Assembly: GCA_018267475.1 (NCBI GenBank) | Contig: JAFDYI010000006.1 | Coordinates: 62,001 to 126,000, forward strand | Reading direction: 5' to 3' | From: Bacteroidota bacterium | GTDB taxonomy: Bacteria; Bacteroidota; Bacteroidia; B-17B0; Aurantibacillaceae | DNA length: 64,000 nt | Part shown: in pieces, positions 1-64,000 of the stretch | Layout of the letters: every line of letters starts with the position of its first letter | How positions within the stretch are numbered: position 1 is the first letter of the stretch | Notes under the pieces: generated by a model | Seen by the model: the letters and a program-made list of their open reading frames with translations, nothing else | Told to the model about the DNA's origin: nothing | Databases searched by the model: none | Position numbers and translations under genes: made by a program

Positions 1-2
1 CT

Positions 3-521
3 TATGAGTTTTTTAGCAAAGACGTATATCCGGTATATAAAGATTTTGGACCTACTCCTTCTCCTTTTGACAGTTGGCTCAACAGCCTTTCTATACAAGA
101 TATGGGAGTGCGCATAGAGCATCAATGCGCCACAGCACAAAAGTTAGCCGAGTTTTTAGAAAACCACCCCAAGGTAAATAGGGTATGGTTTCCGGGCTTA
201 AAAAGCCACCCGCATTACGAAGTGGCAAAAAAACAAATGCGTTACGGCGGCACCATCATTTCGTTTGACCTGAAAGGAGGCTATGATGCCGGTGTAAACA
301 TGATGAATTATTTTGCCCGCCCCGATACACCTATGGAGCTGGCTGTGAGCTTAGGCTCTGTTATCAGTTATATAGAGCACCCCGCCAGCATGACGCACTC
401 GGCCGTGCCCGAAGAAGACCGTTGCCTGCGCGGCATCACCAACTCGTTGGTACGCCTATCGGTAGGGGTAGAAGGTTTTTCTACTCTTAGCAAAGCCCTT
501 GATGCCAGCTTGAAATTATAA
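3..521 (+). CDS. Cys/Met metabolism PLP-dependent enzyme, C-terminal part
   Basis: The 5' end is cut off by the window; the reading frame is open from base 3. The visible 172 residues are the C-terminal domain of the cystathionine gamma-synthase / cystathionine gamma-lyase / methionine gamma-lyase family, which carries out PLP-dependent transsulfuration or thiol elimination in the cytoplasm. Support comes from the family blocks near the C-terminus: SLGSVISYIEHPASMTH, then an ITNSLVRLSVGVE block that helps bind the substrate carboxylate. The PLP-lysine region lies upstream and cannot be seen, so the exact reaction (synthase, lyase or methionine gamma-lyase) cannot be chosen. A Bacteroidota-type promoter for the next gene follows, so this is probably the last gene of its transcript. 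Confidence 0.85.
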   Translation, partial: YEFFSKDVYPVYKDFGPTPSPFDSWLNSLSIQDMGVRIEHQCATAQKLAEFLENHPKVNRVWFPGLKSHPHYEVAKKQMRYGGTIISFDLKGGYDAGVNMMNYFARPDTPMELAVSLGSVISYIEHPASMTHSAVPEEDRCLRGITNSLVRLSVGVEGFSTLSKALDASLKL

Positions 522-563
522 GCAAACGCATCTTTACTTTTTATGGCAATTATTGGCGTGGTA

Positions 564-595
564 TTTGCGTGATGTGCTACATATTTTTACATTTG
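564..595 (+). promoter_or_regulatory. Bacteroidota-type promoter (-33/-7)
   Basis: TTTG at 564-567, then 20 bases, then TACATTTG at 588-595. This matches the known Bacteroidota consensus TTTG-N19/21-TAnnTTTG. Transcription would begin near 600, which rules out the upstream TTG at 553 and supports the ATG at 613. Confidence 0.7.
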
Positions 596-612
596 TAAAA
601 AAAAAACAGCGT

Positions 613-1935
613 ATGCAAAAATTTTTGAAAAGCCCTTTTTTTAAGCTGGTAGCATCGGTAGCTCTTGCTTCGATTTTTTATTTTACAACGCCACATTGCC
701 TGAGTAAAACAACGATAGGCGGCATCTTGCTTACCTTACTTGTGCTAATAAATGGGTCTAAACTTATAGGAAAGTACGCGGTTATTACTCATGTAGCACG
801 CGTATTGGTAGGGGGGCTGTTTATTTTTTCGGGGTTCATAAAAAGCAACGACCCACTTGGTTTTTCCTACAAATTAGAAGAGTATTTTGAAGTGTTTAAA
901 GCCGATACCGGCTTATCTCTTTTCGATTGGTTGGCTCATATATCCTTACCCTTAGCTGTAACGGTATGCGTAAGCGAGGTAGCTTTGGGCATCTTATTGC
1001 TTATTGGGTTTAAAAAAGAACTTACCCTATGGCTGCTCTTAGCCCAAATAGTATTTTTTACCTTCCTTACTTTTTACTCGGCTTGCTACAACAAAGTGAC
1101 ACACTGCGGTTGCTTTGGCGATGCTATAAAACTTACCCCTTGGGAAAGTTTTTGGAAAGACATTACTTTACTGGTACTCATCACGCTGCTATTTTCGGGC
1201 AAAGATAACATCAGCCCTTTATTCAACCCCATGATAAGCAACCTGCTTACAGTGGTGGGCATTGCCGTCTCTATATGGTTTCCGGTGCATTGCTACCGCA
1301 ACCTGCCCTTGCTTGATTTTAGAGCCTACGCACCGGGTTTAAGCATTTGCGAAGGAAAAAAACCGGGGCCTAACTACAAGGCTGCCGTGTATGAATCGCA
1401 CTTTGTATATAAAAACATACAAAGCGGCGATACCACCGAGTTTACGGATAAAAACTACCCTTGGCAAGATACGCTGCATTGGAAGTTTCACCGCTCCTTG
1501 CCTTCGGTGGTGATAAGCCCCGAAGTAGATGCGCCTAAAATACCGGATTTTACCATTAACGATTTAGATGGAAACGATATAACCGACAGCATTTTAAATA
1601 TAAAAGAGTACAATTTTTATTTGGTGTGCTACGACCTTAATAAAACCGAACAAAACCCGGAGTTGATAGCTAAGATAAACGATTTTTATACCCTTTGTCA
1701 AAAAAATAACCTCCATTTTATTGCCCTTAGCGCGTCAAGCGCCGAACAAATAAGTAACTTTAAGCATAAGTACAACGCCCTATACGACTTTTACAATATG
1801 GACGGCATTGTGCTAAAAACCATGATACGCAGCAACCCCGGACTGATGCTTATGCACAACTGCCGCGTGGTAACGAGTTGGCATTACAACAACTTTCCGG
1901 TATATAGCCAAGTACAGACCACGTTTATGAAGTGA
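613..1935 (+). CDS. MauE/DoxX-like membrane protein (BT_3928 family type)
   Basis: A 440-residue protein. The N-terminal half is hydrophobic with several membrane spans. It contains the segment ARVLVGGLFIFSGFIKSNDP, typical of the DoxX/MauE family protein found across Bacteroidota (BT_3928-like), and a Cys pair (HCGCFGDAIKLTP) resembling the MauE redox segment. After about residue 210 a hydrophilic region ends in a segment that could be a thioredoxin-like fold, although no CxxC is visible there. The family is thought to act in thiol or electron-transfer processes at the inner membrane; its exact role is not known. ATG 613 is preferred over TTG 553 because the promoter lies between them and because MQKFLKSPFFKLVASVAL begins directly with the first membrane helix. 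Confidence 0.7.
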   Translation: MQKFLKSPFFKLVASVALASIFYFTTPHCLSKTTIGGILLTLLVLINGSKLIGKYAVITHVARVLVGGLFIFSGFIKSNDPLGFSYKLEEYFEVFKADTGLSLFDWLAHISLPLAVTVCVSEVALGILLLIGFKKELTLWLLLAQIVFFTFLTFYSACYNKVTHCGCFGDAIKLTPWESFWKDITLLVLITLLFSGKDNISPLFNPMISNLLTVVGIAVSIWFPVHCYRNLPLLDFRAYAPGLSICEGKKPGPNYKAAVYESHFVYKNIQSGDTTEFTDKNYPWQDTLHWKFHRSLPSVVISPEVDAPKIPDFTINDLDGNDITDSILNIKEYNFYLVCYDLNKTEQNPELIAKINDFYTLCQKNNLHFIALSASSAEQISNFKHKYNALYDFYNMDGIVLKTMIRSNPGLMLMHNCRVVTSWHYNNFPVYSQVQTTFMK

Positions 1936-1960
1936 AAATATATTGAATATAGAGGCGCAA

Positions 1961-1999
1961 AAAAAAACACTCTTCATTTACTTGTAAGAGTGTTTTTTT
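1961..1999. terminator. Bidirectional intrinsic terminator
   Basis: A 9-bp perfect stem (AACACTCTT at 1966-1974, AAGAGTGTT at 1986-1994) is flanked by an A-run on the left and a T-run on the right. It lies between the convergent MauE/DoxX gene and clpP, so it can terminate both. Confidence 0.85.
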
Positions 2000-2016
2000 G
2001 TTATCTGTTATGCGCA

Positions 2017-2688
2017 CTATTTTTTTATCAAAACCTCGTCCACCATGCCATAAGCTTTGGCTTCTTCGGCGGTCATCCAATAGTCGCGGTCGCTGTCTGC
2101 CCATACTTTTTCGTAGGTTTGGCCGCTGTGTGTGGCAATAATCTCGTACAGTTCTTTTTTTAGTTTCATGATTTCACGAGCGGTAATTTCAATGTCCGAG
2201 GCTTGCCCTTCGGCTCCGCCCAAAGGTTGGTGTATCATTACGCGAGCGTGTTTTAAAGCGGTGCGTTTTCCTTTTTGGCCGGCACACATAAGCACAGCCC
2301 CCATAGAGGCTGCCATGCCGGTACAAATAGTCGCTACATCAGGCTGAATAATTTGCATGGTATCGTATATTCCTAAGCCGGCATATACGCTGCCGCCCGG
2401 CGAGTTCAAATAAATTTGTATGTCTTTTTTAGCGTCGGTGCTTTCTAAAAAAAGAAGCTGCGCTTGCACAATATTGGCTACTTGATCGTTAATGCCGGTG
2501 CCTAAAAAAATAATTCGATCCATCATTAAGCGTGAAAAAACGTCCATTTGAGCCACGTTTAGCGAACGCTCCTCAATAATATAGGGAGTCATAGAAGCGT
2601 TAATTCGAGAGGTGTACGAATCGTAAGTTAAGCTATTGATGCCTTGATGCTTAGTGGCATATTTTCTAAATTCATTGTTATCGAACAT
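2017..2688 (-). CDS. clpP: ATP-dependent Clp protease proteolytic subunit
   Basis: A 223-residue cytoplasmic serine protease that forms the double-heptamer chamber used with ClpX or ClpA/C. The catalytic serine is S128 in GMAASMGAV, the histidine is H153 in ARVMIHQP, and the acidic residue lies in the DSDRDYWM segment near 198-202. The substrate-binding glycine loop NSPGGSVYAG is intact. The N-terminal extension of about 30 residues before the family core (SLNVAQMDVFSRL) could be a short propeptide. The start ATG at 2688 sits 23 bases downstream of a full-consensus promoter, and the gene shares a terminator with the converging upstream gene. It is apparently monocistronic, since clpX is not next to it. 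Length and motifs are normal for the family. Confidence 0.97.
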   Translation of the reverse strand: MFDNNEFRKYATKHQGINSLTYDSYTSRINASMTPYIIEERSLNVAQMDVFSRLMMDRIIFLGTGINDQVANIVQAQLLFLESTDAKKDIQIYLNSPGGSVYAGLGIYDTMQIIQPDVATICTGMAASMGAVLMCAGQKGKRTALKHARVMIHQPLGGAEGQASDIEITAREIMKLKKELYEIIATHSGQTYEKVWADSDRDYWMTAEEAKAYGMVDEVLIKK

Positions 2689-2711
2689 AATTTTTGGTTT
2701 AAAAGTTTATA

Positions 2712-2742
2712 CAAAAGTAAGCAGCCTGTTTGCATAGCCAAA
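2712..2742 (-). promoter_or_regulatory. clpP promoter, full Bacteroidota consensus
   Basis: Read on the minus strand: TTTG (2742-2739), 19 bases, TACTTTTG (2719-2712). This is a perfect match to TTTG-N19-TAnnTTTG. The expected start is near 2707, giving a leader of about 19 bases. Confidence 0.8.
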
Positions 2743-2860
2743 CATAAAGTAAAAATGATATGAACAGAGTTATGAAACGATGTTTTGCCTTTGTTTACAA
2801 TCTTTATCATGTAGATAGATAAAATTGCTACTTTTAACCCCAAATTTTATCTTAATAAAA

Positions 2861-3571
2861 ATGATAAACAGAGTAGTAAAAGATGCCGCCACTGCCGTAG
2901 CCGATATAAATGACGGAGCCGTGCTGATGGTGGGTGGTTTTGGCTTGTGTGGCATTCCTGAAAATTGCATTACGGCCTTAATAAAAAAAGGAGTGAAAAA
3001 ACTTACCTGCATTAGCAATAATGCCGGGGTTGATGATTTTGGCTTGGGCTTGCTGTTGCAAACCAAACAAATAAAAAAAATGATTTCTTCATACGTAGGC
3101 GAAAATGCGGAATTTGAGCGTCAGCTGCTGCACGGCGAGTTGGAGGTAGAGTTAGTGCCGCAAGGCACCTTAGTTACACGCTGCATGATGGCAGGTTATG
3201 GTATTCCCTTTTTCCCTACTCCTGCAGGCGTAGGTACCGAGGTAGCCGCAGGAAAAGAAGTACGCTCCCTCACCTTTAGAGGCGAAACGAAAGATTATTT
3301 AATAGAGCATGCCTTTGAAGCCGATTTTGCTATTGTAAAAGCATGGAAAGGCGATACCGCCGGAAACTTGATATACCGAAGCACCGCACGTAATTTCAAC
3401 TTTGCTATGGCTATGGGCGCCAAAATTACCATTGCCGAAGTAGAAGAATTAGTGCCGGCCGGCGAGCTGCAACCCGACCAAATTCACACACCCGGAATAT
3501 ACGTGAACCGTATTTTTCAAGGAGAAAAGTACGAAAAACGCATAGAACAACGTACTGTAAGAAAAAAATAA
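2861..3571 (+). CDS. scoA: 3-oxoacid CoA-transferase subunit A
   Basis: A 236-residue protein of the CoA-transferase family I alpha subunit. It moves CoA from succinyl-CoA to a 3-ketoacid such as acetoacetate, in the cytoplasm. The glycine-rich CoA-binding block [16 protein letters not shown] is near the N-terminus, followed by the [15 protein letters not shown] block and, further on, [20 protein letters not shown], all typical of ScoA. ATG 2861 is chosen because it begins the conserved MINRVVKDA start; the upstream TTG adds only hydrophobic filler. The catalytic glutamate belongs to subunit B, and no subunit B gene is adjacent: the next gene, 36 bases downstream, is a transaldolase-type protein. 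The active enzyme must therefore get its beta subunit from elsewhere in the genome. Confidence 0.92.
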
Positions 3572-3607
3572 TCATCACCATACAAAAAAAATAAAACACA
3601 TACCTTT

Positions 3608-4615
3608 ATGGAATTATACTTAGACTCAGCCAACCTGAAAGAAATAGAAGAAGGTTTTAAACTAGGCTTTTTAGATGGACTTACCACCACTCCTACTTTT
3701 ATGCAACGCGAAGGCATTACCGATATTGACGGTACCATTGTGAAACTTAGCAAAATAGTACCCGTATTGCAAATAGAAGCGTTAGGCAATACAGCCGAGG
3801 AAATTTTAAAAGAAGCAGAAAGACAACTGGCTTTAGGCTTAGATAAAAATAAAACCGTATTTAAAATTCCGGTGTCTTTAGAGGGGGTGCGCGCCTGCAA
3901 AATGCTTCGCAACAAAGGCTTACTGGTAAACGTACACCTGGTATATACCCTGCAACAGGCATATATGGCGATGCAAGCAGGTGCTACCTATGTGTGCCCT
4001 TTAGTAGGGCGCCTGCAAGACCAAGGGCATGATGCGCTTGCTTTGGTAGAGCAGTGTGTAGATGCGGTAGAATATTACGGATACGATACCAAAATAATGT
4101 TCTCTTCTGTAAGAAACGTAGAGCATGTACGCAATGCTATCAACATAGGAGTGCATACTATCACAGTGCCGCTTAAAATAATGAAACAACTAACTGAAAA
4201 TAATTTTACCACCGTAGGTACCGAGCAGTTTATAGCCGATACCCGCCTTATGACGGTGCGCGTAAAAGAAGCTATAAATGGTATAAACCCCTTAGTAACG
4301 GCTGATACCAACATTGCTGACGCTACAATTAAACTTACTGAGTACGGCTTTGGAGCCATTACCGTAGTAGATAAAAACAACCAGGCAATAGGCGTGTTTA
4401 CCGACGGCACTTTACGCCGATTGATAGCAGAAAAAGGCAGAGACATCCTGTCAAAAAAATTAAGCGACCTTAGTTTTAGCGCGCCTTTTAGTATTGAAAC
4501 AAGCGCTTTGCTAAATGATGCTTCGGTTCTATTTAAAAAAACAAATGTAGATACCTTGCTGGTTACCGAAAACGGAAAACCGGTTGGCATGCTGGATATT
4601 CAAGATATGAAGTAA
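3608..4615 (+). CDS. Transaldolase-family protein fused to a CBS domain pair
   Basis: 335 residues in two parts. Residues 1-215 follow the transaldolase / fructose-6-phosphate aldolase fold. The expected Schiff-base lysine is K86 in TVFKIPVSLEGV, and the start MELYLDSANLKEIEEG matches the FSA-like subfamily. The TTNPS motif of the family reads TTTPT here (about 26-30), replacing the conserved Asn by Thr. Residues about 220-335 are a tandem CBS pair (YGFGAITVVDKNNQAIGVF, TDGTLRRL) closest in feel to the CBS pair of KpsF/GutQ-type arabinose-5-phosphate isomerases. CBS pairs usually bind nucleotides or sugar-nucleotides, so allosteric control of a sugar-phosphate aldolase is inferred. The exact substrate is unknown. 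It probably forms an operon with yicC, 12 bases downstream. Confidence 0.85.
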   Translation: MELYLDSANLKEIEEGFKLGFLDGLTTTPTFMQREGITDIDGTIVKLSKIVPVLQIEALGNTAEEILKEAERQLALGLDKNKTVFKIPVSLEGVRACKMLRNKGLLVNVHLVYTLQQAYMAMQAGATYVCPLVGRLQDQGHDALALVEQCVDAVEYYGYDTKIMFSSVRNVEHVRNAINIGVHTITVPLKIMKQLTENNFTTVGTEQFIADTRLMTVRVKEAINGINPLVTADTNIADATIKLTEYGFGAITVVDKNNQAIGVFTDGTLRRLIAEKGRDILSKKLSDLSFSAPFSIETSALLNDASVLFKKTNVDTLLVTENGKPVGMLDIQDMK

Positions 4616-4627
4616 TTTTTTTTCATC

Positions 4628-5497
4628 ATGCTTCAATCAATGACGGGCTTTGGGAAAGCCAAAAATCATTTTAACGATAAAACCATCACGGTAGAAATTC
4701 GTACCCTAAACAGCAAAGGCATAGACGCTTCTTTGCGTATGCCTAATCTGTACCGAGAAAAGGAAATAGAACTTAGAAACGAGCTTACTAAATCGCTTGA
4801 CCGCGGAAAAATAGATGTGCTGGTGCAGGTAGAATACCACAGCGAACAACCCGCCACTCAGATAAATACGGCCTTGGCTCAATCCTACTACGCACAGCTA
4901 AAAGAATTGGCCAACAGCATTAAACAGCCCGACACCTATTTACTGGAGCAAATAATGCGCATGCCCGATGTTATGAAAACAGCTAATCGTACTTTAACCG
5001 AGGAAGAGTATAAACATATTTTTGAAACACTAAAAGAAGCTATAAAAAACACCATCACTTTTAGACGAACAGAAGGCCAGGCGCTACTATCCGAATTTGA
5101 AAAAAGAATTGCCTTGATTTTGGGTTATGTAGAAGCCATTGAAACTATAGACCCCCTTAGGATAGAAAGAATAAAAACACGCATTCATAAAAATTTATCC
5201 GAGCTCATTACTTTAGAAAACATAGATAAAAACCGCTTGGAACAAGAGCTTATTTATTATATTGAAAAAATAGATATTACAGAGGAAAAAACGCGACTAC
5301 GTACGCACCTTACTCATTTTTTAGATACTACAAAAGAAACGGCATCAGGTCGCAAGCTTAATTTTATATCTCAAGAAATGGGGCGCGAGATAAACACCAT
5401 AGGTTCTAAAGCAAACGATGCTGCCATTCAAAAAATGGTAGTGTTGATGAAAGACGAGTTGGAAAAAATAAAAGAACAAAGTTTAAACGTGCTTTAA
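4628..5497 (+). CDS. yicC: YicC/YloC family endoribonuclease
   Basis: A 289-residue protein starting with the family hallmark MLQSMTGFGKA and ending in the conserved C-terminal block (LNFISQEMGREINTIGSKAN, then VVLMKDELEKIKEQ). Members of this family, including E. coli YicC, cleave RNA; E. coli YicC has been linked to decay of a small RNA. The length is normal and both domains (YicC-N, DUF1732) are intact. It is spaced 12 bases from the genes on either side, indicating co-transcription with the transaldolase-CBS gene and the Nudix gene. In many bacteria gmk follows yicC, but here a Nudix hydrolase does. Confidence 0.95.
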   Translation: MLQSMTGFGKAKNHFNDKTITVEIRTLNSKGIDASLRMPNLYREKEIELRNELTKSLDRGKIDVLVQVEYHSEQPATQINTALAQSYYAQLKELANSIKQPDTYLLEQIMRMPDVMKTANRTLTEEEYKHIFETLKEAIKNTITFRRTEGQALLSEFEKRIALILGYVEAIETIDPLRIERIKTRIHKNLSELITLENIDKNRLEQELIYYIEKIDITEEKTRLRTHLTHFLDTTKETASGRKLNFISQEMGREINTIGSKANDAAIQKMVVLMKDELEKIKEQSLNVL

Positions 5498-5509
5498 ACG
5501 GAATACCCA

Positions 5510-6076
5510 ATGAATGAGTTAGAGAAAAACCCATGGGTAACCAAAACTACCGAACTGGCTTACGAGTCGGCCTGGATACGAGTAACTAAGCACGATGTAA
5601 ATAATCCTGCGGGCAACCCTGCTGTATATAGCGTGGTGCATTTTAAAAATATAGCTATTGGCATTTTACCGATAGACGAAGAGTGCAATACCTGGTTGGT
5701 AGGACAATTTAGATACCCTACCAACGAGTACAGTTGGGAAATACCAGAGGGTGGCGGCAAGCACGATGTAAACCCGCAAGAATCAGCTGCACGCGAACTA
5801 AAAGAAGAAGCCGGCATTATAGCCCAAAATTACAACGAATTGTTGCGCTTGCATCTAAGCAACAGTGCTACCGATGAGTTAGCTCTTGTTTATTTGGCTA
5901 CTCATTTGCAATTTGCTGAGGCAGAACCTGAAGAAAGCGAAGTGTTGCAAGTGAAAAAAATACATTTAAACGATGCTTTTGATTGGGTAATGCAAGGCAA
6001 AATAACCGATGCCATTAGTGTAGCTGCCATACTAAAAGCAAAATGGCTTATGGATAATAAGCAACTTTTTGTGTAA
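5510..6076 (+). CDS. Nudix hydrolase (ADP-ribose pyrophosphatase type)
   Basis: A 188-residue cytoplasmic hydrolase, probably acting on ADP-ribose or a related nucleoside diphosphate compound. The Nudix helix core RELKEEAGI is at residues 95-103 and the preceding sheet reads VGQFRYPTNEYSWEIPEGGG, as in the ADPRase subfamily. Aligning the Nudix box GX5EX7REUXEEXGU from the REL core puts Val instead of Glu at the first acidic position. The metal-binding REXXEE residues are intact, so activity is still likely. The gene follows yicC by 12 bases. Its last codons overlap the -7 promoter element of the next gene. Confidence 0.88.
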   Translation: MNELEKNPWVTKTTELAYESAWIRVTKHDVNNPAGNPAVYSVVHFKNIAIGILPIDEECNTWLVGQFRYPTNEYSWEIPEGGGKHDVNPQESAARELKEEAGIIAQNYNELLRLHLSNSATDELALVYLATHLQFAEAEPEESEVLQVKKIHLNDAFDWVMQGKITDAISVAAILKAKWLMDNKQLFV

Positions 6077-6081
6077 CTTTG
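6074..6081 (+). promoter_or_regulatory. -7 promoter element TAACTTTG
   Basis: A perfect TAnnTTTG element lies across the stop codon of the Nudix gene, 20 bases before ATG 6102 of the MaoC-like gene. No clear TTTG is seen at -33. Confidence 0.5.
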
Positions 6082-6101
6082 CACTAAACAAAAAAAATAT
6101 T

Positions 6102-6509
6102 ATGATTGAAAAAGACCAAACCTACGCCCATGAGTTTTCATTTTCGCAGCAAGATGTAATAGCGTTTGCCAATGCTACCGGCGATAAAAACCCGGTGCAC
6201 TTAGATGCCGACTATGCCGCTAAAACGATGTTTAAACGCCCCATTATGCACGGCATGCTTAGCGCTTCTTTGTTTTCAAAAGTATTTGGAACCTTGTTTC
6301 CGGGCGAGGGCACCATTTATTTAAAACAAAGCCTTAATTTTTTGAAGCCCATGTATGTAGATACCGTTTATGTAGCTGAGTTTATAGTAAAGGAAGTAAT
6401 TAAAGATAAAAACCGCGCTGTAGTAGAAACACTTATAAAACATAAAGAAACCGGAAACGTGTGTACCAGTGGCGAAGCTGTGGTAATGAATGTAGAAAAA
6501 ATAAAATAA
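6102..6509 (+). CDS. MaoC-like (R)-enoyl-CoA hydratase
   Basis: A 135-residue hot-dog-fold protein. The R-hydratase catalytic pair is visible in FANATGDKNPVHLD: D28 and H33 match the D-x4-H pattern of PhaJ-type enzymes, which hydrate trans-2-enoyl-CoA to (R)-3-hydroxyacyl-CoA. The single-domain length is normal for PhaJ. ATG 6102 is chosen because it follows an in-place -7 element and gives the usual short N-terminus; the upstream TTG lies inside the promoter. The physiological pathway (fatty acid degradation or supply of hydroxyacyl-CoA) cannot be told from context, and no PHA synthase is nearby. Confidence 0.88.
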   Translation: MIEKDQTYAHEFSFSQQDVIAFANATGDKNPVHLDADYAAKTMFKRPIMHGMLSASLFSKVFGTLFPGEGTIYLKQSLNFLKPMYVDTVYVAEFIVKEVIKDKNRAVVETLIKHKETGNVCTSGEAVVMNVEKIK

Positions 6510-6521
6510 ACTACGGCCTTA

Positions 6522-6558
6522 AAAGTGCTGAAAAGGCAAAATCTTAATCCAGCACTTT
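6522..6558. terminator. Possible hairpin between convergent genes
   Basis: AAAGTGCTG (6522-6530) pairs perfectly with CAGCACTTT (6550-6558) across a 19-base loop. The right arm runs into the 3' end of the DUF2231 gene. There is no strong T-run, so terminator function is uncertain. Confidence 0.3.
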
Positions 6559-6972
6559 GTGTTTTAGAATTAACTCTGCCCCTATAAAATTCCCTACAAT
6601 AAGTGTTAGCACTAGTACTATTTTTGTTACTAAAATAGCCATGCTATCGTAGGTAACAAGCGGCATTTTTTTGTACACCATAAAGGCTAATACCGAGTAG
6701 CCAATTAATACTACCGTATTGATGCCGCCATGTACTAATGCTTTTTTTAGATGATCGGGTTTTTTATCGGCTATGTGGGTAAGGTCAAACAAGCCGGTAG
6801 TTATGGCCAACCAACCAAAAGCAGCACCGGACAAAGTCATGCAAGCCGATACGTAACAGAGTTCTGTTTTGTTTAAATAAAGAGCTAAAACAGAAAAAAG
6901 TACATCAAGAGGCAGCAAGGCCGAGGGGAAGTGAATTAAAATAATATGTATGGGGTGTCCTAGAAGTTTCAT
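6544..6972 (-). CDS. DUF2231 family membrane protein
   Basis: A 142-residue inner-membrane protein with four predicted spans. The start LGHPIHIILIHFPSALLPLD is the signature of DUF2231, with histidines placed as in the family (HPxH, then H near the start of helix 1). These histidines suggest metal or heme contact, which is unproven. A second small four-span protein lies 15 bases upstream on the same strand, so the two are probably co-expressed and may work together. No biochemical function is established for the family. Confidence 0.85.
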   Translation of the reverse strand: MKLLGHPIHIILIHFPSALLPLDVLFSVLALYLNKTELCYVSACMTLSGAAFGWLAITTGLFDLTHIADKKPDHLKKALVHGGINTVVLIGYSVLAFMVYKKMPLVTYDSMAILVTKIVLVLTLIVGNFIGAELILKHKVLD

Positions 6973-6987
6973 GGTTCATTGTTTTTA

Positions 6988-7326
6988 TTAAAGAAAAGCA
7001 AATCCTAAAAGCATTACAAAACCGGCAACAGCCAGCAAAGCGTGTACAAAGGCTACCGCCATGGGGCTAAACTTTCCTCTTAAATCGTTAATAAACATAT
7101 AAAAACCACCTAAAGCCGCCAATACAAATAAAATAATACTGGCTTTTGGGAAATGTTCGGGGTTTTTTGCTGCGTAAACAATAAGCGCCACAAGTGCAGC
7201 CGCAGCCGTAGCTCCATGCGAGTAGATAACCGCTTTTGAGGCTTCTTTTTTGGTAAGCCATTTTACTAAAATAGTAAGGCCTAACACCGCCGAAAGGGCG
7301 AAAACGATAATTGAAAAGTACATCAT
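6988..7326 (-). CDS. Small four-helix membrane protein, unknown function
   Basis: 112 residues with four hydrophobic helices (about 2-22, 36-52, 60-78, 88-110). Single histidines fall in helices 2 (YSHGATAAA) and 4 (FVHALLAV), a spacing reminiscent of the DUF2231 partner just downstream. I recognise it as a recurrent small membrane protein of Bacteroidota but know no function. The gene begins ATG-ATG at 7326; either could be the start. It is likely the first gene of a two-gene transcript with the DUF2231 gene. Confidence 0.6.
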   Translation of the reverse strand: MMYFSIIVFALSAVLGLTILVKWLTKKEASKAVIYSHGATAAAALVALIVYAAKNPEHFPKASIILFVLAALGGFYMFINDLRGKFSPMAVAFVHALLAVAGFVMLLGFAFL

Positions 7327-7463
7327 AATATTTGTTTTTATGGGTTTATATTCAATTAGAGTATAGGGCTTTAAAAAAGGTTACAAAAAATATCTTTTTA
7401 CTTTATACAATTCGAAAAGCACTGCCAAAATAACAGCGCAAATGAGCCCACTATAGTGCCTAC

Positions 7464-8222
7464 TTAGGCATTTTTATTCGGGTTTTTTTTCTTGAAAAAC
7501 TCGGCTGCATATACCAAATCCAGTAATTCTTTATTATCCGCCGTAAGAATGGTGTTTTTATCGCCCTCCCACCACTTTTTACCTTGATACAAAAACATGA
7601 CGTGCTCACCAATTTGCACTACCGAGTTCATATCATGGGTAATGACTACGGTGGTCATATTAAAATATACGGTAAGTTCGTGTATCAACTCATCAATTAC
7701 GATAGAGGTTATGGGATCTAAGCCCGAGTTGGGCTCGTCGCAAAAAAGATATTTTGGGTTGGTAGAGATGGCGCGTGCCAAGGCCGCCCGCTTTTTCATA
7801 CCGCCGCTCAACTCGGCCGGGTATAGATGGTTGCGGTCGTTTAGGCGCACTTTTGATAAACAAAAATCAACTCGGTCTTTTATTTCATTTTCGGTGAACG
7901 AGCTAAACATGCGTAACGGAAAAGCCACGTTTTCCTCCACAGTCATGCTATCAAACAAAGCACCTCCTTGAAAAAGCATGCCAATATCTTTCCTAAATTC
8001 TTGCCTTTTTTTATCGCTCAATTCAGAAAACACCACGTCGTTGTAAATTATTTTTCCGCTATCAACGGTATGCAAGCCTACCATCATTTTTAGTATAGTG
8101 GTTTTGCCTGAGCCGCTTTCGCCGATAATAAGGTTGGTTTTTCCTTGAGAAAATTTAAAAGAAACATCATCAATAACCTTTAAGCCATTAAACGATTTGG
8201 ATATATGCTGTATCTCTATCAC
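7464..8222 (-). CDS. ABC transporter ATP-binding protein, MlaF type
   Basis: A 252-residue cytoplasmic ATPase. Walker A is GESGSGKTT (about residues 34-42), the signature is LSGGMKKRAALARAI, and Walker B ends YLFCDEPNSGLDP. The KKRAALARA form of the signature helix is characteristic of MlaF/Mkl ATPases that energise MCE-protein phospholipid transport between inner and outer membranes. It overlaps the MlaE-type permease gene by 4 bases (ATGA), so the two are translationally coupled. No MCE substrate-binding protein gene follows in this window: the next minus-strand gene downstream is the small membrane protein. Confidence 0.93.
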   Translation of the reverse strand: MIEIQHISKSFNGLKVIDDVSFKFSQGKTNLIIGESGSGKTTILKMMVGLHTVDSGKIIYNDVVFSELSDKKRQEFRKDIGMLFQGGALFDSMTVEENVAFPLRMFSSFTENEIKDRVDFCLSKVRLNDRNHLYPAELSGGMKKRAALARAISTNPKYLFCDEPNSGLDPITSIVIDELIHELTVYFNMTTVVITHDMNSVVQIGEHVMFLYQGKKWWEGDKNTILTADNKELLDLVYAAEFFKKKNPNKNA

Positions 8223-8962
8223 TGAACAAAGAAAATTTGAGTGATGATAAAATTAGCTACTAAAATAAGAATGCTTCCATACACCACGGCGCGAGTGCTG
8301 CCTCGCCCTACTTCTAAGGCGCCTCCTTCTACATAATAACCCTGATAAGCCGATACGGAAGTGATGATACCGCCAAAAACAGCTGTTTTTACAAAAGCGT
8401 AAGTAAGTTTCCAAGGCATAAAAAAAGCTTGAATACCAAAAATATATTCGTAAGGAGTGCAAGCGCCGGTAAGCACACCCATAACGTACCCGCCAAAAAG
8501 ACCTAAAAAAATACTGATAGCAATTAAAAAAGGATTGATAAAAATACCGGCCAACACCTTGGGTAAAATTAAAAAAGAAGCGGAGTTTACACCCATAATT
8601 TCTAAGGCATCTATCTGTTCGCTAATGCGCATAGAACCAATTTCTGATGCGATATTACCACCCACCTTGCCTGCTAAAATAAGACTGATGATAGTAGGCG
8701 AAAACTCTAATATCATCGACTCGCGAGCCGTGTAGCCTACGGCATACAAAGGTATAAGCGGGCTGGTAAAGCTATATGCTGCCTGTATGGTGATAACCCC
8801 TCCCATAAAAAAACTGATGATAGTAATAAGCCCTAAAGAACGAACACCTATATTATCTACTTCAAAAAAAAACTGATTGATATATACTTTCCACTTCTCG
8901 GGTTTAGAAAAAGTACGCCTCATCAATAAAAAATACTTGCCTATGTGGTATAAAAAGTGCAT
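8219..8962 (-). CDS. ABC transporter permease, MlaE family
   Basis: A 247-residue inner-membrane protein with five or six spans. Family blocks include FFMGGVITIQAAYSF, EFSPTIISLILAGKVGG and SEQIDALEIMGVN, all classic for MlaE/YrbE permeases. It pairs with the MlaF-type ATPase whose start overlaps its stop. Together they would drive retrograde or anterograde phospholipid movement for outer-membrane lipid asymmetry. The upstream region (8963-9100) is shared with the divergent gene at 9101. A TATTTTCG sequence about 20 bases before this start is a near match to the -7 element. Confidence 0.93.
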   Translation of the reverse strand: MHFLYHIGKYFLLMRRTFSKPEKWKVYINQFFFEVDNIGVRSLGLITIISFFMGGVITIQAAYSFTSPLIPLYAVGYTARESMILEFSPTIISLILAGKVGGNIASEIGSMRISEQIDALEIMGVNSASFLILPKVLAGIFINPFLIAISIFLGLFGGYVMGVLTGACTPYEYIFGIQAFFMPWKLTYAFVKTAVFGGIITSVSAYQGYYVEGGALEVGRGSTRAVVYGSILILVANFIITQIFFVQ

Positions 8963-9087
8963 ATTTTGGTGTGTGCGAAAATAATTAAATTACGTTAATA
9001 AACGAGTAATACTCTTTTTTAATCTTTTTATACGGTTTAAAATACTCGTTTTTTGATTTTTTAAGAAATAGCGTTTGAAATTTCTAC

Positions 9088-9095
9088 TACATTTG
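9088..9095 (+). promoter_or_regulatory. -7 promoter element TACATTTG next to a GTG start
   Basis: A perfect TAnnTTTG element ends only 5 bases before GTG 9101. If transcription starts 4-6 bases after the element, as in characterised Bacteroides promoters, the mRNA would begin at or next to the start codon. Confidence 0.5.
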
Positions 9096-9100
9096 CCTTT

Positions 9101-10057
9101 GTGCAAAAAGTAAGTTTGCTTGTATTATTGTGTTTTTCTTTTCTTTTAAAAGGACAGGAAGGCGATAGTCTTTTTTTTAAAAAAAATACAACCAAAAAAA
9201 GGATACCTGTTTTGTGCGAGATAAAATTACAAGACGGGTCCAGCTACAGGGGCTTTATAGAAAAGCAGGAGGATAGTCTGTTGTTTTTAAAAAGCAGCCT
9301 CGGGGTAACGTTGCAAATACCAAAAAAACAAGTGTTACGCATTGATTTTGTGCATGGGAGCGTAAAAGATACTTTAGGTACTACGCTGCTTCAAATACCA
9401 CAAATTTCTAATAACTATTACATAGTAAGCAGCAATGCCTTTTTGCAAAAACGAGGAGAGTTTTATGGAAGTTCCAGCTATTTTGTGTTTTACAACCTAA
9501 ACTATGCTATTGATAAACACGTTTCTGTTGGTATTTCCACTTCCTTTTACGCTGTGCCGGTAATGCTTCACATAAAAAGCAATTTTAAAATAGGAAATAA
9601 TATGTACTTGGGTTTAGACGGTATGGGCGGCAGCGGTTCGTGGCTTAACCCTAAAAGCTACGGAGGCTTAGGTTTGGCTAAACTAACCTACGGCACTATA
9701 CATACTAATTTTACCATTTCGGCGGGTTATGGAAATATAGAATATTACTCGCGCGCCTCAAGGAGAAGAGGCGGCGGCTTTGGCTCGTACCGCCCCTCCA
9801 AGCACCGAGATTACAATTCTTTTTTAGTAGCCGCTGCCTTTACCTGCCCCATATCTACCCGCTTTGCCTTTACTGCCGAGGCTTTTGCCGCCCCCCTAAG
9901 CGGTATTTACACGCTAGCCCCCGCCCTGCGCACCACCCGAAAGCCCAACTTATCTTTTGTGTTTGGTATAGAGGGTATTTTAACCATAAGCCCCACAAGC
10001 GGCCTAGCTAAAGTTATTGGTTTCCCCTATTTAGGGGCTTCTTTTAGAATCAAGTAA
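9101..10057 (+). CDS. Secreted protein with predicted outer-membrane beta-barrel, unknown function
   Basis: 318 residues. A signal peptide (VSLLVLLCFSFLLKGQ) begins directly at the GTG start. Residues about 35-90 form a small beta domain (IKLQDGSSYRGFIEKQEDSL, then a VTLQIPKKQVLRIDF stretch) of the kind seen in Bacteroidota proteins where it precedes a barrel. The rest alternates in beta fashion with aromatic and glycine-rich strands and ends in FRIK, consistent with an outer-membrane barrel. A short Arg-rich loop (RASRRRGGGFGSYRPSKHR) is unusual. GTG is the only sensible start, because no ATG exists until well inside the protein and the signal peptide follows it. No specific family is recognised. 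Confidence 0.65.
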   Translation: MQKVSLLVLLCFSFLLKGQEGDSLFFKKNTTKKRIPVLCEIKLQDGSSYRGFIEKQEDSLLFLKSSLGVTLQIPKKQVLRIDFVHGSVKDTLGTTLLQIPQISNNYYIVSSNAFLQKRGEFYGSSSYFVFYNLNYAIDKHVSVGISTSFYAVPVMLHIKSNFKIGNNMYLGLDGMGGSGSWLNPKSYGGLGLAKLTYGTIHTNFTISAGYGNIEYYSRASRRRGGGFGSYRPSKHRDYNSFLVAAAFTCPISTRFAFTAEAFAAPLSGIYTLAPALRTTRKPNLSFVFGIEGILTISPTSGLAKVIGFPYLGASFRIK

Positions 10058-10063
10058 TTTTAT

Positions 10064-10071
10064 TATATTTG
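10064..10071 (+). promoter_or_regulatory. -7 promoter element TATATTTG
   Basis: A perfect TAnnTTTG element just after the stop of the preceding gene and 44 bases before ATG 10116. It would drive the YfiR-like / helical-repeat / SpoIIE operon. Confidence 0.5.
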
Positions 10072-10115
10072 AACCTTGTTTTGTTTGTTTTCTAAAAAAA
10101 CAGGCTACTTAATTT

Positions 10116-10652
10116 ATGCGCAAGCTGGCTATATTGATATTTGTTTTTTTTACACTATCCGCAATGGATATAGTAGAGCGCCCTGTGCTACAACAAATGG
10201 AAGATACACAAGCCAAAATGAAAGCTACCTATATTTATAGCTTATCAAAAGGTTTTGAGTGGACGACCAACAAAGAAGGAAACTTCTCTATCACCGTGTT
10301 AGGAAAAGATGCCGGCTTAATGACACACCTCAACAACATTGCCAACGGACGTACTATAAACGGAAGAAAAATAGAAGTGCGAAGCAACGGAAGCGTACCC
10401 GATTTAGAAAAATGCAACGTTTTGTATATCACCTCCGAAAAATCCAACCTTTTAGCCGAAGTACTTAGTAAATTTAAAGGGAAAGGCGTACTGATTATTA
10501 CCGACAAACCTGGGTTGGCAAAAGTAGGCGCCGTGCTAAACTTTATTGTAAAAGATAATAAACTACAATACGAATTAAATAAAGTAGCCGCCAAACAAGA
10601 AGGCCTAAACGTAGGCTCTATGATTGAAAAACAAGCCAACAACATTTACTAA
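10116..10652 (+). CDS. YfiR-like (DUF4154) periplasmic protein
   Basis: 178 residues: signal peptide (LAILIFVFFTLSA), then one YfiR/DUF4154 domain. Family features are visible: the opening KATYIYSLSKGFEW, SITVLGKDAGLMTHLNN, the central NGRKIEVR, CNVLYITSEKSNLL, VLIITDKPG and the final LNVGSMIEKQANNI. In Pseudomonas, YfiR is a periplasmic repressor of the HAMP-containing diguanylate cyclase YfiN. Here the gene abuts the helical-repeat gene (stop TAA then ATG with no gap) and the HAMP-SpoIIE phosphatase follows. By analogy it may restrain that sensor; this is inference. Only one cysteine is present, so the disulfides of Pseudomonas YfiR are missing. Confidence 0.8.
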   Translation: MRKLAILIFVFFTLSAMDIVERPVLQQMEDTQAKMKATYIYSLSKGFEWTTNKEGNFSITVLGKDAGLMTHLNNIANGRTINGRKIEVRSNGSVPDLEKCNVLYITSEKSNLLAEVLSKFKGKGVLIITDKPGLAKVGAVLNFIVKDNKLQYELNKVAAKQEGLNVGSMIEKQANNIY

Positions 10653-11534
10653 ATGAAAAGGGCAAAACACATACTACTTAGCTGTCTCTTACTTATAGTA
10701 AGCGCTACCGGCTTTGCCCAGTTAGACTTGTTGAACAAAGCCCAAAACCTATACGTACAGAAAAAATTAGATTCAGCGCGCATCGTCATCAACCGAACTC
10801 TAAAAAACCCTGAAACAGCAAAAAACTACCAAACCTGGATGCTGCGCGGCGTTATTTACAAAGAACTATACAAGCTAAAAGAAACCGACAACGTTGCTTC
10901 ACCCAGCAGAGATAGCGCCGTAGTGTCTCTTATTCAATGCATAGAGATAGATGCTAAAAATGAAAACCCACAAAAACAAAACATTATAAAATCGCTGAGT
11001 TGGTTAGCCGCTCAATACCACAACGATATTTTAAAAATTACCGATACCCTACACTACGAACAAGCCCTTGTAAATGCAAAAAAATATAAAGCTATAAAAA
11101 AAGTAGTAGAGCCCACTTTTAATGAAAAAGAGTACGACTACAAAATATACTCCAGCATAGGTTCTATGTTTGAGGAGTGTTACAATAAAAATTCCAGCAA
11201 AAAACTATTGGATTTAGCTAAAGCCTATTTGCTAAAAGCGTATGATATTGATAACAACTCCGACTTAGTAAATAAAAATTTAGGAGTATTGTACTACAAC
11301 CAAGCTGTGGATATCATCAAAAAAATGGATTACGATATTCCGCTGGATCAATTGCCTATTTATCAAGATAACTCTATAAAATTGGGTAAGCAAGCACTGC
11401 CTTATTTGCTAAAAGCCATAAAAGCAAATACTTCGGATAAAGCGGTATTAGAAGGTTTGGCCGGCGTATATTATCTGCTTAACGAAACCGAAAAATACAA
11501 CGAATACAAACGAAAATCGGACGAGATAAAATAA
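10653..11534 (+). CDS. Secreted helical-repeat (TPR-like) protein
   Basis: 293 residues with a signal peptide (ILLSCLLLIVSATGFAQ). The mature part is helical with degenerate tetratricopeptide repeats, for example LNKAQNLYVQKKLDSARIVI near the N-terminus, KAYLLKAYDIDNNSDLVNKN in the middle and ALPYLLKAIKANTSDKAVLE near the end. The position between the YfiR-like gene (0-base gap) and the HAMP-SpoIIE gene (2-base gap) makes a single periplasmic sensing or scaffold module likely. No lipobox is present, so it should be a soluble periplasmic protein. Its ligand or partner is unknown. Confidence 0.75.
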   Translation: MKRAKHILLSCLLLIVSATGFAQLDLLNKAQNLYVQKKLDSARIVINRTLKNPETAKNYQTWMLRGVIYKELYKLKETDNVASPSRDSAVVSLIQCIEIDAKNENPQKQNIIKSLSWLAAQYHNDILKITDTLHYEQALVNAKKYKAIKKVVEPTFNEKEYDYKIYSSIGSMFEECYNKNSSKKLLDLAKAYLLKAYDIDNNSDLVNKNLGVLYYNQAVDIIKKMDYDIPLDQLPIYQDNSIKLGKQALPYLLKAIKANTSDKAVLEGLAGVYYLLNETEKYNEYKRKSDEIK

Positions 11535-11536
11535 CC

Positions 11537-13336
11537 ATGAGCCGTTTTAAATTTACTATAGGAAAAAAAATAGGTGCCGGCTTTGCTTTAGTTATTTTAC
11601 TTACCCTTATCGCTTTTATATTTACCAATACTGTAATTAATAACAGTAAAAGAGAAACGGAAGAAGTGGTACAGCACGTAACTCCCAGCGTGGCTACCTT
11701 AGAGTCGTTGCACCTGCTTATGCAGCGCTCGCAAATACTGATAACCCGATGGGTAAGCCAACAAAGCACAGACCAAGATCCTTCTAAAAAAGAATTACGC
11801 GACTTAATACGATACAAATATCCCAATGTAAAAAAAGCCTTGGACAGCCTTTCTACTCATTGGACCGATGACGAAAAAGATCAAATCAAAACCATTTTTT
11901 CATTAACCGATAAAATTTTTACACTTTATCAAAACGAAATTATGTCGCCGCTCAATTCATTTACCGCATACAACGATGCCTCTATAACACTGCCTATACA
12001 ACTAAGTATGGAATCGGTAGATGAAACCACCAAAATAATATACGAGCAACTAAACTCCCTCATAGATTCTCAAAAAAACAACGCCGAAACCGTTACCCAA
12101 AGAATGTTTTTATCGTTTAAGCACCTGCTAAACTTCGTTAAATACTTAGGTGTTTTTTTGGTGATAGGGGGTGTTTTAATTGCCTTTTTTACAGTAAGAA
12201 CCATTGTAAACCCCATTCAAAAATTAAAAAACATTATACAAGGCATGAGTTATGGCATGCTGCCTAACGACAGGCTGCCACCACGAAACGATGAAATAGG
12301 CGACATGAACGTAGCCTTAAACGACTTAGTATCATCAACCGAGCTTACTACCCATTTTGCCCGCGAAGTAGGGAACGGAAATTTCAACTCCTTTTACAAA
12401 CCCCTAAGCGAACACCATAAGCTGGGGCACGCTCTGCTAAAAATGCGTACCGACTTAGCCGAAAACGAGCGCGTACTCGAACAAAAAGTAATAGAGCGCA
12501 CCGAAGAGGTAGTAAAACAAAAAGAAGAAATACAACAAAAAAGCAACGAACTGGAAATTTTATACAAACAAGTAACCGATAGCATACGTTATGCCAAACG
12601 ATTACAAGATGCTATACTACCCTCCGATGCCGCTATAAAAGAAATACTGCCAAAATCTTTTGTGCTATTTAAACCCAAAGATATTGTAAGCGGCGATTTT
12701 TACTGGGCCAACCAGACAGGCGGCAAATCGTACATAGCCGCTATAGATTGCACCGGACACGGCGTACCGGGCGCTTTTATGAGTTTAGTGGGGCACAACA
12801 TTTTAAAAGAAATAGCTCTAAATAAAGAGGTGCTTCCTCCTGCTTCCATCATGGATAAAATGAGCAAAGAAGTAGTAAAAACACTAAACCCAAAATCAGG
12901 ATCTGCGGAAAATGCACATCAAACCAAAGATGGTATGGACATGAGTCTTTGTTGCGTAGATTATAACGCGATGGAGCTTCAATACTCGGGCGCTTTTAAC
13001 CCTTTATATTTAATCAGAAATGGAGAGCTTATTACCTACAAAGCCGATAAATTCCCTATTGGATTTAGATTTGATGAAACCATACAACATTTTACCAACA
13101 ACCTCATTAAGCTAGAAAAAGGCGATACTTTTTATATTTTTAGTGATGGATACGCCGACCAATTTGGCGGACCGAAAGGAAAAAAATTGATGACCGGCAA
13201 ATTTAAAGATGCGTTGTTACAAGCCAGTTCTTTACCGGTAGAAGAACAAAAGAAATTTTTAAACAACACCATTGAAAGCTGGCGCGGTACCTTAGAGCAG
13301 GTAGATGATATTCTAGTAATAGGAGTGCGCATTTAG
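11537..13336 (+). CDS. HAMP-domain SpoIIE/PP2C phosphatase sensor
   Basis: 599 residues. TM1 is at about 13-33, a periplasmic helical domain of about 160 residues resembles a four-helix-bundle MCP sensor, and TM2 is at about 198-220. A HAMP domain (NPIQKLKNIIQGM onward) follows, then a long coiled coil (about 305-350) and a SpoIIE phosphatase domain (about 365-599). Catalytic blocks are complete: VSGDFYW, DCTGHGVPGA, DGMDMSLC, SDGYADQFGGPKGKK and DDILVIG. It would dephosphorylate a Ser/Thr phosphoprotein in the cytoplasm in response to a periplasmic cue. It is the third gene of the YfiR-like operon. The HAMP/four-helix architecture is also that of YfiN, the known YfiR target, but the output here is a phosphatase rather than GGDEF. 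Confidence 0.92.
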   Translation: MSRFKFTIGKKIGAGFALVILLTLIAFIFTNTVINNSKRETEEVVQHVTPSVATLESLHLLMQRSQILITRWVSQQSTDQDPSKKELRDLIRYKYPNVKKALDSLSTHWTDDEKDQIKTIFSLTDKIFTLYQNEIMSPLNSFTAYNDASITLPIQLSMESVDETTKIIYEQLNSLIDSQKNNAETVTQRMFLSFKHLLNFVKYLGVFLVIGGVLIAFFTVRTIVNPIQKLKNIIQGMSYGMLPNDRLPPRNDEIGDMNVALNDLVSSTELTTHFAREVGNGNFNSFYKPLSEHHKLGHALLKMRTDLAENERVLEQKVIERTEEVVKQKEEIQQKSNELEILYKQVTDSIRYAKRLQDAILPSDAAIKEILPKSFVLFKPKDIVSGDFYWANQTGGKSYIAAIDCTGHGVPGAFMSLVGHNILKEIALNKEVLPPASIMDKMSKEVVKTLNPKSGSAENAHQTKDGMDMSLCCVDYNAMELQYSGAFNPLYLIRNGELITYKADKFPIGFRFDETIQHFTNNLIKLEKGDTFYIFSDGYADQFGGPKGKKLMTGKFKDALLQASSLPVEEQKKFLNNTIESWRGTLEQVDDILVIGVRI

Positions 13337-13386
13337 CTTAAATTTAACACAATAATTTAATTCTGAAGACTTTTTAACTGTAAAAA

Positions 13387-13419
13387 TTTGCAGCCCACGG
13401 CTTGAATGTTGTAGTATTG
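13387..13419 (+). promoter_or_regulatory. Probable promoter of C10 peptidase gene
   Basis: TTTG (13387-13390), 21 bases, TAGTATTG (13412-13419), which matches TAnnTTTG at five of its six fixed positions. Expected transcription start is near 13424, leaving a leader of about 26 bases before ATG 13450. Confidence 0.5.
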
Positions 13420-13449
13420 CGAAATACAAACCCCTTAAAACAAAAAAGC

Positions 13450-15780
13450 ATGAAAAAAATAGCGTACTCCTCTTTAGCCTTTGCCCTGTTTGTAGGTACT
13501 GCTACAGCCAGGCCTATAGCACCGCTGGCAGCCAAAACTATAGCCGAAAACTTTTACAAGAAAAACGCGGTTGTACCTATAATTTCAAGCAGTTTGGCTT
13601 ACACCTATACAGATGCTACCGGACAGCCTGTGTATTACGCCTACAACATAAACAATCATGATGGCTTCGTTATTATTTCGGCCGAAGATGCCGGTAAACC
13701 TATTATAGGGTATTCTACCAAAAATAGTTTTGTAACCCCTAAACCGCACTCGCAAATAGAATATTGGATGGGCTTACGGGTAAAAGAGATACAATCTATT
13801 CGTGAACATAACCTGGTAGCCACCCCTGAAGTAACCGCAGAGTGGAATAAATATACAAGCAATAATAACCAACGTATGACAGGCGGCGCAGGTACGGTTA
13901 TGAGCGGAACGGTAGCCCCTTTAGTACAAACCCAGTGGAATCAATCGCCCTACTATAATGATTCGTGCCCCGGAGGCTCGGTAACGGGCTGCGTAGCAAC
14001 TACTATGTCGCAAATTATGCGTTATTGGCAATGGCCGGTAAAAGGTACCGGTTCTAGCTCTTATTGCGATTGTACCTCTAGCGGATACTCTCAAAATTAC
14101 GGAACCCTTTCGGCTAATTACGGCGCTACTACCTACAACTGGGGCAACATGCCCTTGGTAGTTAATGCCCCCAACAGCGATGTAGCTCAACTATGTTATC
14201 AAGCAGGCGTAAGTGTGGACATGGATTACTCCCCAAGCGGAAGCGGTGCTTTGGTATTGCAAGTAGATGCCGGACCCGGAGGGCCTTGCGCTCAATATTC
14301 ATATATCAATTATTTTGGATACGATCCCAGCATCATAGCAGGTTATGTAAGAACCACTGTAAGCAATGACTCTCTTTGGATGCAATACATAAAAACAGAT
14401 TTAAACCTTGGTCGCCCGGTGCAATATGCCGGTGCCGATCCCAGCGAGGGCGGGCACACTTGGGTTTGCGATGGATATGATGCCAACAACTACGTACACA
14501 TGAACTGGGGTTGGGGCGGCTACGACGATGGCTTTTTTAGCATCAACAACCTGCAAACTACCAATGGCACTTTTAACCCCTCTACCCAACATGAAATACT
14601 AACCGGTATTGTGCCGATGCACACCTACTCATTAGATGCCAGCATTGCGGCTATTACCAGCCCTTCCGGTGCCTATTGCCCCGGCAGCAGCAACATCACT
14701 CCTTCGGTAGTTTTGTTAAACGCAGGTACTACCGCTATGACCTCGTGCAACATCAATTATCAAGTAGATGCAGGTACTTTGCAAACGATGAATTGGACAG
14801 GTAACTTAGCGGGCTCGCAAAGCGTTACCGTATCTTTGCCCTCTTATGCATCTGCTGCAGGCTCGCACACCTTGGTTTGCTACTCAAGCAACCCTAATGG
14901 AGGAACCGACCAAAACCCATCTAACGATACCTCAAAAACCATGTACAGCGCAAGTGTTGCAGGCAGTTTACCCGTTTCGGAAGGTTTTGAAAACCCAAGC
15001 ACTTATACCAATTGGGACGTTTACAATACCGGAGGCACCTCAGGGCAAAACTGGGGCGTAACTACTGCCGCAGCGGCCGATGGTTCTCATTCTATCTTAC
15101 TAAACAATTTAGGCAACACATCGGGGGTAGCAAGCACAATTCAGTCTATTTCAGTATATAATTTAACTACTTTGTCCTCACCCGAATTAACCTACAAAGC
15201 AGCTTATCAGCAAACAAACACAAGCAACAACGATGGCTTGCAAGTATTTGCCTCTACCGATTGTGGAGCTACGTGGAGCGCTAAGCAATATCTCTCAAGT
15301 ACTACCTTAGCTTCCCTATCGGGTTCGCCCAGCTCTTCTGCTTACGTGCCTAGCCCCTCTCAATTTACCACTTACACCGTACCCATTGCTTCGGTTGCAA
15401 GCAGCACTCAAGTAATGTTTAAATGGGTATTTACGGCTGGTTCTTCTGTTGGAAACAATATATACATTGATGATATCAATCTTTTTGATGCAGCGGCTAC
15501 TACCGGGCTTTCTAAAATAGAAAACGAGATGAATCTAAATGTATATCCCAACCCTTCATCAGGTGTTGTGAATATTGCCTTTAATCTAAGCGATAAGCAA
15601 AATATATCAGTAAACGTTATGGATGTGCTGGGGCGCGTGGTAGAAACAATACCTGCACAACAATACGCTGCCGGCAATAATACCCTTACTATTGGGCAAC
15701 AAACCTATCAAGCCGGCGTTTATTTTGTAAACATTAGTGTGAATGGTCAGCTCATCTCTAAAAAAATAGTGATGCAATAA
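13450..15780 (+). CDS. C10-family cysteine peptidase with T9SS type A sorting domain
   Basis: A 776-residue secreted protease of the streptopain family. A signal peptide (IAYSSLAFALFVGTATA) is followed by a pro-domain (about 20-120, with a YTDATGQPVYYAYNINNHDG block), then the catalytic domain. Catalytic Cys is C181 in VTGCVATTMSQIM, His is H336 in GGHTWVCDGYD, and HMNWGWGGYDDGFF carries the conserved Trp region. A CARDB-like domain follows (about 400-500), then a jelly-roll-like domain, and finally a type IX sorting domain from about 695 (LNVYPNPSSGVVNI, ending GVYFVNISV then KKIVMQ). It should cross the outer membrane through the type IX system. ATG 13450 is chosen because the signal peptide starts there; the TTG upstream overlaps the promoter. 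Confidence 0.95.
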   Translation: MKKIAYSSLAFALFVGTATARPIAPLAAKTIAENFYKKNAVVPIISSSLAYTYTDATGQPVYYAYNINNHDGFVIISAEDAGKPIIGYSTKNSFVTPKPHSQIEYWMGLRVKEIQSIREHNLVATPEVTAEWNKYTSNNNQRMTGGAGTVMSGTVAPLVQTQWNQSPYYNDSCPGGSVTGCVATTMSQIMRYWQWPVKGTGSSSYCDCTSSGYSQNYGTLSANYGATTYNWGNMPLVVNAPNSDVAQLCYQAGVSVDMDYSPSGSGALVLQVDAGPGGPCAQYSYINYFGYDPSIIAGYVRTTVSNDSLWMQYIKTDLNLGRPVQYAGADPSEGGHTWVCDGYDANNYVHMNWGWGGYDDGFFSINNLQTTNGTFNPSTQHEILTGIVPMHTYSLDASIAAITSPSGAYCPGSSNITPSVVLLNAGTTAMTSCNINYQVDAGTLQTMNWTGNLAGSQSVTVSLPSYASAAGSHTLVCYSSNPNGGTDQNPSNDTSKTMYSASVAGSLPVSEGFENPSTYTNWDVYNTGGTSGQNWGVTTAAAADGSHSILLNNLGNTSGVASTIQSISVYNLTTLSSPELTYKAAYQQTNTSNNDGLQVFASTDCGATWSAKQYLSSTTLASLSGSPSSSAYVPSPSQFTTYTVPIASVASSTQVMFKWVFTAGSSVGNNIYIDDINLFDAAATTGLSKIENEMNLNVYPNPSSGVVNIAFNLSDKQNISVNVMDVLGRVVETIPAQQYAAGNNTLTIGQQTYQAGVYFVNISVNGQLISKKIVMQ

Positions 15781-15802
15781 ATAGCATCTCTTATCAAAAA
15801 GA

Positions 15803-15833
15803 AAGCCCCACTTAAAACGAGTGGGGTTTTTTA
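15803..15833. terminator. Intrinsic terminator after C10 peptidase
   Basis: A GC-rich 7-bp stem (CCCCACT at 15806-15812, AGTGGGG at 15820-15826) is followed by a T-run; A residues on the left allow it to serve the converging gene as well. Confidence 0.85.
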
Positions 15834-15848
15834 TTGCATCGTGTCTTT

Positions 15849-17096
15849 TTAGACCTCCTTAAAAGGATTGCGTGGCACCCAGCTTGTTGGCTGTAAATAG
15901 TTGATGAAAGGAGTTAGAATAGCTTTACTTACTGTATTTTGAGGGCGTATGTAACACACTAAATTGTGAGCTTGAGCGCCTATCGTACTTTTTATCTCGG
16001 CTGCCGTTCTTCCTAAATTGAGCGTGCTTTTTTTATGAGTAATGGCTGCCTCAACAAAATCAAGCAACATATTTTGATACAGTTCATACTCTTTATTAAC
16101 CTTGTAATCAATGCCAATATAATGCGCTTCTAAGACATTGTTAGGTAAAAAAAATCCGGAAGAAAACGCAACCAAATGAGATTCTAAAAAATACCCTTGA
16201 ACATAAAACAGAGTATCAAACTTTTTTTTCATCTCATAAAAATAAGAAGGAGCTAATTTTGCCAACTTGAACTTGGCGCGATTAAACACGTTTTCGTATA
16301 AGGCATATAGCGGTACCTCATATTTCTGTATCTCCTGCCACGAAAGGTTTTTTATTTCAACTGGTTCCTTAGCCTTTAAGATGTTTTTAACTCTATTTCT
16401 ATATTTTTTTGAAAAAAGTTGTATGTAGTCCTCTATTGATTTTACGCCTTCGGGTATTGTTATGAGCATATTAGGCTCCGCTAAAAATTCAATAAATTTG
16501 TGTTTTTGAAGTACTTGCTCTTTGGGTAATTCTTTACTGTAAAAATCTTTTACTAAAGTAGCTGAAATAGTACCTCTCAGTTTTTCTTCTTGCGAAACAA
16601 GCGAGCAAACTTTTTCTAACAAGATAAGAGCCTCAACCTTGTTTATTTTTTTGCTATGAGCAAAGCCATGCTCGCCGCTTACAAAATTATTTCCGCATGT
16701 AATTAAGCGCATCAACACGTTGTTTTTGTATTTGTTTAGGTAGCGGTCAAACAACTTTAATCGTTTACTTTGTAGTTCTTGTATTTGGTTTTCTACCAAA
16801 TCGCCAAAAACATGTGCCGTAAAATCTGTAATTTGAAAACAAGCCACCCACACCGGTTTTTTATTTAGATACACTATAACAAAACGATGTAGTAAAGTAG
16901 GTTGTTGCAAAATTTCTAGTGTTTGTAAATAATCAGGCTGTAGAAAGAAATTAGATTTTTTTACAACTTCATTCCAATCAGCTTGGTTTACCTCTTGCAT
17001 GCCCTCATAAAAAGTGTAGGTATAGTTATTATACAAAACTTGTTGAGGCTGCTTGCGTCTTTTTTGTTTTTGCTTTTGGCAGAAGGGTATCACCAC
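15849..17096 (-). CDS. GNAT/FemAB-fold acyltransferase-like protein
   Basis: A 415-residue cytoplasmic protein. The C-terminal half has the pattern of a GNAT-like peptidoglycan-biosynthesis / FemAB-type transferase: [20 protein letters not shown], then the block [20 protein letters not shown], where the late glycine-arginine segment ([15 protein letters not shown]) is typical. Similar proteins in Bacteroidota are annotated as GNAT family acetyltransferases, but the acceptor is unknown. The start is taken as GTG 17096, directly after a -7 element. Methionine 33 (17000) is the alternative, but residues before it ([13 protein letters not shown]) look like part of the fold. It is transcribed away from the UDP-glucuronate decarboxylase-like gene. 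Confidence 0.6.
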
Positions 17097-17100
17097 AGGG

Positions 17101-17108
17101 CAAATATA
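17101..17108 (-). promoter_or_regulatory. -7 promoter element TATATTTG next to a GTG start
   Basis: On the minus strand TATATTTG ends 4 bases before GTG 17096, so the transcript would begin at the start codon. It is close to the opposite-facing element at 17180-17187. Confidence 0.45.
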
Positions 17109-17179
17109 ACAAAAAGGAAACTAGTTGGAGTATCTGTATTCTTTTTACAAATAAATGACAACCCATATCATTCTTTTAT

Positions 17180-17187
17180 TATTTTTG
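17180..17187 (+). promoter_or_regulatory. -7 promoter element TATTTTTG next to an ATG start
   Basis: A perfect TAnnTTTG element ends 5 bases before ATG 17193, predicting a transcript with almost no leader. Confidence 0.45.
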
Positions 17188-17192
17188 CCCTT

Positions 17193-18179
17193 ATGCAAAA
17201 ACGAGTTTTAATTACAGGTGCAGCAGGATTTTTAGGCTCTCACCTCTGCGATTTATTTATAAAAGAAGGGTATAGTGTGTTGGCTATGGATAACCTCATT
17301 ACCGGTGATGTGCGCAACATAGAGCACCTAACTAAGTTGCCTGATTTTGAGTTCCGGAACCACGATGTTACCAAGCACATAGAAATAGAGGGCGATTTGC
17401 ATTATATTATGCACTTTGCCTCCCCGGCTAGTCCTATAGATTATTTAAAAATACCCATACAAACACTTAAAGTATCCTCTTTAGGAACTCACAACGTATT
17501 GGGCTTGGCACGTGTAAAAAAAGCGCGTGTTTTGGTAGCCTCTACCAGCGAGGTGTATGGAGATCCTAACGTGCACCCGCAACCCGAAGAATACTGGGGT
17601 AATGTAAACCCGGTAGGCCCACGCGGCTGTTACGACGAAGCCAAACGCTTTATGGAGGCTCTTACTATGGCCTACCACAACACCCATCAGGTAGAAACAC
17701 GTATTGTGCGCATTTTTAATACCTATGGGCCGCGTATGCGCCTAAACGATGGGCGCGTGTTGCCTGCTTTTATTGGGCAAGCTCTGCGTGGCGAAGACCT
17801 TACTATGTTTGGCGATGGAAGTCAAACGCGTTCCTTTTGCTACGTAAGTGATTTGGTGGCCGGTATTTATAAATTGCTTTTAAGCAACTATCACCTGCCT
17901 GTAAACATCGGAAACCCCAGTGAGATAACAATAAAAGAGTTTGGAGACGAGATTTTAAAACTTACCGGAGCAAAACAAAAACTCATATCCTTACCTCTAC
18001 CCAAAGATGATCCCAAACAACGCCGCCCCGATATAAGCAAAGCTAAAACCCTATTAAATTGGGAACCGAAGGTAAACCGAGCCGAAGGCTTGAAAATTAC
18101 ATACGAATACTTTAAAACATTACCGCACGAAGAGCTTTTTAAAACCGAACATCGCAATTTAGAAAAGCTAAATAAATAA
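17193..18179 (+). CDS. UDP-glucuronate decarboxylase-like NAD-dependent epimerase/dehydratase
   Basis: A 328-residue short-chain dehydrogenase of the extended type. The NAD-binding [11 protein letters not shown] is at the N-terminus, the catalytic Tyr-Lys pair is in [13 protein letters not shown], and the serine/threonine in [11 protein letters not shown]. The segments [16 protein letters not shown] and [13 protein letters not shown] are hallmarks of UDP-xylose synthase (UXS), which converts UDP-glucuronate to UDP-xylose. A related 4,6-dehydratase activity cannot be fully excluded. ATG 17193 gives the exact family N-terminus. The gene supplies nucleotide sugar for surface glycans; no glycosyltransferase is close, so the end product is unknown. 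Confidence 0.88.
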
Positions 18180-18206
18180 TTTTACAATCTATTTTTTTAA
18201 ACAAAC

Positions 18207-19178
18207 ATGACACGGATACTAACCGGCATTACCAGTAACAACACCCCGCACTTAGGCAACATATTAGGAGCCATTGCTCCGGCTATAGAGCTAAGCAAAC
18301 AACCCAACAGCGAATCGTTTTTTTTTATTGCCGATTTGCACTCGCTTATTTCTCAAAAAAACGCCGCCCTTAGGGTAGATAGCGTTAATGCCATTGCCGC
18401 TACCTGGCTGGCTTTTGGTTTTGATACTCAAAAAAATGTTTTTTACAGACAAAGCCGTGTGCCTCAAGTTTGCGAGCTTACCTGGTATCTTAACTGCTTT
18501 ACGCCTTATCCTATGCTTGCTAACGCACACTCTTTCAAAGATAAGTCAGGAAAATTAAGCGACGTAAATAGCGGTTTGTTTACTTACCCCGTGCTCATGG
18601 CAGCCGATATTTTGCTGTACGACGCCCACTTTGTTCCGGTAGGGAAAGATCAAATACAGCATTTGGAAATAACCTGCGATATAGCTGCTGCCTTTAACCA
18701 CCAATATGGGAAAGAAATTTTTGTGTTGCCAAAAGCAAAAATAGACGAACAAGTAATGACCATACCCGGTATTGATGGGCAAAAAATGAGCAAGTCGTAC
18801 AATAATTTTATTAATATTTTCCTTCCCGAAAAAGAATTAAAAAAGGTAGTGATGAGTATTGTAAGCGACAGCACCCCCTTAGAAGCGCCTAAAAACCCCG
18901 ATACAGACAATACCTTTGCCTTATACAAGGTGATAGCCTCAAAAGAGCAAAGCGAAACAATGCGTCAAAATTATTTAAAAGGAGGCTATGGTTACGGTCA
19001 TGCCAAAACAGCCTTATACGAACTTATTTTAGATACTTATAAAGAGCCTCGCAATGAATTTGATAGGCTTATGAAAAATACCAGCTTGCTAGAAAAAGAA
19101 TTGCAAACCGGAGAAGCAAAGGCAAGTAAAATAGCCGATGAAAAGCTAAAACAAGTGCGTGAGGTCTTAGGTTTTTAA
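18207..19178 (+). CDS. trpS: Tryptophanyl-tRNA synthetase
   Basis: A 323-residue class I aminoacyl-tRNA synthetase that charges tRNA-Trp. The HIGH-type motif is TPHLGN near residue 12 and the KMSKS loop is GQKMSKSYNN. AADILLYDAHFVPVGKDQIQ is the family's tryptophan-site block. Length and order match bacterial TrpRS. It follows the UXS-like gene by 27 bases on the same strand. No T-box or other leader element is visible. Confidence 0.97.
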   Translation: MTRILTGITSNNTPHLGNILGAIAPAIELSKQPNSESFFFIADLHSLISQKNAALRVDSVNAIAATWLAFGFDTQKNVFYRQSRVPQVCELTWYLNCFTPYPMLANAHSFKDKSGKLSDVNSGLFTYPVLMAADILLYDAHFVPVGKDQIQHLEITCDIAAAFNHQYGKEIFVLPKAKIDEQVMTIPGIDGQKMSKSYNNFINIFLPEKELKKVVMSIVSDSTPLEAPKNPDTDNTFALYKVIASKEQSETMRQNYLKGGYGYGHAKTALYELILDTYKEPRNEFDRLMKNTSLLEKELQTGEAKASKIADEKLKQVREVLGF

Positions 19179-19201
19179 AAACAATATTTTCGCTAAAAAA
19201 C

Positions 19202-19209
19202 TATCTTTG
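19202..19209 (+). promoter_or_regulatory. -7 promoter element TATCTTTG
   Basis: A perfect TAnnTTTG element 26 bases before ATG 19236 of the phosphohexomutase gene. Confidence 0.5.
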
Positions 19210-19235
19210 ATACCTTGTAAACAAACATCTAATAT

Positions 19236-20642
19236 ATGACAAAAATAAAATTTGGAACCGATGGCTGGCGTGCTATTATAGCACAAGATTTTACAGTAGA
19301 AAACGTAGCTCGCGTTACCGAAGCTACTGCTCAATGGCTCAATAAAAATTACAAAAACCCAAGCGTGGTATTGGGGCATGATTGTCGTTTTGCTGGCGAA
19401 CTTTTTGCTGAAACCGTAGCAAAAGTTTTAATAGCACATCACATAAAAGTATATTTAGCCAAAGATTATGTATCTACTCCCATGGTGTCTTTAGGTACTG
19501 TATCATACAACGCTAACTTAGGCATTATTATTACGGCAAGCCACAACCCGCCTTCGTACAACGGCTATAAACTAAAAGCCAGCTATGGAGGCCCACTAAC
19601 GCCTGAAAAAGTACAAGAGGTAGAAGACCTGATACCTGATGCAAGCAATACTAATTTTGAATCTATTTCACTAAAAGAAGCCAGAGACAAAGGGCTGTTG
19701 GAATACAAAAATTTAGAAGACTTATACATAGAGCGCGTTCAAAAAAACTTTGACCTACAAGCTATAAAAAACAGCGGCATGCGTTTGGCCTATGATAGTA
19801 TGTATGGTGCTGGGAAACGAGTGATGAAACGCTTATTTCCTGAAATTATTCATTTGCATGACGATGACAATCCCGGTTTTCATGGGCAGGCCCCGGAGCC
19901 TATACATAAAAATTTACAAGAATTTTCAAACCTTATAAAAAGCAGTGGAAATATCGATTGCGGTTTATGCACCGACGGTGATGCCGACAGAATAGGCTTG
20001 TATGATGGGAAAGGTAATTTTGTAGATTCACACCATATTATCTTATTACTTATACATTACCTAGTAAAATACAAAGGCATGAAAGGTAAAGTATGTACAG
20101 CTTTTAGCACTACCGTAAAAATAAAAAATATGTGCGCCCATTATGGCTTGCCTTTAGATGTAGTTAAAATTGGCTTTAAATATATATGCGGCATTATGGT
20201 AAATGAAGATGTGTTGGTAGGAGGTGAAGAAAGCGGTGGCATTGCTATAAAAGGCCATATACCTGAGCGAGACGGAATATGGATGGGGCTTACAATATGG
20301 GAATTTATGGCTAAAACAAAAAAATCACTCAACCAACTGATACAAGAAGTATATGATATCACCGGCACTTTTTGGTTTGAACGCAACGATATGCATATAG
20401 ATGAAACCCTGAAAAAACAAATCATGCATAATTGTCATTCTAAATTGTACCAGCAATTTGGCAAATACAAGGTGCACCGTATAGATGATTTAGATGGATA
20501 CAAATTCTTCTTTGATGATAATCGTTGGGTTATGTTACGTGCAAGTGGTACAGAGCCTGTGCTGCGCATCTATGCTGAAGGAGCCGATAAAAATGAAGCT
20601 TTTGATATTTTAGAAGAAACTAAAAAAGTTTTATTTGCTTAA
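19236..20642 (+). CDS. Phosphoglucomutase/phosphomannomutase
   Basis: A 468-residue alpha-D-phosphohexomutase. The phosphoserine is S102 in TASHNPPSYNGYK, the metal-binding loop is CTDGDADRIG, the sugar-binding loop GGEESGGIAIKGH, and the phosphate-binding segment RASGTEPVLRIYAEG. It interconverts hexose 1- and 6-phosphates and so feeds nucleotide-sugar synthesis. The sequence cannot separate glucose, mannose or mixed specificity. Its own -7 element suggests separate transcription from trpS. Confidence 0.95.
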   Translation: MTKIKFGTDGWRAIIAQDFTVENVARVTEATAQWLNKNYKNPSVVLGHDCRFAGELFAETVAKVLIAHHIKVYLAKDYVSTPMVSLGTVSYNANLGIIITASHNPPSYNGYKLKASYGGPLTPEKVQEVEDLIPDASNTNFESISLKEARDKGLLEYKNLEDLYIERVQKNFDLQAIKNSGMRLAYDSMYGAGKRVMKRLFPEIIHLHDDDNPGFHGQAPEPIHKNLQEFSNLIKSSGNIDCGLCTDGDADRIGLYDGKGNFVDSHHIILLLIHYLVKYKGMKGKVCTAFSTTVKIKNMCAHYGLPLDVVKIGFKYICGIMVNEDVLVGGEESGGIAIKGHIPERDGIWMGLTIWEFMAKTKKSLNQLIQEVYDITGTFWFERNDMHIDETLKKQIMHNCHSKLYQQFGKYKVHRIDDLDGYKFFFDDNRWVMLRASGTEPVLRIYAEGADKNEAFDILEETKKVLFA

Positions 20643-20668
20643 AGCATAAATAAGACTTGCTTTTTCTG

Positions 20669-20676
20669 TATCTTTG
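20669..20676 (+). promoter_or_regulatory. -7 promoter element TATCTTTG
   Basis: A perfect TAnnTTTG element 50 bases before ATG 20727; the leader would be about 45 bases. Confidence 0.4.
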
Positions 20677-20726
20677 TGGCGTGCTTTATTTCGTAGTTGT
20701 GCTATACCCATTAAAAAAATAAAAAA

Positions 20727-21512
20727 ATGGAAACAACAAAGCCTCTTAAACGCAGCCCTTCTATTATTGCTTTTTCTAGAGATCATCACTTTGCGCTATT
20801 AGCCGTATGGAAAATACGAACAGGGTTAAAAAAACAGATAAGCCCAGAGCGCATAAGCAAATACGCTCTTCATTATTTTGAAAACGAGTTGCAGAGCCAT
20901 TTTAAGGAAGAAGAACTTTTTTTGTTTAGCAAACTACCAGCTAATGATGCTTTGCGTATAGAAGCCGAAAGCGACCACCTGCATATAAAAAAAATAATGG
21001 ATAGCTTAGCGCATCATGCCGCTGATATAAGCGCACTTACAAATTTAGCCGACCTATTAGAAAAACACATTCGTTTTGAAGAACGAAACTTATTTAATCA
21101 TATACAAAAACAAATAACCGAAGCCGAATTAAGCAGCATAGCATCTCAAATAAAAGAACGCGGGCACGAAGCTGAAAACGCTTGGGAAGACGCCTTTTGG
21201 AAAGAGACAAACGAACCTAAAATATATGCTACCGTATTAGAAGCCTTGACCGACTTAAATAAAAGAGGCTATACCTATGATTTTAATTTGCAGCAGGACT
21301 GTGTATATTGCCACGATAAAAAAATAAGCTTACGCCCTAACGAGTTTCATATTGTAGAAACGCATCGTTTTGAAGCCATGAGCGACCCCTCTGAAAATGC
21401 AGTAATATATGTTATAGAGTCGCCGGTGCATGAAATAAAAGGCGTGTTGCTAAATGCCTATGGGGTGTACTCAGACTCTATTTCTTCCGAACTTATAGCT
21501 AAGTTGAAATAA
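20727..21512 (+). CDS. Hemerythrin-like domain fused to a small Bacteroidota-specific domain
   Basis: 261 residues. Residues about 10-155 form a hemerythrin-like four-helix bundle with His/Glu ligand candidates in RDHHFALL, HFKEEE, SDHLHIKK and HIRFEERNLF, expected to bind a di-iron centre that senses or stores O2 or reactive nitrogen. Residues about 165-261 (from YATVLEALTDLNKRGYTYDF, through ETHRFEAMSDP, to VLLNAYGVYSDSISSELIAK) match, from memory, a stand-alone protein of about 100 residues in Bacteroidota genomes, usually annotated (doubtfully) as phosphoribosylpyrophosphate synthetase. A CVYC pair lies at their junction. The fusion suggests that the small domain works in the same stress or redox response. 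No signal peptide is present. Confidence 0.82.
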   Translation: METTKPLKRSPSIIAFSRDHHFALLAVWKIRTGLKKQISPERISKYALHYFENELQSHFKEEELFLFSKLPANDALRIEAESDHLHIKKIMDSLAHHAADISALTNLADLLEKHIRFEERNLFNHIQKQITEAELSSIASQIKERGHEAENAWEDAFWKETNEPKIYATVLEALTDLNKRGYTYDFNLQQDCVYCHDKKISLRPNEFHIVETHRFEAMSDPSENAVIYVIESPVHEIKGVLLNAYGVYSDSISSELIAKLK

Positions 21513-21587
21513 GCCTATTTCTGAATAACTAAAAAAAACGATTTGAGTAAAGTCATTTTTTTTAATGCCCGGTTTTGTAAAACGATG

Positions 21588-22880
21588 TTAAGAAATTACC
21601 TGTACTAAAAAATAATTTTTCTTTCCTTTTTGGACTAAGAGGTAATGATGGTTTATGAGCTGTTCTTCATTTATAAGAGCATCTATGTTTTGTATTTTTT
21701 CTTTATTAATAGATACGCCCCCTGCTTGCAACATTTTTCTAGCTTCGCTTTTACTAGGAAATATGCGGGTTTTATCGGCTAACAAATCTAAAACAGAAAG
21801 ACCTTTTTGTAAATCAGACTTTGGAACATCAAAAGTAGGCACGCCTTCAAAAATTTCTAGAAATATTTTTTTGCTTAGTTTTTTTAAATCATCTATGGTT
21901 CCTTTAAATAAAATATCGCTGGCTTCTACGGCCAATTTATAATCAAAATCTGAGTGCACCAATATCGTAATCTCTTTAGCTAGTGTTTTTTGAAGCAGGC
22001 GTTCGTGCGGGGCTTGGCTGTGCCTACTTTCTATATCCTCTATTGCAGGTTTATCTAAGAATGTAAAAAAGCGAAGGTAATTTTTTGCATCTTCATCGCT
22101 GGAGTTAAGCCAAAATTGATAAAACTTATATGGAGATGTTTTATTCGCATCAAGCCAAATGTTACCCGTTTCGGTTTTACCAAATTTGCCCCCATCGGCT
22201 TTCGTTATCAGTTTGGTAGTAAGGGCAAAAGCGCGCCCCCCGGCTTTACGTCTTATAAATTCAGTTCCTGTAGTAATATTCCCCCATTGGTCGCTGCCGC
22301 CCATTTGCAGTACACATTTTTTTTCTTTATATAAATGATAAAAATCGTAGCCTTGTATTAATTGATAACTAAATTCAGTAAAAGACATGCCTTCGCCTAT
22401 TCCATCTAAGCGTTTTTTTACAGAGTCTTTTGCCATCATATAGTTTACGGTAATGTGCTTTCCGGCTTCACGTATAAAGTCTAAAAATGAAACATTTTTA
22501 AACCAGTCAAAATTATTTACAATCTCTGCGCTATTAGTTCCGCAATTAAAATTCAAAAATTTTTCTAATTGTTTTTGAATACAAGAAAGGTTGTGCAACA
22601 AGGTTTTTTCATCTAATAGATTGCGTTCTGTAGATTTTCCGGACGGGTCTCCCACCATACCGGTAGCCCCTCCCACTAGGGCAATAGGTTTATGTCCAGC
22701 TTGTTGAAAGCGCACCAAAGTCATAATTTGAGATAGGCTTCCTATATGAAGCGAGTCAGAAGTAGGGTCAAAACCAATATAGGCCGAAGTACTTTCTTTG
22801 GCTAATTGTTCTTCTGTGCCGGGCATGGCATCGTGCAGCAACCCGCGCCATTTTAATTCTTCAATAAAATTTATTTTCAT
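21588..22880 (-). CDS. tyrS: Tyrosyl-tRNA synthetase
   Basis: 430 residues, class I synthetase charging tRNA-Tyr. HIGH is HIGS at 45-48 in [16 protein letters not shown], the KMSKS equivalent is KFGKT in [13 protein letters not shown], and [14 protein letters not shown] is the tyrosine-site block. The C-terminal 65 residues are an S4 RNA-binding domain ([15 protein letters not shown]). It lies 30 bases downstream of comEC on the same strand and has no clear promoter of its own, so co-transcription is likely. Confidence 0.97.
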
Positions 22881-22910
22881 CGCGGTAAAGGTATTGTTTT
22901 TAGCGGGTTC

Positions 22911-24965
22911 TTAAAAATCTTCTGTTACAAAAGCACCTTTTTTTTGAGTAAGGTAAAATGTATTGATACTTTTTCTGTCGGGTATTTTACCGCTTAATAT
23001 TATGTTGTTTTTGCCTATCAAAAAGGCAGGCGTTTTTTTGTTTTTTAGGGCGTAAGCCGGAATCCATATATAATCGGGGCATAAAGCTTGTATAAGCGTT
23101 TCGTTTAATAATGATGTGTTTTTTGCAAAAAGTATTTTTTTTGAACCTATACCAATAAGGGACATTGCCGGCATTGTTTTAAGGTGTTCCTTGACTCCAT
23201 TGTTTTTAATTTTGTTTTCTCGCAAAGTACTTTGCAAGCGTTTATCGTTGCAGGTATCGGTTAGCAACACCATATTGGTTCCCGAAAAAACAGAAAGCAC
23301 GGCTTGTTCGTTACTATGATAAACAATACATTGATGCTGAAATTTAGTTTTTATATCATCAAAAATAGAAATACTTACTAATAAAATGCTTCCAAGAGTG
23401 CATGTCATTAGCAACACAAACGACCTTTGTTCTATACATAGGAAAATACCTACTAATAAAACATACAAGCCTACCATGGTAAAAAGCGACACATTAATTC
23501 CATCTACCATACAAAAGGGGAGGCTATCAAAGTATAGGGCAGAAGCATTCATTATCTTAATAAGAAGAGCTGTTGCCGAAACCAAAAAACCGGATATCAC
23601 TTTTATTTTAAAAAATAACAAAAGCAAAATACCACCATACATAATAATGGTAGAAAGAGGGATAACCACTAGGTTGGTAACTAAAAATAAAAGGGGAAAT
23701 TGATGAAAATAATACAAAGTAAGAGGCAGTGTAGCTACCTGCGCAGCTATGCTTACGGCACATAAAGCCCATAATTTATTTGCCCACACGTAAGGAAATA
23801 AAATCATATTATTAAAAAAGGGATATAAGTAAATAATGCCTAGCACTGCTGCATACGAAAGCTGAAAGCCCACATCTATCAACCAATAGGGATTTATACA
23901 TAAACTAAAAAAGGCCGTTGCTAACACAATGTTTGCCGTTTCAGTTTGTTGAAAAAGGGTTTTTCCTATCAGTATAAAACTAAACATAAATGCAGCGCGT
24001 ACCGCAGGGGCTGAAAAACCAGACAACAGCACAAAAAACCATAATACAGAAATGATAAGAAAAACGCGCAACCATACCGTTTTCCTTTGATTTAAAAAAG
24101 TTAAGAGGTAGCCCAACAATAAATAAATGAGCCCTACGTGCAGACCCGACACCGATAGCACGTGCAAAGTGCCGGTGTGTGAGTACGCATTCATAGTGGG
24201 AGCATCAATTTCGTCGTCATATCCCAATACTAATGCTGCCAAAAGTGCAAATTCCTTATTGCTCAAGCCGCTGCCTCGATATACATCTAATAATTTTTTT
24301 CGTATTTTTTGAGCAAAAGAAAAAAACCAGGCTTCCTGATTAGAGGCAATTGAACTCCAACTGCTATCTTTAATATAAATGGTATGGAATATATTTCGGT
24401 ACCGCAAATAGTTTTTATAGTCAAATTCATGCGGATTAAGAGGCACTTGTACCTCTTGCAAATGGCCTGTAAAAACAAGGTTTTCCCCTGTTTCGGGCAT
24501 TTGCACATTCGGTTTTTTTTCAAAATAAGCTATTACGGTCCCGGAAGCAGGTTGCCATTTGTTATTTATTTTTATTTGTTTCAGTTCTATCTCTGTTTTT
24601 ATACTTTTGTTTTTTTCTACCGGAATTTGCTGAACATATCCATAAAACAAAGAGCTGCTATCATTTATATAGTGTGTATAATGATTCGGTTTTTGTTTAT
24701 CGTTATTATAGGCACAAAGAGTATAGCCGCTTGCGAATAAAAAAAGTTGCACAAAAACACCCATTAACGTATTGATTTTTGTATTTGTTTTTCCTTTTGA
24801 AACAACATAAATGAGCAGACACAGCAGATATATTAAAACGAGTAAGTAAGTATTTGAGCCGGTATTTTGCAATGCTAGGTTCAAACTGATCCCCAACATA
24901 AAAGGAGTTAGTACTCTAAAAAAAGGTATTTGATGCAAAAAACTCATTCGCATAAAAATAAACAA
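22911..24965 (-). CDS. ComEC/Rec2-family DNA uptake channel protein
   Basis: 684 residues, inner-membrane protein. The N-terminus has two spans and a DUF4131-type beta region (about 100-200). The ComEC competence domain (about 230-510) includes the block HVLSVSGLHVGLIY, GFSAPAVRAAFM and the DVGFQLSYAAVLGIIYLYP block, and has many spans. The C-terminal part (about 540-684) is short and shows no metallo-beta-lactamase HxHxDH motif, unlike Bacillus ComEC; short ComEC proteins are common in Bacteroidota. It would carry single-stranded DNA into the cell. The start may be ATG 24965, 24953 or 24947; all are in frame. Confidence 0.9.
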   Translation of the reverse strand: MFIFMRMSFLHQIPFFRVLTPFMLGISLNLALQNTGSNTYLLVLIYLLCLLIYVVSKGKTNTKINTLMGVFVQLFLFASGYTLCAYNNDKQKPNHYTHYINDSSSLFYGYVQQIPVEKNKSIKTEIELKQIKINNKWQPASGTVIAYFEKKPNVQMPETGENLVFTGHLQEVQVPLNPHEFDYKNYLRYRNIFHTIYIKDSSWSSIASNQEAWFFSFAQKIRKKLLDVYRGSGLSNKEFALLAALVLGYDDEIDAPTMNAYSHTGTLHVLSVSGLHVGLIYLLLGYLLTFLNQRKTVWLRVFLIISVLWFFVLLSGFSAPAVRAAFMFSFILIGKTLFQQTETANIVLATAFFSLCINPYWLIDVGFQLSYAAVLGIIYLYPFFNNMILFPYVWANKLWALCAVSIAAQVATLPLTLYYFHQFPLLFLVTNLVVIPLSTIIMYGGILLLLFFKIKVISGFLVSATALLIKIMNASALYFDSLPFCMVDGINVSLFTMVGLYVLLVGIFLCIEQRSFVLLMTCTLGSILLVSISIFDDIKTKFQHQCIVYHSNEQAVLSVFSGTNMVLLTDTCNDKRLQSTLRENKIKNNGVKEHLKTMPAMSLIGIGSKKILFAKNTSLLNETLIQALCPDYIWIPAYALKNKKTPAFLIGKNNIILSGKIPDRKSINTFYLTQKKGAFVTEDF

Positions 24966-25039
24966 AAAGTTGTTCTCTCAAAAAAAATAGTGTCATTATT
25001 AGCCTAGCATATTGTATCCCTTTTTTTTCAATACATCTG

Positions 25040-25047
25040 TATCTTTG
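25040..25047 (+). promoter_or_regulatory. -7 promoter element TATCTTTG
   Basis: A perfect TAnnTTTG element 9 bases before ATG 25057, predicting a very short leader. A TTG lies 25 bases upstream. Confidence 0.5.
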
Positions 25048-25056
25048 TAAAAAAAT

Positions 25057-25662
25057 ATGATCAGCACCTTTCTTATAGTAGCTTGCATTGCTTTCTCGTT
25101 GTGGGGCTTTAATAATAAGTCTTTTTTTGAAAAATGCGTATTTAGTCCTTATGCCGTAACGCATTATCAACAGTGGTACCGCATAGTTACTCATGCTTTT
25201 TTGCACGCCGACTACATGCATCTTGCATTTAATATGTACGCACTGTATTTATTCGGTAAAAGCGTAGAGCAGTACTACGATTTTTTGTTTGGTATTAAGG
25301 CTGCCTACTATTACACACTTCTTTACGTAGGGGGTATTTTTTTTTCTGTTTTATATGATTTAGTTTTGCAAAAAAACAACCCTCATTACGCATCGGTAGG
25401 GGCTAGTGGGGCTGTTACCGCTGTAGTATTTAGCGCTATTGTTATCAATCCTACTATGGGCATGGGTATTATTTTTATTCCGGTATATATACCCGCTTGG
25501 ATTTTTGGAGCTCTGTATCTGTTATATAGTTGGTATATGGGTAAAAAACAAATGGACAATATAGGGCACAACGCTCATTTTTTTGGAGCTGTATTTGGTT
25601 TTGTGTTTACTGTTTTGCTAAAGCCTAAGCTGCTTCTTCATTTTTTTGATCAAATTTTTTAA
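25057..25662 (+). CDS. Rhomboid-family intramembrane serine protease
   Basis: 201 residues with six membrane spans. The catalytic serine is S117 in VGASGAVTAVVF and the histidine H174 in HNAHFFGAVFG. The conserved WYRIVTHAFLHADYMHLAFN loop-1 region is present. Rhomboids cleave transmembrane helices of substrate proteins; the substrate here is unknown. Many Bacteroidota rhomboids have extra C-terminal parts; this one is the minimal six-span core. It is divergent from comEC and convergent with purB. Confidence 0.93.
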   Translation: MISTFLIVACIAFSLWGFNNKSFFEKCVFSPYAVTHYQQWYRIVTHAFLHADYMHLAFNMYALYLFGKSVEQYYDFLFGIKAAYYYTLLYVGGIFFSVLYDLVLQKNNPHYASVGASGAVTAVVFSAIVINPTMGMGIIFIPVYIPAWIFGALYLLYSWYMGKKQMDNIGHNAHFFGAVFGFVFTVLLKPKLLLHFFDQIF

Positions 25663-25684
25663 AAAAAAGAAAGCGATTGTTTCT

Positions 25685-27034
25685 TTAGTAAACTCCGGTA
25701 TAGTTATGAGGAGATATTTGTTTAAGCTCTGCTTTTACGTTTTCGCTTACATTTAAAGTATCAATAAAGTCATGTATTACTTTCTGGGTAATCGTACTAT
25801 TGGTACGGGTAAGCCCTTTTAGTGCTTCATAGGGTTTGGGGTATCCCTCACGACGCAAAATAGTTTGTATGGCCTCGGCCACTACGGCCCAATTTTTTTC
25901 TAAGTCTTGGTGCAAGGCTTGCTCGTTCAAAATAATTTTATTCAGCCCTTTTAATATAGATTGATAAGCTAAATAACTATGAGCAATGGGTACTCCTATA
26001 TTGCGCAATACTGTGCTGTCGGTAAGGTCGCGCTGCAAGCGCGATATAGGCAACTTAGTCGCAAGGTGTTCAAACAGGGCGTTGGCTATTCCTAAATTTC
26101 CTTCGGCGTTTTCAAAATCAATAGGATTTACCTTGTGCGGCATGGCTGATGAGCCTACTTCGCCTTCTTTTATTTTTTGCTTAAAGTATTCCATTGAAAT
26201 GTAGGTCCACACGTCTCTGCAAAAATCAATCAATATGGTATTAATGCGTTTTACATTATCAAACCAAGCGGCTAAAAAATCGTAATGTTCTATTTGAGTA
26301 GTGGGCTTGCTTCGGTGCAGGCGCAGGGTGCTGTTTACAAAGGTATCAGAAAAGCGAAGCCAATCTATTTGCGGGTACGCTACCTGATGGGCGTTAAAAT
26401 TTCCGGTGGCTCCTCCAAATTTAGCAGGGTATGGATTTTTTTTAAGTGTATTGAGTTGAGCTTGTAAGCGTTCGGCAAACACTTGTATTTCTTTTCCTAA
26501 GTTAGTGGGCGAGGCGGGCTGCCCGTGTGTACGCGCCAGCATGGGTATTTCTTTCCATTGCTCAGCCGCATCTTTTAGTTTGTATATTAGCACTTGTATG
26601 CCGGGCAAAAAAAGCTCGTCGCAGCATTTTTTTAAGCTAAGCGGAATGGCGGTGTTGTTAATGTCTTGAGAGGTTAGTCCAAAGTGAATAAACTCCGAAA
26701 ATTCGCTTATATCTAAAGAGGCAAATTTTTCTTTTAAAAAATACTCTACTGCTTTTACATCGTGGTTGGTCGTTTTTTCTATGCCTTTGATGTGCTCTGC
26801 ATCATCAAGGTTAAAATACGATACGATGCCTCTTAGCAAAGAAATTTTTTCTTTCGGAAAGTTTTGTAATTGTGGTAAAGGCAATTCTGCCAAGGCAATA
26901 AAATATTCTACTTCTACTAGTATTCGGTATTTTATTAAGGCGAATTCACTAAAATAATCGGCAAAAGGCGCGCAGGTGTTTCTGTAGCGTCCATCAATAG
27001 GACTAATAGCGTTTAGGTTTTTAATACTGCTCAT
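25685..27034 (-). CDS. purB: Adenylosuccinate lyase
   Basis: 449 residues from ATG 27034. It catalyses two fumarate-releasing steps of purine synthesis. The superfamily signature is GEVGSSAMPHKVNPIDFENA, with LARTHGQPASPTNLGKE and FGLTSQDINNTA as the other active-site blocks, as in E. coli-type PurB. ATG 27034 is chosen because it gives the family start (MSSIKNLNAISPIDGRY), lies 15 bases from a -7 element, and avoids overlap with the MgtC gene. The longer reading frame starting at 27136 would place translation upstream of the promoter. Confidence 0.97.
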   Translation of the reverse strand: MSSIKNLNAISPIDGRYRNTCAPFADYFSEFALIKYRILVEVEYFIALAELPLPQLQNFPKEKISLLRGIVSYFNLDDAEHIKGIEKTTNHDVKAVEYFLKEKFASLDISEFSEFIHFGLTSQDINNTAIPLSLKKCCDELFLPGIQVLIYKLKDAAEQWKEIPMLARTHGQPASPTNLGKEIQVFAERLQAQLNTLKKNPYPAKFGGATGNFNAHQVAYPQIDWLRFSDTFVNSTLRLHRSKPTTQIEHYDFLAAWFDNVKRINTILIDFCRDVWTYISMEYFKQKIKEGEVGSSAMPHKVNPIDFENAEGNLGIANALFEHLATKLPISRLQRDLTDSTVLRNIGVPIAHSYLAYQSILKGLNKIILNEQALHQDLEKNWAVVAEAIQTILRREGYPKPYEALKGLTRTNSTITQKVIHDFIDTLNVSENVKAELKQISPHNYTGVY

Positions 27035-27049
27035 AGTTAAAACAAAAAG

Positions 27050-27057
27050 CAAAAGTA
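27050..27057 (-). promoter_or_regulatory. purB -7 promoter element TACTTTTG
   Basis: On the minus strand TACTTTTG ends 15 bases before ATG 27034. This places the transcription start near 27045, inside the longer open frame, and decides the purB start codon. Confidence 0.55.
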
Positions 27058-27126
27058 CAAAAATAACCGACTTTTTTTTTAAATTGTTCGTGAAGCTTTT
27101 TTTTGGTATTTTCAGGGAAATGCGAG

Positions 27127-27795
27127 CTATGCCCAAAAAATTTCTTTTACGTTAGCGTTTTGCTTTAAATCGTTGATGATAGAGTCTATCTTTAAAAGGT
27201 TTAGGTTGTCGCCTTTTAGTTGAAAAATAAATTCATCTTCGTTTCTTTCGCAGGTAAGAATTTGTATTTTAAATTCTTCTTTACTCAAAATACCTTTAAA
27301 TAATTCGGTATTATCTACTTGCAAATTGGTAACAATGCGTAAGGTTTTTTGTGTAAACTTTTTATCATACATACGTTCTATGGGTTGCAAACCCCACAAG
27401 ATAAGGAGGGCAATGGTGGTGGCAATTCCGGCAGCAAAATACATGCCTCCTCCGGTAGCAAGGCCAATGCCGGCTACCGTCCACAAACCGGCAGCGGTAG
27501 TAAGCCCGCGTATAGTGCCTTGTTTAGAAAACAAAATAGTACCCGCGCCTAAAAAACCAATACCGCTAACTACTTGAGCGGCTATACGAGAGGGGTCTAA
27601 AGTAACATCTTTGGTGCCTAAAATATCAGAAAAACCAAAGGCAGAAACCATCATCACCAAGCAAGAGCCTACACATACCATCATGTGGGTACGCAAGCCT
27701 GCTGCCCAGTGTTTCCGTTCGCGCTCTAAGCCTATAAGGGCTCCTAACAGCGAGGCCAAAAATAAACGTATTACTATTTCGCTCCAGCTAAGCAC
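27127..27795 (-). CDS. MgtC/SapB family membrane protein
   Basis: 222 residues. The N-terminal half is the MgtC domain of about four spans with the blocks LGALIGLERERKHWAAGLRT, VVSGIGFLGAGTI and GLTTAAGLWTVAGIGLA. The C-terminal 70 residues (IVTNLQVDNTELFKGIL onward) form a small ACT-like soluble domain, as in other MgtC proteins. The family affects Mg2+ homeostasis and, in pathogens, ATP synthase and virulence. It is not a proven transporter. It follows the SiaC-like gene by 21 bases, so it may be the last gene of that transcript. Confidence 0.92.
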   Translation of the reverse strand: MLSWSEIVIRLFLASLLGALIGLERERKHWAAGLRTHMMVCVGSCLVMMVSAFGFSDILGTKDVTLDPSRIAAQVVSGIGFLGAGTILFSKQGTIRGLTTAAGLWTVAGIGLATGGGMYFAAGIATTIALLILWGLQPIERMYDKKFTQKTLRIVTNLQVDNTELFKGILSKEEFKIQILTCERNEDEFIFQLKGDNLNLLKIDSIINDLKQNANVKEIFWA

Positions 27796-27816
27796 CGTTT
27801 TATATACTAATAAAAT

Positions 27817-28191
27817 TTAGCTAAAAGGAATCATTTCAAAAGGTTCGTTTAAAATGAACGAGTAGCTGCGCCCTGCCTCTTCAATGTCTTCATCATCTTC
27901 ACTGTAATGCCACTTGTATTTTATCGCAACGCCTTTTTCTTTTAGCTGTTGTACGGTTTTCATCAACTCTAAAATGTAACGCGCACTTCCTGTATTAAAA
28001 AAGTGCAAGTTTACCGATAGGGTAAATGTTTTTACCTCACTCGCTTCTACTTTTTGTACAAAGTGAATGATGGGTTTAAAAAAATCGTGTGTAAGTTCCG
28101 GAATGCAAATGCCTTCCATGGATAGTTCTCCGCTTTTTTTATTAAACAACACCTTAGGTGTTTTTTCTGTTGCTTCTAATTGCAATTCCAT
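27817..28191 (-). CDS. SiaC-like regulatory phosphoprotein (DUF1987)
   Basis: 124 residues, single DUF1987 domain. In Pseudomonas aeruginosa, SiaC is phosphorylated on Thr68 by the SiaB kinase and dephosphorylated by SiaA, a SpoIIE-type phosphatase, and its unphosphorylated form activates the diguanylate cyclase SiaD. Here the corresponding motif is LHFFNTGSARYILELMK with T67 as the likely phosphosite. The start (MELQLEATEKTPKVLFNKKSG) and the SMEGICIPE block match the family. The gene is 19 bases downstream of a giant SpoIIE sensor on the same strand, exactly the partner expected. No SiaB kinase or GGDEF gene is nearby. Confidence 0.88.
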   Translation of the reverse strand: MELQLEATEKTPKVLFNKKSGELSMEGICIPELTHDFFKPIIHFVQKVEASEVKTFTLSVNLHFFNTGSARYILELMKTVQQLKEKGVAIKYKWHYSEDDEDIEEAGRSYSFILNEPFEMIPFS

Positions 28192-28210
28192 AAGCCAATC
28201 ACAAATATAA

Positions 28211-31200
28211 TTATTTTTTTATTTCTAATTCTTCTTTTTTCTCTAAAACTGATTTTATGCAAAACCCTATTACGCATATATCATCTGTTTGGTTGCCTTT
28301 TTTCTTCCACTCTATATGACGTTTCCATAAAAAGTTTTTGCGCTTATCCATAGGTACAGACTGCATTTCGATAAGAGTTTGCTTAAATTGTGCTTTGCTG
28401 TATTTTTTAATACTGGTACCATTAAACTGGTCAAAATAACCATCGCTGCTCATATATATTTTCATGTCGGGCGACAAAATGCGTATTTCGGTAGTAAAAT
28501 GCGCTTTTAGCTCGGAGGCTATGCCTCCAATAGGTATTCTATTTCCCTTTATTTCAGTTAGTTCATGGCCTTGCACTACATAAAGGCTGTGCATAGCGCC
28601 GCCAAACATCAGCACTTTTCGCTTCAAATCCATTACGCAAAGCGATACATCTAAACCATCTAAAATATCGTCGTTGCGTTTGTATTGATTCAGTGATTCT
28701 TTTATTCGTTTATTTAAAAAATCAAGAATAACACCGGGGTCTGAAAAGTTACGTTCTATTACGGCTTGCGAAATAATGTTGCCACACAAAATACTAAGCA
28801 AGGCGCCCGAAACCCCATGTCCGGTACAATCGCCCAAAGCCATAAAAATTTTATCGTCTTTTTTATGGCACCAGTAAAAATCGCCTCCAATTACATCGCG
28901 CTGTTTTAAAATCACAAAAGAAGCAGGAATAATAGCTTGCATAAACGATTCGGGGGGCATGATAGATTGTTGTATGCGAAGCGAGTATTCTATATTATCC
29001 GATATGTCTTTGTTTTTTTCAGATAATTCTTTTCTATACGTAATTTGCTCTATACCTAATTGGATAGACTCCGCCAAATCGGTTAATAGCTGAATATCTT
29101 GGTCGGAAAACGTATCGGGTTTAGACGAAATAACGGATATAGTTCCGGTAATTCGTTGCTCACGACGAATGGCTACGCTTAAAAAAGAGCGGGTGTTTGC
29201 TTTTATCACCTCGTCCGGAAAACTATTTACCGAAGCAATTTTTGCAGGGGTAGCGCTGCTGTATAATAAGTAGTCTTTTTTGTTGTAAGCGGCAAAATTA
29301 AAATGCGCTACTTCGGTTTGTAGGTTGCGTTTTACGCTATGCGAGCTCATTTCGTAATGAAATGTTTCTAATTGCTTGCGTTGTTCGTTATGAAAAGTAA
29401 CAAAAGTGCTTTTGTATTGAGCAATGTTGGTGCACAGGCGGCGCAATACGGAATCCATCAGTTCGCTCACCGTTTTTGCATTTATAAATTCTTTTTTGAT
29501 GGAATTGATAACCTCTAAGCGTTCGGAATAGCTTTGAATGCGTGTGTTTTGCAGTTCAATCGTTTCTTTTTTATCAATTTTATCAAGAGTAACGGCAATG
29601 GCATCGGCTACTTGGCGAGCAAAATTTACGTAATCATGATCAAAAATATATGACTGAGTAGAAGCTAAATTTAAAGCACCTACTAGTTTCTTTTCAAAAA
29701 ATATAGGCGTGATGACGTACGAGTTGATGCCCAGTGGCTTTAATAATTGTATATCACTATTTGAAAGAGATCCTGAATCAAGTAAATCATTTATTTGGTA
29801 GTGTTTGTTTTGCAACAAAGTAGGCAGGCTTCTATAATCAACGGCCGGTATAATGGTAGCTTCTATTTTTTTAGTTTGAGTGTTAAACTCATGAAGGTGG
29901 GCGGTTTTAATATCTTCATCAAAAAGAGTAAGAGTAATGCGCTCGGCATCGGCTACTTTTGTTTTTAGTTGATTCAATACTTTTTCTACTAAAACGGTTC
30001 GGGTGGAGGCTTCTAATACTACTTGTTTTATTTCATTTAGTATCTCTAGTCGTTCGGAGTGTTTGCGTATGTGTTCGTTTTTTTCAGCAATAATGCGCTG
30101 CGCTTCTATGCGGTCGGTAATATCGCGGCCTATCACCTGAAAGCCTATTACCTTTTCGGTATTTTCATCGTCTTTGTATAATTTTACAGATAAGCCCAAC
30201 CAGCGTTCGGCCCCTCCTTTTACTAAAGTAGGTATTTCTATATAATCTTCTTGTATGTTGTTTTTTAGTAAGTTCACATTAAAGTCATATACTTTTTGCT
30301 GGTGCGAAGGGCTTAGCAACTGCTTCATGTTCATGGCCAGCAACTCGTCGTGTGTGTACCCGGTAAAGCGTGTGCCTACGTCGTTTACGTATGTAAATAC
30401 TCCGTTTATATCGGTTATATAAATTACATCGCTGGCCGACTCTACTATGTGTTTGTATTTTTCTTCCAAACGTTTTTGTTCGGTAACATCAATACCCATG
30501 CCCACTACTATGTTCTCGTTTATCACGCTGTTTTCCCACTGTATGTAGTGTACTACGCCTCTTTTGTCGGTAATGCGTTCTAACTGATTCCGCTCTATAG
30601 TATGTGCTACAATAGTGTCTTTTACTTCTTGGTTGTGCCCGGTATCACCCGATCGTATTTGCCACCAACCGTTGCCAAGCAATTCTTTTTCAGTATAGCC
30701 CAATAAGGGTTCAAAGTTTTTTGAAGCAAAAATAATTTCACCTTCTTTATTAGCAGCCAATACCAAGGCATTCCCGTTGTTTATAGTGGAGTTGGCAAAA
30801 AGCAATTTGTCCGATAAGTTAAGGTGTACCTGTATGCTTATAAGCGTTAAAACCACGGCTGAAATAAGCGTTACGATATACATAAGAGGGCTGTACCCTG
30901 GGCTGCTGGTAGCCAGCAAAACCCATAAGCCCATAGCTAATACAAAAAAGCCATATATTAAAAAAGGTTTTACTTTATTTAAAATTAAATGGGCTATATT
31001 AATTACTAATATTATGGATATTAGGAAGTAAGGCGCTAAACTTGTTTCATATATCAAATACAAATACATAGTAGATATGCCATAAAGCATAATAGTAAGC
31101 ACCCCTTTTGCATGATTTTTTACATAGGTAGAAGTAAATGAAAAAAGCATGGTAGTAAACAATAGAACGCCCGCTCCTATATGGAAATATAAAATACTGT

Positions 31201-33628
31201 CGTAAATACCGGTAGCAATAGCATATACAATACCGCTTATTATAATAAGAACAGAGCCTCCGGCTAAAATAATGCGGGCGTTGGCCAAGTTAAACACGGT
31301 ATCGGTTGATCGAATTAATTCTTCTTTATAGCTTTTAAATACTCTGATAAAGAGCACCATAACAGAGAACAACAGGGTAAGTGCAATGATAAAAAAACTG
31401 TTGGTTTTCCAAAACGGAGGGCTTATTTCAAAAGCAAATTCAGAAGGGGCACTCCAGTTAATGCCGTCGTAGGAAACGGCTACATAAAAAATATACTTAC
31501 CGTTATCTAAATTGGAATAAATAGCCTTGTTGGTTTTTTCGGCGTACATCCATTTTTTATCAAAGCCTTCTAGCTTGTATTTAAGCATGTATTTATTGTT
31601 GCCTAAAGCGTTAAACACTTCAAACCCGAAGGTAAGGTTGTTTTGGTCGTAAGCTAAAGTTAAGTTTTCAGGTAAGTTGGCTTTAGCATTAAAAGCATAA
31701 CCCAAACGCACCCAGTTGGTAGTATCATTAAACAATTGTATAGAAGTAAGCTTTACTATTAAGCCGCGCAGAATGTCTTGATCGCGATTAGGGGCGTAGC
31801 TTACCAAGCCCTGACTGGTACCTATATAAAAAGTGCCGGATAAGCCACGCACTAAAGAGTTGGGTAAAAATTCCGCGTTATTTCTACTAAAATTATCAAT
31901 TAGTTCATCTATTTTAGTTTGATTGGGAGCAAAACTTATTTTGTACAAACTGTTAGAAGAGGTTACAAATAATTCATCGTCGGTTGTGGCATAAACCGAT
32001 TTTATAAACACGCTTTTTAAGCCCTGCCGGCGTTCTATTTGCGTAAACATCTTGTTGTTTTTGTTGTACCTAAAAACACCAAAACCATCGGTAGAGGCAT
32101 TGATATAGCTGGGCGTACAGGCAATAGAATGTATGGCTGATTCGGAAAGCTGGTTGTCTTTATCAATAAGCTTGGATATTTGTTTATCTTTTATGTAATA
32201 CAGACCTCTATCGGTTCCCACCCAAATCAAATCGCCATCGGTAGCTATGCAGTAAATAGAAAGCCCGTGAAAGCGAGCCGAAAAATTGCTCAGTTCTTTT
32301 GTTTTAAGCGAGTACAAGAGTAAGCCTTGCTTATCGGTACCTACCAGCAGTGCGGTATCGCTTAAAAATTTGACCGACAAGATATTGGCATTGGTGCTTA
32401 TGGTTTGCGTACTTTTTCCGGTGGCTCCATCGTATATATCTATATTAGAAAAAAGTTTTCCTATAGCTACCTGCCTGTTTTTACTGTTGTAATCGGCACA
32501 AGTAACGTTTTCTGTTTTGATGTCAAAGAAAGGGGAGATGTTTTTTTCATCAAAAAAGCAAGCGCCCGCCGAAGTGCAAAGAATAAACAGATTATCTTCA
32601 TAAGGAAGAATTTGCCTGCAATTATTAGCCGGCAAATTTTGCTTCATATTATATATTAAAAAATTTTGATTGAGCAGCACCGATACCCCTTGCGAAGCCG
32701 TACCGCACCAAGCGTTTCCATAGCTATCTGTTATTACGCTTAGTAATTTGTTATCGGCCAAACCATTTTCTTCTGTAATACATTGGTACTCTTTCTCGTT
32801 GTATTTTACCAATCCGTTACCAAAAGTAGCAAACCAAATACCTCCTTTTTTGTCCACATAAATATCGGAGGTAGAGGCCAGCCACATAGGCTTAGGCCCG
32901 TCAAGCCAGGTGGTGCTATGAAAATTGTATTGCATCACTCCCTTGTCGGCTACGCTAATAAATAATTTAGCATCAAAATATGTTTCTATATCTTGTATTT
33001 TTTCGTTTTGTAAGGTATCGTACAAGGATTGATACTTCTCTATAAGTGTTTTATCTAAGGTATTAAAAGCGTATATGCCGCTGCTTGCCGTACCCAACCA
33101 CAACTCGTTTTCTGCTTGATGCAAATACCCGCAGGTAACGTTTTCTACATCTACTTTTAAGTTCGTGTAAAACTGCGAAAACTTTCTATCTTTTAACTCC
33201 CATACACCCAAAGAGGTAAGCACATATAAATCCGAATCGTTTACCGGAATAATTTTGTTGATGCTGATGGGGTTGTTTCGCGAATAAAGAGGATACTCTT
33301 CGGTATAATTGCCTATACATTTAAACACCGACCTGTCTGTAGCGAACCAAGTATAATCGTCGCTTTCTGCAATTGATTTTATGGGGCGCGTAAGCGAAAC
33401 CGGGTTGCGGGCATATACATCAATAAAACTTTTTCCGGCATATTTTTTTATGCCCTCGTTTGTGCCAATCCAAATATAACCTTCTTCTCCTTGATACAAA
33501 CAGTTTACCTGCGAATTAGGCAAACCATCGTGCAAGGTAAGTTGCGAAAAATTAAACTCTTGCGCAAAAGAAACGGCAGACAAAAAAAATCCGATAAGAA
33601 AAAAAACAGTACTTATTTTTTGTTTCAT
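28211..33628 (-). CDS. Giant propeller-7TM-PAS-GAF-SpoIIE sensor phosphatase
   Basis: 1805 residues. In order: signal peptide; Reg_prop beta-propeller repeats (about 25-635, units like GYIWIGTNEGIKKY, LIWVGTDRGLYYI); Y_Y_Y domain (about 665-740); a membrane region with one span near 745-765 and about seven more to 945; two PAS domains (about 955-1060 and 1055-1175, with YTEKELLGNGWW, DVIYITDINGVFTYVND); two GAF domains (about 1205-1345, 1378-1528); linker helix NIEYSLRIQQSIMP; SpoIIE phosphatase (about 1550-1790: IGGDFYW, DCTGHGVSGA, DGLDVSLC, SSDGYFDQFNG, DDICVIG). It combines periplasmic and cytosolic inputs to control dephosphorylation of a partner, most likely the adjacent SiaC-like protein. 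ATG 33628 is preferred over TTG 33634. The propeller repeats are diverged, unlike those at 52 kb. Confidence 0.92.
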   Translation of the reverse strand: MKQKISTVFFLIGFFLSAVSFAQEFNFSQLTLHDGLPNSQVNCLYQGEEGYIWIGTNEGIKKYAGKSFIDVYARNPVSLTRPIKSIAESDDYTWFATDRSVFKCIGNYTEEYPLYSRNNPISINKIIPVNDSDLYVLTSLGVWELKDRKFSQFYTNLKVDVENVTCGYLHQAENELWLGTASSGIYAFNTLDKTLIEKYQSLYDTLQNEKIQDIETYFDAKLFISVADKGVMQYNFHSTTWLDGPKPMWLASTSDIYVDKKGGIWFATFGNGLVKYNEKEYQCITEENGLADNKLLSVITDSYGNAWCGTASQGVSVLLNQNFLIYNMKQNLPANNCRQILPYEDNLFILCTSAGACFFDEKNISPFFDIKTENVTCADYNSKNRQVAIGKLFSNIDIYDGATGKSTQTISTNANILSVKFLSDTALLVGTDKQGLLLYSLKTKELSNFSARFHGLSIYCIATDGDLIWVGTDRGLYYIKDKQISKLIDKDNQLSESAIHSIACTPSYINASTDGFGVFRYNKNNKMFTQIERRQGLKSVFIKSVYATTDDELFVTSSNSLYKISFAPNQTKIDELIDNFSRNNAEFLPNSLVRGLSGTFYIGTSQGLVSYAPNRDQDILRGLIVKLTSIQLFNDTTNWVRLGYAFNAKANLPENLTLAYDQNNLTFGFEVFNALGNNKYMLKYKLEGFDKKWMYAEKTNKAIYSNLDNGKYIFYVAVSYDGINWSAPSEFAFEISPPFWKTNSFFIIALTLLFSVMVLFIRVFKSYKEELIRSTDTVFNLANARIILAGGSVLIIISGIVYAIATGIYDSILYFHIGAGVLLFTTMLFSFTSTYVKNHAKGVLTIMLYGISTMYLYLIYETSLAPYFLISIILVINIAHLILNKVKPFLIYGFFVLAMGLWVLLATSSPGYSPLMYIVTLISAVVLTLISIQVHLNLSDKLLFANSTINNGNALVLAANKEGEIIFASKNFEPLLGYTEKELLGNGWWQIRSGDTGHNQEVKDTIVAHTIERNQLERITDKRGVVHYIQWENSVINENIVVGMGIDVTEQKRLEEKYKHIVESASDVIYITDINGVFTYVNDVGTRFTGYTHDELLAMNMKQLLSPSHQQKVYDFNVNLLKNNIQEDYIEIPTLVKGGAERWLGLSVKLYKDDENTEKVIGFQVIGRDITDRIEAQRIIAEKNEHIRKHSERLEILNEIKQVVLEASTRTVLVEKVLNQLKTKVADAERITLTLFDEDIKTAHLHEFNTQTKKIEATIIPAVDYRSLPTLLQNKHYQINDLLDSGSLSNSDIQLLKPLGINSYVITPIFFEKKLVGALNLASTQSYIFDHDYVNFARQVADAIAVTLDKIDKKETIELQNTRIQSYSERLEVINSIKKEFINAKTVSELMDSVLRRLCTNIAQYKSTFVTFHNEQRKQLETFHYEMSSHSVKRNLQTEVAHFNFAAYNKKDYLLYSSATPAKIASVNSFPDEVIKANTRSFLSVAIRREQRITGTISVISSKPDTFSDQDIQLLTDLAESIQLGIEQITYRKELSEKNKDISDNIEYSLRIQQSIMPPESFMQAIIPASFVILKQRDVIGGDFYWCHKKDDKIFMALGDCTGHGVSGALLSILCGNIISQAVIERNFSDPGVILDFLNKRIKESLNQYKRNDDILDGLDVSLCVMDLKRKVLMFGGAMHSLYVVQGHELTEIKGNRIPIGGIASELKAHFTTEIRILSPDMKIYMSSDGYFDQFNGTSIKKYSKAQFKQTLIEMQSVPMDKRKNFLWKRHIEWKKKGNQTDDICVIGFCIKSVLEKKEELEIKK

Positions 33629-33723
33629 ATACAACTAATGTTTAGGCTTAGCTCTGTTATGTAACCGACGAAAGTAAGGAAAAAAAAACACAATTAAAAC
33701 AAAACAATATATTCTTTTAAAAA

Positions 33724-33731
33724 TACTTTTG
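33724..33731 (+). promoter_or_regulatory. -7 promoter element TACTTTTG
   Basis: A perfect TAnnTTTG element 15 bases before ATG 33747 of the GAPDH gene. Confidence 0.5.
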
Positions 33732-33734
33732 TAG

Positions 33735-34745
<1,011 letters not shown>

Positions 34746-34769
34746 ATGCATCTTTAAAATTAAAACCCC

Positions 34770-34777
34770 TATCTTTA
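34770..34777 (+). promoter_or_regulatory. Near-consensus -7 element TATCTTTA
   Basis: TATCTTTA matches TAnnTTTG at five of its six fixed positions, 20 bases before ATG 34798 of the HMG-CoA synthase gene. Confidence 0.35.
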
Positions 34778-34797
34778 CACTCCTTTTAAGTAATTAT

Positions 34798-36036
34798 ATG
34801 TCAGAAAAAAGAACCTTCGGAATAGAAAAAATAAATGTATATCCCACCGCCTTATCTTTAAATTTAGAAGATTTAGCACGTGTACGTGGCTATGATGTAG
34901 CACACATGCACAAAGAACTGATGGTAAAAGAGCGCGGGGTAAACCCTCCTTGGGAAGATACCGTAACTATGGCTGTAAATGCCGCTAAGCCTATGCTCAG
35001 TAAAGAAGATATAGCCTCTATAGGCTTGCTTATTTTGGCCACCGAAACCGGATTAGATGGTGAAAAAGCACTAAGCTCGTGGGTGTTTGAGTACTTGGGG
35101 CTACCCAGTGCTTGTCGTCATTTTGAAGTAAAAATTGCTTGTTATTCGGGCACAGCCGCCCTAAAAATGGCCATAGGTTGGCTGTCTTCGGGTTTGGCAA
35201 AAAAAGGACAAAAAGCCCTAATAATTACTACCGACGAAAGTTTAAATTCTTTACACAAACCTTGGGAATATGTGTGCGGAGGAGGCTCTGCCGCTATGCT
35301 TATTTCGGATAAACCCGACTTTTTAGAATTAGAAGTAGAAAAGTATGGAATATATGCTCACGAAGTGGCCGATGTTATTCGCCCTTTGCCTTGGCTTGAA
35401 ACCGGAAACAGCGAGCATAGTCTGTTTTCATATATGGAAGCTCTAGCTGCTACCTACGAAGATTATACGGCTAATGTAGGGGATATTGATTTTGATACTT
35501 ATTTCAAAAAAAATGTATATCACGTGCCTTTTAGCGGCATTAGTTTTAGAGCCCATAAGCAATTGATGCGCATGAGCTCCGATGCTGATATGGATGCTAT
35601 AAACGCAAGTTTTGCAAAAAAGGTAATGCCCTCTATCACCTATGCACAACGTATAGGCGGCACTTATGGTGGAAGTGTTTTTATAGCCATGTTGGCTACC
35701 ATTTGTTTTAATGATGATTTGCAGGTAGGTGATAGAATAGGGGTATTCTCTTACGGTTCGGGCTCCTGTGCCGAGTATTATAGTATGTTAGTTACACCAA
35801 AATCAAAAGAAGTAGCACAAAAGGCAAACCTCAAAAACATACTAGATGCCCGTTTTAAAATTCAAGTACCGCAGTACGAAGTAATGGAAGCTGAGCGCGA
35901 TAAGCGCATACAACAAGGCGACTATACTCCCAATTTGGCTCTAGTACCCAATTTATACGAAACAGCCTATCAAGGAAAAGGCCTGCTTGTATATACAGGA
36001 TCTAAAGGATTTTACCGCAGCTATAAGTTTAGTTAA
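34798..36036 (+). CDS. Hydroxymethylglutaryl-CoA synthase
   Basis: 412 residues, thiolase-fold enzyme condensing acetyl-CoA and acetoacetyl-CoA. The nucleophile is C115 in EVKIACYSGTAALKMA, corresponding to Cys111 in Staphylococcus HMGS. The glutamate region (ATETGLDGEKAL, about 83-94) and the C-terminal FSYGSGSCAEYYS block fit bacterial HMGS. This supports a mevalonate route to isoprenoids. No other mevalonate gene is next to it. A family member used in polyketide beta-branching is the alternative, but no PKS genes are present. Confidence 0.9.
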   Translation: MSEKRTFGIEKINVYPTALSLNLEDLARVRGYDVAHMHKELMVKERGVNPPWEDTVTMAVNAAKPMLSKEDIASIGLLILATETGLDGEKALSSWVFEYLGLPSACRHFEVKIACYSGTAALKMAIGWLSSGLAKKGQKALIITTDESLNSLHKPWEYVCGGGSAAMLISDKPDFLELEVEKYGIYAHEVADVIRPLPWLETGNSEHSLFSYMEALAATYEDYTANVGDIDFDTYFKKNVYHVPFSGISFRAHKQLMRMSSDADMDAINASFAKKVMPSITYAQRIGGTYGGSVFIAMLATICFNDDLQVGDRIGVFSYGSGSCAEYYSMLVTPKSKEVAQKANLKNILDARFKIQVPQYEVMEAERDKRIQQGDYTPNLALVPNLYETAYQGKGLLVYTGSKGFYRSYKFS

Positions 36037-36120
36037 CCTGCTTAAGTAAGGTCGTAACCTTTTCCGAAAAGGATTGCTCCAGAGTGTTTTTTTTAGAATG
36101 AAAAACAATATGTGTATCGT

Positions 36121-38253
36121 TTACTTTACAGACAGCCCCATATTATACAAAATAAAGGAGTATATATCAGCGGTTTCTTCAATACTTTTAGATAGTGGTT
36201 TACCGGCTCCGTGTCCTGCTTGCCTTTCTATATAGAGTAGGGCAGGGTTGGAGGTGTTTGCTGCGGCTTGTAAGCGTGCTCCAAATTTAAAAGAATGCGC
36301 AGGCACTACTCTGTCATCATGGTCGCCGGTGGTAATAAGGGTAGCGGGGTACGTTACACCTTCTTTTATATTGTGGTACGGCGAGTAATCATGAATGTAT
36401 TTGGTATATGTGGCAGAATCGGGGTTTCCATAGTCATCAATCCAACCAAAGCCAACCGTAAATTTATGAAAGCGCATCATATCCATAACCCCTACCATAG
36501 GTATCGCTACCCGAAACAAATCGGGGCGCTGCGTCATACAGGCTCCTATAAGCAGGCCTCCGTTAGAGCCTCCTTGTATAGCTAAGTAATCAGAAGAGGT
36601 GTACTTTTCTTTTATCAGGTACTCACCTGCGGCAATAAAATCATTAAATACATTTTGCTTGTTTAAAAGCATGCCTTGTTGATGCCACTTTTCGCCATAT
36701 TCTTGCCCACCTCGTAAATTTACCAAAACGTATATCCCTCCTTGTTCTAAAAAAGCAATTCTGCTTGGGCTAAATGAAGGGTTTAGCACAATTCTAAACC
36801 CACCATAGCCATACATAAGAGTAGGGTTTTTTCCGTTTAACTCGGTTCCTTTTTTACAAATAATAAACATAGGAACTTTGGTGCCGTCTTTACTAGTAAA
36901 AAAAACTTGCTTGGTTTCATAGTCTGCTTTATTAAATTTTACATCGGCTGTTCTAAATACCTCTGATTTTCCGCTCGCTATATTGAAACGATAAATAGTG
37001 GGTGGGTACAAAAAAGAAGTGAAAGAATAAAATACTTCGGTAGCCTCTTTTTCTCCGCCAAAACCTCCTGCTGCTCCTATATCGGGCAGCTCTATTTTAC
37101 GGATTAACTTACCCGAAAAATCATATTGTTCTACTTGCGAGGCTACATCTTTTAAAGAGGTTACAAAAAAGTTTTTTCCTGCCGAGGTAATGCTTTCAAT
37201 AAATTCGGGTTTTTCAGAAATTATTGTTTTCCATTGTTCTTTCTCTGGGTGTTTTATATCTAAGCATATTAGTTTATTGTTGGGCGCATTGTCATTGCTC
37301 ATTAAAAAGATGTTGTCGCCCTCATTATCTACAAAACTCGTTTGACTGCTGTAATCGAATGTGAGTTGCTTCCACGTTTTTTGGTTGGCTGCTTTTTTAT
37401 CCCATACAAATAGGTTTTCATTTCCCGTTCCCTGCGATTGACTCATAAACCAATAACGCTCATCTTCCGAAGAAAAAACATTGTAATACATTTGTTTCAC
37501 CTGCTTGTTTTCGTATATCAATTCGTCTTTTTCTTGTGGCGTACCTACTTTATGATAATATACTTTTTGGTATTCGTTGGCAGCCGCTAAAGCGCTGCCT
37601 TTTGGTTTATCAAATCGATTGTAAAAAAAACCATCTTTATACCAAGATGCTCCCGAAAATTTTACCCATTCTAATTTATCACTTAATTGTTTTTTGGTAG
37701 CTATTTCCATTACATATATTTCTTCCCAGTCGCTTCCTGCGCGGTTTAGGGTATAGGCAATGTATTTATGGTCTTTTGAGTAGCCTGCTAAATTGATGTT
37801 TACAGTTCCATTTTTGCTCATTGCGTTAGGGTCTAAAAACACTTCTTCTTTGCCATCTAATCCTTTTTGTATGTAATATACATATTGATTTTGTAGCCCT
37901 TCATTTTTAGCATATATGTAATATTCTCCTACTTTAAACGGGGAACTGTACTTTTGATAGTTTACCAATTCGGTAATACGTTGCTTTAGTTTTTCTCTAA
38001 ACGGAATTTGTTCCAAATAGTTTTGGGTTGTTTTTATTTGTTGGTCAACCCAAGCGGTAGTTTCGGCAGATGTGTCGTTTTCTAACCAACGGTAGTCGTC
38101 TTCTACCACAATCCCATTTATGGTGTCGGCGTGTTTTTCTATTTTTGTTTTAGGATATTCTACGTGCATAGCCTTTGCTTCTTTTTTTTCTTGATTAGAG
38201 CCTCCGCATGCGCTAAGCAGGACTAATGGGGTGAGGTACAGCAGTTTTTTCAT
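36121..38253 (-). CDS. Prolyl oligopeptidase (S9A), lipoprotein
   Basis: 710 residues. The signal peptide ends in a lipobox (LTPLVLLSACGGS), so it is membrane-anchored outside the cytoplasm. The N-terminal propeller (about 70-430) gates the alpha/beta-hydrolase domain. The triad is visible: Ser in QGGSNGGLLIGACMTQRP, Asp in GDHDDRVVPAHSFKF and His in ERQAGHGAGKP. The enzyme cleaves short peptides after proline. The GGFRIVLNPSF and GGQEYGEKWHQQGM blocks are classic S9A. It follows the acidic protein gene by 17 bases on the same strand and may be its operon partner. Confidence 0.95.
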   Translation of the reverse strand: MKKLLYLTPLVLLSACGGSNQEKKEAKAMHVEYPKTKIEKHADTINGIVVEDDYRWLENDTSAETTAWVDQQIKTTQNYLEQIPFREKLKQRITELVNYQKYSSPFKVGEYYIYAKNEGLQNQYVYYIQKGLDGKEEVFLDPNAMSKNGTVNINLAGYSKDHKYIAYTLNRAGSDWEEIYVMEIATKKQLSDKLEWVKFSGASWYKDGFFYNRFDKPKGSALAAANEYQKVYYHKVGTPQEKDELIYENKQVKQMYYNVFSSEDERYWFMSQSQGTGNENLFVWDKKAANQKTWKQLTFDYSSQTSFVDNEGDNIFLMSNDNAPNNKLICLDIKHPEKEQWKTIISEKPEFIESITSAGKNFFVTSLKDVASQVEQYDFSGKLIRKIELPDIGAAGGFGGEKEATEVFYSFTSFLYPPTIYRFNIASGKSEVFRTADVKFNKADYETKQVFFTSKDGTKVPMFIICKKGTELNGKNPTLMYGYGGFRIVLNPSFSPSRIAFLEQGGIYVLVNLRGGQEYGEKWHQQGMLLNKQNVFNDFIAAGEYLIKEKYTSSDYLAIQGGSNGGLLIGACMTQRPDLFRVAIPMVGVMDMMRFHKFTVGFGWIDDYGNPDSATYTKYIHDYSPYHNIKEGVTYPATLITTGDHDDRVVPAHSFKFGARLQAAANTSNPALLYIERQAGHGAGKPLSKSIEETADIYSFILYNMGLSVK

Positions 38254-38270
38254 TTTGTTAGGATATTTTT

Positions 38271-38930
38271 TTAATAATCGCCATCTTCTCTGTATTCATC
38301 ATCTTCGTACTCCTCATGATCTTCGTCATCTTCAAAATCATCGTCTTCTTTGTTTACGATGTTGTTTTCGTCTTCTTTTAAATCATGTTCTTCTTGTTCA
38401 TCAAAAAGCAAATCTTCTTTATTTGAAAGAGCTCGGTATGCCTGTTCGTCCAGCAATTCATCATCTGTATCGCCTTCTTTTTCTTTCCTTTCCACTTCTT
38501 CGCGCAGCTTATCAAACATTTTTTGCTTGTATTGCTTGGGGGCTGTTCCCATTTTTTTTATGCATCTTGGGTAGGTTGCCTTCGCGTCTTCGGGTACTAA
38601 TTTTATAAGTTCTATTAAAAAACTCCATTGTACTTGCTTATCATACAGTAATAAAAAACGTTGGTTGGGTTGCTCTATGCAGGTAGCTATTTTTGCGTTT
38701 TTCATTAGCTTCACTCCTGCTTCTAAGTCTTCCTCCAAAAGAGTAATTTCATCGTGTTTACGCCACTGTTCATCACTTACAAAAAAAGATCCTGCTTGTT
38801 TTGTGTCAAAGCCTATGCTTTCTAATATAATATGAAAAAAATCTAAAAAAGTTTGTGAAGATTTTATTTCTATATCGCGTGTTACTTCTTCATCTTCTTC
38901 AAAGAAAATTCTAAATTTATAAACGGCCAT
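38271..38930 (-). CDS. pRiA4b ORF-3-like (IS1096 TnpR-like) protein with acidic tail
   Basis: 219 residues. Residues 1-140 match the plasmid pRiA4b ORF-3-like / IS1096 TnpR-like family (MAVYKFRIFFEEDEEVTRDI, ESIGFDTKQAGSFFVSDEQW, YPRCIKKMGTAPKQY), which in Bacteroidota occurs as a chromosomal gene of unknown role and is not evidence of an active transposon. The last 80 residues are almost only Asp and Glu with Tyr/His, predicted disordered and strongly acidic. A near -7 element (TACCTTCG) lies upstream. No transposase or inverted repeats are found around it. Confidence 0.75.
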   Translation of the reverse strand: MAVYKFRIFFEEDEEVTRDIEIKSSQTFLDFFHIILESIGFDTKQAGSFFVSDEQWRKHDEITLLEEDLEAGVKLMKNAKIATCIEQPNQRFLLLYDKQVQWSFLIELIKLVPEDAKATYPRCIKKMGTAPKQYKQKMFDKLREEVERKEKEGDTDDELLDEQAYRALSNKEDLLFDEQEEHDLKEDENNIVNKEDDDFEDDEDHEEYEDDEYREDGDY

Positions 38931-38968
38931 ATTTTTGGGTGTATTATTTTTTAGCGAAGGTAAAAATT

Positions 38969-39664
38969 TTATTTGGTAGATGCGCGTTCGTTGAATAAAA
39001 TTTCAATATCCTTCAGTAAGCGGGTAACGTCGGTGCTATCGGTACCATCATAAAAACCTCGTATGTGTTTTTCTTTATCTATGAGCGCAAAGTTTTGGGT
39101 ATGAATAAAATCGTCTTTCCCGCCATCTCCTTCTTCTGCATTTAGCAAATAGCCTTCGCGCGCCATGCGATACAGTTGTTTTTTATCACCGGTTACAAAG
39201 AGCCAAGTACTATCTATAACGCCGTGTTTTTTTGCGTAGCTAAGCAGTTGCGGCACGCTGTCGGTTTCGGGATTAACGGTGTGAGAAATGATAAGAAAAT
39301 CGGGTTTGTTTTTATAGGCTTGATATACACGCTCCATTTGCGTACTCATAATGGGGCATATAGATTGGCAGGTGGTAAAAAAGAAATCAACTACATAAAT
39401 TTTTTGTTGCGTATTTTTTTCGGTAACGGTATGGTTGTATTGATTGATGAAGCTAAAGGGAGGAATGCTGTGCGGTGTGTTTGCTTTTTTATTGCCGTAG
39501 TTTTTGGGATTAAAATAAGGTAGTTTTCGGAGCGGTTGTGCTTTTTTTTCAGATAAAAAATACATACTGATACACAGTATAGAGGCAAGCGATAGCAGTA
39601 CGTATAGTGTGTTTTTTTTCAAAAAATACTTTTTTGCAAAGATACGTTTTTTTACGTGGCGCAT
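38969..39664 (-). CDS. SCO1/SenC-family copper chaperone
   Basis: 231 residues, one N-terminal membrane anchor (about 20-38) and a thioredoxin-like domain outside. The copper-binding CxxxC is C99-C103 in FFTTCQSICPIM, and the later histidine is in DFIHTQNFALIDKEKH. The family helps assemble the CuA centre of cytochrome oxidase or handles thiol/disulfide balance. The gene is 18 bases downstream of the histidine kinase gene on the same strand; a copper or redox link between them is possible but unproven. Confidence 0.93.
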   Translation of the reverse strand: MRHVKKRIFAKKYFLKKNTLYVLLSLASILCISMYFLSEKKAQPLRKLPYFNPKNYGNKKANTPHSIPPFSFINQYNHTVTEKNTQQKIYVVDFFFTTCQSICPIMSTQMERVYQAYKNKPDFLIISHTVNPETDSVPQLLSYAKKHGVIDSTWLFVTGDKKQLYRMAREGYLLNAEEGDGGKDDFIHTQNFALIDKEKHIRGFYDGTDSTDVTRLLKDIEILFNERASTK

Positions 39665-39682
39665 TCAAGTTAAAAGTGTGGT

Positions 39683-40726
39683 TTAGGCTTTGGGTAACGA
39701 AAAAGTGAAAGTGGTGCCTTCGTTTTCTGTGCTCGTAACTTCAATGCTTTGCTGATGCGCCTCTATAATATGCTTCACAATAGAGAGCCCAAGGCCGGTG
39801 CCTCCTTGCTCGCGGCTACGCCCTTTATCTACCCTAAAAAAACGTTCAAAAACACGAGGTACGTATTGGGGGCTAATACCTATCCCGTTATCGGATATAC
39901 TAATATTGATTTTCGTTTCTTCAGAGGTAAAAACAATAAGGGTTTCCCCGTTTTCTTTACCATATTTTATAGAATTGGTAAGCAGGTTTGAAAACACTTG
40001 TTTTATCCGGTGTTTGTCTGCCCATACTTTTAGGGTATCTTTTTTTGAAATAATTTTTAAACTAATGTTTTTTTTCTGAGCTTGTATTTCAGTTTGTTTG
40101 CAACTATCTTGTGCTATTTCTATAAGATTTATTTTTTCTATTTCTAAGGATAAAGCGCCGGTTTCTAATTGAGAGATAGTTTCTAAATCATCTATTATGT
40201 GTATCATTCTATCCACACTCTTATCGGCGCGCTTCAGATACTCTATGTTTATTTTTGTATCGTTAATGCCGCCGTCTATAAGAGTAGCAAGGTAGCCTTG
40301 TATATTAAAAATGGGCGTTTTTAGCTCGTGCGACACATTCCCTAAAAATTCTTTTCTGTAGTTCTCTAATTTCTGAACTTGCTCTATTTCTTTTTCTCTA
40401 TGACTTAATATATAAGATACTTCGGCGTGCAAGCGGTCTATAGAGTCTGAAATAGCCGCTACACTTTTTTCAAATTCGTCTTCATCGTGGGCGTACAAAC
40501 TGCGCACGCTTTTTAGTGCTTTTTTTATTTCAGAAAAAATAAATTTTTGGTAGAAAAAACTAAAAAACAAAAAGGATAGTGCAAAATTGGAAAAAAAAAG
40601 GAGTACTAATAGACTAATAGAAACGGCTGTTTTTTGAGTGTATGCTAAGAAGAATACCGTTAAGCAAAGTATAAGTGAAAAAAAAGCACAGGCTCCAATA
40701 AAAAGGAAAGCATTTTTGTTTCGCAT
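39683..40726 (-). CDS. Sensor histidine kinase (PhoR-like)
   Basis: 347 residues: two N-terminal spans (about 8-28 and 35-58), a HAMP-like or linker helix, then DHp (FLGNVSHELKTPIFNIQGYL) and catalytic ATPase domains (N box VFSNLLTNSIKYG, G1 ISDNGIGISPQYV, G2 EQGGTGLGLSIVKHI). No periplasmic sensor domain is present, so the membrane itself or a partner is probably sensed. No response regulator gene is adjacent, so it is an orphan here. It lies in a same-strand cluster after the amidohydrolase-like and lipoprotein genes. Confidence 0.93.
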   Translation of the reverse strand: MRNKNAFLFIGACAFFSLILCLTVFFLAYTQKTAVSISLLVLLFFSNFALSFLFFSFFYQKFIFSEIKKALKSVRSLYAHDEDEFEKSVAAISDSIDRLHAEVSYILSHREKEIEQVQKLENYRKEFLGNVSHELKTPIFNIQGYLATLIDGGINDTKINIEYLKRADKSVDRMIHIIDDLETISQLETGALSLEIEKINLIEIAQDSCKQTEIQAQKKNISLKIISKKDTLKVWADKHRIKQVFSNLLTNSIKYGKENGETLIVFTSEETKINISISDNGIGISPQYVPRVFERFFRVDKGRSREQGGTGLGLSIVKHIIEAHQQSIEVTSTENEGTTFTFSLPKA

Positions 40727-40732
40727 ATTTTG

Positions 40733-41746
40733 TTAAGGCAAGATAGGCTTCATGCCACGCACCCCCATGTTTACTACCGTATCTCCATTTAAGGGGTAGA
40801 TGTTGCCATCATTAGGGTTGCTGGGGTTGTACTTCCATTCAAAACTGTTATTTACACACATAGAAACAGTGATAACTACATCACTGGTTTCGTTTCCGGT
40901 GATAACAAGAGGGGTGCTTGCACCCGCTTGAGAAACAAAAGCAGCTGTTACCAAACAAGAGCCCGGAGGTACTGCCGAAGAAGCAAATAAAGGGTTTACC
41001 ACCGTGGTAGCGCCTTGAGGAGCTTGCCCTTGTGTAGGTGGACTGGTATAAGAAGTGCCGCCATATACAAATGGTGCCGATTCAAAGGCCCAATAACCTT
41101 GCTGCTTGTCGCCATTAACGGTTACACTTTGGTTTTTTACGTTATAGCTGCCAATGTAGGTGTTGTACCCAATAAAAGAGGCAATAGTTCCTGTTGTTTT
41201 ATAGGTGCTGGGGAGGGTGTAGCTGCCTACCGCCGTTCCTTGTTGTATAGCGTATCGCACGGTATAATTTTGGTATGCTACCGATATCCGCAAATAGGGG
41301 TAGGTACCTGCTGCTACCTGCGATAAAGGCAATGAGAAAAACTCTTGCCCGTTACCTACAACGGTTTCCATATTGAAATCAATAGCATCGCTATATGTTT
41401 GTGATTGTGTATGCGAAGCGTTCCAAACCGTAACGCTGGGCACACTTACCGTAGGGGTAGTATAAAGTACGGCTCCTTGTCCCACACCGGTAAAGGGCGT
41501 TTGTGCCATTTCTACATGGTGTACCGACATGCCGTTAAAGTTAGGGCACTGTGCGCGATGTGTGGAAGACAATGTAACTACCTGCCCTGAGTCGCCCAAG
41601 CGCGTTTGTGTGCTGTCAAACTTAAAAACAAAACGCAAGCGAGGCGCAGAAGGGGTGTTGTTGTTGTTATTGTTGGAGTTGTTGTTTTTTTTACAAGAGG
41701 TAAAGGCTACGGAGCCTACTAAAAAAAGGGAAAGTAGTTTTTTCAT
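40733..41746 (-). CDS. Lipoprotein with poly-asparagine linker, unknown function
   Basis: 337 residues. The lipobox is GSVAFTSCKKN, followed by a run of Asn (residues about 21-29, one Ser inside) that forms a flexible linker. The rest is a beta-rich extracytoplasmic domain of no recognised family. It begins within the stop of the amidohydrolase-like gene (ATGA overlap), so the two are co-translated, and the histidine kinase follows 6 bases later. The Asn codons alternate AAC/AAT in a short triplet repeat that could vary in length. Confidence 0.65.
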   Translation of the reverse strand: MKKLLSLFLVGSVAFTSCKKNNNSNNNNNNTPSAPRLRFVFKFDSTQTRLGDSGQVVTLSSTHRAQCPNFNGMSVHHVEMAQTPFTGVGQGAVLYTTPTVSVPSVTVWNASHTQSQTYSDAIDFNMETVVGNGQEFFSLPLSQVAAGTYPYLRISVAYQNYTVRYAIQQGTAVGSYTLPSTYKTTGTIASFIGYNTYIGSYNVKNQSVTVNGDKQQGYWAFESAPFVYGGTSYTSPPTQGQAPQGATTVVNPLFASSAVPPGSCLVTAAFVSQAGASTPLVITGNETSDVVITVSMCVNNSFEWKYNPSNPNDGNIYPLNGDTVVNMGVRGMKPILP

Positions 41747-43053
41747 TTTAATTGATATTTGGTTTGATATTTTTTATAAAGTTCTTGTTGCAAGTTGGTA
41801 AGCATAAGCTTTTTACCGTTTATGAAAGCAAAGATAACATTATTTGTTCTCATATCCAAAGCATCGCCGGTGCTGATAAAAAACGAAGCATCTTTTCCAA
41901 CCTCGATGGTGCCAAGTTGTTTATCTACTCCTAAAATTTTAGCTGTATTTTCTGTAAGGGCGGCAACCGCTTGTTCGTTGCTAAGACCATAAGCGCGGGC
42001 TGTTCCTGCCAAAAACGGGATATTGCGTGCGTTCATTCCCTCCATATCACCTTCGTTTTGCAAACAAAATAAAACGCTGTCTTTTTGTAGCAAGTAAGGC
42101 AGTTTATAGGGTAAATCTACATCGTCTTGCTCGCGCATGGGTAAGCTATGAACGCGACCTATCATAACCGGTATGTGGTTTTGTTTTAAAAAATGAGTGA
42201 TGCGCCCGCTTTCTGCTCCTCCCACCAGCACCGGCTTTTTAATAAAAAATTCTTGCGCAAAGGTGATAGCAGCTATCATATCTTTTTCAAAATCAGCGTG
42301 TAGGTATAGGTTTTTTGTTCCTTCAAAAACGCCGCGCATGGCTTCATAGCGCAGGTTTTTTTCTGTTGCATCTGTGTTGGTGCAATAAGCTTTGGCATCA
42401 GAAAAAAACTTTTTTAATTCTTTAATTTGTTCGCTGTATTTTTTGTTTTCCGAAGTGGGTTGAGGTTCTGCCCACCAGCCATTTTGCTGAACGGTTTTAG
42501 GGAAGTTTACATGCACTCCATCGTCTTTGTAAAGAACGGCATCTTCGTAGTTCCAGCCATCTAAAGCCATAATGCTGGAGCTGCCGCTTATGACGCCCCC
42601 GCGAGGGGTTGCCTGAGCGAACAATACCCCATTGGTACGTACAGTAGGAATAATTTTTCCATCTAAATTATACGCCACCAAAGCGCGTATATGAGGGTTG
42701 TAGCCGGCTACATCGCTAAAATCGTTAGTGGCACGTACGGCATCTACCTCGTTTAATCCAAGTGTAGAATTAGGAGCAAAAAAAGCAGGATATGCTTGAG
42801 CGCCGTTTAGATTAATAGTAGTGTCGTATTTGAGGGCACCTTCTTTAAACCGTGCCGTGCTGCCATCTATAGCTAAATCTATTTTGCCATCTTTAAATCC
42901 TAATAAGGCGTTATTTATTACCGTGCCGTTGCCTACATGCAGCGTAAGACCGGTAAACAATATAGACTTGCTTTGCTTAGGGGCAGGAATAGGCTGTTGA
43001 GCTTGCGCGCCCAAAACAATGCTTAAAAAAAGGAAATTAAAAATTTTATACAT
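41743..43053 (-). CDS. Amidohydrolase-like protein lacking the HxH metal motif
   Basis: 436 residues. A signal peptide (IFNFLFLSIVLGAQAQ) begins at ATG 43053. The fold is that of the composite-domain amidohydrolases (C-terminal AAALTENTAKILGVDKQLG then TIEVGKDASFFISTGD). The strand-1 motif normally reads HxH (for example GFIDAHTHL); here it is AFFAPNSTLGL, so the metal ligands are missing. This His-less variant recurs in Bacteroidota, often beside a normal amidohydrolase. It is thus perhaps a binding or inactive partner protein. ATG 43053 is preferred to 43068 because the -7 element TATGTTTG overlaps the upstream ATG. Confidence 0.8.
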   Translation of the reverse strand: MYKIFNFLFLSIVLGAQAQQPIPAPKQSKSILFTGLTLHVGNGTVINNALLGFKDGKIDLAIDGSTARFKEGALKYDTTINLNGAQAYPAFFAPNSTLGLNEVDAVRATNDFSDVAGYNPHIRALVAYNLDGKIIPTVRTNGVLFAQATPRGGVISGSSSIMALDGWNYEDAVLYKDDGVHVNFPKTVQQNGWWAEPQPTSENKKYSEQIKELKKFFSDAKAYCTNTDATEKNLRYEAMRGVFEGTKNLYLHADFEKDMIAAITFAQEFFIKKPVLVGGAESGRITHFLKQNHIPVMIGRVHSLPMREQDDVDLPYKLPYLLQKDSVLFCLQNEGDMEGMNARNIPFLAGTARAYGLSNEQAVAALTENTAKILGVDKQLGTIEVGKDASFFISTGDALDMRTNNVIFAFINGKKLMLTNLQQELYKKYQTKYQLK

Positions 43054-43061
43054 TTTAGAAG

Positions 43062-43069
43062 CAAACATA
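43062..43069 (-). promoter_or_regulatory. -7 promoter element TATGTTTG
   Basis: On the minus strand the element includes the ATG at 43068 and ends 8 bases before ATG 43053; the true start is therefore the downstream ATG. It should transcribe the amidohydrolase-like / lipoprotein / kinase / SCO cluster. Confidence 0.5.
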
Positions 43070-43191
43070 AGTATTTTTTTTGAAAGAAGAAGCGCCTAAC
43101 GAAAAGCTACTTTTATCAGTTTTTGTTTTTTTTTTAATAGATGCGAAATAGATGTTGGGTGTAGCCGAAGTATCAAGGGCAAAAGGAGGTG

Positions 43192-44013
43192 TTATTTCCA
43201 AATAGACGCTTTGGTCAGTTTTACTTTGCTACTAAAAAAGTTACGAGCTGTTTCTTCAAAACTTTTAGTGTAATCGCTCACATAAAATTGATGCACTTTG
43301 TTTTTTTTGTCGGATAGGATTTTTTCTTTTTTTAATGTTTCAGCCACCATTTTTGCTACGGCTTGTGCATTATCATAAATAACAGTTTTTCCTTTGTAAA
43401 ACTCTTCAATTTCTTTTTTTATAAGCGGGTAGTGTGTACAAGCTAAGATTAATGAATCTATTTTTTTTAGTTTGGGTTTAGATAAATAATCATGAATGAT
43501 GGCTCGCGAAATTTTATTATTAAAAAAACCCTCTTCTATCATAGAGGCCAGAAGCGGTGTAGCTTGCGAAGCCACTTCCAACTTGGGGTTAAGGTGCTTT
43601 ATTTTTTTTGCGTAGATATCGCTTTTTATGGTGGCTTTGGTAGCAATTACCCCTATGTGTTTTAACTTTTTATTTTGTGTTATTTCATGCACAATGGGGT
43701 TTACCACATCTATAACAGTGGCCTTTTTTCCTACAAAATCTTTTACCGTATCATAGGCTAATGCCGATGCCGTATTGCACGCAATAACAATAAGTTTGCA
43801 ATTTTGTTCTAATAAAAATTGTGCAATACGAATAGCATAGTACTTAATGCTGTCCGCCGATTTATCTCCGTAAGGTAAGTGGGCGGTATCGCCAAAATAG
43901 ATGATTTGTTCTTTGGGTAAAGCCTTAGCAATGGCGCTGGCTACAGTAAGCCCTCCAATGCCGGAATCAAAAATTCCGATAGCTTGTTGTTTTTTATCTT
44001 TTTTTACTGGCAT
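43192..44013 (-). CDS. murI: Glutamate racemase
   Basis: 273 residues; makes D-glutamate for peptidoglycan. The two catalytic cysteines are in IACNTASALAYD and LACTHYPLIKKE. GIFDSGIGGLTVASAI at the N-terminus is the family hallmark. The gene follows the START-domain gene by 20 bases. The upstream sequence overlaps the 3' end of that gene, so they are likely one transcript. Confidence 0.96.
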   Translation of the reverse strand: MPVKKDKKQQAIGIFDSGIGGLTVASAIAKALPKEQIIYFGDTAHLPYGDKSADSIKYYAIRIAQFLLEQNCKLIVIACNTASALAYDTVKDFVGKKATVIDVVNPIVHEITQNKKLKHIGVIATKATIKSDIYAKKIKHLNPKLEVASQATPLLASMIEEGFFNNKISRAIIHDYLSKPKLKKIDSLILACTHYPLIKKEIEEFYKGKTVIYDNAQAVAKMVAETLKKEKILSDKKNKVHQFYVSDYTKSFEETARNFFSSKVKLTKASIWK

Positions 44014-44033
44014 ACAACTAAGGTAAATAAAAT

Positions 44034-44702
44034 TTAATTCTTTAATTCTTTCACAAAAGCATATTTTGCTTTTTGATACTTTTCTTGGGTGAGCATTTTT
44101 TTAAATCCGATCATGGTTTCAAAAGGGCCATCTACTACGGCTAAATTTACAATCCAAGCAGGGGCAGCCCCTCCCGGATCAACTAAAAGTTGGTAATTTA
44201 CCTGTACATATCCATCTTTTAGAGGAACTAAAACCCAAGTAGCTTTGAAGTACATAATGCGTACATGATTTTTTTTTATAGGCATTTCTTTAGGGGTACC
44301 ATCTGAATCAAGGGTGATGGTTTTTGTTTTTTGGTTTTGAGATTGCACCACTTTTACTATAAAATCTCGATTAGAAACCGGCCAAGGTGCTATTACCGTT
44401 TGATAATGCCAGCAGGTGGTATCGTTGGTTTTTTTTAATTCGCTGGCCTCGCCGCATTTATATACCCATTGTGGGTAGCTTTCAAAATCATTAAGCAAAG
44501 CGATGATGCCGCTAAGTGATGTTTTTACAATAGCTATTGATTTTAATTCTTTAAAAGAGGAATTGGATACGTACCGCGTATAAACGCTAATACCCGATTC
44601 GCATTTTTTTAATTCCCAGTCAGTGGCTTTGTGCTGTGCTGCTCCAAAAGAAAAAATAAAAAATAAAAAAAGAGAAAGAAATGTTTTCTTTAAAAGAATC
44701 AT
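44034..44702 (-). CDS. START-domain protein, secreted
   Basis: 222 residues. Signal peptide (TFLSLFLFFIFSFGAAQ), then a START-like lipid-binding domain of about 200 residues (DWELKKCESGISVYTRYV, FESYPQWVYKCGEASELKK, IAPWPVSNRDF). Bacterial START proteins bind hydrophobic ligands; the ligand here is unknown. ATG 44702 is chosen since the signal peptide starts there and it sits 6 bases from a perfect -7 element. The TTG at 44711 would lie inside that element. Confidence 0.82.
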   Translation of the reverse strand: MILLKKTFLSLFLFFIFSFGAAQHKATDWELKKCESGISVYTRYVSNSSFKELKSIAIVKTSLSGIIALLNDFESYPQWVYKCGEASELKKTNDTTCWHYQTVIAPWPVSNRDFIVKVVQSQNQKTKTITLDSDGTPKEMPIKKNHVRIMYFKATWVLVPLKDGYVQVNYQLLVDPGGAAPAWIVNLAVVDGPFETMIGFKKMLTQEKYQKAKYAFVKELKN

Positions 44703-44708
44703 AGAAAG

Positions 44709-44716
44709 CAAAGGTA
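44709..44716 (-). promoter_or_regulatory. -7 promoter element TACCTTTG next to an ATG start
   Basis: On the minus strand TACCTTTG ends 6 bases before ATG 44702, predicting a near-leaderless transcript. Confidence 0.5.
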
Positions 44717-44734
44717 CTATATTATTTCCTTTGT

Positions 44735-46237
44735 TTAATTATTTTGCAAATAACTTTCTGTTAAAATATGTTTATCAATTTTATGATTGTTGTTGTAAGG
44801 AAATTCTTGTAAAAAAATAAAATCAGAAGGAATCATATAAAAAGGCAGTTCTTTTTCCAAAAAAGAATGTAAGTGTTTTTTTTGTGTAGGTACATCTTCG
44901 TTGCCTTCTGAAATAACGAAACAAATAATTTTTTTTGTGGTTTGTCCTTTTTTTAAAGCTATTGTAACGGCATCTTTTATTTGTAGGTGCTTTTTAATGG
45001 TGTTGGTAATTTCTTGTAGTTCAATGCGAAACCCATTTAGTTTTATCTGCTCGTCTGCTCGTCCTGCAAAAAAAAGCAGGTTGTTTTCTATATAGGCCTT
45101 ATCACCGGTTTTAAAAGCAGGTTGATTGTTATGGGTAAAAAATTTTTCTTGAGTAAGGTTGTTGTTATTTAAGTAACCCGTAGCTATTTGTTCGCCTATA
45201 AGTACTATTTTTCCTGTTTTATCGGTTTCTTTTTCCTTTTCAAGATACCATCGTGCATCGGCGCTGCATAAGGCTATAGGCATTATTTCATGCGAACTTA
45301 TGATGCTGTCTGTTAGTTCTATTAAGGTGCTGTGTATGGTGGCTTCAGTGGCGCCATAGGCATTGATAATTCGCGCATTTTTAAACTTCTCTTTCAACAC
45401 TACACAGGTTGCTTTGGGTAACTCTTCGCCGGCAAAAAGGAAGGTATGCAAAGAAGGGAATTGCGTTTCATTAAAATCAGGGTGGTGCAAAAACAAAAAA
45501 ACAAAAGAAGGGGTGGACGACCACACGCTGCAAGAATGCTGTTTTATGCGCTGTAAAAAAAGCCCCGCATTTTTAACTGTTTTGTTGTCAATTAAAACTA
45601 AAGTTCCTCCTACTGAAAAAGCATGAATTAAATCACCTAAAGAAACATCAAAGCTAAACAAGGCTTGATTTAAAAAAACGTCGTTTTCATTAAAACCTAA
45701 GGGACTGGCTATTTGTTGTCTGTATGCGGTTATTGCTTTTTTTGATATTCGTACTCCTTTTGGCATGCCCGTAGATCCGGAGGTAAACAGTATGTGTTGT
45801 ATAAAATCAATGCCGTTGTTATCTGTTTTTTTTGAAGCAACAAGTGCTTCCTCTTCTTTTAAAACAAAATTAGGATAAATGGTTTCGTATATTTTAATAT
45901 CTAAGGGGGCAGAATCGCAATTGATTAAAATGGGGGAACCCGTTTGCTCTACTATGTTTTTAACCCGCTCTAAGGGATATACTGCATCTATAGGCACGTA
46001 GGTGGTTTGGCTGTGTATGCAGGCCAAAATAGCTATGCAAAAAAAAGATTCTTTATGCCCGTATATCAATACAGGTTGCTCTTTCGGGATTTGTAAACTT
46101 TGTATTTTTTTGCTGAGAGAGGTTACTTTTTTTTGTAGTTCGCCCCATGTGATGTCTGTATCGCTACCGGCAATTGCAGTTTTTTCGGGCGCTTTGTTTT
46201 CTTCTATAAATTGACGTGTATCAAAGCAATATTTCAT
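44735..46237 (-). CDS. Stand-alone amino-acid adenylating enzyme, DltA-like
   Basis: 500 residues, ANL-superfamily adenylation enzyme. ATP motifs: TSGSTGMPKGVRIS (A3), NAYGATEATIHSTL (A5), KTGDKAYIENNLLFFAGRAD (A7/A8) and the C-terminal lysine region NNNHKIDKHILTESY (A10). Length and the stand-alone form fit DltA, which loads D-alanine on a carrier protein, or a similar amino-acid activating enzyme of the NRPS type. No DltB, carrier protein or condensation gene is adjacent; the neighbour is a ferredoxin gene, 20 bases upstream on the same strand. The activated amino acid cannot be read by eye. Confidence 0.82.
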   Translation of the reverse strand: MKYCFDTRQFIEENKAPEKTAIAGSDTDITWGELQKKVTSLSKKIQSLQIPKEQPVLIYGHKESFFCIAILACIHSQTTYVPIDAVYPLERVKNIVEQTGSPILINCDSAPLDIKIYETIYPNFVLKEEEALVASKKTDNNGIDFIQHILFTSGSTGMPKGVRISKKAITAYRQQIASPLGFNENDVFLNQALFSFDVSLGDLIHAFSVGGTLVLIDNKTVKNAGLFLQRIKQHSCSVWSSTPSFVFLFLHHPDFNETQFPSLHTFLFAGEELPKATCVVLKEKFKNARIINAYGATEATIHSTLIELTDSIISSHEIMPIALCSADARWYLEKEKETDKTGKIVLIGEQIATGYLNNNNLTQEKFFTHNNQPAFKTGDKAYIENNLLFFAGRADEQIKLNGFRIELQEITNTIKKHLQIKDAVTIALKKGQTTKKIICFVISEGNEDVPTQKKHLHSFLEKELPFYMIPSDFIFLQEFPYNNNHKIDKHILTESYLQNN

Positions 46238-46257
46238 GCTTAAAAATAGGTTTATTC

Positions 46258-46608
46258 TTACAAATGCATCGCTTCTTTTTTTGCTAAAAGCTGCTCATCA
46301 GTTTCTTTATAGTCGTCGTCGGGTACGCAGCAATCAACGGGGCATACGGCAGCGCATTGAGGTTCATCATGAAAACCTTTACACTCCGTACATTTGTCGG
46401 TAACAATAAAATAAATATCCATGCTTACCGGTGTTTGCGGATCGCTCGCATCACCTTCCAATCCGGTGCTTAATCCTTTAAAGTGCCCGGTTACGGTGTT
46501 CCCGTCAGCAAAACGCCACTCGGCCCCTCCTTCATAAATGGCGTTGTTAGGGCATTCCGGCTCGCAAGCACCACAGTTAATACATTCGTCAGTTATTTTT
46601 ATAGCCAT
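46258..46608 (-). CDS. 2[4Fe-4S] ferredoxin
   Basis: 116 residues. Cluster motifs are [14 protein letters not shown] and, later, [20 protein letters not shown], where the second cluster has the longer insertion typical of the YfhL/FdxA-like ferredoxins of Bacteroidota. It carries low-potential electrons in the cytoplasm. ATG 46608 gives the standard start [13 protein letters not shown]; the upstream TTG at 46632 would lie inside the promoter. It is divergent from the acyl-CoA reductase gene across only 38 bases. Confidence 0.95.
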
Positions 46609-46616
46609 TTTTAGTT

Positions 46617-46624
46617 TAGTTTTG
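46617..46624 (+). promoter_or_regulatory. -7 promoter element TAGTTTTG
   Basis: A perfect TAnnTTTG element 22 bases before ATG 46647 of the acyl-CoA reductase gene. It lies 5 bases from the opposite-facing element at 46630-46637. Confidence 0.5.
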
Positions 46625-46629
46625 CGCTG

Positions 46630-46637
46630 CAAATATA
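46630..46637 (-). promoter_or_regulatory. Ferredoxin -7 promoter element TATATTTG
   Basis: On the minus strand TATATTTG ends 21 bases before ATG 46608. It and the opposite-strand element at 46617-46624 occupy the same 38-base gap, so the polymerase footprints must overlap. Confidence 0.5.
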
Positions 46638-46646
46638 CAATCTAAA

Positions 46647-47687
46647 ATGGAAAAAAGGCTACTTGCTTTTATAGAACTAGGTCGTTTTTTACACGACTTT
46701 TTAACTCATAAAACCCATAACAATGGCTCTGTTTGGCATAAAAAATTAGAAAAAGCCATAGACGAAAGTTTTTTGCATAACGGTTGGTTTACGCGCCAAA
46801 ACGTATTAAAAGCTCTGCAAGGAATCGCTTTTATGCTAGATGAAAAAGAAATGACAGCCTTTGCAGTCAATATAAAAGAACCGGTACAGGCTAAAGTTGT
46901 AGCTGTTATTATGGCCGGTAACATACCTTTGGTAGGCTTTCATGATTTTTTATGCGTATTGCTATCCGGTAATAAAATTTTAGTTAAGCCCTCAAGCAAC
47001 GATACAATACTTCTTCTTTTTCTTATCGAATGGCTTATAGAAACAGAACCTTCTTTTAAAGAAAAAATAAGTTTATCTGAAAGCAAACTAAGCTGTTTTG
47101 ATGCTGTAATTGCCACCGGAAGCAACAACAGCGCTCTTTATTTTGAAAAATATTTCGGTAAGTATCCGCATATTATCCGGAAAAACAGAACCTCAGCAGC
47201 CCTTCTTACGGGAAATGAAACCCCGGAAGAACTAGGACTTTTAGGGCACGATATTTTTGATTATTACGGGTTGGGTTGTCGCAACGTTTCTAAATTGTGG
47301 GTGCCTAAAAATTACGACATCTCTTTGTTTTTCAAATCTATTTTTGGGTTTTCAGAAGTCATACAAAATAAAAAATACGCAAATAACTACGAATACAATC
47401 GGGCTATTTATTTATTAAATAATGAAAAATTTTTGGATAATAATTTTATCCTGCTAAAAAAAAGCGAAAGCCTGCATTCGCCTATTGCGGTGTTATTTTA
47501 CGAAGAATATGAAAACACAGAAGAAGTGTTAATGAAACTGAAGAAAAAAGAAAAAGAAATTCAATGTGTGGTTTCCCTTGTAAATACGGACTTTTCGCCG
47601 TGTTTTTTTGGGGCATCTCAAAGCCCAAAAATAAATGATTTTGCAGATAATGTAAATACGCTTGCTTTTTTAAATTCTTTAACGTAA
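46647..47687 (+). CDS. Acyl-CoA reductase (LuxC-like)
   Basis: 346 residues of the LuxC / acyl-CoA reductase family, which reduces acyl-CoA or acyl-thioester to aldehyde with NADPH. Recognisable blocks are VVAVIMAGNIPLVGFHDFLC, GNKILVKPSSND and the Cys-containing YYGLGCRNVSKLWVP. In Bacteroidota this gene is often found with the ferredoxin gene, as here (divergent, 38 bases away). No luxD or luxE is present, so bioluminescence is not implied. Confidence 0.88.
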   Translation: MEKRLLAFIELGRFLHDFLTHKTHNNGSVWHKKLEKAIDESFLHNGWFTRQNVLKALQGIAFMLDEKEMTAFAVNIKEPVQAKVVAVIMAGNIPLVGFHDFLCVLLSGNKILVKPSSNDTILLLFLIEWLIETEPSFKEKISLSESKLSCFDAVIATGSNNSALYFEKYFGKYPHIIRKNRTSAALLTGNETPEELGLLGHDIFDYYGLGCRNVSKLWVPKNYDISLFFKSIFGFSEVIQNKKYANNYEYNRAIYLLNNEKFLDNNFILLKKSESLHSPIAVLFYEEYENTEEVLMKLKKKEKEIQCVVSLVNTDFSPCFFGASQSPKINDFADNVNTLAFLNSLT

Positions 47688-47692
47688 CTTTA
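47662..47692 (+). promoter_or_regulatory. Probable promoter of the type IX substrate gene
   Basis: TTG (47662-47664), 20 bases, TAACTTTA (47685-47692; five of six fixed positions of TAnnTTTG). The start would be near 47697, 15 bases before ATG 47712. It lies across the stop codon of the reductase gene. Confidence 0.45.
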
Positions 47693-47711
47693 CTTGTTAA
47701 AAATATCACAC

Positions 47712-50495
47712 ATGATGAAAAAAATATATTTTTTTTGCGCTTCCATAACAACCTTGCTTGCCGGCGCGCAAACTCCCTTTTGGACTGAAAATTTTGGAAC
47801 CGGATGTAATCAGTTGCAATTGGCTAACGGCCTAAACGCCAGTGGTAATGGGGCCTGGACGGTTTCTATACTGGGAGCAGAAGACCCTCAGGCCAATACC
47901 TGGTATATTAGCGCCGAAGAAAACGGAAATGCAACCGGCGCCTGCGGCTCGGGCTGCGGCTCTAACCGCACCCTTCATGTAGGCAGTATCGCAAATAGTT
48001 CTGGTTTTTCACCTTGCTCTACGGGAGATTGCGGCGCTTCTTATGATGCGGGAGGAACATCTTCTATTGGAGGTACCTCTACGGGAACCAACAAGCGCGC
48101 CGAGTCCCCCACCATTAATTGCACGGGGCACAACAGCATAACCTTAGGGTTTCGTTTTATAGGAAACGGAGATGCGCTAAGCGATAATGCCTCTCTTTGG
48201 TATTACGACGGTACTACTTGGACACAAATAAACCCTTCCTTGAAATCATCGCTTTGTGGGGGGGGGCAAGGGCTTTGGAAATCGTTCTCCACTGCCTTAC
48301 CGGCTTCGGCTAATAATAACCCTAATGTAAAAATTGGTTTTTTATGGATAAATAATGATGATGGAGTGGGCACCGATCCTTCTATAGCGGTAGATAGCGT
48401 TACGCTTTCTGATGCTTCTACCTTGCCGGTAGTAACTATAGTGCCTTCAGCTACTACAATATGCCTAACAACGACACTCACTCTTAACGGTTCGGCAACG
48501 AATAGTCCTACTAGTTATTCATGGACGGCTAACCCATCTGCCGGAGTAACTTTTATACCCAATGCTACTACACCCACTGTAAATGCAACCTTTACCAGTA
48601 CTGGCACTTATACTTTTACATTAAGTGCTACCAACGCCAGTGGTACGGGCACATCTACACAAACGGTTACGGTGCTTTCTGCCGTTACGCCATCCGTTAA
48701 TATCACCGCAAACCCTTCAGGCACGGTGTGTCCGGGCACGGTAGTAACGTTTTCAGCAATGGCAACTAATGGCGGAACAAGCCCTTCGTACCAATGGAAT
48801 TTGAACGGAAGCAATGCCGGTACTAACTCGCCTACCTACACGCTTATTCCCACTAACGGCAATCAAGTGTATGTAACGCTTACTTCTAATGCAGCTTGCG
48901 CCAGCCCCAGCGTAGCAGTTTCCAACACCATTACTATAAATGTAGGGAATGTAGTACCATCGGTAAGCATTACGGCTAGTCCTACGGGTACGGTGTGTCC
49001 GGGCACGGTAGTAACGTTTTCAGCTATGGCAACTAATGGAGGGACAAGCCCTTCGTACCAATGGAATTTAAACGGAAGTAATGCCGGTACTAACTCGCCT
49101 ACCTACACGCTTATTCCCACTAACGGCAATCAAGTGTATGTAACGCTTACTTCTAATGCAGCTTGCGCTAGCCCCAGCGTGGCGGTTTCTAATACCATTA
49201 CGGTAAATGTAGGAGCAGTAGTACCATCGGTAAGCATTACGGCTAGTCCTACGGGTACGGTTTGTCCGGGCACGGTAGTAACGTTTTCAGCAATGGCTAG
49301 CAATGGCGGCACAGCCCCTTCGTACCAATGGAGTTTGAACGGAAGCAATGCCGGTACTAACTCGCCTACCTACACGCTTATTCCCACTAACGGCAATCAA
49401 GTGTATGTAACGCTCACTTCTAATGCAGCTTGCGCCAGCCCCAGCGTGGCGGTTTCCAACACCATTACTATAAATGTAGGGAATGTAGTACCATCAGTAA
49501 GCATTACGGCTAGTCCGTCGGGTACGGTGTGTCCGGGCACGGTAGTAACGTTTTCAGCAATGGCAACTAATGGTGGAACAAGTCCTTCGTACCAATGGAA
49601 TTTGAACGGAAGTAATGCCGGTACTAACTCGCCTACCTACACGCTTATTCCCACTAATGGCAATCAAGTGTATGTAACGCTTACTTCTAATGCAGCTTGC
49701 GCCAGCCCCAGCGTGGCGGTTTCTAATACCATTACGGTAAATGTGGGTTCAGGCACCTTAACTACAGCGGGCACTCAAACTATTTGTTCTTCGGGTACGG
49801 CGGTACTGTCAGCCGGAGGTACTAATTGGTTGTGGGCTCCCGCCTCTAGTTTAAGTTGCAATACTTGCGCATCGCCCCACGCATCGCCTAGCGTAACCAC
49901 TACATATACCGTTACATCAGTGATCGGTACTTGCACTTTATCGGCTACCGAAATGGTGGTGGTTAATCCAGGCCCTGCCATCTCATTTACGGCTGTTCCG
50001 GTTTCAAAAGGAGTGCCGCAAACCGTTAATTTTGTCAATACTACAAGCAATGCTACCGGCTATATCTGGAACTTTGGTGATGCCAGCGGCACGGTGGTAC
50101 AAACCAACCCAAGCCACGTATATAATGCTGCCGGTGCTTATACGGTTACACTTATTGCTTTTGGTACAAATGCCTGTAACGATACCCTTAGACAAACGGT
50201 TGTGATTGTAGATACCGTAGGACTTTCTATGCCCAATGTATTTACACCTAATGGAGATGGCATTAACGACTATTTTGCCCCTAAAGCACATGGTATGAGC
50301 ACGCTCACTTGTATTATTTACGACAGGTGGGGCGCTAAAATGGCTACACTGGATAATACCAATCAACAATACTGGGATGGACATACCTCGGCAGGTTTAG
50401 CTTGTACAGATGGAACCTACTTTTATATCGTTACCGCTACCGATGTTAATGGTAAAAATTATAGCCTAAAAGGATTTTTAGAGTTGATAAGGTAG
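47712..50495 (+). CDS. Large T9SS-secreted repeat protein (Ig-like repeats, PKD, type B sorting domain)
   Basis: 927 residues. Signal peptide (IYFFCASITTLLAGAQ), then a jelly-roll-like N-terminal domain (about 20-240), a PKD/Ig-like region, four near-identical 89-residue Ig-like repeats (about 327-680), a short cysteine-bearing domain, a PKD domain (IWNFGDASGTVVQTNPSH) and the type B sorting domain (PNVFTPNGDGINDYF, RWGAKMATLDN, DGTYFYIVTATD). Repeat units contain TVCPGTVVTFSAMATNGGTS. The type B domain means export across the outer membrane by the type IX system, where related proteins are adhesins or gliding-associated surface proteins. The role is unknown. Confidence 0.9.
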   Translation: MMKKIYFFCASITTLLAGAQTPFWTENFGTGCNQLQLANGLNASGNGAWTVSILGAEDPQANTWYISAEENGNATGACGSGCGSNRTLHVGSIANSSGFSPCSTGDCGASYDAGGTSSIGGTSTGTNKRAESPTINCTGHNSITLGFRFIGNGDALSDNASLWYYDGTTWTQINPSLKSSLCGGGQGLWKSFSTALPASANNNPNVKIGFLWINNDDGVGTDPSIAVDSVTLSDASTLPVVTIVPSATTICLTTTLTLNGSATNSPTSYSWTANPSAGVTFIPNATTPTVNATFTSTGTYTFTLSATNASGTGTSTQTVTVLSAVTPSVNITANPSGTVCPGTVVTFSAMATNGGTSPSYQWNLNGSNAGTNSPTYTLIPTNGNQVYVTLTSNAACASPSVAVSNTITINVGNVVPSVSITASPTGTVCPGTVVTFSAMATNGGTSPSYQWNLNGSNAGTNSPTYTLIPTNGNQVYVTLTSNAACASPSVAVSNTITVNVGAVVPSVSITASPTGTVCPGTVVTFSAMASNGGTAPSYQWSLNGSNAGTNSPTYTLIPTNGNQVYVTLTSNAACASPSVAVSNTITINVGNVVPSVSITASPSGTVCPGTVVTFSAMATNGGTSPSYQWNLNGSNAGTNSPTYTLIPTNGNQVYVTLTSNAACASPSVAVSNTITVNVGSGTLTTAGTQTICSSGTAVLSAGGTNWLWAPASSLSCNTCASPHASPSVTTTYTVTSVIGTCTLSATEMVVVNPGPAISFTAVPVSKGVPQTVNFVNTTSNATGYIWNFGDASGTVVQTNPSHVYNAAGAYTVTLIAFGTNACNDTLRQTVVIVDTVGLSMPNVFTPNGDGINDYFAPKAHGMSTLTCIIYDRWGAKMATLDNTNQQYWDGHTSAGLACTDGTYFYIVTATDVNGKNYSLKGFLELIR
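48690..49748 (+). repeat. Four tandem 267-bp near-identical repeats
   Basis: Units begin at 48690, 48957, 49224 and 49491, exactly 267 bases apart, each coding one 89-residue Ig-like unit. Near-identity at DNA level, including synonymous positions, points to recent expansion or homogenisation. Confidence 0.95.
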
Positions 50496-50588
50496 TAAAA
50501 GCCGATTACTTGATTTTTTTGATGCTTATAGATAGAAGCAAGTAGCTTGTCTTGCTTGAAGTTTCTCGTTGCATATAAAGTAAAATAA

Positions 50589-50596
50589 TACCTTTG
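50589..50596 (+). promoter_or_regulatory. -7 promoter element TACCTTTG
   Basis: A perfect TAnnTTTG element 18 bases before ATG 50615. A TTG lies 17 bases upstream, slightly close. Confidence 0.5.
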
Positions 50597-50614
50597 TGCT
50601 ATAAAAATAAAGAC

Positions 50615-51760
50615 ATGAGCACCGCTGTAGCAAAAAAAATACAAATGGTTGACCTAAAAGGTCAGTACCAAAAAATAAAAACAGAAGTAGATAAAGCCAT
50701 ACAAGAAGTGTTGGATAACACGGCTTTTATAAATGGCCCAGCTGTAAAAGAGTTTCAAGCTGATTTGGAAAAATACCTAGAGGTAAAACACGTAATGCCT
50801 TGTGCCAACGGCACCGATGCCTTACAAATAGCCATGATGGCTTTAGGCCTGCGCCCGGGCGACGAAGTAATTACCGCTAGCTTTACCTACATTGCTACCG
50901 CAGAAGTAATCGGTTTGTTAGGTCTTACGCCGGTATTGGTAGAGGTAAACCCTGATACCTTTTGTATAGATGCAGCGGCGATAGAAAAGGCCATTACACC
51001 AAAAACAAAAGCCATTGTGCCCGTACATTTGTATGGACAGTGCGCCGATATGGAAACTATTTTGGCTGTAGCTAAAAAACATAATTTATTTGTGATAGAA
51101 GATGTAGCCCAAGCTATTGGCGCGGTTTATACATTCTCTGATGGGAGGAAGTGCAAAGCCGGTACTATGGGTACAATAGGCTGCACCTCTTTTTTTCCAA
51201 GCAAAAATTTAGGCTGTTATGGAGATGGTGGAGCCATGTACACCAATGATGATGAATTGGCAAAAAAATGCCGCATGATTGCTCACCATGGGCAAAGTGT
51301 GCAATACGTACACGATGTATTAGGGGTTAATTCTCGTTTGGATACCATACAGGCGGCTGTGCTAAAAGTAAAATTAAAACACTTAGATGAATATGCCGCA
51401 GCGCGCAACCACGCTGCTGCCTTTTACGACAAGGCTTTTGCAAGCCACCCCAAAATAAAAATTCCGGTACGCAGTGCAAATTCCACGCACGTATTCCATC
51501 AATATACCTTGCAGCTTAACGGAGTAGATAGAAATAAAATAAGAGAAGGCTTGGCGGCAAAAGATATCCCCAGTATGATTTATTACCCCATTCCGGTACA
51601 CAAGCAAAAAGCCTACCAAAATGAGAATAATGCAAATACCAATTTTTCTAATACCGAAAAATTAGCCGCTTGCGTTTTATCTTTGCCCATGCACACCGAA
51701 CTAAATGACGAAACGTTACAGTATATAGCAGACCACCTTTTAACTTTACTAAAGAATTAA
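50615..51760 (+). CDS. DegT/DnrJ/EryC1/StrS-family sugar aminotransferase
   Basis: 381 residues, PLP enzyme that aminates nucleotide-linked keto-sugars. The PLP lysine is K197 in FFPSKNLGCYGDGGA. CANGTDALQIAM binds the cofactor phosphate and HLYGQCADM is the typical middle block. It is like WlbE/DegT enzymes for surface polysaccharide or O-antigen. ATG 50615 lies after the -7 element and gives the usual start. No other nucleotide-sugar gene is adjacent. Confidence 0.93.
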   Translation: MSTAVAKKIQMVDLKGQYQKIKTEVDKAIQEVLDNTAFINGPAVKEFQADLEKYLEVKHVMPCANGTDALQIAMMALGLRPGDEVITASFTYIATAEVIGLLGLTPVLVEVNPDTFCIDAAAIEKAITPKTKAIVPVHLYGQCADMETILAVAKKHNLFVIEDVAQAIGAVYTFSDGRKCKAGTMGTIGCTSFFPSKNLGCYGDGGAMYTNDDELAKKCRMIAHHGQSVQYVHDVLGVNSRLDTIQAAVLKVKLKHLDEYAAARNHAAAFYDKAFASHPKIKIPVRSANSTHVFHQYTLQLNGVDRNKIREGLAAKDIPSMIYYPIPVHKQKAYQNENNANTNFSNTEKLAACVLSLPMHTELNDETLQYIADHLLTLLKN

Positions 51761-52036
51761 TGGGTACCGCAAGTGTAAGTGAATAAATTACGAGCCGTAA
51801 CTATTCTTTTCTTTTTATTTTCCAACAGAATGAAAAAGTAAAAAAACTAAGTTACGGTTTATGCGTAAATAGATAATTGACTTTATAGCCATGGGCTGCC
51901 ATTCTGAAATGGAATTACAACCTTTTAATGGATATTTTTTTCGCCTTCATTAAGCCGCATTTTTTGTGTTATCAACCCCAAAAGCCTATCTTTGGGCGGC
52001 TTACCATATAAACGAATATTTTTTTATTTTTAGCTT
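51761..52036. other. 276-base intergenic region before the propeller-SpoIIE gene
   Basis: No gene is seen. It has an inverted repeat, CCGTAACT (51795-51802) with AGTTACGG (51850-51857), a full promoter at its 3' end (51963-51994), and a 22-base sequence (51911-51932) that recurs imperfectly after the next gene. Confidence 0.6.
51963..51994 (+). promoter_or_regulatory. Full-consensus Bacteroidota promoter
   Basis: TTTG (51963-51966), 20 bases, TATCTTTG (51987-51994). The predicted start is near 51999, giving a leader of about 38 bases before ATG 52037. Confidence 0.75.
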
Positions 52037-55000
52037 ATGAAACAACGTTCACTGCTTTGCATATTATTGGTTTTCACATATTCCTGCACCCAAAACAGTT
52101 TACACGAAAAAGGAAAAGCCCGCGGCAGCGATACCGTATTAGAGGCCGTTGGTATTGTGATGAATGCCGATACTATAAAACCCGCAAAAGTACTTGCTGC
52201 CGGCACGCCAAAAACAATTAAAGCCGGAGCGCCCATTGTAAAAGAAATAGAACCAAACTTTGGGGAAGCCGGGGGCCTTAGCATGATGCAAAATTATACG
52301 ACCGATAACGGCTTGGCCTTAGACGCCATTTCTTTAGGGCACAAAAGCGCTTTGTGCGATAGAAACGGAAATATCTGGTTTGGTACCAATGGCGGAGGCG
52401 CGTCGCGCTACGATGGCAAATCCTTTACTCATTTTAGCACCGCGCAGGGGTTGCCCCATAATGTTGTTTTAAGCATTACCGAAGATAAAAGCGGAAATAT
52501 CTGGTTCGGAACCGATGGCGGAGGAGCGAGCCGCTACGACGGCAAATCCTTTACTCATTTTAGCACCGCACAAGGGCTGGCCCATAATGTTATTCATAGC
52601 ATCACCGAAGATAAAAACGGAAATATCTGGTTCGGAACCGAGGGCGGAGGCGTGAGCCGTTATGATGGGAAATCCTTTACTAATTTTAGCACCGCTCAGG
52701 GGCTAACTGATAATTTTGTTTACAGCATCACCGAAAATAAAAACGGAAATATCTGGTTCGGAACCGATGGCGGCGTGAGCCGTTATGATGGTAAATCCTT
52801 TACTCATTTTAGCACCGCAGAAGGACTGGCCCATAATGTTGTTTTGAGCATCACCGAAGATAAAAGCGGGAACCCCTGGTTCGGTACTTATGGCGGAGGG
52901 GTGAGCCGTTATGATGGGAAATCCTTTACTAATTTTACCAGCGCGCAGGGGCTGGCATCAAACGATGTTAGAAGCATCGCCGAAGATAAAAGCGGAAACC
53001 TCTGGTTCGGTACTTATGGCGGAGGAGTGAGCCGTTACGATGGGAAGTCCTTTACCAATTTCACTACCGCACAGGGGCTGGCCCATAATGTTGTTTGCAG
53101 CATTACCGAAGATAAAAGCGGAAATATCTGGTTCGGTACACAAGGCGGAGGAGTAAGCCGTTACGACGGCAAATCCTTTACTAATTTTAGCACCGCACAA
53201 GGGCTGGCCCATAATGTTGTTTATAGCATCACCGAAGATAAAACCGGAAACCTCTGGTTCGGTACATCAGGCGGAGGAGTGTCGCGTTACGATGGGAATG
53301 GTGTAGATGACATCGTAAACGGAACAAACTTGTATCAACACACTCAACAAGACCTAAAAAAAAACAAAAAAAATCTTATTAAATCCTTTACTAATTTTAG
53401 CACCGCACAAGGGCTGCCCAATAATATTGTTTATAGCATCACCGAAGATAAAAGTGGAAACCTCTGGTTCGGTACATCAGGCGGAGGCGCGTCGCGCTAC
53501 GATGGTAAATCCTTTACCAATTTTACCACCGCACAAGGGCTGGCTCATAATATTGTTTATAGCATCACCGAAGATAAAAGCGGAAACCTCTGGTTCGGTA
53601 CATTAGGCGGAGGCGCGTCGCGCTACGATGGTAAATCCTTTACCCATTTCACCACCGCACAAGGGCTGGCCCATAATTTTGTTTTCAGCATCACCGAAGA
53701 TAAAAATGGAAATATCTGGTTCGGCACCGATGGCGGAGGAGTAAGCCGTTATGACGGCAAATTCTTTACCAATTTTACCACTGAGCAAGGACTGGCTTAT
53801 AATTTTGTTTATAACATCACTGAAGATAAAAGCGGAAACCTCTGGTTCGGTACAGCAGGCGGAGGAGTAAGCCGCTACGATGGGAAATCCTTTATCAATT
53901 TCACCACTGCGCAGGGACTTCCGGATAATACGGTAACACAAGTTGTACTATCTAAAGAGCAGAACATCGTTATGGGAACAAACTTCGGGGTGGCGGTAGT
54001 GGATTCTTTCATCTCAAAGTTAGAGATAAACAACAAAAAAAACAAGATTCCCGCAGCAAATAGTTTAAGCAATCAGGAGTTGAAAAACTATGAACCGGTA
54101 ATAGAAATTTATAATACCGCAACCGGTTACCCGATAAAGGATGTCAATTCAGGGCAGGGAGCCATGTATTGTGACAGCAAGGGGATTATATGGGTAGCCA
54201 CCGGCTCGGATAAAACCGGGCTTGTGCGTTTCGATTACAAGGCCTTGAATAAAAACCCGAATCCGCCAAAAGTGATCATTCAAAGCATTAAAATAAACGA
54301 AGAAAACGTGTGCTGGTATAATTTAGATGGGGTAAAAAATGATAGCGCAACAAAAGCGCAGCAGGAAGTGCAGACGTTTGGCAAACCGTTATCTACACAA
54401 GAACGCGATAGTTTAAGGGCTCGATTCGGAGAAATAAAATTTGATGGAATCAGCAAATTTTACCCTTTACCGGAAAACCTGGTGTTGCCCTACAAGAATA
54501 ATCATATCCGTTTTGAGTTTGCTGCAATAGAGCCGGCGAGGCCTTACCTTGTAAAATACCAATATCTATTAGAGGGCTATGATGAGGAATGGAGCCCGCT
54601 AACCAACAAAACCGATGTGAGCTTCGGTAATATCTACGAAGGCACTTACACATTCAAATTAAAAGCAAGAAGTCCGTTTGGAATTTGGAGCGAGCCCATA
54701 ACATATACTTTTAAAGTTTTACCGCCCTGGTGGCGCACCTGGTGGATGTATGCGGTATATGGAATCATTGCGGTTGGACTTATTTCAGCTATAGTTTGGT
54801 ACAATGGCAAAAAATTAAGGGCAAGGGCTAAAGAGTTGAAAACAAAGGTGGACGAAGCTACCATAGAAATAAAGGAGCAAAAACGCCTTATTGAAGAAAG
54901 ACACAAAGAAATAACCGACAGCATCAATTACGCAGAAAGAATACAGCGTTCGTTATTAGCAAGTAAAAAAACGCTGGATGAAAGCCTAAAAGACTACTTT

Positions 55001-55672
55001 GTTTTGTTTAAGCCAAAAGATGTGGTAAGCGGCGATTTTTACTGGGCAGCAAACCTTGTCGGTTCAAGTGGAGTTGAAAACTTTTTACTCTGCGTTGCCG
55101 ACAGCACAGGCCACGGTGTACCCGGAGCTATTATGAGTATATTGAATATTGCCTGTCTGAAAGAAGCATCGCTTCAGGGAATAACCAGTCCTGATTTATT
55201 CTTGAATAAAACAAGGAGTTTAATTATTGAAAATTTAAAAAACGATGGCAGTGCTGAAGGCGGAAAAGACGGAATGGATGGAAGCTTATTGAGCTTTGAT
55301 TTTAAAAACAACATCTTGTATTGTGCTTGCGCCAATAATCCCGTTTGGATAATAAGAGAAGGAATTTTAATAGAAATAAAAGCCGACCGTTTCCCTATAG
55401 GTAAATACGATAGAGATAAGGAGCCTTTTACGTTGCATACGATAAAGTTACAAAAAGGCGATGTTGTTTACACTTTAACCGATGGTTTTCCCGATCAGTT
55501 TGGCGGCCCTTCCGGTAAAAAATTTAAATACAAAAAACTTCAGGAATTATTGTTGTCCATTGCAGGCGATCCGATGCCCATTCAAAAACAAAAGCTACAT
55601 GAGGCTTTTGAAAGCTGGAAAGGCAATTTAGAGCAGGTAGATGACGTTACGATTGTCGGAGCCCGCATTTAA
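52037..55672 (+). CDS. Reg_prop-Y_Y_Y-TM-SpoIIE sensor phosphatase
   Basis: 1211 residues. The N-terminus (LLCILLVFTYSCTQNS) resembles a lipoprotein signal. Twelve near-identical 42-residue Reg_prop repeats (111-641), such as GNIWFGTDGGGASRYDG, form a beta-propeller. A Y_Y_Y domain follows (about 823-901), one span (about 903-922), a coiled coil and the linker helix DSINYAERIQRSLLA. The SpoIIE phosphatase (about 960-1211) has VSGDFYW, DSTGHGVPGA, DGMDGSLL, TDGFPDQFGGPSGKK and DDVTIVG. The classic DCTGHG reads DSTGHG here, with Ser replacing Cys. It links an extracytoplasmic ligand to phosphatase activity. Repeat 8 carries a 28-residue insertion. It has its own promoter and no operon partner. 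Confidence 0.92.
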   Translation: MKQRSLLCILLVFTYSCTQNSLHEKGKARGSDTVLEAVGIVMNADTIKPAKVLAAGTPKTIKAGAPIVKEIEPNFGEAGGLSMMQNYTTDNGLALDAISLGHKSALCDRNGNIWFGTNGGGASRYDGKSFTHFSTAQGLPHNVVLSITEDKSGNIWFGTDGGGASRYDGKSFTHFSTAQGLAHNVIHSITEDKNGNIWFGTEGGGVSRYDGKSFTNFSTAQGLTDNFVYSITENKNGNIWFGTDGGVSRYDGKSFTHFSTAEGLAHNVVLSITEDKSGNPWFGTYGGGVSRYDGKSFTNFTSAQGLASNDVRSIAEDKSGNLWFGTYGGGVSRYDGKSFTNFTTAQGLAHNVVCSITEDKSGNIWFGTQGGGVSRYDGKSFTNFSTAQGLAHNVVYSITEDKTGNLWFGTSGGGVSRYDGNGVDDIVNGTNLYQHTQQDLKKNKKNLIKSFTNFSTAQGLPNNIVYSITEDKSGNLWFGTSGGGASRYDGKSFTNFTTAQGLAHNIVYSITEDKSGNLWFGTLGGGASRYDGKSFTHFTTAQGLAHNFVFSITEDKNGNIWFGTDGGGVSRYDGKFFTNFTTEQGLAYNFVYNITEDKSGNLWFGTAGGGVSRYDGKSFINFTTAQGLPDNTVTQVVLSKEQNIVMGTNFGVAVVDSFISKLEINNKKNKIPAANSLSNQELKNYEPVIEIYNTATGYPIKDVNSGQGAMYCDSKGIIWVATGSDKTGLVRFDYKALNKNPNPPKVIIQSIKINEENVCWYNLDGVKNDSATKAQQEVQTFGKPLSTQERDSLRARFGEIKFDGISKFYPLPENLVLPYKNNHIRFEFAAIEPARPYLVKYQYLLEGYDEEWSPLTNKTDVSFGNIYEGTYTFKLKARSPFGIWSEPITYTFKVLPPWWRTWWMYAVYGIIAVGLISAIVWYNGKKLRARAKELKTKVDEATIEIKEQKRLIEERHKEITDSINYAERIQRSLLASKKTLDESLKDYFVLFKPKDVVSGDFYWAANLVGSSGVENFLLCVADSTGHGVPGAIMSILNIACLKEASLQGITSPDLFLNKTRSLIIENLKNDGSAEGGKDGMDGSLLSFDFKNNILYCACANNPVWIIREGILIEIKADRFPIGKYDRDKEPFTLHTIKLQKGDVVYTLTDGFPDQFGGPSGKKFKYKKLQELLLSIAGDPMPIQKQKLHEAFESWKGNLEQVDDVTIVGARI
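52367..53959 (+). repeat. Array of twelve 126-bp Reg_prop repeats
   Basis: Twelve in-frame copies of a 42-codon unit; copy 4 is one codon shorter and copy 8 is expanded by 28 codons. Copies are far more alike than usual Reg_prop blades, so the array was probably expanded or homogenised recently. Confidence 0.92.
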
Positions 55673-55986
55673 GCGCAAAGCGAAATATGGAATTTCCACC
55701 TTTTAGTGCAGTAGCTGGGCTACCCTTTTACTTGTTTAAAAAAAAACTCCCAACTTGTCTCTTTTAGCGAGGCGCATATAATTTCGTGATAATTTTTTTC
55801 ATTGTAACAGTTGGTTTCATTTTACAGTAACCACTTTTTGGTGATTGGGTTTATAATTTTATCATCAACTACTTTTTTCTCATCTATAAACTTTCGTGCA
55901 AAGGTTGCGGTATAGTTGTGAACAAATTTTAAAATAATACAAAATTTCACTTTTTTTGTCCTCTCATTTTTAATCGTCGATTACGT
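55673..55986. other. 314-base intergenic region with no recognised gene
   Basis: No open frame of note, no tRNA-like sequence and no convincing -7 element. Positions 55689-55710 resemble 51911-51932 (18 of 22 identical). The segment TATAGTTG near 55912 is a weak -7 match. Confidence 0.55.
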
Positions 55987-56628
55987 ATGCACTTCATATC
56001 CGAAACTTTATATACTTATTGTGCTGCCCACAGCGATGCCGAAGAAGCCTTGCTGCGTGAGGTAACGCGCCAAACGCATTTGCAAACATTAAAGCCTCGC
56101 ATGCTTAGCGGTACCTTACAAGGGCAGTTTTTATCTTTTATAAGCGCGTTAGTGCAGCCTCGCTACATTCTTGAAATAGGTACTTTTACCGGTTATTCGG
56201 CTTTGTGTTTAGCAAAAGGATTGGCTTCAGATGGCATTCTCATAACCTTGGATAACAATCCGGAAACATCGATGTTGGCGCAATCGTTTTTTAATCAATC
56301 GTCTTATCAAAAAAAAATACAACTGATACAGGGAGAGGCCTTGCAGCTAATACCCGCCTTGCCCGATAATATAGATTTGCTTTTTTTAGATGCCGATAAA
56401 AAAAACTATGCCGCTTACTACGATTTGGTTTTTGATAAGCTAAAACCGGGCGGGCTTATTCTTGCCGACAATGTGCTGTGGAGTGGCAAAGTGTTAGACC
56501 TTTCTGCTCATCAAGATAAAGATACGCTTACCATGCAGGCCTTTAATGAAAAAATAGCGAATGATATGCGTGTAGAAAAACTGATGTTGCCCCTTAGAGA
56601 CGGCATTACCCTGATACGAAAAAAATAG
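55987..56628 (+). CDS. Class I SAM-dependent O-methyltransferase
   Basis: 213 residues of the caffeoyl-CoA/catechol O-methyltransferase family (bacterial YrrM-type). The SAM motif is ILEIGTFTGYSALCLAKGL, the metal-site Asp is in LLFLDADKKNYAAYYD, and LADNVLWSGKV is the characteristic late motif. The substrate is unknown: bacterial members methylate hydroxyl groups of small molecules or modified tRNA uridines. It is convergent with the DUF5723 gene. Its length is normal. Confidence 0.93.
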   Translation: MHFISETLYTYCAAHSDAEEALLREVTRQTHLQTLKPRMLSGTLQGQFLSFISALVQPRYILEIGTFTGYSALCLAKGLASDGILITLDNNPETSMLAQSFFNQSSYQKKIQLIQGEALQLIPALPDNIDLLFLDADKKNYAAYYDLVFDKLKPGGLILADNVLWSGKVLDLSAHQDKDTLTMQAFNEKIANDMRVEKLMLPLRDGITLIRKK

Positions 56629-56652
56629 AGTTGTTTTGCCGTTCGGGTGTTT

Positions 56653-57906
56653 TTAAAATTTTTTGCTTAGACTTAAAAACAAGCCTTGCCCCAACGATTG
56701 TTTAGGCAATACATAACCTTGAATGGCGTTGCTACCTAAACGAATAAAATACTTTTTTATTTGATATTGCAGGTTTAGCCCCCCGCTTAGCTGCCCGTAT
56801 CCACCATAGCCCAAATGGGCGGTAGCTGTAAATGAGGGCGTTATAAAGAACTGACCTTCGGCATAAAAATAGGGTTTGTAATTGGCGTAAAACAGTTCTC
56901 TAAAACCCAATGTAAGGCCGAATAATTTGGTAAACCGCACATTGTGAAAAATAAGCAAGGTCATAGGTAGGTTGTTCATAAAACTTTGCTTTCCGTTTTT
57001 AGTAAGGTGTTGCACCAGCGAGTCTTTACTAATGTTTTGTGCTGTTTGGCTGTTTATTTGAAAAAGATTGTTGGATACTACTCCTCTAAAGGCATAATTG
57101 GTATCGGCGGTGTAATGTACGGTTTGGCTGTTCCATTTAATGGCGCCTAAGTTGCTGATATAAACAAAAAGTTTGCTTTTTCCAAGAGGAGAGGTATAAG
57201 GGAGGTTGGCAAAAAGGTCGATAGAAAAACCATTTCCATTAAAGTTGCCCAAGCTGCTTTTTCCTTTTCCGGTATCGCTTAGCATTAAGTTAGCGCTGTG
57301 CATATTAAAATTAATTTGCGAAGCATCGGCGGCGGTATATATATAAGCATCGCCTGTTGTAGCTTGCATAAACGTTTGTCCTTTTAGGTATGAAACAGAG
57401 GCGCCCACTTTTATGGCCGTGTCCACTCCGTTATCCCACACAAAGCCCAGTTTTATCTCTTGGTATTTTAGATGATTGATGCTTAGGTTGCTAACATCGG
57501 CTGTTTGCCCTTGGTACATTTTGTTTCCGTAAAACATAAGATTGTATGCATCTTTTCCAAAGGCTGCATTAGCCAGTTCGGTTTGCTTTAAACCGGCCAT
57601 AAAATGAATGCTGCTGCCGGGTTTTAAACTAAAAAAAACGGTAGCGCCAAGGTTGTAGCTGCCTCCTGCTATGTTGTTTAGTTTTAGTTTTTTTTGCGAA
57701 TCATTTTTGGTATTGTCGTCTATAAAACCACCGTATATAAAATTATTGAACACGCCGTTTTTTACCGCATTAGAGTTAATACCGTACTCCGCATTAAGAT
57801 TTACGCTGTTGCCATACCGTTCATAAAACATAAAATCGCTATTAAACTGCGCTTTAGCAACCAAAACGCTAAGTGCTACTAAAATAAAGATAGAGATGCG
57901 CTTCAT
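56653..57906 (-). CDS. Outer-membrane protein, DUF5723 type
   Basis: 417 residues with a signal peptide (ISIFILVALSVLVAKAQ) and a predicted beta-barrel ending in an aromatic residue (LSLSKKF). The opening (FNSDFMFYERYGNSVNLNAE) and the glycine-rich GYGGYGQLSGGLNLQY region resemble the DUF5723 family of Bacteroidota, often linked to cell-envelope or gliding genes. It overlaps the upstream lipoprotein gene by one base (TAATG), so they are translationally coupled and probably interact. Function is not known. Confidence 0.72.
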   Translation of the reverse strand: MKRISIFILVALSVLVAKAQFNSDFMFYERYGNSVNLNAEYGINSNAVKNGVFNNFIYGGFIDDNTKNDSQKKLKLNNIAGGSYNLGATVFFSLKPGSSIHFMAGLKQTELANAAFGKDAYNLMFYGNKMYQGQTADVSNLSINHLKYQEIKLGFVWDNGVDTAIKVGASVSYLKGQTFMQATTGDAYIYTAADASQINFNMHSANLMLSDTGKGKSSLGNFNGNGFSIDLFANLPYTSPLGKSKLFVYISNLGAIKWNSQTVHYTADTNYAFRGVVSNNLFQINSQTAQNISKDSLVQHLTKNGKQSFMNNLPMTLLIFHNVRFTKLFGLTLGFRELFYANYKPYFYAEGQFFITPSFTATAHLGYGGYGQLSGGLNLQYQIKKYFIRLGSNAIQGYVLPKQSLGQGLFLSLSKKF

Positions 57907-59513
57907 TATTTTCCTCCTCCTACGGTATAATTTACATCTGCTGTAAGCAATAGTTGCAGGGTGTAATTGTTGTAAAATTTAATTTGACTGGGTTGATTGG
58001 TTGTATTGAAGGTAGCGGTGTAATAAATGTATTGCGCTTTTTGTAAGTTGGTAATTAACGCCGGTGTAAGCGGAATATACAACACGCTTTTTTGAGGGGC
58101 TATTACTTGCAGGGAGGTATTAAGTGCCGGTGCTGTAATGGTGTTGGGGCTTATGGGTAAGCTGCCTAACACTTGTTTGTGTTGGTCTAACAAAACCGCA
58201 TTTAGGTTTATGCTGAAAGGGTATGAGTTGGTAGCGCTTAAAATTAAATTACCGCTATTGATATTATTGAGTGCGGTAACGCCGGATAGATTTAGTTTTT
58301 GAGTATCGCCCAATATTAAATTGCTGGCCGAAAAAAACAGGGGGACATTTATATTCAATACAGCGCTAAAGCTGGTGCCGTAATACCCAAAATCGTTACT
58401 GCCACTTTGGTTGCCCATAGGGTTTACCTGGGCAGTAAGGCTATATGAAAGCTTGTTTGGCAAATTGCCTATAAAACTACTGATGTTGCTGTTGGTGTTA
58501 TTGAGCGTGATAGCGTTTGTGCTGGCGCCAACCGGGTTGCCTAAACCATTATTTACCGCGCTGCTTACAAACATGTTGGGTTGCACATTTAGCACTACAT
58601 TACTGGGGTTGTTGGTGTTGATAGAGTTTACATTAGAGATGGCTGCACGCATAGATACTCCAAATTGATTGCTTACATTCATACTTACGTTAGCGCTATT
58701 TAAGTTTAAAATGCCTTTTTTTATAGAATTAAAAGCGGTAAAATTGCTGGTATCGTGCACGGATACGGTTTGACTGCCAAAGTAGCCTACTGCATATTGC
58801 GGCACTACACTGCTAAAGGTAAAAGCAGCATGAAAACCTTGATTTTGATGCAGCCAGCCCAAAGAAGCATTGCGGGCTACATATACAGAATCCATCTCAA
58901 CGGTAGTGTTTACTTTATTGTGGTTGATGCCCGTAAAATCAACGGTATAACCCGATATATCGATAGAGCCGCTAAGCGACCCCACCTGCCCTGTAACCGA
59001 ATCGGTAGCCGGTATGGTAAAAATTTGATCTAAAACCTGATTGTTTTTGGTAGCGGATAATAAAATGTAATGATAGGTAATAGGTCTATATACTTGGTTG
59101 GTAAGGGTGTAATTTATTTTTCCGCTTTTAATAATGGCTTTTTTTAATTGAATGCCGTTGGATAAAGGGTAGGGGTTTTCTATGGTTGGTGTAGGAGGAA
59201 AGTATAGCGGAGAGCCTGCTGTAATAGTGGGTGTCATAGCAAAAGAAAAGGTAAAAGCCGTTGTAATAGTCGTATCGGGTATTTTCAACAAACTATCTAG
59301 CTGGTAGTTAATAAGGGGGCTTTGTAGCATGATACTAAGGCTGCTATCGCTATTGGTTTTTATAGTAGTATCCGGAAATAAGTTTCCCAGCGTAAGATTT
59401 CCTTGGGCAAGCGGAGCTACCAAATCATCGTTCCATGAGGTACTGCCTCGTTTGCAAAAACTAAGTACAAAAATACAGCAGGCACACGCAAATATTAGGG
59501 GTAGTTTTTTCAT
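57906..59513 (-). CDS. Lipoprotein of unknown function, coupled to DUF5723 protein
   Basis: 535 residues. The signal peptide ends in a lipobox (IFVLSFCKRGS). The mature protein is beta-rich and full of Ser, Asn and Thr, with blocks like VSMNVSNQFGVSMRAAI that look like beta-solenoid or immunoglobulin-like strands; I recognise no family. It ends one base into the start of the barrel gene. A lipoprotein/barrel pair suggests an outer-membrane complex. A -7 element lies 12 bases upstream of ATG 59513. Confidence 0.68.
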   Translation of the reverse strand: MKKLPLIFACACCIFVLSFCKRGSTSWNDDLVAPLAQGNLTLGNLFPDTTIKTNSDSSLSIMLQSPLINYQLDSLLKIPDTTITTAFTFSFAMTPTITAGSPLYFPPTPTIENPYPLSNGIQLKKAIIKSGKINYTLTNQVYRPITYHYILLSATKNNQVLDQIFTIPATDSVTGQVGSLSGSIDISGYTVDFTGINHNKVNTTVEMDSVYVARNASLGWLHQNQGFHAAFTFSSVVPQYAVGYFGSQTVSVHDTSNFTAFNSIKKGILNLNSANVSMNVSNQFGVSMRAAISNVNSINTNNPSNVVLNVQPNMFVSSAVNNGLGNPVGASTNAITLNNTNSNISSFIGNLPNKLSYSLTAQVNPMGNQSGSNDFGYYGTSFSAVLNINVPLFFSASNLILGDTQKLNLSGVTALNNINSGNLILSATNSYPFSINLNAVLLDQHKQVLGSLPISPNTITAPALNTSLQVIAPQKSVLYIPLTPALITNLQKAQYIYYTATFNTTNQPSQIKFYNNYTLQLLLTADVNYTVGGGK

Positions 59514-59525
59514 GCTCTAAAGCTA

Positions 59526-59533
59526 CAAAGCTA
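59526..59533 (-). promoter_or_regulatory. -7 promoter element TAGCTTTG
   Basis: On the minus strand TAGCTTTG ends 12 bases before ATG 59513 of the lipoprotein gene, predicting a leader of 7-8 bases. Confidence 0.5.
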
Positions 59534-59607
59534 AGATTAAATTTTTCTAAAAAAAGGGTATTCGCAACATTTTATGTGACCGTACTGCTTAACCTCAAAA
59601 ATACGTG

Positions 59608-59615
59608 TATATTTG
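59608..59615 (+). promoter_or_regulatory. -7 promoter element TATATTTG next to an ATG start
   Basis: A perfect TAnnTTTG element ends 5 bases before ATG 59621, predicting a leaderless or nearly leaderless mRNA. It also rules out the upstream alternative start at 59576. Confidence 0.5.
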
Positions 59616-59620
59616 GGCAA

Positions 59621-61546
59621 ATGAACAAAACGGTTTTTTCTTGTTTCTTTATTTTATGGTCTTGTATAAGCGTGGCTCAAATAAGCAAAGATTCTGCTTT
59701 TCTCTTTGCTACGCAGGGCGCCCTCTCAGACAACTTTGAAAAAAACTACTTACTATCTCAAAAAGTATTAGCCTATTTTATACAAAGGTCGGACACGGTT
59801 CATGTTATAGAATCCTTTCAAAAAACGGGCGATATGTTGTGGTTTAAAGGTTTGTACGGACAAGCTGAAGAGTATTATTTTAAATCTTTGCAATTTGCCG
59901 ATTCCACCCAAACCCCCAATTTATATGCTTATGCTTTGTACAGCATAGGTTGGATTGAGTGTGTGCAAAAAGGGAAACAAGATAAAATGGATATGCTAAA
60001 AAGGGCGCTCCGAATTTGTTTAAAAACAAATAACGCCAACTATCTTGTAAACATATATAATTCGTTAGGAGGGGCTTATGGAAATTTTTATCAAAAAGAC
60101 ACAACCAAAACAAATTATGTAGATTCTGCTATTGTTTTTTTGCGGGCTGCTTTTCAAATAAATAAAAAGAACGAATTAAGGTATCTCAACCCTCAAATAA
60201 AAATCAATTTAGCTAATGAGTTTAGCAGGAAAAAAGAATACGATTCGGCGCTTTATTATGTAAATGAAGTTTTAGCTGAATCAAAACAAAATAACGAAAA
60301 ATTATTCTTATCTGCTACTACGCTAAAAAGCAACATTTTTCTTAGTGTTGGAAAAACAGACAGCGCTCTTTATTTGGCTTTAAACAATTTAAAAAAAATA
60401 CAAAATTCCGACAATAAAGAAATGATGGAAAATTTATACTTAGCCTTATATTTAGGGTATAAAATCAAAAAAAATCCCACAGAAGCATTAAAGTATTTAG
60501 AAAAGCTAAATACTTTGCAGAAAAAAATAACACAAGAGTTAATGTCCACCCAATACGAAGATTTAAACGCTAGTTATCAAATACTAAAAAAAGGACAAAA
60601 GATTTCGGAACTCACCAAACAAAACGAATTGTATGAAGTAAAAGAAAAGCAAAAAACCCTTGTGTTGGTTGGCGCTCTTATTTTGATACTGTTCGGTACG
60701 GTTTTTATTTTTTTTACAGTTAAACAAAATAGAAGAATAAAAAAATTGCACGCCGATGTATCCACTCAAAAACACTTAGTAGAAGAAAAAAATAAAGAAA
60801 TAACGGATAGCATTACCTACGCCAAGCGCATACAAAACGCCATACTGCCCAACCCAAAAAAATGGCAAACACTGCTGCCTCATAGTTTTGTGTTGTATCA
60901 ACCCAAAGATATTGTAGCCGGCGATTTTTATTGGCTGGAAGAAACCGCGCAATACCTCTACATTGCCGCTGCCGATTGTACCGGCCACGGCGTGCCGGGC
61001 GCTATGGTAAGCGTGGTGTGTAGCAGCGCCCTTAGCAAAGCTGTGTTAGAAGAAAAGCAAACCGAAACCCATGCCATATTAGATGCTACCCGCCGTTTGG
61101 TATTAGAACAATTAGGCAAAAGCGAAGAAAAAATACGCGACGGTATGGATATTTGCCTGATACGCATCAACAAAAACAACCGCAAGCACATACAATACAG
61201 CGGAGCCAACAGGCCGCTATACATAAGCAACGCGCAAGGCGAACTGCAAGAACTCAAACCAGACAAACAACCCATTGGTGAATATGAAAATGAAAAGCCT
61301 TTTAGTCAGCAAGAACTTGTTTTAAATGAAAACGATACCTTGTACTTGCTTACCGATGGCTATGCCGACCAATTTGGCGGCGACAACAACAAAAAGTTTA
61401 GCAGCAAAGCCCTAAAAAAACTCATGACCGAAAACGCTCACAAAACCATAGAAGAGCAAAACCGTATTTTTACCCAAGCTTTTTTTAGTTGGCGCAACAA
61501 CATAGAACAAACCGATGACGTAACCTTGCTGGGGATTAAAATCTAA
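59621..61546 (+). CDS. TPR-SpoIIE sensor phosphatase (first of a tandem pair)
   Basis: 641 residues: signal peptide (FSCFFILWSCISVAQ), helical TPR-type repeats in the periplasm (about 20-330), one span (about 348-368), coiled-coil linker with DSITYAKRIQNAILP, and a SpoIIE phosphatase domain (about 415-641). Catalytic motifs are complete: VAGDFYW, DCTGHGVPGA, DGMDICLI, TDGYADQFGGDNNKK, DDVTLLG. Its last 260 codons are nearly identical to those of the next gene, whereas the TPR sensor parts differ. ATG 59621 is set by the -7 element and the signal peptide. The likely role is dephosphorylation of a partner-switch protein in response to a periplasmic cue. Confidence 0.92.
   Translation: MNKTVFSCFFILWSCISVAQISKDSAFLFATQGALSDNFEKNYLLSQKVLAYFIQRSDTVHVIESFQKTGDMLWFKGLYGQAEEYYFKSLQFADSTQTPNLYAYALYSIGWIECVQKGKQDKMDMLKRALRICLKTNNANYLVNIYNSLGGAYGNFYQKDTTKTNYVDSAIVFLRAAFQINKKNELRYLNPQIKINLANEFSRKKEYDSALYYVNEVLAESKQNNEKLFLSATTLKSNIFLSVGKTDSALYLALNNLKKIQNSDNKEMMENLYLALYLGYKIKKNPTEALKYLEKLNTLQKKITQELMSTQYEDLNASYQILKKGQKISELTKQNELYEVKEKQKTLVLVGALILILFGTVFIFFTVKQNRRIKKLHADVSTQKHLVEEKNKEITDSITYAKRIQNAILPNPKKWQTLLPHSFVLYQPKDIVAGDFYWLEETAQYLYIAAADCTGHGVPGAMVSVVCSSALSKAVLEEKQTETHAILDATRRLVLEQLGKSEEKIRDGMDICLIRINKNNRKHIQYSGANRPLYISNAQGELQELKPDKQPIGEYENEKPFSQQELVLNENDTLYLLTDGYADQFGGDNNKKFSSKALKKLMTENAHKTIEEQNRIFTQAFFSWRNNIEQTDDVTLLGIKI
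60767..61546 (+). repeat. 780-bp near-identical SpoIIE module, copy 1
   Basis: This stretch aligns without gaps to 63010-63789 at a constant offset of 2243 bases. Over 259 residues I count nine differences, so the copies result from a recent duplication or gene conversion. Confidence 0.95.
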
Positions 61547-61608
61547 TTTTAGATGTTAAATAATATTTTTATATTTACATCACGTTAGAAAAATAACATC
61601 GTATTTTT

Positions 61609-63789
61609 ATGCTTAAAATTAAAATAACACAAGTAGTATTTTTTACTTTTCTTTTTGTTTCGAAACTCTCTTTAATTTCTCAAAACGCCAATACATTACT
61701 AAAGCGCCTCTCTTTAGAGAAAAACCAAGATACTATAGCGAATTTAACTGGAGAGATAGGAAGGCTGTACCTAAAAGAAGGAAATATGGAGAAAGCCCTT
61801 GAGTATTTAAAGAAAGAGTTAGAGTTAAGCAAAAATATTTATACAGAAAGACATAAGGCTTATTGTTACAATACCATAGCCACAATATATGCCCGAGTTG
61901 GAAACACAAACGAAGCTATTAGTAATTTTATAAGAGCTTTAAAAATAGCTGAAGATGAAAAGGATTATAAACTTGCATCAGGGCTTTATAACAACATAGG
62001 GAATCTTTATGTTAAATTAAAAATGCTTGAAGATGCTTTGAAGTACATTCATAAAGGGATGGAGCTTAAAAAACAAATTGGGGATAAAAATATTACGCCC
62101 AATTTATATTCTATATCAAACATATATAGAACGCAAAAAAAATATCAAGATGCTATTAAATACTTGAATGAGGCATATAAAGAAATGGATACCGCGTCGG
62201 AAATTAATGGATTTAAGTACAAACCGGTTATTTTAAACAGCTTGGGCGCGTGTTATAGAGCATTAGGCGATTACGATAAAAGCTTACACTATTATAAAAA
62301 ATGCGAAGGTGTTTTGCAATCAGCAGATTTTAGTGCCTTATCTAGTTTATACAATAATATTGCTGTACTTTACGAATACAAAAATCAATACAGGGTATCG
62401 TTATCCTATCAATTAAAAGCCTATGAAATGCAGAAAAAAATGAACCAGATAGAAGATCAAATGGTAAGTTGTAGGAATTTGGTTGTTTACTTTGCAAAAT
62501 TAAATGAGGGAGATTCTGCCAGTATGTATTTTGAACTTTATATTGCTTTAGCGGATTCTGTTCAGAAAATTCAAAATTCTGAAATGCTTCACGAGGTGGC
62601 GAAAAAATACGATACCGAGAAAAAAGAAGCTCAAATAACTTTGTTAGCAAAAGATAAAGAGTTACAAAAATTATTGATCAAAAACCAAGAAAAGGATTTA
62701 CTCCAAAAACAAATTGAAGCAAAGCAAAAAGAGGATAAAATATTGCTATTAAATAAAGACGTTGCGTATAACGAAGTGTTGTTGCAAAAAGAAACTTTTG
62801 AAAAAGAAAAAAAATTAAAGGAAAACGAAGTACTAAATATAGAGAATAAATTATCAAGTGAAACCATTAAGCAGCAAAAGCTAGTATCTTATTTTATTGT
62901 GGGTGGTTTGGTTTTAGCCTTACTGTTTTCTTTTTTTATTTTCAGAGGGTTAAAAGCTCAACGAAAAGCCAATCGAATCATATCTAAACAAAAACAAGAA
63001 GTAGAAAAACAAAAACACTTAGTAGAAGAAAAAAACAAAGAAATAACGGATAGCATTACCTACGCCAAACGCATACAAAACGCCATACTGCCCAACCCAA
63101 AAAAATGGCAAACACTGTTGCCTCATAGTTTTGTATTGTATCAACCCAAAGATATTGTAGCCGGCGATTTTTATTGGTTAGAAGAAACCGCACAATACCT
63201 CTACATTGCCGCTGCCGACTGCACCGGCCACGGTGTGCCGGGCGCCATGGTAAGCGTGGTGTGCAGCAGCGCCCTTAGCAAAGCCGTGTTAGAAGAAAAA
63301 CAAACCGAAACCCATACCATATTAGGTGCTACCCGCCGTTTGGTATTAGAACAATTAGGCAAAAGCGAAGAAAAAATACGCGACGGCATGGATATTTGCC
63401 TGATACGCATCAACAAAAGCAACCGCAAGCACATACAATACAGCGGAGCCAATAGGCCGCTATACATAAGCAACGCGCAAGGCGAACTGCAAGAACTCAA
63501 ACCGGACAAACAGCCCATTGGTCAGTACGAAAACGAAAAACCTTTTAGCCAGCAAGAGCTTGTTTTAAATGAAAACGATACCTTGTACTTGCTTACCGAT
63601 GGCTATGCCGACCAATTTGGCGGCGACAACAACAAAAAGTTTAGCAGCAAAGCCCTAAAAAAACTCATGACCGAAAACGCCCACAAAACCATAGAAGAGC
63701 AAAACCGTATTTTTACCCAATCTTTTTTAAGCTGGCGCAACAACATAGAGCAAACCGATGATGTAACCTTGTTGGGGGTAAGGATGTAG
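61609..63789 (+). CDS. TPR-SpoIIE sensor phosphatase (second of a tandem pair)
   Basis: 726 residues: signal peptide (VVFFTFLFVSKLSLISQ), several clear TPRs (about 50-290, for example GNMEKALEYLKKELELSK, ASGLYNNIGNLYVKLKMLED), a long charged coiled coil (about 330-420), one span (about 426-446), linker helix and SpoIIE domain (about 490-726) with the same motifs as its neighbour. The phosphatase end is nearly the same protein as the previous gene's, but the sensor and coiled coil are quite different. It lies 62 bases downstream on the same strand. Two different sensors feeding one catalytic type suggests a shared target. Confidence 0.93.
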   Translation: MLKIKITQVVFFTFLFVSKLSLISQNANTLLKRLSLEKNQDTIANLTGEIGRLYLKEGNMEKALEYLKKELELSKNIYTERHKAYCYNTIATIYARVGNTNEAISNFIRALKIAEDEKDYKLASGLYNNIGNLYVKLKMLEDALKYIHKGMELKKQIGDKNITPNLYSISNIYRTQKKYQDAIKYLNEAYKEMDTASEINGFKYKPVILNSLGACYRALGDYDKSLHYYKKCEGVLQSADFSALSSLYNNIAVLYEYKNQYRVSLSYQLKAYEMQKKMNQIEDQMVSCRNLVVYFAKLNEGDSASMYFELYIALADSVQKIQNSEMLHEVAKKYDTEKKEAQITLLAKDKELQKLLIKNQEKDLLQKQIEAKQKEDKILLLNKDVAYNEVLLQKETFEKEKKLKENEVLNIENKLSSETIKQQKLVSYFIVGGLVLALLFSFFIFRGLKAQRKANRIISKQKQEVEKQKHLVEEKNKEITDSITYAKRIQNAILPNPKKWQTLLPHSFVLYQPKDIVAGDFYWLEETAQYLYIAAADCTGHGVPGAMVSVVCSSALSKAVLEEKQTETHTILGATRRLVLEQLGKSEEKIRDGMDICLIRINKSNRKHIQYSGANRPLYISNAQGELQELKPDKQPIGQYENEKPFSQQELVLNENDTLYLLTDGYADQFGGDNNKKFSSKALKKLMTENAHKTIEEQNRIFTQSFLSWRNNIEQTDDVTLLGVRM
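63010..63789 (+). repeat. 780-bp near-identical SpoIIE module, copy 2
   Basis: Gap-free partner of 60767-61546, including the linker helix and stop codon. Identity breaks off sharply before the coiled-coil linker. Confidence 0.95.
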
Positions 63790-63811
63790 TATTATGGAAT
63801 GCATATAAAGT

Positions 63812-64000
63812 ATGAATACTCCTGCTATAACATTTCAGATTGCCGACACAGCACAACTTCCGCTTATTGTAGGTACATACAATGCTAGTATTAAAGATAA
63901 AATAGCTACGGCCGATTTGATTCCAATTACTGTAGAAAGCAGAGCTGATTGGTTTTTAAAACATCACAAAAAACGACCTATATACCTTGTTTGTTATCAA
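63812..64000 (+). CDS. GNAT acetyltransferase (phosphinothricin acetyltransferase type), 5' part
   Basis: Open to the window end; 63 residues are visible. The N-terminal block (YNASIKDKIATADLIPITVE, then SRADWFLKHHKKRPIYLV) matches the start of the PAT/MnaT-type N-acetyltransferases, which acetylate small amines or amino-acid analogues with acetyl-CoA. The acetyl-CoA site lies beyond the window. ATG 63812 is 22 bases after the SpoIIE stop, so it may be in the same transcript. Confidence 0.75.
   Translation, partial: MNTPAITFQIADTAQLPLIVGTYNASIKDKIATADLIPITVESRADWFLKHHKKRPIYLVCYQ

What the first reader, a model, noticed from the sequence alone, without database searches (positions are those of the whole stretch)
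10116..13336. YfiR-like / helical-repeat / HAMP-SpoIIE operon: a YfiR-type switch with phosphatase output
Three genes with gaps of 0 and 2 bases encode a YfiR-like periplasmic protein, a secreted TPR-like protein and a 4-helix/HAMP membrane sensor. This mirrors YfiR-YfiN, where YfiR represses a HAMP-bearing diguanylate cyclase, but the catalytic domain here is SpoIIE. It suggests that YfiR-like proteins also control Ser/Thr phosphatases.
Basis: partly seen in the sequence, partly recalled or inferred. Interest (0 to 1): 0.6.

Follow-up and report, generated by a model that had tools for sequence, protein, structure and literature searches.

The report
Periplasmic YfiR-type control of a phosphatase
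Three neighbouring genes appear to carry an envelope signal into the cell by a route related to a known biofilm switch, but the output is a protein phosphatase rather than an enzyme that makes the messenger c-di-GMP, which this group of bacteria seems unable to make.

Summary
Observation confirmed. Y (10116-10652) is a secreted DUF4154/YfiR-like protein, T (10653-11534) a secreted TPR-like protein, S (11537-13336) a two-TM, four-helix, HAMP, SpoIIE/PP2C phosphatase; gaps 0 and 2. The trio is conserved: of 77 orthologous S places in 87 genomes of the order, 70 have DUF4154 upstream at trio spacing; 40 of 40 loci read carry Y, T and S. Other layouts make the same link: 17 of 17 long DUF4154 frames in the order also encode SpoIIE, and 11 TonB receptor-DUF4154 pairs have a divergent SpoIIE gene. 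GGDEF was found in 1 of 87 genomes, as a fragment. S keeps the active-site residues of SiaA, its closest solved relative, but its outer domain is not YfiN-like. YfiR modules with swapped outputs were published in 2012 (PMC3375315); a phosphatase output, fusions, a four-helix partner and T were not in the parts I read. Binding, sign of control and substrate (SiaC suspected) are inferred. New variant of a known kind.

The parts
10116..10652 (+). Y: secreted YfiR-like protein, 178 aa
   Evidence: ORF; DUF4154 E 8.7e-27; fold matches YfiR structures 4zhu, 4yn7 and others
10215..10619 (+). DUF4154 domain of Y (residues 34-168); Tyr152-Glu153 stand at YfiR Phe162-Glu163 by my mapping
   Evidence: alignment to YfiR (weak hit, E 0.12); column counts (Phe in 39 of 41 trio Y proteins)
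10653..11534 (+). T: secreted TPR-like protein, 293 aa, in phase with Y behind its TAA stop
   Evidence: all-helical model; TPR matches with low TM-scores; homologue in 40 of 40 order loci
11537..13336 (+). S: membrane sensor phosphatase, 599 aa
11669..12088 (+). periplasmic four-helix bundle of S (residues 45-184)
   Evidence: model; MCP2201 LBD Z 15.4, 129 aligned, 2.1 A; no match to CHASE8-type N-termini
12188..12334 (+). HAMP-like segment of S (residues 218-266), after TM2
   Evidence: 17.7 bits, below the cut-off of 25; homologue in L240 reaches 25.3
12419..12616 (+). helical linker of S (residues 295-360; confidence below 50 at 320-331)
12722..13330 (+). SpoIIE/PP2C domain of S (Pfam match, residues 396-598); D387 (just before it), D404, G407, D537, G538 and D590 match conserved SiaA active-site residues
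   Evidence: alignment to 6k4e; Z 30.7
27817..28191 (-). SiaC-family phosphoprotein, a candidate substrate type for SpoIIE phosphatases; not part of the operon
   Evidence: PF09345 E 1.5e-29

Best explanation
Y, T and S form one envelope-to-cytoplasm signalling unit. The periplasmic YfiR-like protein Y, probably informed by the periplasmic TPR-like protein T, acts on the four-helix periplasmic domain of S. The change passes through TM2, the HAMP segment and the helical linker and switches the SpoIIE/PP2C domain. Shown here: the domains, the intact active site, the conserved gene order, the shared reading frames of DUF4154 and SpoIIE in relatives, and the near-absence of diguanylate cyclases in the order. 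Inferred: direct Y-S contact; that Y represses S as YfiR represses YfiN; that T plays the upstream part that YfiB or a TonB receptor plays elsewhere; that S works as a dimer; and that S dephosphorylates a SiaC-type protein that a SiaB-type kinase phosphorylates.
For: Conserved trio: 70 of 77 S orthologues have DUF4154 upstream on the same strand, 910-1491 bp between the matches; 40 of 40 loci read carry Y, T and S; 9 further Y-T pairs run into a contig end before the SpoIIE domain. Named genomes (best 80 loci kept): of 23 full-length S loci 21 carry T and 18 carry Y; of 57 loci matching only the catalytic part none carries Y or a T-like gene at E below 1e-10 (one, L141, has a weak partial TPR match). 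Fusions: 17 of 17 long-frame DUF4154 ORFs of the order encode SpoIIE in the same frame, 6 of 6 sent to Pfam confirmed. Eleven TonB-DUF4154 pairs have a divergent SpoIIE sensor related to S. GGDEF in 1 of 87 genomes, a 118-aa frame with a stop inside; DUF4154 in 83 of 87. An aromatic residue at the YfiN-binding position Phe162 in 40 of 41 Y. Active site intact. SiaC in 85 of 87 genomes; in the own genome one SiaC sits 19 bp after a SpoIIE gene and the other next to a DUF6272 gene (that this is the SiaB family is recalled).
Against: No binding or activity data. S does not match CHASE8-type domains and lacks the AAVVF motif, so the YfiR-YfiN interface cannot be carried over as it stands. Y lacks the YfiR Cys145-Cys152 pair. 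The Y-T read-through model has pTM 0.60, which I judge to be what T alone would give, so no Y-T interface is indicated. One full-length relative of S (L118) has neither Y nor T in the flanks held, and two proteins with the same sensor half but GAF/PAS ends have neither. DUF4154 also pairs with CHASE8 and/or histidine kinase genes in the same order (10 of 135 ORFs) and sits on coiled-coil proteins with no SpoIIE gene detected in the stretches held (10 of 135). SiaC is not in the trio operon.
Confidence: 0.75

Rival explanations
1. Y and T are ligand-capturing periplasmic proteins that hand a small molecule to the chemoreceptor-type four-helix bundle of S; the phosphatase is controlled by the ligand rather than by a repressor protein.
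For: The bundle of S resembles a chemoreceptor ligand-binding domain. A Dali search in PMC4655355 found YfiR similar to an ABC domain (passage). S lacks the YfiR-binding motif of YfiN.
Against: In relatives DUF4154 stands in one chain with SpoIIE, and Pfam matched no further sensor domain above cut-off in the six such chains scanned. The YfiN-contact aromatic residue is kept in 40 of 41 Y. No ligand site was examined.
Confidence: 0.2
2. Y regulates a diguanylate cyclase encoded elsewhere, as YfiR does, and only shares an operon with an unrelated phosphatase.
For: DUF4154 is the YfiR family, and the studied YfiR acts on a diguanylate cyclase.
Against: GGDEF not found in the own genome and in 86 of 87 genomes of the order, while 8 of 14 control genomes ring. 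DUF4154 and SpoIIE share a frame in 17 ORFs and are neighbours in other layouts.
Confidence: 0.02
3. The trio is held together by co-inheritance or by shared envelope function only; T and Y act on the envelope (for example as assembly factors) and S is an independent sensor.
For: Co-directional genes can persist without physical interaction. T has no named family above cut-off.
Against: The ORF maps beyond the trio vary among 40 loci while the trio does not. Shared frames and divergent pairs re-create the DUF4154-SpoIIE link. 57 loci with other SpoIIE genes lack Y and a clear T.
Confidence: 0.1

Closest known systems
YfiBNR (AwsXRO/TpbB) of Pseudomonas aeruginosa
   Same: A secreted DUF4154 protein encoded beside a two-TM HAMP sensor; three-component layout; aromatic-Glu pair of the YfiN-binding surface kept.
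   Different: Output is SpoIIE/PP2C, not GGDEF; the periplasmic domain is a four-helix bundle without a CHASE8 match or AAVVF; the third protein is TPR-like, not an OmpA-like lipoprotein; no Cys145-Cys152 pair.
Divergent Yfi systems with swapped outputs (PMC3375315; sections 8 and 12 read in full, otherwise passages)
   Same: The idea of a modular YfiR core with different outputs is published there: histidine kinases, Hpt, GGDEF-EAL and MCP domains are named.
   Different: In what I read that module keeps the YfiN PAS domain and its YfiR-binding residues; a phosphatase output, DUF4154 fusions and a TPR partner are not named. Its supplementary tables were not seen.
SiaABCD of Pseudomonas aeruginosa
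   Same: SiaA is a two-TM HAMP PP2C phosphatase; its PP2C is the closest solved relative of S (6k4e, Z 30.7) and the conserved active-site residues match. SiaC proteins are present in the order.
   Different: No siaB or siaC beside the trio; S scores 209.9 bits against the SiaA cut-off of 700, its best stretch starting at residue 275; no GGDEF protein for a SiaD role in the own genome.
TonB receptor-DUF4154-CHASE8 histidine kinase operons of Bacteroidota
   Same: Same family of periplasmic protein beside a membrane sensor; 3 of 8 such kinases scanned carry an AAVVF-like motif.
   Different: Histidine kinase output and CHASE8 sensor domain; an outer-membrane receptor instead of T.

Membership tests
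DUF4154 / YfiR family (Pfam PF13689) | Domain hit above the curated cut-off | tested here: met
   94.4 bits, cut-off 24.9
YfiR proper (NCBIfam NF053586) | Equivalog score | tested here: not met
   23.4 bits, cut-off 85; nearest subfamily NF053591 87.3, cut-off 125
YfiR proper (NCBIfam NF053586) | Cys145-Cys152 disulfide needed for folding (PMC4655355 passages) | tested here: not met
   The aligned positions of Y are not Cys (my residue mapping on a weak alignment); 38 of 41 trio Y domains have 0 or 1 Cys in all
YfiR proper (NCBIfam NF053586) | Phe162-Glu163 of the YfiN-binding surface (PMC3375315) | tested here: met
   Tyr-Glu in Y; Phe in 39 and Tyr in 1 of 41; Glu in 40 of 41 (same mapping)
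YfiBNR system | GGDEF output on the HAMP sensor | tested here: not met
   S carries SpoIIE; GGDEF search negative in the own genome
YfiBNR system | YfiN-type (PAS/CHASE8) periplasmic domain with AAVVF | tested here: not met
   hhalign probability 0.14% against 14 N-termini of DUF4154-linked kinases, 13 of them with a CHASE8 match; no AAVVF-like motif in the first 220 residues of S; 1 of 45 aligned rows has a loose match, which I judge to lie in TM1
YfiBNR system | OmpA/Pal-like lipoprotein YfiB | tested here: not met
   T is helical and TPR-like with no OmpA hit
YfiBNR system | YfiR represses the membrane enzyme | not testable with these tools
   needs genetics or biochemistry
SpoIIE/PP2C (PPM) phosphatases | Domain and active-site residues | tested here: met
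   D387, D404, G407, D537, G538, D590 align with SiaA D457, D474, G477, D600, G601, D653 (SiaA residues)
SiaA (NCBIfam NF038263) | Equivalog score over the whole protein | tested here: not met
   209.9 bits, cut-off 700
SiaA (NCBIfam NF038263) | Encoded with siaB, siaC and siaD | tested here: not met
   neighbours differ; the two SiaC genes of the own genome lie elsewhere
SiaA (NCBIfam NF038263) | Dephosphorylates SiaC | not testable with these tools
   needs purified proteins

The most novel reading that the evidence does not exclude
In a bacterial order with almost no diguanylate cyclase, the YfiR module has been largely rewired from c-di-GMP to protein dephosphorylation. Envelope state, read by a TPR protein, a TonB receptor or a built-in DUF4154 domain, gates SpoIIE phosphatases that feed a SiaB/SiaC partner switch whose effector is not SiaD. 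It would be a periplasm-controlled phosphatase pathway parallel to YfiBNR, with a new kind of YfiR-sensor interface on a four-helix bundle.
Probability: 0.45. Interest if true: 0.72.

Novelty: new variant of a known kind. Interest (0 to 1): 0.6.

Why it matters
It would extend a periplasmic control module known from c-di-GMP signalling to protein phosphatases and give an upstream input to one of the many SpoIIE phosphatases of these bacteria (19 matches in this genome), for which my searches found no described input. It also offers natural single-chain DUF4154-SpoIIE proteins in which coupling across the membrane can be tested directly, and raises the question of what SiaC does where no GGDEF protein is found.

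Tried and rejected
Considered and rejected: chance adjacency; Y acting on a diguanylate cyclase; CHASE8 hidden in S (probability 0.14%); an inactive phosphatase; a conserved fourth operon gene (ORF maps beyond the trio vary). Promoter and terminator scans gave no more hits than shuffles.

Led nowhere or inconclusive: the Y-T read-through model gave well-formed domains but pTM 0.60, so no interface is claimed; a first mixed alignment (A3) placed T rows on Y columns and was discarded for A4. A STAS search of the own genome found none, and of three HATPase_c_2 matches one passed the cut-off, so a classical RsbV/RsbW target is not obvious, though divergent STAS proteins could be missed. VIA-align rows were filled mostly by PP2C structures, so other folds for the periplasmic part were barely tested. 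One search cut its list of places and one search scored at most three candidates in each genome, so weaker S relatives may be missing from both. Literature searches: YfiR with SpoIIE 0 papers; YfiR, Bacteroidetes and phosphatase 0; DUF4154 1; YfiR family / YfiR-like / YfiR domain / PF13689 2; others. The library holds only open-licence papers, so absence there is weak evidence. Six of 135 DUF4154 ORFs could not be classed (five follow a TonB receptor gene, but the stretch or contig ended before the next gene's output domain; one has no recognised partner).
Full report
WHAT IS THERE. Y is a DUF4154 (YfiR/HmsC-like) protein, 94.4 bits against a cut-off of 24.9. T has a signal-peptide-like start and only a sub-threshold TPR hit; its model is all helical and its best Foldseek matches are TPR superhelices, with low TM-scores. 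S has a sub-threshold HAMP and a SpoIIE domain, and its orthologues show two hydrophobic segments. Its AlphaFold model (mean pLDDT 83.3, pTM 0.45, 23 sequences) shows long helices between and through the membrane, a helical linker and a PP2C domain. The bundle (45-184) matches the chemoreceptor domain MCP2201 LBD (Z 15.4, 129 residues, 2.1 A; helical bundles reach Z 13 without kinship, so this is a shared shape rather than proof of kinship) and the PP2C matches SiaA-PP2C (Z 30.7, 244 residues, 2.2 A). Six conserved SiaA active-site residues are matched exactly (residue numbers from PMC7647112, passages).

CONSERVATION. I surveyed the 87 genomes that the tool returned for the order. DUF4154 occurs in 83, and S orthologues of 46% identity or more and over 1000 bp occur at 77 places in 76 genomes among the rows listed. 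At 70 of the 77, DUF4154 lies upstream on the same strand with 910-1491 bp between the matches, room for T. At the other seven no DUF4154 match was listed on that contig; in five of these S begins within 540 bp of the contig start, and in five of the seven genomes a Y-T pair sits near the end of another contig. I read 40 of the 70 loci: Y, T and S are present in 40 of 40, while the ORF maps beyond them vary. In the named genome collection 583 stretches matched (more exist), 575 were relatives and the best 80 were kept. Of these 23 match S along its length; 21 have T and 18 have Y. Of the five without both, four reach a contig end upstream and one, L118, is a true exception. Of the 57 loci that match only the catalytic part, none has Y or a T-like gene at E below 1e-10; L141 has a weak partial TPR match (E 1e-5), and some of these loci have short flanks. 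The trio also occurs in a genome of another family of the class (G131, L240). In a phylum sample of 395 genomes DUF4154 occurs in 39, against 83 of 87 in the order. A full-length S at E below 1e-60 was found in 2 (own and G131), and both have the trio (three candidates scored in each genome at most). Two more have the sensor half joined to GAF and PAS domains, with no Y or T nearby. So the trio is a mark of this order and some relatives, not of the whole phylum.

INDEPENDENT LINKS BETWEEN DUF4154 AND SPOIIE. The 138 DUF4154 places fall in 135 ORFs (three hold two domains). From I class them as: trio 70; Y-T pair cut by a contig end 9; DUF4154-SpoIIE in one frame 17; TonB receptor-DUF4154 with a divergent SpoIIE gene 11; DUF4154 with a divergent SpoIIE gene and no receptor 2; TonB-DUF4154 with a CHASE8 and/or histidine kinase gene 8 (one receptor only a fragment); TonB-DUF4154 with a divergent HisKA_2 kinase 2; coiled-coil proteins with a lipoprotein-like start that end in DUF4154 10 (Pfam-checked in two); unresolved 6. 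The fusions have one or two DUF4154 domains, a hydrophobic stretch and a C-terminal SpoIIE; 6 of 6 sent to Pfam were confirmed, 16 of 17 hit both models, and the 17th is cut by a contig end in its DUF4154 domain, which only one search found. Outside the order, the five DUF4154 frames above 600 aa in the phylum sample are all DUF4154-histidine kinase. In the divergent TonB layout the same sensor half carries SpoIIE in some genomes and HisKA_2 in at least two (L222, L223). The kinase-type N-termini (four compared; two of them with the output domain cut off) are 41-51% identical to the SpoIIE-type ones in the best pairs, and both types are homologous to the sensor half of S (hhalign 99.4% and 98.8%). 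The output behind the DUF4154 input has thus been exchanged, and in this order it is mostly SpoIIE.

WHAT IT PROBABLY IS NOT. YfiR acts on a diguanylate cyclase. A GGDEF search of the 87 genomes found one match, a 118-aa frame with a stop inside; the own genome has none, while 8 of 14 control genomes ring. SiaC, the SiaA substrate family, is in 85 of 87. The own genome has two. One lies in this window (27817-28191, minus strand), 19 bp behind an 1807-aa SpoIIE gene; its HFFNTGS resembles the NTSS around the phosphorylated Thr68 of Pseudomonas SiaC. The other has LEYFNTSSSK and lies next to a DUF6272 gene; that DUF6272 is the SiaB family is recalled. This makes SiaC-type proteins the first substrate to test, but nothing ties S to one of them.

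HOW IT PROBABLY WORKS. By analogy with YfiR-YfiN (PMC2837407, passages; PMC3375315, passages and sections 8 and 12 in full), Y should dock on the periplasmic part of S and bias it, with T as the upstream partner. For: Y keeps an aromatic residue at YfiR Phe162, the centre of the YfiN-binding patch (Phe in 39, Tyr in 1 of 41) and Glu163 in 40 of 41 (mapped by me on the weak alignment). Against a simple copy: S has no CHASE8 match and no AAVVF motif and Y has no Cys145-Cys152 pair. So the surface on Y seems kept while its partner was replaced. The Y-T read-through model gives no support for a Y-T interface (pTM 0.60). That PP2C domains are switched through the helices joining them to their sensors is recalled from work on RsbU and SpoIIE; of those papers (PMC12143880, PMC5468089) I saw only the start of the abstracts. 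Direct binding, sign, signal and substrate are inference.

WHAT IS KNOWN. PMC3375315 already calls the YfiR-YfiN core modular and names histidine kinases, Hpt, GGDEF-EAL and MCP domains as alternative outputs. The new elements are the phosphatase output, the single-chain fusions, a four-helix sensor without the YfiN motif, the TPR-like partner, and the spread of this wiring through an order with almost no GGDEF. None of these appeared in the listings of my searches or in the passages read. I file it as a new variant of a known kind; it is not a member of YfiBNR or of SiaABCD, since defining features of both were tested and not met.

Noticed in passing
window 27817-28191 (-) and 28211-33634 (-): A SiaC-family gene lies 19 bp behind an 1807-aa propeller/PAS/GAF/SpoIIE sensor gene: a natural phosphatase-substrate candidate pair.
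   Followed up: partly
window 11537-13336, 28211-33634, 52037-55672, 59576-61546, 61609-63789: Five SpoIIE-domain genes in one 64-kb window; the 2.76-Mb genome has 19 SpoIIE matches against two SiaC genes.
   Followed up: no
L050:7812-8522, L052-L054, L056, L196, L210-L213: DUF4154 at the C-terminus of coiled-coil proteins with a lipoprotein-like start (10 ORFs in the order): a DUF4154 domain possibly held at the outer membrane.
   Followed up: partly
L222:4924-6945, L223:3-1718 versus L189-L193: The same sensor half beside TonB-DUF4154 carries a HisKA_2 kinase in two genomes and SpoIIE in others.
   Followed up: partly
L255:3889-5820, L256:4159-6090: Proteins with the S sensor half but GAF and PAS domains in place of SpoIIE, without Y or T nearby.
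   Followed up: partly
L118: A full-length relative of S (37% identity) with neither Y nor T in the flanks held.
   Followed up: partly
L058:1876-3658: In a second trio copy of one genome the S gene is split into two ORFs, sensor and phosphatase halves.
   Followed up: no
window 13402-15780 (+): Downstream gene: peptidase C10 with Spi inhibitor domain and a Por secretion tail.
   Followed up: no

Follow-up and report, generated by a model that had tools for sequence, protein, structure and literature searches.

A SpoIIE sensor phosphatase and its neighboring SiaC-family protein in Bacteroidota: a candidate partner switch with a possible ABC transporter output

The locus described here raises the question of what a SiaC protein acts upon in a bacterium that has no recognizable diguanylate cyclase. 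In the SiaABCD system of P. aeruginosa the output of SiaC is c-di-GMP (PMC8457831, PMC7647112), and a phosphatase and a kinase act on a threonine of Pseudomonas SiaC (PMC7647112). SiaC figures in the literature that we found only as an activator of diguanylate cyclases, although a family of Bacteroidota that is almost without such enzymes has conserved it. The two genes of interest, which lie in a 64,000-nucleotide stretch of DNA (the window), encode a large sensor phosphatase, designated SiaA2, and a small SiaC-family protein, SiaC2. We assign a probability of about 0.5 to the reading that they form a dedicated phosphatase-switch pair whose kinase is encoded elsewhere, and that the SiaC output is most likely an ABC transporter with a TerB domain rather than a diguanylate cyclase.

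The SiaA2-SiaC2 locus

28211..33634, minus strand: SiaA2 sensor phosphatase (Pfam, NCBIfam and PDB matches, hydropathy, genus-mate orthologs)
28262..28858, minus strand: SpoIIE/PP2C catalytic domain of SiaA2, protein residues ~1593-1790 (Pfam match; aligned to 6k4e)
27817..28191, minus strand: SiaC2, putative regulatory phosphoprotein of 124 aa (PF09345; AlphaFold model compared with PDB SiaC)
27991..27993, minus strand: codon of T67, predicted phosphosite in the motif FFNTGS (alignment with P. aeruginosa T68)
27127..27795, minus strand: MgtC-family gene (PF02308, Pfam), excluded as a conserved partner

Both genes are real and placed as listed, with siaC2 downstream of siaA2 on the same strand after a gap of 19 bases (28192-28210), as the sequence-only reading had reported. 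The length of the SiaA2 open frame (1807 codons) and the ordered domains within it rule out a chance frame. The start listed for it is a TTG codon (33634), and the ATG two codons further in, at 33628, is the likely start. Pfam and NCBIfam place a periplasmic Reg_prop propeller, a Y_Y_Y domain (residues 677-737), two PAS domains, two GAF domains and the SpoIIE/PP2C domain in that order; the last occupies C34:90262-90858 of the genome, from which an offset of 62,000 gives the window coordinates. By hydropathy the N-terminus resembles a signal peptide, and the hydrophobic segments between residues 742 and 941 are read as about seven membrane spans. The earlier description of the protein as a propeller, Y_Y_Y, membrane, PAS and GAF sensor was thus borne out. 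A propeller-Y_Y_Y input on a SpoIIE phosphatase is not special to this gene, as this architecture also occurs in a SpoIIE protein at window 52037-55672 and in the core phosphatase that adjoins siaBC in relatives (L126).

The catalytic domain of SiaA2 carries the metal-site motifs GGDF, GDCTGHG, SSDGYFDQ and TDD, and is related to the PP2C domain of SiaA (6k4e, E=1.7e-33 in a PDB sequence search). It matches the SiaA model NF038263 over the C-terminal 260 residues only, at 167.4 bits against a curated full-length cut-off of 700, and by sequence SiaA2 is a homolog of the phosphatase part of SiaA, preceded by its own sensor and membrane parts, and not an equivalog. Each of the five SpoIIE proteins of the window that we tested has the same phosphatase tail, and 19 SpoIIE genes were counted in the genome. 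We dropped the NF038263 match as proof that SiaA2 and SiaC2 are paired, given that other SpoIIE proteins of the window score similarly or better.

SiaC2 belongs to the SiaC family, matching PF09345 with E=1.5e-29 (102.5 bits; cut-off 24.5) and PDB SiaC sequences with E=2e-12, and its AlphaFold model (pLDDT 95) superimposes on eight PDB SiaC chains with TM scores of 0.81-0.89. The view that the locus encodes a SiaA/SiaC-type pair is supported by these matches together with the kinship of the phosphatase domain to 6k4e. SiaC2 is a diverged family member, however, scoring 69 bits against the curated cut-off of 150 for the SiaC equivalog model NF038265 and sharing 39% identity with SiaC1, the core SiaC of the genome. 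The residue beside the predicted phosphosite is Gly in SiaC2 and Ser or Ala in most SiaC proteins. In a SiaC tree of 120 columns, with long branches and many open forks, which we use for two groupings only, the SiaC2 clade has an SH-aLRT support of 98, and core SiaC1 groups with the transporter-adjacent SiaC of another genome (G045) with a support of 93. The SpoIIE domain of SiaA2 is likewise diverged (29-38% identity to the other SpoIIE domains tested), and a branch that works as an insulated pair would be expected to show divergence in both proteins.

Orthologous SiaA2-SiaC2 pairs were found only within the genus, where three genus-mates have SiaC2 proteins that are 71-73% identical and SiaA2 proteins that are 53-62% identical to those of the window. 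The genes that flank SiaC2 in the window's genome differ from those in the genus-mates, and comparison of these genomes revealed no alternative partner gene conserved beside SiaC2. One possibility is that the MgtC-family gene, which starts 21 nt past SiaC2 on the same strand, encodes the output partner. That idea is very improbable and largely refuted, because the gene is not conserved beside SiaC2 in the three genus-mates that have the locus (L090, L091 and L092). In relatives, the core locus is neighbored by a DeoC/LacD aldolase and a carboxyl transferase domain protein; we rejected both as outputs, as they are housekeeping-like and were not seen at other SiaC loci.

Phosphosite, kinases and GGDEF proteins

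T67 of SiaC2, singled out previously as the probable site of modification, aligns with Pseudomonas T68, and helix 67-86 of the model begins with it. It is the likely phosphosite, judging from this alignment, and SiaC2 shares with Pseudomonas SiaC a conserved threonine that opens helix 2. Although no SiaB gene lies in the immediate neighborhood of SiaC2, as had been noted, the genome search proposed alongside that remark returned two DUF6272 genes, neither of them beside SiaC2, and no GGDEF gene.

C34:53834-54406, on the window's contig and 35 kb away: SiaB2, orphan DUF6272 kinase (genome search)
C20: SiaB1, DUF6272 kinase beside core SiaC1 (genome search)

A SiaB-type kinase is therefore available genome-wide. 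Both proteins have the GxGLG box and keep a Glu that aligns with the residue described as catalytic in SiaB of Pseudomonas. SiaC and SiaB each occur in 85 of 87 family genomes, and almost all genomes of the family have the core SiaB1-SiaC1 pair. We infer the phosphorylation chemistry by analogy with the Pseudomonas proteins: the periplasmic and cytoplasmic sensing domains of SiaA2 would control its SpoIIE phosphatase, which would take the phosphate off T67, and SiaB2 or SiaB1 would put it back.

The presence of a core pair and the lack of a SiaB gene beside SiaC2 raise the possibility that SiaC2 is a phosphate sink that competes with SiaC1 for SiaB, in which case the sensor would adjust the core switch by an indirect route and SiaC2 itself would lack an output. 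We regard this as unlikely, as the genome encodes a second SiaB, and every SiaC2 ortholog retains the surface of helix 2 together with the FFNTGS motif.

Could the output still be c-di-GMP, the known SiaC output, made by a diguanylate cyclase that has diverged or escaped the search? SiaC lies within about 1 kb of a GGDEF gene in three Bacteroidota genomes of another class (G125, G133 and G268), and GGDEF matches were found in all nine SiaC-positive genomes of other classes. By contrast, no GGDEF match was found in the window's own genome, which is 99% complete, or in 86 of 87 family genomes, the remaining one having a broken fragment, while the same search detected GGDEF in 8 of the 14 genomes that served as controls. 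A c-di-GMP output is accordingly extremely improbable. The earlier remark that GGDEF is missing now extends from the locus to the genome and, essentially, to the family, and the suggestion of an output other than c-di-GMP is supported. SiaC2 without phosphate would bind a target that is not a diguanylate cyclase, because the genome encodes none, and SiaA2-SiaC2 probably serves, in this genus only, as an input arm of a SiaABC switch with an output other than c-di-GMP.

A TerB-ABC transporter as candidate output

G000:C33:964-4077: TerB-ABC transporter of the window's genome, 1037 aa (PF05099 above cut-off)

The candidate output is an ABC transporter of about 1,030 aa whose N-terminus comprises TerB and FHA-like regions. 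In other Bacteroidota the gene order is SpoIIE-SiaB-SiaC-transporter-lipoprotein, and one cultured bacterium with the complete operon is Ohtaekwangia koreensis (L157). Among 80 loci (L149-L228), SiaC immediately precedes the TerB-ABC gene in 68 and the order SpoIIE-SiaB-SiaC-ABC is found in 63, percentages that are inflated because the query was a transporter N-terminus built from SiaC-adjacent members. In the phylum sample, SiaC adjoins the transporter in all four SiaC-bearing genomes of the class outside family f1. The SiaC-containing reading frame overlaps the ABC gene by 4 bp at four loci (L072, L074, L081 and L085), and two genomes (L081 and L229) encode SiaC as a fusion with a second version of the transporter N-terminus. 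Within the class, the transporter occurs in 48 of 51 SiaC-positive and in none of 20 SiaC-negative genomes (those among the matches listed), a co-occurrence that leans on family f1 and offers few independent contrasts. Family f9 has three genomes with both genes and one (G076) with neither. The transporter was absent from the nine SiaC-positive genomes of other classes.

The FHA-like assignment is by fold only (best E 0.003); a sequence search against solved structures yielded no more than a marginal match to FHA (E=0.063), and the usual Arg and Ser/His of the phosphothreonine pocket are not among the invariant columns of the N-terminus.

The conserved operon, the domain fusion and the co-occurrence point to the transporter as a SiaC partner, and these sequence comparisons suggest that SiaC acts on a membrane ABC transporter in the window's family. 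In this branch of the Bacteroidota, the output would be the TerB/FHA-like cytoplasmic N-terminus of a transporter that works together with the lipoprotein encoded beside it. A lipoprotein gene indeed adjoins the transporter gene downstream in the window's genome (homolog match E=1.7e-34). We infer direct contact between SiaC and the transporter, and that SiaC2, not core SiaC1 alone, feeds it.

The transporter of the window's genome is single-copy and lies on another contig, near neither SiaC. It is possible, if on the less probable side, that SiaC2 is switched by SiaA2 and acts on a different target, such as an anti-sigma-like factor or some other protein that exposes a helical stalk, leaving the transporter to SiaC1. 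The confinement of the diverged SiaC2 to one genus would fit this idea, as would the next fold match of SiaC2 after SiaC, the STAS anti-anti-sigma factor RsbV (TM ~0.5), and the SiaC loci of other Bacteroidota that adjoin, for example, a histidine kinase or an AAA protein. The shifting flanks of SiaC2 among genus-mates, which offer no conserved substitute, argue against it.

More broadly, chances are even that Bacteroidia without GGDEF enzymes have rewired the SiaABC threonine switch from diguanylate cyclases to the ABC transporter. SiaC would bind the transporter's TerB/FHA-like N-terminus and gate export or assembly, a small set of SiaC proteins would receive the input of many sensor phosphatases, and the window's pair would be one insulated arm of this network. 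Such a switch would be a new output for phosphothreonine partner switching within the literature found, in which the open-access papers searched yielded no report of a SiaC-transporter link. It would also represent post-translational control of a transporter, and help to account for where the signals of the numerous SpoIIE sensor phosphatases in these bacteria lead.

Relation to known switches

The system resembles SiaABCD in its SpoIIE phosphatase with SiaC, its SiaB-type kinases and its conserved threonine and fold. It differs in that the SiaC2 operon has no kinase gene, the input is a propeller, 7TM, PAS and GAF assembly, and the candidate output is the TerB-ABC transporter in place of a GGDEF enzyme. 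HsbR/HsbA/HsbD and BgrV/BgrR follow the same partner-switching logic, but their switch protein is of the STAS family and their output is a diguanylate cyclase (HsbA, HsbD, BgrV and BgrR are named in PMC8457831). RsbU/RsbW/RsbV and other SpoIIE-STAS switches likewise combine a PP2C phosphatase and a kinase with a small phosphoprotein whose fold is STAS-like, whereas the phosphoprotein here is of the SiaC family and no sigma factor link was seen at the locus. FHA-domain ABC transporters, such as mycobacterial Rv1747, are exporters with a cytoplasmic FHA-like region that are controlled by a Ser/Thr protein kinase. The transporter described here shares that layout and adds TerB, and its control is predicted to come from SiaC instead of a Ser/Thr protein kinase.

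The window phosphatase and its adjacent SiaC

The pair is encoded by two consecutive genes:

28211-33634, minus strand: SpoIIE sensor phosphatase, 1807 aa (the window phosphatase); translation probably starts at the ATG at 33628, two codons further in
27817-28191, minus strand: SiaC2, the window SiaC, 124 aa, 19 bases after the phosphatase gene

The sequence-only reading had described this spacing and orientation, which the coordinates and Pfam domains bear out. SiaC2 matches the SiaC family (E 1.5e-29), and the phosphatase carries Reg_prop, Y_Y_Y, two PAS, two GAF and SpoIIE domains. Hydropathy revealed a signal-like segment at the phosphatase N-terminus and hydrophobic segments at residues 742-941, which we read as about seven spans. 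Its phosphatase part matches the solved PP2C domain of SiaA (6k4e, E 1.7e-33). The window's other four SpoIIE proteins also match the SiaA model (7e-48 to 7e-62), and thus such a match is no proof of pairing. Nor is the propeller input special to the window phosphatase, since the core SpoIIE of a relative (L126) is a propeller-Y_Y_Y-SpoIIE protein. Five of the genome's SpoIIE genes lie in the window (11537-13336, 28211-33634, 52037-55672, 59576-61546 and 61609-63789), the last two being consecutive TPR-SpoIIE genes on the plus strand.

SiaC2 and Pseudomonas SiaC align over their whole length, with T67 opposite T68. The best PDB matches of a five-model AlphaFold prediction of SiaC2 (49 sequences, pLDDT 95) are SiaC chains (TM up to 0.89), alone and from SiaB-SiaC and SiaC-SiaD complexes. 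Helix 67-86 of the model begins with T67, and the literature likewise places T68 at the start of a helix. The proposal that T67 is the counterpart of T68 withstood these comparisons, as sequence alignment and fold match both put T67 at that position. The residues around the site differ by one (N67-T68-S69 in Pseudomonas, N66-T67-G68 in SiaC2).

SiaC2 orthologs in three genus-mates (G356, G357 and G358) are 71-73% identical, and each adjoins a SpoIIE protein 53-62% identical to the window's, the one in G357 being collinear over its full length; a fourth genus-mate (G360) has a fragment of the ortholog. In the SiaC tree, SiaC2 clusters with its genus-mates with strong support (98), separately from SiaC1, the core SiaC on another contig; the position of this clade is otherwise unsettled. 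SiaC1 groups with a transporter-adjacent SiaC of family f8 (support 93), and is only 39% identical to SiaC2. The other SpoIIE domains tested from this genome share 29-38% identity with that of the window phosphatase, and most of them ~37-46% with the core SpoIIE found in relatives. We infer that the divergence of the window phosphatase domain and of SiaC2 fits an insulated pair.

SiaC, SiaB and GGDEF in the genome and phylum

The window's assembly (2.76 Mb, 99% complete) encodes two SiaC, two SiaB (DUF6272) and 19 SpoIIE proteins, and no GGDEF protein. The reported lack of a GGDEF neighbour therefore holds for the whole genome. The reported lack of SiaB is true only of the pair's neighbourhood, because SiaB1 adjoins SiaC1 on contig C20 and SiaB2 stands by itself on C34, outside the window and 35 kb away from SiaC2. 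Each can be aligned with the Pseudomonas SiaB of 6kko and retains the glutamate reported to be catalytic.

SiaC is rare in the phylum (17/296 genomes of an even sample). In the window's family, SiaC is found in 85 of 87 genomes (62/62 good ones; between 1 and 13 copies per genome) and SiaB also in 85, whereas GGDEF is found in one, as a fragment with a stop. Thus, the SiaC switch has been retained and has expanded in the absence of its known output. In other classes, every genome with SiaC has a GGDEF match, and one family carries 6-10 copies; in G125, G133 and G268 one of these matches is no more than about 1 kb from SiaC.

Other arrangements were also seen. In other classes, a small gene (77-99 aa) comes after SiaC, either with a large gene next (L119:5893-10345, with three AAA domains in the large gene, and L121:6679-10244) or without one (L120); these genes are possibly a further SiaC output. 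One protein adjoining SiaC (L118:10162-12039) joins a response-regulator receiver to SpoIIE phosphatase and SiaB kinase domains, placing opposing enzymes in one chain, and a 1060-aa protein in L097 matches both SpoIIE and SiaB. Tandem SiaB domains occur in one ~364-382 aa protein beside SiaC (L088, L109, L111, L231-L234). In six genomes of the family, a stand-alone conserved SiaC adjoins a DUF218 protein gene, with neither SpoIIE nor SiaB beside it (L070, L071, L073, L075, L077, L108).

A TerB-ABC transporter beside SiaC

Neighbourhood clustering in families f1, f8 and f9 showed that the next gene at SiaC loci is recurrently one of ~1000 aa, whose ABC protein product combines ABC_tran and ABC2_membrane domains with a TerB domain, above the Pfam cut-off, at the N-terminus. 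Residues 1-265 of the protein are predicted (pLDDT 87) to form a helical part and then a beta domain. By predicted fold, the beta domain matches FHA domains (probability as high as 1.0, best E 0.003); the usual phosphothreonine pocket is not evident in the invariant columns. Over ~130 columns, probably those of the helical part, the structure also matches a Porphyromonas protein whose function is unknown.

A GTDB genome scan with this N-terminus gave 80 best loci, labelled Cytophagales, Cyclobacteriaceae, Fulvivirgaceae, Flammeovirgaceae, Bacteroidales, Salinivirgaceae and others. SiaC lies directly upstream on the same strand in 68 (85%, a proportion inflated because the query was built from SiaC-adjacent members), with a median gap of 67 nt, and the order SpoIIE-SiaB-SiaC-ABC occurs in 63. 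In the less biased phylum sample, all four SiaC-positive class members outside f1 have SiaC adjoining the TerB-ABC gene. In L072, L074, L081 and L085, a SiaC-containing ORF and the ABC gene have a 4-nt overlap. Moreover, ORFs of 377 and 374 aa directly upstream of the transporter (L081 in G304, L229 in G328) fuse a transporter-type N-terminus to a SiaC domain, with genome-wide E values for that N-terminus of 6.8e-15 and 3.6e-22.

A search of 80 genomes with a profile of the N-terminus found the transporter in 48 of 51 SiaC-positive and none of 20 SiaC-negative genomes of the class; none of nine genomes with SiaC from other classes has it. The co-occurrence yields 8e-15 in a plain Fisher test but represents few independent events, because most positives belong to one family. 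In f9, three genomes have both SiaC and the transporter and G076 has neither. The window's genome encodes the transporter at C33:964-4077, followed by a lipoprotein homolog (E=1.7e-34) and not linked to SiaC.

In the annotated example, Ohtaekwangia koreensis (L157), CheR methyltransferase, CheB methylesterase and GAF protein genes (3137-5333) precede SpoIIE-SiaB-SiaC-ABC; downstream lie genes for a lipoprotein-like protein, a small secreted-type protein and a hydrolase. Genes of matching size occupy the upstream position in many other loci, and this arrangement might reflect methylation-based adaptation of the sensor. The ~300 aa lipoprotein-like family (e.g., L157:13153-14052, L134:4162-4998), which has no Pfam match over cut-off, occurs within two genes of 80 of 96 TerB-ABC transporters.

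Proposed mechanism and the Pseudomonas system

We propose, with the phosphorylation chemistry taken by analogy from work in Pseudomonas (PMC7647112, PMC8457831), that a signal entering at the propeller, membrane part, PAS or GAF domains would control SpoIIE activity, which would dephosphorylate T67 and free SiaC2 for target binding; SiaB would reverse this step. Operon structure, fusion and co-occurrence point to the transporter N-terminus as the proposed target of SiaC in general, and argue more weakly for it as the target of SiaC2 itself. None of the papers we found ties SiaABC to a transporter; their accounts of it are confined to its action with SiaD in Pseudomonas. SiaC binding to SiaD needs the threonine to be unphosphorylated; binding to the candidate transporter may either follow that pattern or require phosphorylated T67, as the FHA domain might suggest.
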